A stretch of DNA of 26,968 bases from Actinomycetes bacterium. Lineage in GTDB: Bacteria > Actinomycetota > Actinomycetes > Actinomycetales > Cellulomonadaceae. This document shows, piece after piece, positions 1 to 26,968 of the stretch (its first letter is position 1; the number at the start of each line of letters is the position of its first letter). Made by a program: the position numbers and the translations under genes. Under the pieces are notes generated by a model, which was not told the origin of the DNA, searched no databases, and was given only the letters and a program-made list of their open reading frames with translations. The stretch is from NCBI GenBank assembly GCA_023389545.1, contig JAEWEI010000160.1, forward strand, positions 1-26,968, written 5' to 3'.

Positions 1-41
1 CGTCCGAACTGTCCCGCGGATGAAAATGCAGGTCGACGACG

Positions 42-79
42 CCGAAGGCCCCGGTCGTCGCGCCGACCAGGGCCTTCGG
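42..79 (-). terminator. Hairpin after sufT, likely end of suf operon
   Basis: Arms at 42-51 and 70-79 are perfectly complementary over 10 bp (CCGAAGGCCC/GGGCCTTCGG). An inner 5-bp stem (53-57 with 64-68) extends them past one C/A mismatch. Read on the minus strand, the hairpin starts 11 nt after the sufT stop codon, and a short T-run follows about 16 nt further on. This fits a factor-independent or actinobacterial U-poor terminator for the suf operon. Bases 1-41 show nothing else that I can recognise. Confidence 0.6.
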
Positions 80-90
80 TTTGGGCTCGC

Positions 91-423
91 TCAGATGTTG
101 AAGCCGAGGGCCCGCATCTGCTCGCGGCCGTCGGGCGTGATCTTCTCCGGGCCCCACGGCGGCATCCACACCCAGTTGATGCGGAAGCCGTCGACGATCC
201 CGTCGAGGGACTGCGCGGCCTGCTCCTCGATCACGTCGGTGAGCGGGCACGCCGCCGACGTGAGCGTCATGTCCACGACGGCGTTGTTCTGCTGGTCGAT
301 CGTGACCCCGTAGACGAGTCCGAGGTCGACGACGTTGATGCCCAGCTCGGGGTCGATAACGTCGCGGAGGGCCTCCTCGACGTCGGCGGCCGTCGTCGGC
401 TGGGCCGGGTTCGTGGCGGTCAT
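91..423 (-). CDS. sufT: SufT-like MIP18/DUF59 Fe-S assembly factor
   Basis: This 110-residue protein of the MIP18/DUF59 family helps iron-sulfur cluster maturation in the cytoplasm and is usually the last gene of actinobacterial suf operons. The family core is visible: a DPELGINVVDLGLVYGV segment at about residues 24-40, and the conserved cysteine (Cys59) in the TSAACPLTD motif that is thought to be the reactive or cluster-binding residue. A Trp/Pro-rich stretch (WVWMPPWGP) lies near residues 84-92. The ATG at 423 is preceded by AGGAGG and overlaps the sufU stop by 4 bp (ATGA), so the two are translationally coupled. Longer in-frame extension toward 786 lies antisense-free inside sufU and is not real. 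The family assignment is firm; the exact biochemical step of SufT is not settled in general. Confidence 0.9.
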   Translation of the reverse strand: MTATNPAQPTTAADVEEALRDVIDPELGINVVDLGLVYGVTIDQQNNAVVDMTLTSAACPLTDVIEEQAAQSLDGIVDGFRINWVWMPPWGPEKITPDGREQMRALGFNI

Positions 424-911
424 GCGTCCTCCTGAGGTGTGGTGGCGCCCGTCTTGATGAGGGCGTCCTGCAGCGCGGCCCAGCCGAGCAGCGCGCACTT
501 GATCCGTGCCGGGTACTTGGCGACGCCGGTGAACGCCGTCGCGTCTCCGAGCGCGTCCTCCGCCTCGTCGTCCAGCCCGGCGCCGCGCGCGTTCATCAGC
601 GCGCGGAACGTGCCCGCGAGGTCGTCGACCCGCCGGAGGTCGGCGCCCGTGACCAGGTCGTGCAGCACCGAGATGGAGGCCTGCGAGATGCTGCAGCCCT
701 GCCCCTCCCACGTGATCCGCTCGACTCGCGGCGAGCCGGCCACGCTGGTGTCGAGCTCGACCCGCAGGGTGACCTCGTCGCCGCACGTCGGGTTCACCTG
801 GTGCGACTCGCCAGCGGCCGCCACAGGCTCCAGCAGGCCCTTGCCGTGCGGCGCCCGCGCGTGGTCGAGGATGACCTGCTGGTACAGCTGCTCCATCGAG
901 CCCGTGCTCAT
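420..911 (-). CDS. sufU: SufU, zinc-dependent sulfurtransferase/scaffold
   Basis: SufU accepts persulfide sulfur from the cysteine desulfurase SufS and passes it to the SufBCD complex. The 163-residue length and motifs match the family: Cys43 and Asp45 in NPTCGD, Cys73 in QGCSISQAS and Cys139 in KYPARIKCALLGW, which are the expected zinc ligands and sulfur acceptor. The segment between about residues 100 and 125 is the extra SufU region that separates it from IscU. The ATG at 911 follows a strong AGGAGGGG site, 10 bp after the sufS stop (TAG, 922-924). The gene overlaps sufT by 4 bp. Met6 is a possible alternative start, but the ribosome binding site favours Met1. Confidence 0.95.
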   Translation of the reverse strand: MSTGSMEQLYQQVILDHARAPHGKGLLEPVAAAGESHQVNPTCGDEVTLRVELDTSVAGSPRVERITWEGQGCSISQASISVLHDLVTGADLRRVDDLAGTFRALMNARGAGLDDEAEDALGDATAFTGVAKYPARIKCALLGWAALQDALIKTGATTPQEDA

Positions 912-921
912 GAGTCCCCTC

Positions 922-3058
<2,137 letters not shown>

Positions 3059-3078
3059 ACTCAGGTTCTCCTCAAAGC

Positions 3079-3411
3079 TCACAGGGGCGCGTCGACATCG
3101 ACGAGCACACGCTCGCCGTCGACGGTCAGGGGGTAGACGGGGACGGGGCGCACAGCGGGCGGGCTGAGCGGCTTGCCGGTGCGCAGGTCGAACCGCGAGC
3201 CGTGCAGCCAGCACTCGACGGTGCAGCCCTCCACCTCTCCGTCCGACAGCGACACGGCCCCGTGGGAGCAGACATCGCTGATGGCGTGCAGTTGGCCGTC
3301 CTCGTCGCGCACAACGGCGACCTCGACACGCCCGGCAGCCCCCTCCAGCTCGACGCGCAGGGCGCCGGCTACAGGGACGTCGGTGGTCAGACAGGCCAGC
3401 TGGGCGCTCAT
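3079..3411 (-). CDS. Rieske-type [2Fe-2S] ferredoxin in suf operon
   Basis: This small 110-residue protein carries a complete Rieske cluster motif: Cys48-x-His50 (DVCSHG) and Cys67-x2-His70 (CWLHG). It therefore binds a [2Fe-2S] cluster with two Cys and two His ligands. Such proteins act as electron carriers, often annotated as the ferredoxin subunit of non-heme dioxygenases; here no oxygenase gene is nearby. The gene overlaps sufD by 4 bp (ATGA at 3408-3411), has its own site (ACGGAG), and is followed by sufC 20 bp later. Tight linkage suggests an electron donor for cluster assembly or repair, but this role is inferred. The same insertion is known in other Actinobacteria. Confidence 0.92.
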   Translation of the reverse strand: MSAQLACLTTDVPVAGALRVELEGAAGRVEVAVVRDEDGQLHAISDVCSHGAVSLSDGEVEGCTVECWLHGSRFDLRTGKPLSPPAVRPVPVYPLTVDGERVLVDVDAPL

Positions 3412-4697
3412 GCGCGCTCCGTCTGGGCGGCGGCCTCCGCGCCCTCCACGTGCGGCTCGGCGGCCGTGTCCAGTGCGCTCATCGAGGTGTTGAGCTCGTT
3501 CTCGATCGAGGCGATCAGGCGCTCCTCGACCTCCTCGACACCGATCTGCTGGATCAGCTCCGCGAAGAACCCGCGCACCACGAGCCGGCGCGCGTCCAGC
3601 TCGGGGATGCCGCGGGCGCGCAGGTAGAACAACTGCTCGTCGTCGAAGCGGCCGGTGGCGCTGGCATGCCCGGCGCCCTCGATCAGGCCGGTCTCGATCT
3701 CGAGGTTCGGCACCGAGTCGGCGCGGGCGCCGTCGGTGAGCACGAGGTTGCGGTTGAGCTCGTAGGTGTCGGTGCCCTCGGCCTCGGCGCGGATCAGCAC
3801 GTCGCCGACCCACACCGCATGGGCGTCCTGGCCCTGCAGCGCGCCCTTGTACGTCACGCGCGAGCGGCAGCTCGGCACGGCGTGGTCGACGAACAGCCGG
3901 TGCTCCTGGTGCTGGCCGGCGTCCGCGAAGTACACGCCGAGCATCTCGACGGACCCGTTCTCGCCGACGAACTCCGCGTCGGGCGTCACGCGCACGACGT
4001 CGCCGCCGAGCGTGACCACGATGTGCTTGACCGTGGCGTCACGGCCCAGGCGCAGCCGGTGGGACGCCGCGTGCACGGCGCCCGGCGCCCAGTCCTGCAC
4101 CGAGACGAGCGTGAGGTGCGCGCCGTCCTCGACGACGACCTCGACGGTCTCGGTGAGCAGCGCCTGCCCGACGTGGTCGAGCACGACGACCGACTCGCTG
4201 AGCTCCTGCGCGTGCACCAGCAGGTGCGCGCCGGTGGGCTCGAGCGGGTCCTGCCCCTCGACGCCCTCCACGCGGATCGAGGTGGCGCTCGTGGCGACTG
4301 CCTGCTTCGGGATCGTCACGACCGTGGCCCGCGGGAACGAGGCCCAGGCGGCGACGGCGGCGCGGTCGCCGGGGCGCCCGGCCGCGCCGAGGCGCGGGTC
4401 GTCACGGTCGACGATCTCGACGGTGACCTCGGGCGCCTCGACGACTGTGGTGATCACGCCGTGGCCCGGGAGCACGCCATCGGTGTCGGCGCCGAACAGC
4501 GGGGCGATCCGGTCCACGGGCGCGAAGCGCCACTCCTCCTCGCGGCCCGTGGGCACGGGGAAGTCGGCGACGTCGAACGACGTGAGCCGCTCGGCGCGCG
4601 AGCCCTGCGGCACGACGCCGTGGCTGTGCGCGCCGTCGGCGGTGGCCTGGCTGTGGTCGGTCGACAGCCCGGCGGTGTCCTGTGTGGTGGTCGACAT
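3408..4697 (-). CDS. sufD: SufD, scaffold subunit of SufBCD
   Basis: SufD is the beta-helical partner of SufB in the SufBC2D scaffold and is needed for iron entry. The 429-residue product shows the typical N-terminal element with GREEEWRFAP near residues 51-60, a long beta-helix core, and the C-terminal helical block that binds SufC (GIPELDARRLVVRGFFAELIQ, about 366-386). The last 30 or so residues are an acidic, Ala-rich tail with no family match. Its start overlaps the sufB stop by one base (TGATG), giving tight coupling; a GGAAGGGG site sits inside the sufB end. It overlaps the Rieske gene by 4 bp at its 3' end. Confidence 0.95.
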   Translation of the reverse strand: MSTTTQDTAGLSTDHSQATADGAHSHGVVPQGSRAERLTSFDVADFPVPTGREEEWRFAPVDRIAPLFGADTDGVLPGHGVITTVVEAPEVTVEIVDRDDPRLGAAGRPGDRAAVAAWASFPRATVVTIPKQAVATSATSIRVEGVEGQDPLEPTGAHLLVHAQELSESVVVLDHVGQALLTETVEVVVEDGAHLTLVSVQDWAPGAVHAASHRLRLGRDATVKHIVVTLGGDVVRVTPDAEFVGENGSVEMLGVYFADAGQHQEHRLFVDHAVPSCRSRVTYKGALQGQDAHAVWVGDVLIRAEAEGTDTYELNRNLVLTDGARADSVPNLEIETGLIEGAGHASATGRFDDEQLFYLRARGIPELDARRLVVRGFFAELIQQIGVEEVEERLIASIENELNTSMSALDTAAEPHVEGAEAAAQTERA

Positions 4698-6139
4698 CAG
4701 CCGACGGCCCCTTCCATCTGCAGCTCGATCAGGCGGTTCAGCTCGAGGGCGTACTCCATGGGCAGCTCACGCGCGATCGGCTCGACGAAGCCGCGCACGA
4801 TCATGGCCATGGCCTCGGTCTCGGTCATCCCGCGGGACATCAGGTAGAACAGCTGGTCCTCGCTCACCCGCGAGACAGTCGCCTCGTGGCCCATCGACAC
4901 GTCGTCCTCGCGGACGTCGACGTACGGGTAGGTGTCGGAGCGGGAGATCTGGTCGACGAGCAGCGCGTCGCACAGCACGTTCGAGGCGGAGTGCTCGGCG
5001 CCCTCGAGCACCTGCACGAGGCCGCGGTAGGACGTGCGCCCACCGCCGCGCGCCACCGACTTGGAGACGATCGACGACGACGTGTGCGGGGCGGCGTGCA
5101 CCATCTTCGCGCCCGCGTCCTGGTGCTGGCCCTCGCCGGCGAACGCGATCGACAGCGTCTCGCCGCGGGCGTGCTCGCCCATCAGGTAGATCGCCGGGTA
5201 CTTCATGGTGACCTTGGAGCCGATGTTGCCGTCGACCCACTCCATCGTCGCGCCCTCGGCAGCGGTCGCCCGCTTGGTCACGAGGTTGTACACGTTGTTC
5301 GACCAGTTCTGGATCGTCGTGTACCGCACGCGGGCGTTCTTCTTCACGATGATCTCGACCACGGCCGAGTGCAGCGAGTCGGACGAGTACACCGGGGCCG
5401 TGCAGCCCTCGACGTAGTGCACGTACGAGCCCTCGTCCGCGATGATCAGCGTCCGCTCGAACTGGCCCATGTTCTCCGTGTTGATCCGGAAGTAGGCCTG
5501 CAGCGGGATCTCGACGTGCACGCCCGGCGGCACGTAGACGAACGATCCGCCCGACCACACGGCCGTGTTGAGCGACGCGAACTTGTTGTCGCCCGGGGGG
5601 ATCACCGAGCCGAAGTACTGCTCGAAGATCTCCGGGTGCTCGCGCAGGCCCGTGTCGGTGTCGAGGAAGATGACGCCCTGCTCCTCGAGCTCCTCCTGGA
5701 TCTGGTGGTACACGACCTCGGACTCGTACTGCGCGGCGACGCCGGCCACGAGCCGCTGCTTCTCCGCCTCCGGGATGCCCAGCCGGTCGTACGTGCTCTT
5801 GATCTCGTCCGGCAGCTCCTCCCAGGTGGTGGCCTGCTTCTCGGTCGAGCGCACGAAGTACTTGATGTTGTCGAAGTCGATGCCCGTGAGGTCGGAGCCC
5901 CACCACGGCATGGGCTTCTTCTCGAACAGGCGCAGCGACTTCAGACGCGTCTTCAGCATCCACTCGGGCTCGTTCTTGAGCGCGGAGATGTTGCGCACGA
6001 CGGCCTCGGAGAGCCCTCGCTGGGCGATGGCGCCCGCGTCGTCCTTGTCGTGCCACCCGTAGGTGTAGTTCCCGATCGAGGCGATCGCCTCGTCCTGGGT
6101 CAACGGGGTGCTAGCAGCGCTCTCAGTGGGTGCGCTCAT
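4697..6139 (-). CDS. sufB: SufB, cluster-building scaffold of SufBCD
   Basis: SufB is the scaffold subunit on which new Fe-S clusters form. The 480-residue length is usual. Family features visible include the N-terminal [10 protein letters not shown] segment, the core stretch ending VEGCTAPVY, and Cys390 in NVLCDALLV, the position equivalent to the essential cysteine of E. coli SufB (CDSMLIG). The C-terminal block with [18 protein letters not shown] binds SufC. The ATG at 6139 lies one base after the sufR stop (TGACATG) and has a GGAAGGA site inside the sufR end. SufB is therefore translated from the sufR transcript and falls under SufR control. Confidence 0.97.
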
Positions 6140-6140
6140 G

Positions 6141-6911
6141 TCATCGTCCTTCCGCGGGGGCAGGGTTCGTCATCGTCGGGATGTTCGTGGTGCAGACGTG
6201 GCCGCCCCCGGCCAGCGTCGCGAGGCGTTGCACGTGGACACCCAGCATCCGCGAGAAGGCCTGGGCCTCGGCCTCGCAGAGCTGGGGAAACTCTTGGGCG
6301 ACCTGCTGCACCGGGCAGTGGCCCTGGCAGAGCTGGATCGCGGCGGCGCCGGGGACTGGCCGCGCGGTGGCCGCGTACCCGTCGTCGGCCAGTGCGTCCG
6401 CGAGGGCGCGGACACGGGACACGGGGTCCTCCCCCGCGGCCTCCACGGCCGCGGCGTGGCGGGCCTCGAGCTCGCGCACCCGCCGCTCGGCGAACTCCTC
6501 CACCGCGTCGGGCCCGGCGACCTCCGAGAGGAAGCGGAGCGCCTCCGCCGCGATGCCCGAGTAGGCGTGCGGCTGCGCCGCCTGACCATGGTTCGTCACG
6601 ACGTACCTGCGGGCGGGCCGGCCGCGCCGCGCGGGCGCACCGCCCTGCGCCTCGTGGACCGCGATCTGGCCGTTGCCCTCGAGCACCGCCAGGTGGCGGC
6701 GGATCGCCGCCGTGGTCAGGTCGAGCTCCGCTGCCAGCTCGGCCGCGGAGATCGGGCCGTCGGCGGTGACGATCTTCAGCACCCGCTCCCGGGTGCCCGC
6801 CTCATGGTCTGCGACCTCCTCGTCTGCGGCGCGCCACACCGAGACGGCGCGGGCGCGAGCAGAGGCCCGCACGGACGCGTGCGTTCGCGAGACGGGCATG
6901 ACGGCGCTCAT
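6141..6911 (-). CDS. sufR: SufR, Fe-S-sensing repressor of the suf operon
   Basis: SufR is a winged-helix (ArsR/DeoR-like) repressor that binds an Fe-S cluster and represses suf when clusters are plentiful. With the ATG at 6911 the product has 256 residues. The DNA-binding domain covers about 40-108 ([21 protein letters not shown] as helix-turn-helix; RRGRPARRY as wing). A C-terminal cysteine set, Cys195, Cys199, Cys212 and Cys240 (C-x3-C-x12-C-x27-C), provides the expected cluster ligands. The start was chosen because GGAGG lies 7 nt upstream; an earlier ATG at 6998 would put the operator inside the gene. The first 30 residues are Arg/Ala-rich and may be disordered. SufR is the first gene of the operon it controls. 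Confidence 0.94.
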
Positions 6912-6955
6912 CCGCACCTCCGTTCGATGGGCTGCTGCCAGAAGCCAGGCTGGCC

Positions 6956-6983
6956 TTGATATTGCCAACATCCTTGTTGCCAA
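6956..6983 (-). promoter_or_regulatory. Promoter of the sufR-led suf operon
   Basis: On the minus strand TTGGCA (6978-6983) and TATCAA (6956-6961) are separated by 16 bp, a fair match to a housekeeping -35/-10 pair. Transcription would begin near 6949, leaving a leader of about 38 nt before the sufR ATG with its GGAGG. Both boxes lie inside the inverted repeat at 6958-6987, so a bound repressor would block RNA polymerase directly. Confidence 0.6.
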
Positions 6984-6987
6984 TATC
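6958..6987. promoter_or_regulatory. SufR operator, CAAC-N6-GTTG palindrome
   Basis: The two 13-bp arms GATATTGCCAACA (6958-6970) and TGTTGCCAATATC (6975-6987) are inverted repeats with 12 of 13 positions matching and a 4-bp spacer. The core is CAAC (6966-6969), six bases, GTTG (6976-6979), the core described for SufR binding sites in cyanobacteria. It stands out in this GC-rich sequence by its AT-rich flanks. It overlaps the suf promoter and lies about 80 bp before the divergent ABC gene. Confidence 0.8.
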
Positions 6988-7000
6988 GTTCCGTGCAAGC

Positions 7001-7017
7001 AAGGTGAGCCTCACCAC
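7001..7017. promoter_or_regulatory. Iron-box-like palindrome (IdeR/DtxR type candidate)
   Basis: GGTGAG (7003-7008), C, CTCACC (7010-7015) is a perfect 6+1+6 palindrome. Extended to 19 bases, it agrees with the DtxR/IdeR consensus TWAGGTTAGSCTAACCTWA at about 13 of 19 positions. It lies between the SufR operator and the ABC gene promoter, about 50 bp before the predicted start of the ABC transcript. An iron-dependent regulator bound here could link iron status to either divergent unit. Binding is not shown by sequence alone. Confidence 0.45.
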
Positions 7018-7052
7018 TCGGCGAGCAGCCCGGGCCCGCAGGCGGCTGCGCC

Positions 7053-7058
7053 TAGACT
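7053..7058 (+). promoter_or_regulatory. -10 box of leaderless ABC transporter transcript
   Basis: TAGACT matches the actinobacterial TAnnnT -10 box and ends exactly 7 nt before the GTG at 7066. No Shine-Dalgarno sequence precedes that codon, so transcription probably starts at the start codon itself. I see no good -35 box. Confidence 0.6.
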
Positions 7059-7065
7059 CGACGCC

Positions 7066-8006
<941 letters not shown>

Positions 8007-8010
<4 letters not shown>

Positions 8011-8783
8011 CCACCGTCACCGACGTGCGCCGCCCGTCCGCGCCCGCGAGCCCCGCACGCCGCGTGCTGTCCCAGACGGCCTTCGAGACGCAGGCGATCC
8101 TGCGCAACGCCGAGCAGCTCATGGTGACCCTCGCGCTGCCCGCGCTCATCCTCATCGGCCTCACCCGCAGTGACCTGGTCGAGCTCTCGACCGGCGGCGC
8201 CGCCCGGATCGACTTCGTGGCCCCCGGGGTGATCGCCCTCGCCGTGATGAGCACGTCCTTCACGTCACAGGCCATCGCCACCGCCTTCGACCGGCGCAAC
8301 GGCGTGCTGCGACTGCTGGCCACGACCCCGCTCGGCCGGGGCGGGTTGCTCGCCGGGAAGATCCTGGCGGTGTTCGCCGTCGAGCTCGTGCAGATCGTGG
8401 TGCTGGGAGGCATCGCCGTGGCGCTCGGCTGGCGCCCCGACGCCGCCGGCATCCCCCTGGCGCTGCTCACCGTCGTGCTGGGCACCGCCGCGTTCACGTC
8501 TCTCGCGCTGCTCATCGCCGGGACGCTGCGCTCGGAGGCGGTGCTCGCGGTGGCGAACCTGCTGCTGGTGCTGTTGGCCGTCGGCGGCGGCGTGCTCATG
8601 CCCGCGGAGCAGCTGCCCGGCCCCTTGGCCGATCTAGCCCTTCTGCTGCCCTCAGGGGCCCTGGGAGAGGGGCTGCGCCAGGCACTCCTTGCCGGCAGCA
8701 TGCCCGGCTGGACGGCCCCCGTGCTGGTCGCCTGGGCGGCGATCCTCGGCTGGGGCGCCGCCCGGCTGTTCCGCTGGCACTGA
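8007..8783 (+). CDS. ABC-2 type permease
   Basis: This 258-residue integral membrane protein is the partner of the preceding ATPase; the genes overlap by 4 bp (ATGA). Six hydrophobic segments are visible, the first at about residues 39-53 (MVTLALPALILIGL) and a long final pair near the C-terminus. The segment VAPGVIALAVMSTSFTSQAIATAFDRRNGVLRLLATTPLGR at about 70-113 is the usual ABC-2 motif in which an amphipathic loop contacts the ATPase. Substrate is not predictable. A GC-only stem-loop follows the stop codon. Confidence 0.9.
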
Positions 8784-8795
8784 GCACCACCCCGC

Positions 8796-8813
8796 CGCGG
8801 GCGACGCCCCGCG
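8796..8813 (+). terminator. Short GC stem-loop after the ABC permease
   Basis: CGCGGG (8796-8801) pairs with CCCGCG (8808-8813) across a 6-nt loop, 12 nt after the permease stop codon. There is no T-tract. It may end the first ABC transcript before the next promoter. Confidence 0.35.
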
Positions 8814-8851
8814 ACGTCGGACATCACTCCCAGAACGCGCATGTCGGACGT
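8814..8851. promoter_or_regulatory. Inverted repeat upstream of drrAB-like operon
   Basis: ACGTCGGACAT (8814-8824) and ATGTCGGACGT (8841-8851) are inverted repeats matching at 10 of 11 positions with a 16-bp spacer. The right arm covers the region just upstream of the -10 box at 8858-8863, where a bound protein would block polymerase. It is a candidate operator; no dedicated regulator gene lies beside the transporter. Confidence 0.5.
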
Positions 8852-8857
8852 TGCGCC

Positions 8858-8863
8858 TAGCAT
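8858..8863 (+). promoter_or_regulatory. -10 box of leaderless drrAB-like transcript
   Basis: TAGCAT fits TAnnnT and ends exactly 7 nt before the ATG at 8871, which has no ribosome binding site. This is the same spacing as at 7053 and 10718. It also argues against the upstream in-frame ATG at 8841. Confidence 0.6.
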
Positions 8864-8870
8864 CGCCCGC

Positions 8871-9845
8871 ATGGGCGATTCGATCATCGCGCGCGGACTG
8901 GTCAAGAAGTACGGGGATGTCGTCGCGCTCGACGGCGTCGACCTGACAGTGCCCACCGGGACCGTGCTCGGGCTGCTGGGCCCGAATGGCGCCGGCAAGA
9001 CGACTGTGGTGCGCATCCTCACCACGCTGCTGCGCCCCACCGCCGGAAGCGCCACAGTGGCGGGGGCCGACGTCCTCTCGGAGCCGGCGCGCGTGCGGCG
9101 CCACATCGGCCTCTCCGGCCAGTACGCCGCAGTCGACGAGTACCTCACCGGCTTCGAGAACCTCGTCATGATCGGCCGGCTCTACCACCTCGGCAGGCGC
9201 GCGGCGCGGGCGAGGGCCCGCGAGCTGCTGGAGAACTTCTCACTCGCCGAGTCGGGCGACCGCCCCACGCGCACCTACTCCGGCGGAATGCGGCGCCGGC
9301 TCGACCTGGCCGGCGCCCTCGTCGCGGACCCTCCCGTGATCTTCCTGGACGAGCCCACCACCGGGCTCGACCCCCGCGGGCGCACCGAGATGTGGAACGT
9401 CATCCAGACCCTCGTCGCCAAGGGCACCACCCTGCTGCTCACCACGCAGTACCTGGAAGAGGCGGACCTGCTCGCCGACGAGATCGTGGTGATCGACCAC
9501 GGCAAGATCATCGCGCAGGGCACCTCCGACGACCTCAAACGCGAGGTCGGCGGGGAGAGGCTCGAGCTCACCCTGTCCGATGGCAGCCAGCTCCCCGAGG
9601 CCGAAAGGCTCCTCACCCCGCTCGGCCTCGGCCCCCCGACACTCGACGTCGGCCGGCGCACGCTGCTGATGCCGGTGGCCGGCGGCGCCTCGAAGCTCGC
9701 GGAGACGCTGCGGGTCCTGGACGGGACTTCCATCGCGCTCGACGACATCGGCCTGCGCCGCCCCACCCTGGACGACGTGTTCCTCTCGCTGACCGGCCGC
9801 ACCACGCACGACGAGGACGACGAGTCGGAAGGACGGCAGTCATGA
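8871..9845 (+). CDS. DrrA-family ABC transporter ATP-binding protein
   Basis: This 324-residue ATPase belongs to the DrrA (daunorubicin resistance) group of ABC-2 exporters. Walker A is GPNGAGKT (37-44), the signature is YSGGMRRR (136-143), Walker B is VIFLDEPTTGLDPRGR (156-171), and the switch position is glutamine (TTQYLEEA, Gln193) as in DrrA-type proteins. A C-terminal regulatory domain covers about 225-310 and ends with the family's RRPTLDDVFLSLTGR. The ATG at 8871 is chosen on the -10 spacing. It overlaps the permease gene by 4 bp. Typical substrates in the family are amphipathic drugs or lipids; none can be assigned here. Confidence 0.93.
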   Translation: MGDSIIARGLVKKYGDVVALDGVDLTVPTGTVLGLLGPNGAGKTTVVRILTTLLRPTAGSATVAGADVLSEPARVRRHIGLSGQYAAVDEYLTGFENLVMIGRLYHLGRRAARARARELLENFSLAESGDRPTRTYSGGMRRRLDLAGALVADPPVIFLDEPTTGLDPRGRTEMWNVIQTLVAKGTTLLLTTQYLEEADLLADEIVVIDHGKIIAQGTSDDLKREVGGERLELTLSDGSQLPEAERLLTPLGLGPPTLDVGRRTLLMPVAGGASKLAETLRVLDGTSIALDDIGLRRPTLDDVFLSLTGRTTHDEDDESEGRQS

Positions 9846-10645
9846 GGGTGCCCCACGTCGTCGCCGACGCGTCGGTCGTCGCGACGCGCAACATCATCAA
9901 GATCAAGCGCGTTCCCGACCTGCTGGTCTTCACCACGCTGTCGCCCATCATGTTCGTCCTGCTGTTCGCCTACGTCTTCGGCGGCGCGATCGAGGGCGGC
10001 AGCGGCGACGAGTACCGGCAGTTCCTCATCGCCGGGATCTTCGCCCAGACAGTCATCTTCGGCTCGACGATCACCGGCGCAGGGCTGGCCGAGGACGTCA
10101 AGAAGGGCATCATCGACCGCTTCCGGTCCCTGCCGATGTCACCATCGGCGGTCCTCACGGGCCGCACGTTCTCCGACGTGATCAACAACGTGCTCGTGCT
10201 GATCGTCATGTCGCTCACCGGGCTGGTCGTCGGCTGGCGGATCACCAGCTCGTTCTGGGACGCGGTGGCCGGCTACTTGCTGCTCATCGTGTTCGCGTAC
10301 GCGATCTCGTGGATCTTCGCGTGGGTCGGCATGCTCGTGCCCAGCCCGGAGGTGGTGAACAACGCCTCGTTCATCATCATCTTCCCGCTGACCTTCGTCG
10401 CGAACACGTTCGTCCCCCTCGACACGCTGCCCGGGCCGCTGCAGGCCTTCGCGGAGTGGAACCCGGTCTCCGCCGTCACCCAAGCGGCGCGCGAGCTCTT
10501 CGGGAACATCCCCGCCGGCACGCCCGAGCCCACGGGGTGGGCCCTGCAGCACCCCGTCGCGTACACCCTGATGTGGTGCGTGGTGATCCTGGCGGTCTTC
10601 GTGCCACTTGCCAATGCGCAGTACCGCGTCTCGACGAGCCGCTGA
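9842..10645 (+). CDS. DrrB-family ABC-2 permease
   Basis: This 267-residue membrane protein is the channel partner of the DrrA-like ATPase. About six membrane segments are visible (for example 30-44, 61-80, 115-135, 146-170, 178-198, 240-258). The EDVKKGIIDRFRSLPMSPSAVLTGR segment at about residues 86-110 is the ABC-2/DrrB motif for ATPase coupling, and the conserved FPLTFVANTFVP lies before the last segment. The ATG at 9842 overlaps the ATPase stop (ATGA) and has a GGAAGGA site. A short hairpin after the stop may end the transcript before ctaA. Confidence 0.93.
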   Translation: MRVPHVVADASVVATRNIIKIKRVPDLLVFTTLSPIMFVLLFAYVFGGAIEGGSGDEYRQFLIAGIFAQTVIFGSTITGAGLAEDVKKGIIDRFRSLPMSPSAVLTGRTFSDVINNVLVLIVMSLTGLVVGWRITSSFWDAVAGYLLLIVFAYAISWIFAWVGMLVPSPEVVNNASFIIIFPLTFVANTFVPLDTLPGPLQAFAEWNPVSAVTQAARELFGNIPAGTPEPTGWALQHPVAYTLMWCVVILAVFVPLANAQYRVSTSR

Positions 10646-10646
10646 G

Positions 10647-10673
10647 CCAGGTCTGGGCCCGGTGCAGACCCGG
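10647..10673 (+). terminator. Stem-loop just after the drrB-like gene
   Basis: GGTCTG (10650-10655) pairs with CAGACC (10665-10670) over a 9-nt loop; two more C-G pairs extend the stem beyond an A/C mismatch. It begins 2 nt after the stop codon and lies before the ctaA promoter. There is no T-tract, so its strength is uncertain. Confidence 0.4.
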
Positions 10674-10717
10674 CGCACGTCACACCGGCCACGCGTAGAA
10701 CGAGCCACGCCCGCACG

Positions 10718-10723
10718 TACGCT
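10718..10723 (+). promoter_or_regulatory. -10 box of leaderless ctaA transcript
   Basis: TACGCT fits TAnnnT and ends exactly 7 nt before the GTG at 10731, which lacks a Shine-Dalgarno sequence. The upstream candidate -35 (TAGAAC, 10696-10701) is weak. Confidence 0.55.
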
Positions 10724-10730
10724 GGTCCGC

Positions 10731-11708
10731 GTGAGCGCAGCACTCGTCGCCCCTGACCTCCCCGCCACCCGACGTGACGTGTGGCGCCACCGCGCGATCG
10801 TCGCGAACCTCGTCGCGCAGATCGGCATCGTCGTCACCGGCGGCGCCGTGCGGCTGACCGCCTCCGGGCTCGGCTGCTCCACCTGGCCGATGTGCGAGCC
10901 GGGCGCGTTCACACCGGTGCGGCACCCCGCCGCGACGGGCCACTCATTCATCGAGTTCGGCAACCGCACCCTCACCGGCCTGCTCGGCGTGATCGCCCTC
11001 GCCGTCGCCTACCTGGTGTGGACGAACCGGAGCCGCGGCGACAGCTACCGCTGGCTCGGGCTCGCCCCGCTCCTCGGGGTCGCGCTCCAGGCCGTGGTCG
11101 GCGGCATCACGGTGCTCCTGCACCTGCACCCCGCTGTGGTCGCCGTGCACATGCTGATCTCCCTGGCGCTGATCAGCGCCTCGACGCTGCTGCTGCGCCG
11201 TGAGCGCGAGGGCGACAGCCCGCCCCGCACGCAGGTGCGCCCCGCGATCACGCGAGCCGGCTGGCTGCTCACCGGGGTCGCGGTGGTGATGCTCGTCCTG
11301 GGCGTCGTCGTCACCGGCGCGGGCCCGCACGGCGGCGACGACGAGGTCGCCTACCGGTTCGCCGTGGACCCCGCGCTCATGTCGCGGGTCCACGCCCTAG
11401 CGGTATGGGTCTTCTGCGGCGTGCTCGCGGTGATTCTCGTCGCGCTGTGGCGCACGGGCGCCCCGGCCGCCGTCCGGAGGTCCGGGATCGTCCTGGCCGC
11501 GGTCACGCTGGCCCAGGGGCTGATCGGGTACGTGCAGTACTTCACCGGGCTGCCCGCGCTGCTCGTCGGCCTGCACATGCTGGGCGCCGGGCTGCTCACC
11601 GCGGCCCTCACCTGGTTCCTGGCCTCGCTGCGGACCCGCGCGCAGGCCACGCTCCTGGACACTTCGGGCGACATCGCCGGTCGAGTGGACTCCCCCATCA
11701 CCGCCTGA
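10731..11708 (+). CDS. ctaA: CtaA/COX15 heme A synthase
   Basis: Heme A synthase oxidises heme O to heme A for aa3-type cytochrome oxidase in the plasma membrane. The 325-residue product has eight hydrophobic segments. It keeps the heme-ligand histidines and the conserved glutamate: His71 and Glu75 in HSFIEFGNR, His140 in PAVVAVHML, His221 in SRVHALAVW, and His282 in LVGLHMLGAG. The extracellular cysteine pair seen in Gram-positive CtaA is present as Cys49/Cys55 (GCSTWPMC). The GTG at 10731 is supported by the 7-nt spacing from the -10 box. No other cytochrome oxidase gene is in the window; linkage to suf fits the known actinobacterial neighbourhood. Confidence 0.93.
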   Translation: MSAALVAPDLPATRRDVWRHRAIVANLVAQIGIVVTGGAVRLTASGLGCSTWPMCEPGAFTPVRHPAATGHSFIEFGNRTLTGLLGVIALAVAYLVWTNRSRGDSYRWLGLAPLLGVALQAVVGGITVLLHLHPAVVAVHMLISLALISASTLLLRREREGDSPPRTQVRPAITRAGWLLTGVAVVMLVLGVVVTGAGPHGGDDEVAYRFAVDPALMSRVHALAVWVFCGVLAVILVALWRTGAPAAVRRSGIVLAAVTLAQGLIGYVQYFTGLPALLVGLHMLGAGLLTAALTWFLASLRTRAQATLLDTSGDIAGRVDSPITA

Positions 11709-11745
11709 TCCGTCTCCCGGCCCGAGCACCCGACGCTCGAGACCG

Positions 11746-11788
11746 CATGACGAAGGCCGGCCCCCTCGGGGAGCCGGCCTTCGTCATG
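11746..11788. terminator. Bidirectional terminator between ctaA and Nudix gene
   Basis: The 16-bp arms CATGACGAAGGCCGGC (11746-11761) and GCCGGCCTTCGTCATG (11773-11788) are perfectly complementary. The 11-nt loop (CCCCTCGGGGA) can pair further. The hairpin lies 37 nt after the ctaA stop and 22 nt after the stop of the convergent Nudix gene, so it can serve both. No T-run follows on either strand, as is common in Actinobacteria. Confidence 0.85.
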
Positions 11789-11810
11789 CTGCTTGGAGCC
11801 TGTGGCGGGA

Positions 11811-12473
11811 TCAGCCCGCCACGGCCACCTCGTCGGCGGCGCGCAGCGTGGACCAGCCACGGTCGCGCGCGGCGGACGCGGCGAGGATCCCGAGCACCGC
11901 GGTCGGGCTGTGCAGGCGGCCGCCCAGCACCGCATCCACGGCGTCGTCCAACGGCACCCACACGGGCACCATCTCGGCCTCCTCGTCCTCGCGCGCGAAG
12001 CGCTCGTCATCGGGCACCGGCGACAGGTCGCGGGCCAGGAAGATGACGATCCGCTCGTCCGAGCCGCCCGGCGAGGAGAAGTAGTCCACGAGCACCTGCC
12101 AGGAGCCGGCGCGCAGGTCCGCCTCCTCGCCGAGCTCGCGTGCCGCGGCCTCGACCAATGGCTCCCCCGCGACGTCCAGCAGGCCAGCCGGCGGCTCCCA
12201 CAACTCGGTGCGCACCGGGTGCCGGTACTGCGAGAGCAGCAGCACCCGGTCGTCCTCGTCGAGAGCGATGACCGCCACCGCGCCGGGGTGCGCCACGTAC
12301 TCGCGCAGCACCTGCGACGACCCCAGGTCCACCACGTCGCCCACGACGTCCCACACCTTGCCGGCGTGGATCTGCGTGTGCTCGAGGACGGGCCGCGGCG
12401 CGCGCAGGTCCGTCAGGCCCTCCGGCGCTGCGACGCGATCGATGGCGCCGGCGCCGGTGTGCGGCTCGGCCAT
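11811..12473 (-). CDS. Nudix hydrolase, ADP-ribose pyrophosphatase type
   Basis: This 220-residue cytoplasmic Nudix enzyme most likely splits ADP-ribose to AMP and ribose 5-phosphate with a metal cofactor. Diagnostic ADPRase features are QYRHP (82-86), ELWEPPAG (90-97), the Nudix box helix with EPLVEAAARELGEEADL (104-120) and the downstream SSPGGSDE loop (133-140). The last glycine of the canonical box (EExG) is aspartate here (EEAD). The ATG at 12473 lies one base after the pyrG stop (TGACATG) with GAGGAC just upstream, so it is cotranscribed with pyrG. The same pyrG-Nudix order occurs in mycobacteria. Confidence 0.9.
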   Translation of the reverse strand: MAEPHTGAGAIDRVAAPEGLTDLRAPRPVLEHTQIHAGKVWDVVGDVVDLGSSQVLREYVAHPGAVAVIALDEDDRVLLLSQYRHPVRTELWEPPAGLLDVAGEPLVEAAARELGEEADLRAGSWQVLVDYFSSPGGSDERIVIFLARDLSPVPDDERFAREDEEAEMVPVWVPLDDAVDAVLGGRLHSPTAVLGILAASAARDRGWSTLRAADEVAVAG

Positions 12474-12474
12474 G

Positions 12475-14160
<1,686 letters not shown>

Positions 14161-14168
14161 GGGCTTCC

Positions 14169-14196
14169 ACTCTACCGGAGAGATCGTCGCCGTCGA
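14169..14196 (-). promoter_or_regulatory. pyrG promoter, probably leaderless
   Basis: On the minus strand TCGACG (14191-14196) and TAGAGT (14169-14174) are separated by 16 bp. The -10 box ends 8 nt before the GTG at 14160, so the transcript would start at or one base before the start codon. This gives pyrG and the Nudix gene a promoter separate from the upstream wall/septum genes. Confidence 0.6.
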
Positions 14197-14218
14197 CCCT
14201 CGCACAGGGTGAGTCACA

Positions 14219-14272
14219 GCACTCTCGTGCGCTGAACCCGCCGCAGATCACTCAGCCGCGCGGTGACGGCTG
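14219..14272 (-). terminator. Weak hairpins between GT4 gene and pyrG
   Basis: A 6-bp stem (14253-14258 with 14267-14272) overlaps the end of the glycosyltransferase gene, and a 4-bp stem-loop GCAC-TCTC-GTGC sits at 14219-14230. Either could reduce read-through into pyrG; neither is strong and no T-tract is present. Confidence 0.3.
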
Positions 14273-15370
14273 CCCGTTGTAGGCGGCACGGAGCTGCGCC
14301 ACGACGTCTGAGACGCTGGGCAGGCCTGCGGCCCGTTCGCGGGACGCCGCCGCGAGACTCGTGCGGCGCGACGGGTCGTCGAGGACCCCCGTGAGGGCCC
14401 GGGCGAACGCGTCAGCGTCGGCCACCGGGACTAGCACGGCGGCGTCGCCGGTCACCTCCCGGGTGCCGCCTGCGTCGGTGGCCACCAGAGGGGCGCCGAG
14501 CTGGAGCGCCTCCTGCACCGCGATGGGCTGCCCTTCCCATACGGCGGTGCTGGCCACCACGTCGGCTGCCGCCATGAGGTCGGCCACGTCGTCGCGACGC
14601 CCGAGGAGCCGCACCGGGAGCCCCTCGGCGTCGATGCGGGCTTGCAGCTCGCCCCTCAACGGCCCGTCCCCGGCAACCGCCCACAGCAGCTCCTGCCCGG
14701 GCGCCGGTGTGACGCGCGCCGCGGCATCGGCGAGCAGCCCCAGGCCCTTCTGCGGCGCGAGGCGCGCCACCGTCACCACGAGGAGCCCGTCGGCCGTGAG
14801 GCCGAGGCCGCCCCGCACGGCGGCGCGGTCCTGGCTCGGCTCGGGCCGTGAGGGGGCGGGCACCAGCGCACGCTGCGCGTGCCGGGCGCCACGGGCCCGC
14901 GCACGGGCCACGAGATCCCCCGAGACGCCGAGCACGACGTCCGCCCCGCGCGCCACGACCCGCTCCAGCACCGCGGAGACGCCGCGGATCGCGCGTCCGC
15001 CGACGGGGAGGTTGTGCAAGGTCACGACGACGCGAGGACGCGACCGGGAGGGCAGGGACTGGACGGCGAGCACGGCGAGGGCGCCCGCGCGCAGCCCATG
15101 GGCGTGCACCACGTCAGCTCCGGCGGACAGGACGCGCAGGCGGCGCACCGCCTGGATGTCAGCGGCTCGCGGCCGGTCCGCGATCGGCGTCGAGTGGAAG
15201 ACGGCCCGACCGTCGGGCGGGGCGACCACACCGGCCAGCTCGGGCGGACCGGCCACATGCACGGTGTCAGAAGCGGCGCCCGACCCGGGCTCGCTCAAGG
15301 CGCTCGTGACTTGGGCGACGTGCCGCGCCACGCCCCCCGCGCTCGATCCCAGCACCTGCAAGATCCTCAT
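14252..15370 (-). CDS. GT4-family glycosyltransferase
   Basis: This 372-residue GT-B fold, retaining glycosyltransferase transfers a sugar from a nucleotide donor. The N-terminal acceptor domain starts with RILQVLGSSAGGVARHV, with a DVVHAHGLRAG segment at 86-96 and a VTLHNLP segment at 116-122. The C-terminal donor domain has ARLAPQKGL (202-210), GDGPLRGEL (234-242), and the E-x7-E motif at Glu279/Glu287 (EGQPIAVQE). The ATG at 15370 has a GAGAGGG site and overlaps the MurJ-like gene by 4 bp. A longer frame to 15805 is antisense shadow. Donor and acceptor are unknown; the position after a phosphoglycosyltransferase and a flippase suggests a lipid-linked acceptor. Confidence 0.9.
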   Translation of the reverse strand: MRILQVLGSSAGGVARHVAQVTSALSEPGSGAASDTVHVAGPPELAGVVAPPDGRAVFHSTPIADRPRAADIQAVRRLRVLSAGADVVHAHGLRAGALAVLAVQSLPSRSRPRVVVTLHNLPVGGRAIRGVSAVLERVVARGADVVLGVSGDLVARARARGARHAQRALVPAPSRPEPSQDRAAVRGGLGLTADGLLVVTVARLAPQKGLGLLADAAARVTPAPGQELLWAVAGDGPLRGELQARIDAEGLPVRLLGRRDDVADLMAAADVVASTAVWEGQPIAVQEALQLGAPLVATDAGGTREVTGDAAVLVPVADADAFARALTGVLDDPSRRTSLAAASRERAAGLPSVSDVVAQLRAAYNGQPSPRG

Positions 15371-17028
15371 GACGGGTCCCTCTCGTCGGCCTGCGCGGTC
15401 AGCGGCCGAGCCCCTCGGTCCAGCCCTAGGACGCCGCGCAGCGTCCCACGGTCCACGGCCACGACTGCCGCGACGACCAGCAGCACCGCGAGAGCGCCGC
15501 CACCGGCCCCGGCGCCCACGGCGGGCGCCCAGCCATGGCCGAAGACGGCCATGGCCTCGGTGGTGGTCCACCGGCCGGCGACGGCCCCTGCCAGCACGCC
15601 AGCGCCGAGCACCGCCACCGTGCGCGGGAGGCCATGCAGCGCACCCGCCCCGCCGACTCGGCGCAACGCGGACAGCAACGCCACGCCGGCCACAGTCATC
15701 CCGATCGTGTTGGCCATCCCGAGCGCGGTCAGCATGCGGGCCTCGTCGCCTGTGGGGACCCAGAGCCAGGCGAGGAGCGCTGCGGCGACGGCGACCGCTG
15801 ACCACCCGCAGGCCGCAGCCACCACGGCGGCACGGCCGTGCTCCAGGGCGTACAGCGCGCGGGAGATGTGGAACAGCAGCGCGAAGCCCACCAGGCCAGG
15901 GGCCATCCAGGTCAGCGCGGGCCCCATCGCGAGGACCAGTGCGGACTCCTCAGGCTGGCCCTGGACCGAGACGAACAGCTCGGCGACAGCGGGCGCCGCC
16001 GCGATCAGCGCGGCCACCCCGACACCAGCGGCGACGAGCACGGCGCGGGTGGTCAGCGCCGCCATCTCCGCGAAGCCCTCGCGGGCCGGCCGGGTGGCGC
16101 GGTCGGCAAGCCGCGGGAACGTGCTCGTCGCCAGTGGGACCGCCAGGACGGCGTACGGGAGCAGGTAGACGGCCTGGGCGTACAGGAAGACGGTCCACGC
16201 CCGCCCGCCGGCCAGCAGCAGCATCACCACAGTCGACGCCTGCTGGGCGACCAGGGCGCCGATCCCCGCGAACGCGAGGCTGCGCACCCGTGCGGCCACC
16301 CCCGGCGGGAAGCTCAACGTCGGCCGGAACCGCACTCCCGAGCGCAGCACAGGAATGAGCAGCGGCAGGCTCATCGCCGCGACCCCCGCCGTGGTGCCCC
16401 ATGCCAGCCACCCCAGGGCGCCGGGCGGCAGCGCCGACGGGTCGTTGACCTGCTGGTCCGCGAGCTGCCCGTACACGCTGTACGCGACGATCACCACCGC
16501 GGTGGACAGCGCCGGGGCGAGCGCCGGCCAGAAGAACCGCCGTTGGGCCTGCAGCAGGCCCGACAACACGACGCCGAAGCCGTAGAGCGGGATCTGCACG
16601 GCGAAGACGAGGATGAAGTAGCGGATCAGCTCCGGCTCGGCGGAGTCCTCGCCGAGGCTCGCGAACAGCCGCGCGAGCGGGTCCGCGGCGAGGGCCAGCA
16701 CGACGGCCAGCGGCACGAGCACCAGCAGCGTCCAGCCCAGCAGCGCGGAGGAGATGCGGTTGACCTCGGCCCGGTCGCCGCGCCGCAAGGGCCCGGTGAC
16801 CACCGGGATCAGCGCACCCGCCAGCGCGCCGCCCGCGGCCACCTCGAACAGCACGTTCGGCAGCGTGTTCGCCGTGTTGTACGCCCCGCCGATCAGGCCG
16901 GAGCCGACGGCGCCAGCCTGGACGAACCACCGGCCGAAGCCGAGCAGGCGGCTGAGCACCGTGATCGCGGCGATCATCGCCGCCGCGCTGGCGAGGCCGC
17001 CGAGCGCCCGCCTGGTCGACGTGCTCAC
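15367..17028 (-). CDS. MurJ/MviN-family lipid flippase
   Basis: This 553-residue membrane protein of the MurJ (MOP exporter) family is predicted to flip a polyprenyl-linked sugar across the membrane. About 14 hydrophobic segments are present. The N-terminal motif SRLLGFGRWF (about 26-35) keeps the conserved arginines, followed by AYNTANTLPNVLFEVAAGGAL. Compared with E. coli MurJ, the Asp39 and Arg52 positions appear as glycine and phenylalanine/glutamate; actinobacterial MviN proteins share a similar pattern, so this does not prove a new substrate. It starts with GTG and overlaps its upstream neighbour by 4 bp (GTGA). It lacks the long C-terminal pseudokinase region of the mycobacterial MurJ. 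It may be a second, dedicated flippase. Confidence 0.88.
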   Translation of the reverse strand: MSTSTRRALGGLASAAAMIAAITVLSRLLGFGRWFVQAGAVGSGLIGGAYNTANTLPNVLFEVAAGGALAGALIPVVTGPLRRGDRAEVNRISSALLGWTLLVLVPLAVVLALAADPLARLFASLGEDSAEPELIRYFILVFAVQIPLYGFGVVLSGLLQAQRRFFWPALAPALSTAVVIVAYSVYGQLADQQVNDPSALPPGALGWLAWGTTAGVAAMSLPLLIPVLRSGVRFRPTLSFPPGVAARVRSLAFAGIGALVAQQASTVVMLLLAGGRAWTVFLYAQAVYLLPYAVLAVPLATSTFPRLADRATRPAREGFAEMAALTTRAVLVAAGVGVAALIAAAPAVAELFVSVQGQPEESALVLAMGPALTWMAPGLVGFALLFHISRALYALEHGRAAVVAAACGWSAVAVAAALLAWLWVPTGDEARMLTALGMANTIGMTVAGVALLSALRRVGGAGALHGLPRTVAVLGAGVLAGAVAGRWTTTEAMAVFGHGWAPAVGAGAGGGALAVLLVVAAVVAVDRGTLRGVLGLDRGARPLTAQADERDPS

Positions 17029-17921
17029 GCGGAGCGGCTCTCGTCCCCAGCAGCCGCAACGGGGCGCCTGCCCCAGGCGTCGAGCTCACGCAGCACCGGC
17101 GTCCGGGCGATGACCTGGGTGAAGCTGACCCGCTCGCTGGCCACCGTGAGGCCGACGGCGCCCGCGAGCAGCGCGAGCCGCACCCGGCGGGGCGCGTCGA
17201 GCACCACAGCGGCGCCCAGCATCGCGCCCAGGGCGTTCGCGCCACCGTCTCCGAGCATGTCGCGCTCGGCGAGGTCGGCCTCGAGGCCGGCGGAGGCGAC
17301 GCCGACGACTGCCGCCGCCGTCCCCGCGCCCTCTCCCCCGGCGACAGCCATGGGCGCCGCAGCGAGGGCGACCGCCTTGAGCGCCCGTCCCGGTCGCAGG
17401 TCCAGCAGGTTCACCAAGTTCGCTGTGGCGGCGATCAGCGCGCCGGAAGCCGCCACGTCGGCTCCCCAGCCGAGGGCTGAGCGCCGCGAGCCGTCGGCCG
17501 CGCGCAGCGGAGTCGCCACGGCCGCGGCGGCCAGCGCGCCCGCGCCGATGCCCAGCACCTTGAGCGCGCCGGTCGTGGGGTGGCCCGACCGCAGCGCGCC
17601 CAGGTGGCCGCGCAGGCCCTTCGCGCGTCGGTCCTGATCCTCGGCGAGGTCGTCGATCAGCCCGAATGTGGCGCCGGCGGCGGTCGCGAGGCCCGCTGCG
17701 ACCGCGCCACGGGGCGACGAGGCGCCCACGACGCCCCCCGCCAGCAGGCCGGCGGCCGCGGCGGGCCCGGAGAGGAGGCTGACCGGCTCACCGCGGTGGT
17801 TCACCCGTGTCCAGCGACGCGAGCCGCCAGGCGGCTCCTCATCGAGGGCTCCGCGCACCGCGAGGGTGGCGCCGGCCGCCGTCAAGGCCGCCGTGAGCCG
17901 TTGCCCCATCCCGACGCTCAT
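17025..17921 (-). CDS. MraY/WecA-like phosphoglycosyltransferase homologue
   Basis: This 298-residue, Ala-rich multi-span membrane protein resembles polyprenyl-phosphate HexNAc-1-phosphate transferases. Family landmarks are TRVNHRGEPVSLLSGP (about 38-53, like the TRVN...GG entry motif), FGLIDD with Asp90/Asp91, KGLRGHLGAL (101-110), ANLVNLLDLRPGRALK with Asn168, Asn171 and Asp174, and GDGGANALG with Asp225. It loses the second half of the usual NLxDGLDGL motif (DLRPG instead), and I see no HHH loop, ending instead with SERVSFTQVIARTPVLRELDAWGRR. It could use an unusual substrate or be a non-catalytic relative. The gene overlaps both neighbours by 4 bp. Confidence 0.7.
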   Translation of the reverse strand: MSVGMGQRLTAALTAAGATLAVRGALDEEPPGGSRRWTRVNHRGEPVSLLSGPAAAAGLLAGGVVGASSPRGAVAAGLATAAGATFGLIDDLAEDQDRRAKGLRGHLGALRSGHPTTGALKVLGIGAGALAAAAVATPLRAADGSRRSALGWGADVAASGALIAATANLVNLLDLRPGRALKAVALAAAPMAVAGGEGAGTAAAVVGVASAGLEADLAERDMLGDGGANALGAMLGAAVVLDAPRRVRLALLAGAVGLTVASERVSFTQVIARTPVLRELDAWGRRPVAAAGDESRSA

Positions 17922-18958
17922 CCGGCGGCGCCGTCGGGCACGTCGGGGTCGGTCACGCCGTCCGGGGGCGTGACGGCCTGCGGCGTGCGGTCGACCGGCG
18001 CGAGCGCGACCTTGGTGGGCACCGTGGTCTCACCCTCGGCGAAGCCGTAGTGGCCGTTCGTGCCGCCGATTCGCGCGTTGAGCGCCAGCGGCACCGTGAC
18101 CTGTCCCGCGACCTCATCGGCGCCCGAGACCGTCGTGATCGTCCCCTCGAGCGCGTCGTCGGCGAGCACCAGGCTCGTCAGGCTCGTCGTGGACGCGCCC
18201 GCGTCGGCCAGGACCGCGCCCTCGGAGCCGTCCTGGGCCGCCGTCAGCACCGCGAGCTGCGCCGATGCCACGGCGGCGGCGTCCTCGTCGTCCACGGCCT
18301 TGTCCTTGTCGTCCCCCTGCGGCGTCAGCACGACGATCGCGTCGGCCGGGGCCGTGACGGAGTCGGCGCCGGTGAGCAGCGGCTTCTCGTCGACGCTCAG
18401 CAGCTCGAGCAGCACAGTGGCCGGCTCAGAGAACTCGTTCGGAGCCTGCGGGTCGGCGCCGGTGAGGGCCTGCACCAGCGCGATCGCCAACTCGGCGTCG
18501 GTGCCGGCGTCCTCCGCCGGGACCGGGTCGAGGTACTCCACGAGGGTGCCGACCAGCGCCTGGCGGAAGCTGCGCAGGCCGGGGTCGGTCCAGGCCTCGG
18601 TGAGGGTGACGACGCCACTGACCTGCGCGCCGGCGGCCGTGAGCTGGGTCTCGATGCCGGAGACCTCGTCCTCGGTGACCTCGCCCAGCGCGATGACCGC
18701 GACGCGGCGCTCGGCCAGCGCCCCGGCCAGGAGTTGGGGCGCCGCGGCCTCGATGTACGTCGTCGCGTTCTGCAGGTCGGCGTTGGCCACGTCGGCCTCC
18801 GCGCGCAGGGTCTCCTTCTCCGCGCGGAGCGCCTGCACCTGCCCTGTGAGGGTGTCGCCGATGGTCTCCTTGAGCGGCCCGGCGCCGAGCGCGATCCCGA
18901 CGGCGAGCGCCAGGAACACCGAGATGAGCGAGACGATGTGGTAGCGGAAGTCGATCAC
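17918..18958 (-). CDS. steB: SteB/MctB-family secreted-side membrane protein
   Basis: This 346-residue protein has a single N-terminal membrane segment (about 8-28) in the highly conserved start IDFRYHIVSLISVFLALAVG, then a coiled coil (about 30-70) and a long extracytoplasmic domain. That start defines the family of mycobacterial MctB (Rv1698, first proposed as a copper transporter) and corynebacterial SteB, which acts with SteA in cell separation. The C-terminal tail is Pro/Asp-rich (TPPDGVTDPDVPDG). The GTG at 18958 follows steA by 52 bp with only a weak GAGAG site. It overlaps the phosphoglycosyltransferase-like gene by 4 bp, linking cell separation to that module. Confidence 0.88.
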   Translation of the reverse strand: MIDFRYHIVSLISVFLALAVGIALGAGPLKETIGDTLTGQVQALRAEKETLRAEADVANADLQNATTYIEAAAPQLLAGALAERRVAVIALGEVTEDEVSGIETQLTAAGAQVSGVVTLTEAWTDPGLRSFRQALVGTLVEYLDPVPAEDAGTDAELAIALVQALTGADPQAPNEFSEPATVLLELLSVDEKPLLTGADSVTAPADAIVVLTPQGDDKDKAVDDEDAAAVASAQLAVLTAAQDGSEGAVLADAGASTTSLTSLVLADDALEGTITTVSGADEVAGQVTVPLALNARIGGTNGHYGFAEGETTVPTKVALAPVDRTPQAVTPPDGVTDPDVPDGAAG

Positions 18959-19010
18959 GATGTGGTCTCTCGGTCAGGTGCGGGCGTGGGCCGGATCATC
19001 TGCGACACCG

Positions 19011-20198
19011 TCATGACGTCGAGCCGAAGATCGAGCGGAACCACGAGAAAAGGTCGTCGAGCCGGGCGCCGGTGAGGCCGAGCAGCGTCTGCCCCGCCTC
19101 CGTGGAGGCGAGCGCCACACCGAGCGCGAGCAGCCCGGCCAGGACGAGCAGCAGGAGCTGCACGTTGGAGATGCGCTGACGGTACAGCCGCGAGACGCCC
19201 TTGGCGTCGACCAGCTTGCTGCCGACCCGCAGGCGGGTGAGGAACGTCGACGCCATGCCCGAGCGTCCCTTGTCGAGGAACTCGACGAGGGTGGCGTGGG
19301 TGCCGACCGCGACGATCAGCTCGGCGCCCTTGTCGTCGGCCAGGAGCATCGCGACATCCTCGCTGGTGCCCGTGGCGGGGAACACCACGTGCGGGACGCC
19401 GAGCTGCTCGACCCGGGCCAGCCCAGGCGCCCGGCCGTCGCGGTAGGCGTGCACCACGACCTCGGCGCCGCACCGGAGCGCGCGGTCGGAGACCGAGTCC
19501 ATGTCGCCAACGATGAGGTCGGGAGTCCAGCCCGCCTCGAGGATCGCGTCCGCGCCGCCGTCCACCCCGATGAGCACCGGCCGGTACTCGCGGATGTAGG
19601 GCCGCAGCGTGACCAGGTCCTCCTTGTAGTGGTAGCCGCGCACGACGATGAGCACCTGCCTGCCGTCGATGACTGTCGACACGTCCGGCACGCCGACGCC
19701 GTCGAGGAGCAGGTCCCGCTCCCGGCGCAGGTAGTCCATCGTGTTGGCCGCGAACGACTCGAGCTGAACCGACAGCCCGGCGCGCGCCTCCGCCATCGCG
19801 GCCTCGACCGACTCGGCCGTCTGCACGACGCCCTCCGCCACCAGCGTCGTGCCGTCGTGCACCGCGCCGTCGACGATGCGCAGCACGTGCCCGTCGGGGA
19901 TGGTCATGACGTCCGGGCCGAGGTCGTCGATCAGCGGGATGCCCGCCTCGACGAGGATCTCGGGGCCCAGGTTGGGGTACCTGCCGGACGTCGAGCGCGC
20001 GGCGTTGAGGACGGCGGCCGGCTGGCAGGCGACAAGCGCCTCGGCGGACACACGGTCGATGTCGAGATGGTCGATGACCGCGACGTCACCAGGGCGCAGC
20101 CGCTTGGTCAGGGCCTTCGTCCGGGGGTCGACACGGGCGGGGCCGACGATCCCGGGCTCGTCGGGAAGGGGGGCGCGCTTGCGCAGCGAGACTCTCAT
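19011..20198 (-). CDS. steA: SteA, thiamine-pyrophosphokinase-like septal protein
   Basis: This 395-residue protein has an N-terminal domain (about 30-175), a thiamine pyrophosphokinase-like domain with GVDGGADAILEAG (211-223) and DLIVGDMDSVSD (227-238), and one C-terminal membrane segment at about 346-365 followed by a short tail. This architecture matches corynebacterial SteA and mycobacterial Rv1697, which work with SteB in control of peptidoglycan hydrolysis during daughter cell separation. The TPK-like site keeps its acidic GDxDS motif, so it may bind a nucleotide or pyrophosphate compound; no thiamine gene is near. The ATG at 20198 lies 6 bp after the recN stop. Confidence 0.88.
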   Translation of the reverse strand: MRVSLRKRAPLPDEPGIVGPARVDPRTKALTKRLRPGDVAVIDHLDIDRVSAEALVACQPAAVLNAARSTSGRYPNLGPEILVEAGIPLIDDLGPDVMTIPDGHVLRIVDGAVHDGTTLVAEGVVQTAESVEAAMAEARAGLSVQLESFAANTMDYLRRERDLLLDGVGVPDVSTVIDGRQVLIVVRGYHYKEDLVTLRPYIREYRPVLIGVDGGADAILEAGWTPDLIVGDMDSVSDRALRCGAEVVVHAYRDGRAPGLARVEQLGVPHVVFPATGTSEDVAMLLADDKGAELIVAVGTHATLVEFLDKGRSGMASTFLTRLRVGSKLVDAKGVSRLYRQRISNVQLLLLVLAGLLALGVALASTEAGQTLLGLTGARLDDLFSWFRSIFGSTS

Positions 20199-20204
20199 CG
20201 GGGC

Positions 20205-21947
20205 TCATCGTCCCATGCCGGAGAGGCTGAGGAGCTCGGCTGCGTGCGCCCGTGCAGCGTCCGAGTCCTCCTGGCCGGAGAGCATCCGCGCGAGCTCGCG
20301 CACCCGCTCCTCCTCCGTGACGTTCCGGACGCCGGACTCGGTCACCACGTCATCCCCGTCGCCGGTGGACTTCGTCACGACGAGGTGCTGGTCGGCGAAG
20401 GCCGCCACCTGGGCGAGGTGCGTCACCACGAGCACCTGTCCGCCGCGCCCGAGGGCCGCCAGGCGGCGGCCCACCTCGATGGCGGCCTTGCCGCCGACCC
20501 CGGCGTCGACCTCGTCGAAGACGAAGGTGGCGGGCCGGTGTGCCCCCGATCCGGGGGCGGTGGCGAGCGCGACCTCGATCGCGAGCATCACGCGCGAGAG
20601 CTCCCCGCCCGACGCGCCCTTGCCGAGCGGGCGTGCCGGGGCGCCCGCGTGCGGGACCAGGAGCATCTCCACGACGTCGGCGCCGTGCGGCCCGGGCTCG
20701 TCGGCCGGCTCGACCTTGACCACGAGCCGCGCGCCGCCCATCGCGAGCCCTGCCAGCTCGGCCGTCACGGCCTCCGCGAGCGATTCGGCGGCCTGCCCGC
20801 GGGCGGCGCTGATGGACTTCCCGAGGGACTCGAGCGTCGCCGTGAGCTCGTCCCGTCGCGCGGCGAGGCCCGCCAGGCGCTCGTCCCCGCCGTCCAGGTC
20901 GAGGAGCCTGCGGCTCGCCGTGTCCGCCCAGTCGAGCACCTCGGCGATGTCGGCCCCGTAGCTCCGGGTCAGCGAGGCCAGCTCGGCGCGGCGCCGCTGG
21001 GCGTGGTCCAGCCGTGCGGGGTCGGCCTGCAGGCCGTCCAGGTAGGAGGACAGCTCGGCGGCCGCGTCGGCCAGCAGGAACCCCGCCTCGGCCACCCGCG
21101 TCGCGAGCCCGGCCAGCGTCGGGTCGTGCTCCCCCGCCTGCTCGAGCGAGCGTCGTGCGTGCTCGACGAGCGTCGCCACTGCCTGCTCCTCGCCAAGGGT
21201 CGCGCTGTCGTCGCCCACCAGCGTCGCGTGGGCGCCGCTCGCCGCGACGCGCAGGTCCTCCGTGTGCGCGAGCCGCTCGATCTCGGCGGCGAGGGCGATG
21301 TCCTCGCCGGGCTGGGGGGCGACACGCTCCACCTCGCCGAGCCCGAGCCGCAGCAGCTCGGCCTCCCGGGCGCGGTCGTGCGTGCGCTCGGTCAGCTCGC
21401 GCAGCTCGGCGACGACCGCTTGGCGCTGGGTCCAGCTCTCGCGGTAGGACGCGAGCAGGTCCTGGTGCGCCGGGCCCGCGTAGGCGTCCAGGGCCTCGCG
21501 CTGGCGCGCCGGCGACCGCAGCCGGGCCTGGTCGGCCTGCCCGTGGACTGTCACGAGCTCGTCGGCGATCTCTGCCAGGACGGCCTGCGGCACCGAGCGC
21601 CCGCCCAGGAAGGCCCGCGAGCGCCCTGGCGAGTCGGGGGTCGCGGCGCCGACGGTGCGCACCAGCACGAGCGACCCGTCGTCATCGAGCTCGGCGCCGG
21701 CCTCGAGCGCACGGGCCAGCACTGAGGAGCCGGCCGGCAGCAGCACGCGGCCCTCCACTGCGGCCGACGAGCCGCCCGTGCGCACCGTGGCGGGGTCGGC
21801 CTTGCCGCCGAGCAGCAGGTTGAGCCCCGTGAGCACCATCGTCTTGCCGGCGCCCGTCTCGCCCGTCAGCACTGTGAGGCCTGGCCGCAGCGGGACGTGG
21901 GCTCGGCCGATCACGCCCAGGTCCTGGATCCGGATCTCCTCGAGCAC
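20205..21947 (-). CDS. recN: RecN DNA repair ATPase
   Basis: RecN is an SMC-like cytoplasmic ATPase that acts early in double-strand break repair. The 580-residue product has Walker A GETGAGKT at 29-36, two long coiled-coil arms rich in Ala, Glu, Leu and Arg, the signature KGASGGELSR (443-452), and Walker B FVFDEVDAGVGG (475-486) followed by the THLAQVAAFAD motif. The start is GTG at 21947, 3 bp after the NAD kinase stop, with a GGGAGG site inside the NAD kinase end. The nadK-recN-steA order is common in Actinobacteria. Confidence 0.96.
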   Translation of the reverse strand: MLEEIRIQDLGVIGRAHVPLRPGLTVLTGETGAGKTMVLTGLNLLLGGKADPATVRTGGSSAAVEGRVLLPAGSSVLARALEAGAELDDDGSLVLVRTVGAATPDSPGRSRAFLGGRSVPQAVLAEIADELVTVHGQADQARLRSPARQREALDAYAGPAHQDLLASYRESWTQRQAVVAELRELTERTHDRAREAELLRLGLGEVERVAPQPGEDIALAAEIERLAHTEDLRVAASGAHATLVGDDSATLGEEQAVATLVEHARRSLEQAGEHDPTLAGLATRVAEAGFLLADAAAELSSYLDGLQADPARLDHAQRRRAELASLTRSYGADIAEVLDWADTASRRLLDLDGGDERLAGLAARRDELTATLESLGKSISAARGQAAESLAEAVTAELAGLAMGGARLVVKVEPADEPGPHGADVVEMLLVPHAGAPARPLGKGASGGELSRVMLAIEVALATAPGSGAHRPATFVFDEVDAGVGGKAAIEVGRRLAALGRGGQVLVVTHLAQVAAFADQHLVVTKSTGDGDDVVTESGVRNVTEEERVRELARMLSGQEDSDAARAHAAELLSLSGMGR

Positions 21948-21950
21948 CGC

Positions 21951-22844
21951 TCAGCCCTCCCGTCCGATGGATGTCCCGTACGGCCGGAGCGCCTCGGCCC
22001 CGCCGCGCCAGCCCTCCACGGGCAGGCCGAACTTACTGACCAGCCGGTCGGTGAAGGGCGCGTGCGTGAGCCGGGCCAACCGCACAGGAATGCGACTCGC
22101 CCCCACCTCCACGCGCGAGCCGACCGGCACCTCGATGCGCCGCCGGCCGTCGCAGCTCAGGATCGCGCTCGCCGGAGAGCGGTTCATCAGCTCGACGGCC
22201 AGGACGCTCGACGGGCCGACCACCAGCGGCCGGGAGAACAACGCATGCGCCGACAAGGGCACCAAGATCATCCCGGCGACGTCCGGCCACACCACCGGCC
22301 CGCCCGCGGAGAACGCATGCGCCGTCGAGCCCGTCGAGGTGGCCATCACCACCCCGTCGCAGCCGAACGAGGACAGCGGCCGCCCGTCGACCTCGACGAC
22401 CACCTCGATCATCCGCGCCGGGTCGCTCTTCTCGAGCGCGGCCTCGTTGAGCGCCCACCCTGTCGCCGGCTCGGCGTCGCCCGGCAGGTGGACCGTGACG
22501 TCGAGCGTGCCGCGCTCCTCCACCTCGTAGTCGCCGTCCGCGAGCCGGCGCACCGCCTCCGCGATGTTCTCCCGCTCGCTCTCCGCCAGGAAGCCGACAT
22601 GTCCCAGGTTCACGCCGAGCAGCGGCACGCCCGTCCCCCGCGTCAGCTCAGCCGCGCGCAGGATCGTGCCGTCACCACCGAGCACGATCGCCATCTCCAG
22701 GTCGCCCAGGGGCGCCAGGTCACCGTCGTCGAGGGCGAGCACCGGGGTCATCCCCACCGCCTCAAGCGCCCGCAGGGTCTCCTGCGTCGCGGCGACCGCC
22801 TCCTCGCGACCGCTGTGGGTCACCACCAGCGCACGACGTGTCAC
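21951..22844 (-). CDS. nadK: NAD kinase
   Basis: NAD kinase phosphorylates NAD to NADP in the cytoplasm. With the GTG at 22844 the product has 297 residues. The catalytic GGDGT lies at 56-60, the NE pair at 133-134 and the conserved substrate loop CDGVVMATSTGSTAHAFSAGGP at 162-183. The start was chosen because a strong GGAGG lies upstream and the codon overlaps the tlyA stop by 4 bp (GTGA); the longer frame to 22940 would overlap tlyA for about 100 bp. It is cotranscribed with tlyA and recN, as in mycobacteria (ppnK). Confidence 0.95.
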   Translation of the reverse strand: MTRRALVVTHSGREEAVAATQETLRALEAVGMTPVLALDDGDLAPLGDLEMAIVLGGDGTILRAAELTRGTGVPLLGVNLGHVGFLAESERENIAEAVRRLADGDYEVEERGTLDVTVHLPGDAEPATGWALNEAALEKSDPARMIEVVVEVDGRPLSSFGCDGVVMATSTGSTAHAFSAGGPVVWPDVAGMILVPLSAHALFSRPLVVGPSSVLAVELMNRSPASAILSCDGRRRIEVPVGSRVEVGASRIPVRLARLTHAPFTDRLVSKFGLPVEGWRGGAEALRPYGTSIGREG

Positions 22845-23671
22845 GTGTCTCCACCTCCGGTCGCAGGCGCACGGACCGCGCGCTCCACCTGCTCGACGAT
22901 CTCCTCGTCCGAGGAAGGCGTCCCCGCACGACGCAGCCACAAGAAGTACTCCACGTTGCCGCTGGGGCCCGGCAGCGGGCTGCGCGCCACGCCCGCGACG
23001 ACGAGGCCGAGCCCCACGGCCGCACGCGCGACCGAGAGCACCGCCTCGACCCGCAGCGCCGGAGAGCGCACGACGCCACCGGAGCCCAACCGCTCCCTGC
23101 CGACCTCGAACTGCGGCTTGACCATGACGACGAGGTCGGCGTCGGGGCGCGCCACCGCCGCCAGGGCGGGCAGGACAAGCGTGAGGGAGATGAACGACAG
23201 GTCGGCGACCACCAACTGGGGCGCGGGCTCCACGTCGCCAGCGGCGAGGTGGCGCACGTTCACGCCTTCCCGCACCTCGACCCGGGGATCCTCGCGCAGG
23301 GCCTGCACGATCTGGTCATGGCCGACGTCGACTGCGACCACCCGCGCGGCGCCGCGACGCAGCAGCACGTCGGTGAAGCCGCCAGTGCTGGCCCCCGCGT
23401 CCAGGCACACCCGCCCCTCGACCAGCAAGCCGGCGCCCGCCCACACGTCGAGGGCGCCCAGCAGCTTGTGCGCGGCCCGCGACGCGTACTCGGGCTCGGC
23501 GGCCTGCGAGGCCTCGACCTCGACTCGTTGCCCGTCCTGGACGGCCGTCGCGCTGCGGCGGGCCACCGCTCCGTCGACGAGCACACGGCCGGAGGCGATG
23601 AGCTCGGCGGCGTGGCGACGCGAACGGGCCACGCCACGGCGCACGAGCTCACTGTCCAGGCGGGAGCTCAT
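22841..23671 (-). CDS. tlyA: TlyA-type rRNA 2'-O-methyltransferase
   Basis: TlyA methylates ribose 2'-OH groups of rRNA (C1409 of 16S and, in the long form, C1920 of 23S), which affects capreomycin sensitivity. The 276-residue product has an N-terminal S4 RNA-binding domain (about 3-62), so it is of the long type II form. A FtsJ-like methyltransferase follows, with the SAM site DAGASTGGFTD (91-101) and the K-D-K-E set: Lys69, Asp157, Lys185 and Glu241. The ATG at 23671 has a TGAGG site and lies 7 bp after the small upstream gene. A longer frame to 23974 is out of phase with that gene and is rejected. Confidence 0.94.
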   Translation of the reverse strand: MSSRLDSELVRRGVARSRRHAAELIASGRVLVDGAVARRSATAVQDGQRVEVEASQAAEPEYASRAAHKLLGALDVWAGAGLLVEGRVCLDAGASTGGFTDVLLRRGAARVVAVDVGHDQIVQALREDPRVEVREGVNVRHLAAGDVEPAPQLVVADLSFISLTLVLPALAAVARPDADLVVMVKPQFEVGRERLGSGGVVRSPALRVEAVLSVARAAVGLGLVVAGVARSPLPGPSGNVEYFLWLRRAGTPSSDEEIVEQVERAVRAPATGGGDT

Positions 23672-23678
23672 CTCGACC

Positions 23679-23978
23679 TCAGCCCTCGGTGTCCGCGAGC
23701 CGGGCCTGCAGCGCGGAGTGGACGCCCTCGAAGGCGTCGACGTGAGCGGGCAGTGGCAACGCGGACAAGCCGGCCAGCCCGGCGAGCGCCGCGTCCACCC
23801 GCGCGTCGCCCGCGTCGTCGTCGGGCAGGCCCGACGCACCCGGGTCGCGAGGGACGCCAGAGGCGCCTGGCATGCCGGGGGCGCCCGGCATGCCAGGGGC
23901 GCGGGGCACACCAAGCACGCGAGGCGACCCGGCCACCGGAGGCACACCCTCGGCGCGGGCCTCGTCCACGTCACTCAC
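23679..23978 (-). CDS. Small protein with collagen-like repeats
   Basis: This 99-residue protein sits where mycobacteria have the small gene Rv1693 between the phosphatase and tlyA. Its C-terminal part (about 59-95, DARVDAALAGLAGL...PAHVDAFEGVHSALQARL) looks like a short helical hairpin typical of that small family. Its N-terminal half is unusual: residues 22-52 are made of Gly-x-Pro triplets (GVP, GMP, GAP, GMP, GVP, GLP). The GTG start at 23978 has GGGGAG nearby. Two copies of an 18-nt repeat unit (from 23869 and 23887) encode PGMPGA. Function is unknown; cotranscribed with tlyA, 7 bp apart. Confidence 0.75.
   Translation of the reverse strand: MSDVDEARAEGVPPVAGSPRVLGVPRAPGMPGAPGMPGASGVPRDPGASGLPDDDAGDARVDAALAGLAGLSALPLPAHVDAFEGVHSALQARLADTEG
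23869..23904 (-). repeat. 18-nt tandem repeat coding for PGMPGA units
   Basis: GGCATGCC(G/A)GGGGCGC begins at 23869 and again at 23887, an 18-nt period that preserves reading frame. Looser copies on both sides code for the other Gly-x-Pro triplets. This looks like a slippage-prone, length-variable stretch within the small gene. Confidence 0.6.
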
Positions 23979-24013
23979 CGCTGTCCACTCCCCGTCGTCA
24001 GTTCCGTGTGGGA

Positions 24014-24044
24014 CGTGACGCGCCCCAGCCGGGGCGCGGTCACG
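24014..24044 (-). other. Strong hairpin between HAD gene and small gene
   Basis: CGTGACGCGCCCC (24014-24026) pairs with GGGGCGCGGTCACG (24031-24044) across a 4-nt loop, with a single bulged G. It starts 13 nt after the phosphatase stop, within the 78-bp gap. No T-run follows. It may terminate part of the transcription from the TPR/HAD genes, or mark an mRNA processing site. Confidence 0.55.
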
Positions 24045-24056
24045 CGCACCGCCACG

Positions 24057-25121
24057 CTACCGGGCGACTGCCTCGGAGCTGACGTCGTGCACATCCAGGT
24101 CGGGCACCGATTCCGGGTCGAGTGGCTCCCCCGCGTCGACGGCCGACCACGCCGCCGCGCAGGCCGCCCGCACCAGGTCCACGCCGTCCTCGATGGACGC
24201 CGGGCCGGAGTCCGACTCGCGGTGCAGCTCGAGCCGCCCGTCACGCACTCGCGCCGCGGCGGACCGGCACGCCCACCAGCCCTCGGCGGCGGGAGTCGGC
24301 TCCGGGTGGGGGGCGAGCAGCGAGCGAAGGTCCGCGCCGATGAAGGACGGACGCTCCCCCGGCGCCGCGAGCACGTCGTCGCGGGCCGTGCTGACGCCGG
24401 TGAGCACATGCAGGCCCGGGTACTCGGCGGCGCGCGCCCCACCCAGGTCGGTGTCCAACCGGTCGCCGATGACGAGCGGCGACCGCGCGCCGGCCCGGTC
24501 GACGGCCAACTGGTACATCGTGGGCGACGGCTTGCCCGCGCTCGATGGCTCCACGCCCGTCGCCGACCTCACGGCCCCCACCAGGGCGCCGTTCCCGGGG
24601 GCGAACCCACGGGCGGTCGGCAGGCTCAGGTCGAGGTTGCTCGCCACATGCCAAGCGCCCCGCTGCACCGCGTACGCCGCCTCGGCGAGCTGTGCCCACC
24701 CGAGCTCGGGGGCGAATCCCTGCGCCACCGCCTCGGGCTCGTCATCCGCGGACGTCACCACGGTGTAGCCCGCGGCGCGCACGGCCGTCACAAGCCCTGC
24801 CCCGCCGACGACGAGGACCTTGGCGCCACGCGGCAACCGCGTGGTCAGGACGACCGCCGCCGCCTGGGCGGCAGTCATGACCTCTTCTGGCGTGGCGGGA
24901 ATGCCCAGTCCGGTCAACTGCCCGGCCACCGACTCCGGCTCACGCGACGCGTTGTTGGTCACGAACACCAGGCGCTGTCCGAGCGCCCGAGCACCGGCGA
25001 GGCCCTCAGCCGCGCCGTCGATCGGCTCGTGGCCGCGATAGGCCACCCCGTCGAGGTCGACAAGTGCGAGGTCGTACCGTGCCGCGAGGGGGACGTCGCA
25101 TCCCAGCAGCCCGCCCCTCAC
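24057..25121 (-). CDS. HAD-superfamily (NagD-like) sugar/glycerol phosphatase
   Basis: This 354-residue enzyme belongs to HAD subfamily IIA. The catalytic Asp22 and Asp24 lie in VDLDGVAYRG, motif II is VTNNAS (54-59), the lysine is Lys197 (GKPSPTMY), and the metal-binding acids are in VIGDRLDTDLGGA (217-229). An extra C-terminal domain of about 80 residues follows, as in Rv1692 of M. tuberculosis, which has been described as a glycerol 3-phosphate phosphatase; length and gene position match that protein. A role in recycling glycerol phosphate from lipids is likely but inferred. The GTG at 25121 overlaps the TPR gene stop by 4 bp and has a GGAGG site. Confidence 0.88.
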   Translation of the reverse strand: MRGGLLGCDVPLAARYDLALVDLDGVAYRGHEPIDGAAEGLAGARALGQRLVFVTNNASREPESVAGQLTGLGIPATPEEVMTAAQAAAVVLTTRLPRGAKVLVVGGAGLVTAVRAAGYTVVTSADDEPEAVAQGFAPELGWAQLAEAAYAVQRGAWHVASNLDLSLPTARGFAPGNGALVGAVRSATGVEPSSAGKPSPTMYQLAVDRAGARSPLVIGDRLDTDLGGARAAEYPGLHVLTGVSTARDDVLAAPGERPSFIGADLRSLLAPHPEPTPAAEGWWACRSAAARVRDGRLELHRESDSGPASIEDGVDLVRAACAAAWSAVDAGEPLDPESVPDLDVHDVSSEAVAR

Positions 25122-26968
25122 AGCTGGTCCTCCGGCCGCTCGTCGGCATCCGGGTCAGCAGCGTGCCCCTCGACAGACTGCTCGTCCACGGCCCCCTCGG
25201 CGGCGGCAGCGTCAGAAGGGGCAGCATCGGAGTGGGCAGGATCGTCGACTACCTCGACGCCAGGCTCTGCCTCGTCGTCCAAGTCGTAGACGACCACGTC
25301 GTCCTCGTCCTCGCCCACGAGCTGGCCAGACGCCTCGGCGAGCTCACGCTCGCTGTAGGGCGCCAGCTCAGCCTCGGCCTCCGCCGTCTTGCCCGCCGCT
25401 GTCAGCGCCGTCGCACGCGCCTGCGCGACCCGCACGGCGAGCACGCCCGTCGCCCCCCGCACTTCGGGGGTCGCGAGGGCGGCCACCGCCGCGTCGGGCT
25501 CGCCCAGCTCGAGGCGCGCGCCGCTGACGACGATCGCCAGCTCGACCCGCGCGGCAGGCTCGAGGCCCTCCGCCTCGGGGCTCGTCGCGAGCGCGAGGGC
25601 CCGCTCCGGGCGCCCCAGACCTCGCTCGCAGTCCGCCATGATCGCCAGGTGCTCGGAGGAGCCGTTCAGGCGGCGGACCGTGCGCAACTCACGCAGCGCC
25701 TCCGCGAACCGACCGGTGCGGTAGGCCGCGAGGCCAGCGGCCTCCCGGACCACGTCAACTCGGCCTGCCCTGCGCACGGCGGCTTGCGCGTGCTCGTACG
25801 ACAGCTCGGGCTGCTCGTCGAGCAGCCGCCCCGCCATCACCAGGTGCAGCCCGACGTTCTCCGCGTTCTCCTTGCTCAGCGTGCGCAGTCGTGCGCGCAC
25901 AGCCCGGTCGAGGTCGGAGAACTGGATATCCGCAGGCAGCTCGGGAGCAGCGTCGCGCATGCTCTGCGGCGGTCGCGAAGCGCGCACGTCATGGTCACGC
26001 GCCGGCCGTTCGGACCACTGTGCGCGCCCCGCGTGGGGCCCACTGCCCGGCCGCGAGTCGGGTCGGTCGCCGCGCGCGGGCCGACGGTCCTCCGTGCGGG
26101 GCCGCTCGTCACGCCGCGCGGGCCGCGACTCGTCGCGCACGGACCTGTCGTCGCGCATCGGTCGACGGTCCCCGGCGCCCGGCCGCTCGCCGAAGCGCGC
26201 GGGCCGCGCGTCGTCCCGAGCAGGACGGGCATCGCGGGACGGCGCGTCGTCGCGATTCGGGCGGAAGCCCTCCCAGCGGGGGTCCCGCGCTGGCCGTGAG
26301 TCCCGCTGCGATCCGAGGCCGTCACGCGACGGGCGGCGGTCGTCGAATCCAGGCCGGTTGGCCCCTCCGGGCCGCTGGCCCTCATATCGCGACGCGGAGC
26401 CCGACGGCCGGAAGCCGCGTGGGCCGCCTGCACCGGGACGCCCCAGCCGGTCGCCTGACCGGCGATCGTCACGTGAGGGGTAGCGGTCGTCGCGCGACGG
26501 CCGACGGTCCTCGGCACGCGGAGCGCGGCTCTCGCCGCCGCCCCACCGCGTTCCCTCGCGGGCAGGACGCTCGCCACGCGGCGCGTTGCCCTCCCTCGAC
26601 GGGAAGCGCTCGTCGCGCGCGGGGCGGGCGCCGCGCCCACCGAACCGGTCATCGCGAGGCGCTGAGGAGTCACGCGGTCCCCTGCTGTCGCGGAACGGCC
26701 GGGCATCGCGCCCCGGACCGGCGTCCCGTGCCGGACGTCCCGAGCGGTCGTCGAAGCGGCGGTCGCCCTGCCGCCCTCCACGATCGTCGCGAGGGGCGCG
26801 GCGCTCACCGCGATCGGACCGGGCGTCGCCGGAGGACTGCCAGGGGCGGTCACCAGACGGCCGGTATGGACGGTCGCCGCGCTGCGGCCGGGCGTCCGAG
26901 CCACGGCCGGGCCCGCCGAAGCGGGCGGCCCGCGAGCTCGCGGCCGGCCGCGAGGAGCGGTCGTAGGA
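25118..26968 (-). CDS. TPR protein with long Arg/Asp-rich N-terminus (partial)
   Basis: The reading frame is open without a stop from 25118 to the window edge, so the 5' end is missing and at least 616 codons are present. The C-terminal half is a helical TPR-like domain (25930 down to about 25313, starting DIQFSDLDRAVRARLRTL) and an acidic tail of about 64 residues. The visible N-terminal 346 residues (25931-26968) are low-complexity, dominated by Arg, Asp, Gly, Pro and Ser in units such as PSRDDR, PARDER and RFGGRG. It matches the position of Rv1691, the TPR gene before the phosphatase in mycobacteria. Such a charged region is expected to be disordered and may bind RNA or form condensates; this is inferred. 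Confidence 0.85.
   Translation of the reverse strand, partial: SYDRSSRPAASSRAARFGGPGRGSDARPQRGDRPYRPSGDRPWQSSGDARSDRGERRAPRDDRGGRQGDRRFDDRSGRPARDAGPGRDARPFRDSRGPRDSSAPRDDRFGGRGARPARDERFPSREGNAPRGERPAREGTRWGGGESRAPRAEDRRPSRDDRYPSRDDRRSGDRLGRPGAGGPRGFRPSGSASRYEGQRPGGANRPGFDDRRPSRDGLGSQRDSRPARDPRWEGFRPNRDDAPSRDARPARDDARPARFGERPGAGDRRPMRDDRSVRDESRPARRDERPRTEDRRPARGDRPDSRPGSGPHAGRAQWSERPARDHDVRASRPPQSMRDAAPELPADIQFSDLDRAVRARLRTLSKENAENVGLHLVMAGRLLDEQPELSYEHAQAAVRRAGRVDVVREAAGLAAYRTGRFAEALRELRTVRRLNGSSEHLAIMADCERGLGRPERALALATSPEAEGLEPAARVELAIVVSGARLELGEPDAAVAALATPEVRGATGVLAVRVAQARATALTAAGKTAEAEAELAPYSERELAEASGQLVGEDEDDVVVYDLDDEAEPGVEVVDDPAHSDAAPSDAAAAEGAVDEQSVEGHAADPDADERPEDQL

Follow-up and report, generated by a model that had tools for sequence, protein, structure and literature searches.

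The window, by which we mean the whole 26,968-nucleotide stretch of a Cellulomonas-like contig that was analysed, carries four consecutive genes on the minus strand, encoding SteB, a PNPT-like protein, a MurJ-like protein (MurJ2) and a GT4 glycosyltransferase (Table 1). They are joined by three 4-bp overlaps, ATGA at 17918-17921 (steB/PNPT), GTGA at 17025-17028 (PNPT/murJ2) and ATGA at 15367-15370 (murJ2/GT4), and these coordinates and overlap sequences confirm the initial annotation, which had described such a row; it had also placed steA directly upstream, correctly, with a gap of 52 bp between steA and steB. For the GT4 gene, the list of open reading frames gives a start at 15805; the ATG at 15370 agrees with both the overlap and the family match.

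Table 1. Genes and features of the steAB locus in the window.
Feature	Position	Strand	Description
pyrG (CTP synthase)	12475..14217	-	conserved downstream border; TIGR00337, 768.5 bits
GT4 glycosyltransferase gene	14252..15370	-	372 aa, optional member; PF13692/PF00534; ATGA overlap with murJ2
murJ2	15367..17028	-	MurJ-like flippase, 553 aa; PF03023; GTGA overlap with PNPT gene
PNPT-like enzyme gene	17025..17921	-	298 aa; ATGA overlap with steB
steB	17918..18958	-	MctB family, GTG start; PF11382
steA	19011..20198	-	membrane-anchored protein with TPK-like domain, 395 aa
SteA GDMDS motif	19494..19508	-	residues 231-235, TPK-like pocket
recN	20205..21947	-	conserved upstream border; TIGR00634, 499.5 bits

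SteA matched NF040608 (E 2.4e-153, 510.4 bits, cut-off 150) and also PF12555, and its solved homologues are 9hmy and 9hmz. The steB product matched PF11382 (E 5e-75, 253.4 bits, cut-off 25.6), and group 1 transferase domains were found in GT4 (PF13692, 94 bits; PF00534, 93 bits). Tight spacing was also seen in a set of 80 loci from close relatives, in which a possible start was no more than 30 bp from the stop of the preceding gene for pnpt to murJ2 in 77 of 77 measurable loci and for steB to pnpt in 75 of 76, an exact 4-bp overlap being possible in 69 and 48 loci, respectively. Because this close spacing recurs across the 80-locus set and the linkage is found phylum-wide, the four-gene arrangement is more than would be expected by chance.

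Identity of the PNPT-like protein and MurJ2

Searched against Pfam and NCBIfam at E 0.01, the window PNPT-like protein gave zero matches. It nevertheless belongs to the PNPT superfamily (MraY/WecA/DPAGT1) by fold, profile and conserved acidic residues: its structure model has the MraY/DPAGT1 fold, the family profile (A2) matches five MraY sequences or structures (E 4e-5 to 1.4e-3), and all 43 divergent PNPTs share D90, D91, N171, D174 and D225. These correspond to the Asp pair (D90/D91), the loop Asn/Asp (N171, D174) and the GD-x-G aspartate (D225), the four aspartates being of catalytic type. The MraY-type fold of the model and the invariant acidic residues bear out the MraY/WecA-like identity originally given to this gene, and from them transfer of sugar-1-phosphate to polyprenyl phosphate is predicted. 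The family is large and its members often escape curated models; PF00953 is matched at E 0.01 by 24 of 43 members and not by the window protein alone, which, having no Pfam match of its own, differs from WecA/TagO-type transferases (PF00953) and from DPAGT1. MraY proper has a C-terminal histidine motif, whereas the module PNPT is without a conserved C-terminal histidine: no invariant or nearly invariant His follows H106 in the 43 PNPT sequences, H106 being the only invariant one. In the motif NLLDLRPGRALK, Pro177 presumably stands where the classical DGxDG has its second Asp. A search of plasmid sequences for PNPT gave zero matches, and one match, named Syntrophomonadaceae, came from the Bacillota.

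MurJ2 scored above the cut-off of PF03023 (133.7 against 27.4 bits) and below that of the TIGR01695 equivalog (142.6 against 235.55 bits), and the tree separates it from canonical MurJ; the module protein is thus MurJ-like, as had been proposed, and distinct from canonical MurJ. The cavity arginines, which we assume to be R18, R24, R52 and R270 in E. coli MurJ numbering, were considered as a sign of another substrate. R18 and R24 are kept in 49 of 49 module MurJs and R52 and R270 in 0 of 49, but we rejected this sign because most canonical actinobacterial MurJs lack the latter two as well (R52 is present in only 6/51 and R270 in only 10/51), which leaves R52 and R270 uninformative on the substrate of MurJ2. 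The separate mraY, murG and second murJ expected of a parallel pathway are all present in the nearest genome examined, G001, where an mraY-like PF00953 gene and murG (C8) are 3 kb apart and the canonical murJ (C11) lies outside the module (C13).

GT4 proved to be an optional member, and a four-gene core that includes it was rejected. It occurs in 21 of 80 close-relative loci and 16 of 20 order loci, and it is missing at 150 bits from 58 of 102 class loci with PNPT and MurJ2, most of these 102 being the window's close relatives. Many deeper lineages have GT2, and in most of them PNPT travels with GT2 or GT4. The trio of lipid II-type activities originally read from the window therefore stands for its PNPT and MurJ-like parts and not for GT4 as a core member. 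Another gene, ap770 (~725 aa), could be given no firm family: PF16347 was matched by 5/21 members (best E 0.0033), and weak phosphoglycerate-mutase/sulfatase-like matches were also seen (best E 0.0064).

Linkage and co-occurrence of PNPT, MurJ2 and SteA

In the phylum sample of 149 genomes, PNPT was found in 66 and SteA in 70 (64 both, 2 PNPT only, 6 SteA only, 77 neither). For this PNPT count, matches below 47 bits were taken to be other PNPTs or fragments and not counted (39 of 105 genomes with a PNPT match had only such rows, including a contig-end fragment of G059), and for SteA the 19 of 89 genomes whose match fell under the cut-off were left out. The corresponding counts were 89 both, 0 PNPT only, 23 SteA only and 37 neither in the order sample (n = 149), and 73, 8, 39 and 77 in the class sample (n = 197). 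The starts of PNPT and steA were no more than 3 kb apart in 89 of 89 pairs of the order sample, and 58 of 59 same-contig pairs in the phylum sample lay within 12 kb, five further pairs being on separate contigs. Gene orders differ while the linkage is kept (steB-pnpt-murJ2-gt4, steB-gt2-pnpt and steB-murJ2-gt4-ap770-pnpt), so that of the conserved order looked for among genomes, the linkage holds phylum-wide and a fixed order does not, the genes having been reshuffled among lineages. The description of the module as steB-coupled also needs widening: it is linked to steAB, and the tie is not confined to steB, since steA is tied to PNPT too.

Among 122 complete class loci, 102 had PNPT and MurJ2, 18 neither, 2 PNPT only and 0 MurJ2 only, 74 of the 122 belonging to the close-relative set that was fetched by its PNPT; the 48 outside that set divide into 28, 18, 2 and 0. 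The states of PNPT and MurJ2 agree in 6 of 6 independent pairs on the RecN tree (p 0.031), which upholds the suggested co-loss of the module genes within the class. Comparison of these loci shows that PNPT and MurJ2 act as a single unit in the class and that the sequence constraint on SteA tracks them. In the phylum sample, MurJ2 was found in only 18 of 60 loci, which speaks against a general pairing of the two.

Some lineages break the pattern. The module is missing while steAB is intact in f26 (mycobacteria-like), f55, f63, f71, f88 and others, where neither PNPT nor MurJ2 lies at the locus, and this goes some way against the initial annotation. The mycobacteria-like loci L219, L220 and L273, whose kinship to mycobacteria we infer, have no PNPT or MurJ2 and keep recN upstream and pyrG downstream; as SteAB is functional in mycobacteria and corynebacteria, these loci weigh against a coupling. 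Conversely, Streptomyces-like genomes (f20) retain PNPT while SteA is absent, which again counts in part against the proposed module; in the three f20 loci examined, GT4 is present and SteB and MurJ2 are absent.

The GDxDS motif of SteA

With loci selected by PNPT state or SteA score, the pyrophosphokinase-like motif GDxDS was present in 92 of 92 SteA proteins from PNPT-bearing loci, and it was absent from 18 of 20 PNPT-less loci (present in 1/15 PNPT-less, 0/3 mycobacteria-like and 1/2 probable recent-loss loci). The independent-pair test of motif against PNPT gave a median p of only 0.0625 because the two PNPT-less loci L265 and L270 keep GDxDS. The solved structures also depart from it, with GDPDQ in 9hmy and GNPTG in 9hmz, entries that we matched to M. 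tuberculosis and C. glutamicum, respectively, by the chain counts of PMC12977500. Median identity to the window SteA was 74.7% in 44 class loci with PNPT versus 44.6% in 15 without, against 57.6 versus 51.6 for RecN at the same loci; in deep PNPT-bearing loci it was 53.4% for SteA and 38.0% for RecN.

Divergence of SteA does not reliably signal that PNPT is absent, L265 and L266 keeping 67-68% identity, and an enrichment of lost residues in the whole C-terminal domain was unsupported (p 0.79). The f26 SteAs have high NF040608 bits despite the absent PNPT. In PNPT-less lineages, then, SteA is usually without GDxDS and often diverged, a sequence pattern that favours a coupling, and the loss of the motif where PNPT is missing suggests a link of the wall-sugar pathway to daughter-cell separation.

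Discussion

In many actinobacteria, steA and steB stand in one row with putative enzymes for building and flipping a lipid-linked glycan, which suggests a link that has gone unrecognised. SteB activates a septal peptidoglycan hydrolase in corynebacteria and mycobacteria, according to the available text of PMC6705760, PMC12977500 and PMC12338722, which names neither a PNPT nor a second MurJ as a steAB neighbour. Our search of open-licence papers found none describing such a linkage, and within that literature SteAB experiments were found in mycobacteria and corynebacteria only. PMC12977500 reports that GDP or UDP stabilises C. glutamicum SteA and predicts a carbohydrate-binding pocket in it; the cytosolic ligand is stated there to be unidentified.

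On balance, we lean towards the view that a dedicated pathway for a lipid-linked glycan is coupled, through this operon, to the SteAB cell-separation complex. PNPT would load polyprenyl phosphate with the sugar-1-phosphate of a nucleotide sugar, as its fold and invariant acidic residues suggest; a sugar could then be added by GT4 where present, or by GT2 in deeper lineages; and MurJ2 would flip the product, given its family and its co-occurrence with PNPT in the class. The TPK-like nucleotide pocket of SteA may bind a pathway nucleotide or nucleotide sugar, a role suggested by the strong conservation of the pocket where PNPT exists, and the state of SteA could be relayed via SteB to septal peptidoglycan hydrolysis. 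The chemistry, the lipid product and the septal site and role of the module are all read in this putative manner. More tentatively, and as a possibility somewhat short of probable, SteAB could in origin be the control arm of a lipid-linked glycan pathway that spans the phylum, a working TPK-like nucleotide or pyrophosphate site in SteA reading or chemically acting on a metabolite of the PNPT pathway and so licensing septal hydrolysis; mycobacterial and corynebacterial SteA would then be derived, having lost both the partner pathway and GDxDS.

PNPT, MurJ2 and the glycosyltransferases could instead make an ordinary, envelope-wide secondary wall polymer or linkage unit, with SteAB merely co-expressed for division and neither contacting nor sensing the pathway. 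Sets of a PNPT and a flippase are typical of wall-polymer pathways, the glycosyltransferases differ by lineage (GT4, GT2 or none) as they do for surface glycans, and Streptomyces-like loci retain PNPT and GT4 without SteAB. However, co-expression does not predict motif loss and divergence of SteA where PNPT is missing, and the near one-to-one occurrence of PNPT and SteA in the phylum sample would be unexpected, so that we regard this explanation as rather unlikely.

That PNPT and MurJ2 are regulatory membrane proteins, which bind SteAB or canonical MraY/MurJ and tune septal lipid II supply without a glycan of their own, would fit the frequent lack of GT4 at 150 bits (58/102 PNPT+MurJ2 class loci) and a MurJ2 far under the MurJ equivalog cut-off. 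It is improbable when set against the catalytic-type D90, D91, D174 and D225, invariant in 43/43 divergent PNPTs, and the company of GT2 or GT4 that PNPT keeps in most deep lineages. Simple hitch-hiking is disfavoured and seems very improbable: recN and pyrG do border the set in most complete loci and might hold together enclosed genes with no common function, but the internal order varies, with inversions in L116 and L165, PNPT and MurJ2 switch together in all six independent pairs, in which recN and steA stay in place, and constraint on SteA follows PNPT whereas that on RecN hardly does.

SteAB governs daughter-cell separation, and its gene linkage points to a concrete class of SteA ligand and a pathway to go with it. 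The linkage also tells which lineages retain the intact system, which the studied model species may lack, and the module marks a MurJ paralogue alongside the genes of the canonical lipid II pathway. It can now be directly tested whether cells make another lipid-linked glycan for use at the septum.

Among known systems, the SteA-SteB-RipA system of Corynebacterium and Mycobacterium shares the SteA and SteB families with the window locus, including a membrane-anchored SteA with a TPK-like pocket (PMC6705760, PMC12977500, PMC12338722). It differs in that both solved SteAs are without GDxDS and mycobacteria-like loci are without PNPT and MurJ2. MglA of Kitasatospora is likewise an extra actinobacterial lipid-carrier enzyme beside the canonical pathway, but it is a MurG substitute rather than a PNPT, and the accessible part of PMC8092295 describes no steAB neighbourhood for it. 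The MraY-MurG-MurJ pathway has the same kinds of activity as the module (PNPT, glycosyltransferase and MOP-type flippase), yet it is encoded by separate genes in G001, and the extending enzyme of the module would be GT4 or GT2, not MurG.

Results

Module genes in the window and its relatives

The four genes lie on the minus strand of the window where the initial annotation had placed them, joined by the three 4-bp overlaps that it had described, and the GT4 gene starts at the ATG at 15370 (372 aa). Between steA and downstream steB there are 52 bp, with recN further upstream, while pyrG and a NUDIX gene lie downstream of the module; among named database proteins, the closest comes from Cellulomonas cellasea (P0002, 92%).

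A scan of contigs gave 231 matching stretches, 173 of them encoding relatives, and the best 80 of these 173, predominantly Cellulomonadaceae and Promicromonosporaceae, were analysed. The order recN-steA-steB-pnpt-murJ2(-gt4)-pyrG is repeated across these 80, except in loci cut by contig ends and in two whose sorted match order deviates; GT4 is present in 21.

In the order sample of 149 genomes, SteA lies within 3 kb of PNPT in 89 of 89, and 23 genomes have SteA without PNPT. Twenty PNPT-bearing loci hand-picked from the 89 all contain murJ2 and 16 contain GT4; pyrG is missing from the stretch in two of the other four. In six of the 23 SteA-only genomes the locus is truncated by a contig end right after steA or steB (L213-L218); in the remaining 17, SteA scores 193-343 bits, versus 448-527 bits where PNPT is present. 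Ten loci from these 17 were inspected: the nine sufficiently complete ones (L203-L210 and L212) have steA-steB with no pnpt and no murJ2, and the stretch of the tenth (L211) stops early. In L206, L207 and L208, the match of SteA to its model NF040608 does not begin until residue 108 or 133, and the N-terminal domain may be absent.

Joint occurrence of PNPT and MurJ2

We infer the lineage names given to sampled genomes: family f20 is probably Streptomyces-like, and f26 is probably mycobacteria-like, for which its very long MurJ frames are among the grounds. Among 197 class genomes, 73 have both SteA and PNPT, 39 SteA only, eight PNPT only (seven of f20 and one fragment) and 77 neither. Three Streptomyces-like loci (L127, L171 and L282) keep recN-pnpt-gt4, with steA, steB and murJ2 missing from the stretch; in most Streptomyces-like genomes the PNPT match stops early. 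Eleven of the 39 SteA-only loci were inspected (nine, plus two from the order reading). Two of them, L265 and L266, lack murJ2 and a full pnpt and retain gt4 and a well-conserved SteA; the 22-bit pnpt trace left at L265 suggests recent loss there.

Class loci (137, of which 122 have both borders) were selected on PNPT or SteA; MurJ2 played no part in the choice. The 122 comprise 102 with PNPT and MurJ2, 18 with neither, two with PNPT only (Streptomyces-like, SteA likewise missing) and none with MurJ2 only; 74 of the 122 belong to the set of close relatives, which had been collected through their PNPT. The initial annotation had named co-loss of the module as a check; the 48 bordered loci outside the close relatives divide into 28 with both PNPT and MurJ2, 18 with neither, two with PNPT only and none with MurJ2 only. 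On a RecN tree built from 61 SteA-bearing loci, PNPT state changes at least 12 times; gain and loss are not distinguishable on this tree, and we speak of loss because deep lineages carry PNPT. In independent pairs counted on its starred branches, MurJ2 is concordant with PNPT in 6/6 (p 0.031), and GT4 tracks PNPT less strongly (median p 0.125).

A pathway parallel to MraY-MurG-MurJ, as originally proposed, agrees with the gene content of G001, the nearest genome compared (22% of sampled 31-letter words shared). There, contig C8 carries murG and, 3 kb away, the gene of a mraY-like PF00953 protein, a further PF00953 protein is on C12, and two MurJ proteins are encoded, on C11 (245.8 bits) and in the module on C13 (136.7 bits).

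Variation across the phylum

A first PNPT profile matched 68 of 149 phylum genomes, from which 60 loci were inspected. The stretch includes steA or steB in 53, GT2 in 38 (two on the opposite strand) and MurJ2 in 18, frequently with GT4 and the ~725-aa protein ap770; GT2 calls beyond the four proteins tested against Pfam are profile matches. Across the phylum, content and order shift and the association of PNPT with steAB persists. With a broader PNPT profile, the same 149 genomes yielded 66 strong PNPTs (at least 169 bits; next-best match 46 bits) and 70 SteAs over the cut-off, 64 genomes having both. Of the six genomes with SteA only, four belong to f26 and two have a contig that ends in steB (L221, L222). 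Of the 14 control genomes, C. glutamicum alone exceeds the SteA cut-off.

In deep Actinomycetota the ap770 gene is found within the module, often beside pnpt, and it also occurs in some Actinomycetes (L276, L281, L283). Its profile search gave weak phosphoglycerate-mutase/sulfatase-like matches, and it may be an alkaline-phosphatase-superfamily transferase working on the glycan. At L116 (G132, a 1.8-Mb genome), the sole MurJ found sits inverted inside the steAB-pnpt region; it forms a long branch and clusters with canonical MurJs.

Additional features of the window and of sampled loci (L)
Feature	Position	Evidence
GT2 (deep-locus example)	L140:7350-8126	PF00535 in the four tested
PMT_2-type glycosyltransferase within module	L133:4504-5766	PF13231
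ap770, ~725 aa	L129:6282-8423, L133:5875-8061 and 19 further loci (alignment A4)	no firm Pfam family
suf iron-sulfur set (two SufBD-core proteins, class V aminotransferase, FeS assembly protein) and helix-turn-helix regulator	window 91-6998	
NAD kinase and S4/FtsJ (TlyA-like) methyltransferase, upstream of recN	window 21951-23974	

SteA sequence and the module

Identity to the window's proteins has a median of 74.7% for SteA and 57.6% for RecN at 44 PNPT-bearing class loci, and of 44.6% and 51.6% at 15 PNPT-less ones. The corresponding values are 46.6 and 51.3% at three mycobacteria-like loci, 67.5 and 53.7% at L265/L266, and 53.4 and 38.0% at deep PNPT-bearing loci (55 listed, 48 with SteA).

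A profile search gave a TPK match in the window's SteA, whose residues 231-235 form the TPK-type GDxDS motif. At loci selected by PNPT state or SteA score from small, evenly drawn samples, the motif is present in 44/44 class and 48/48 deep SteAs accompanied by PNPT and missing in 18/20 without it (present in 1/15 PNPT-less, 0/3 mycobacteria-like and 1/2 probable recent-loss loci). Independent pairs gave a mean of 5.4/6 concordant and none opposite (median p 0.0625). The VVRGY and LDKGR surroundings are altered in the 15 PNPT-less and three mycobacteria-like SteAs but unaltered in L265/L266. The solved SteA sequences have GDPDQ (9hmy) and GNPTG (9hmz) at the motif position.

Discussion

PNPT is linked to steAB, the two occur jointly, and SteA is constrained where PNPT is present. 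On these sequence patterns, SteA appears to depend on the module. The intact SteA pocket would serve a metabolite from the adjoining, predicted lipid-linked glycan pathway; after losing this pathway, a lineage would have retained SteA in a derived form. The sugar, the lipid, its flipping by the module and sensing by SteA are predicted parts of such a scheme.

The portions consulted of a study that mapped SteAB to Actinobacteria and some Clostridia make no mention of PNPT or MurJ2 alongside SteAB (PMC12977500). The same portions describe a conserved phosphonucleotide-type pocket in SteA, its ligand unidentified, and stabilisation of C. glutamicum SteA by GDP or UDP, the M. tuberculosis results being inconclusive (PMC12977500). 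As described in part of another report, the mycobacterial SteA homologue functions in cell separation and does so without SteB (PMC12338722).
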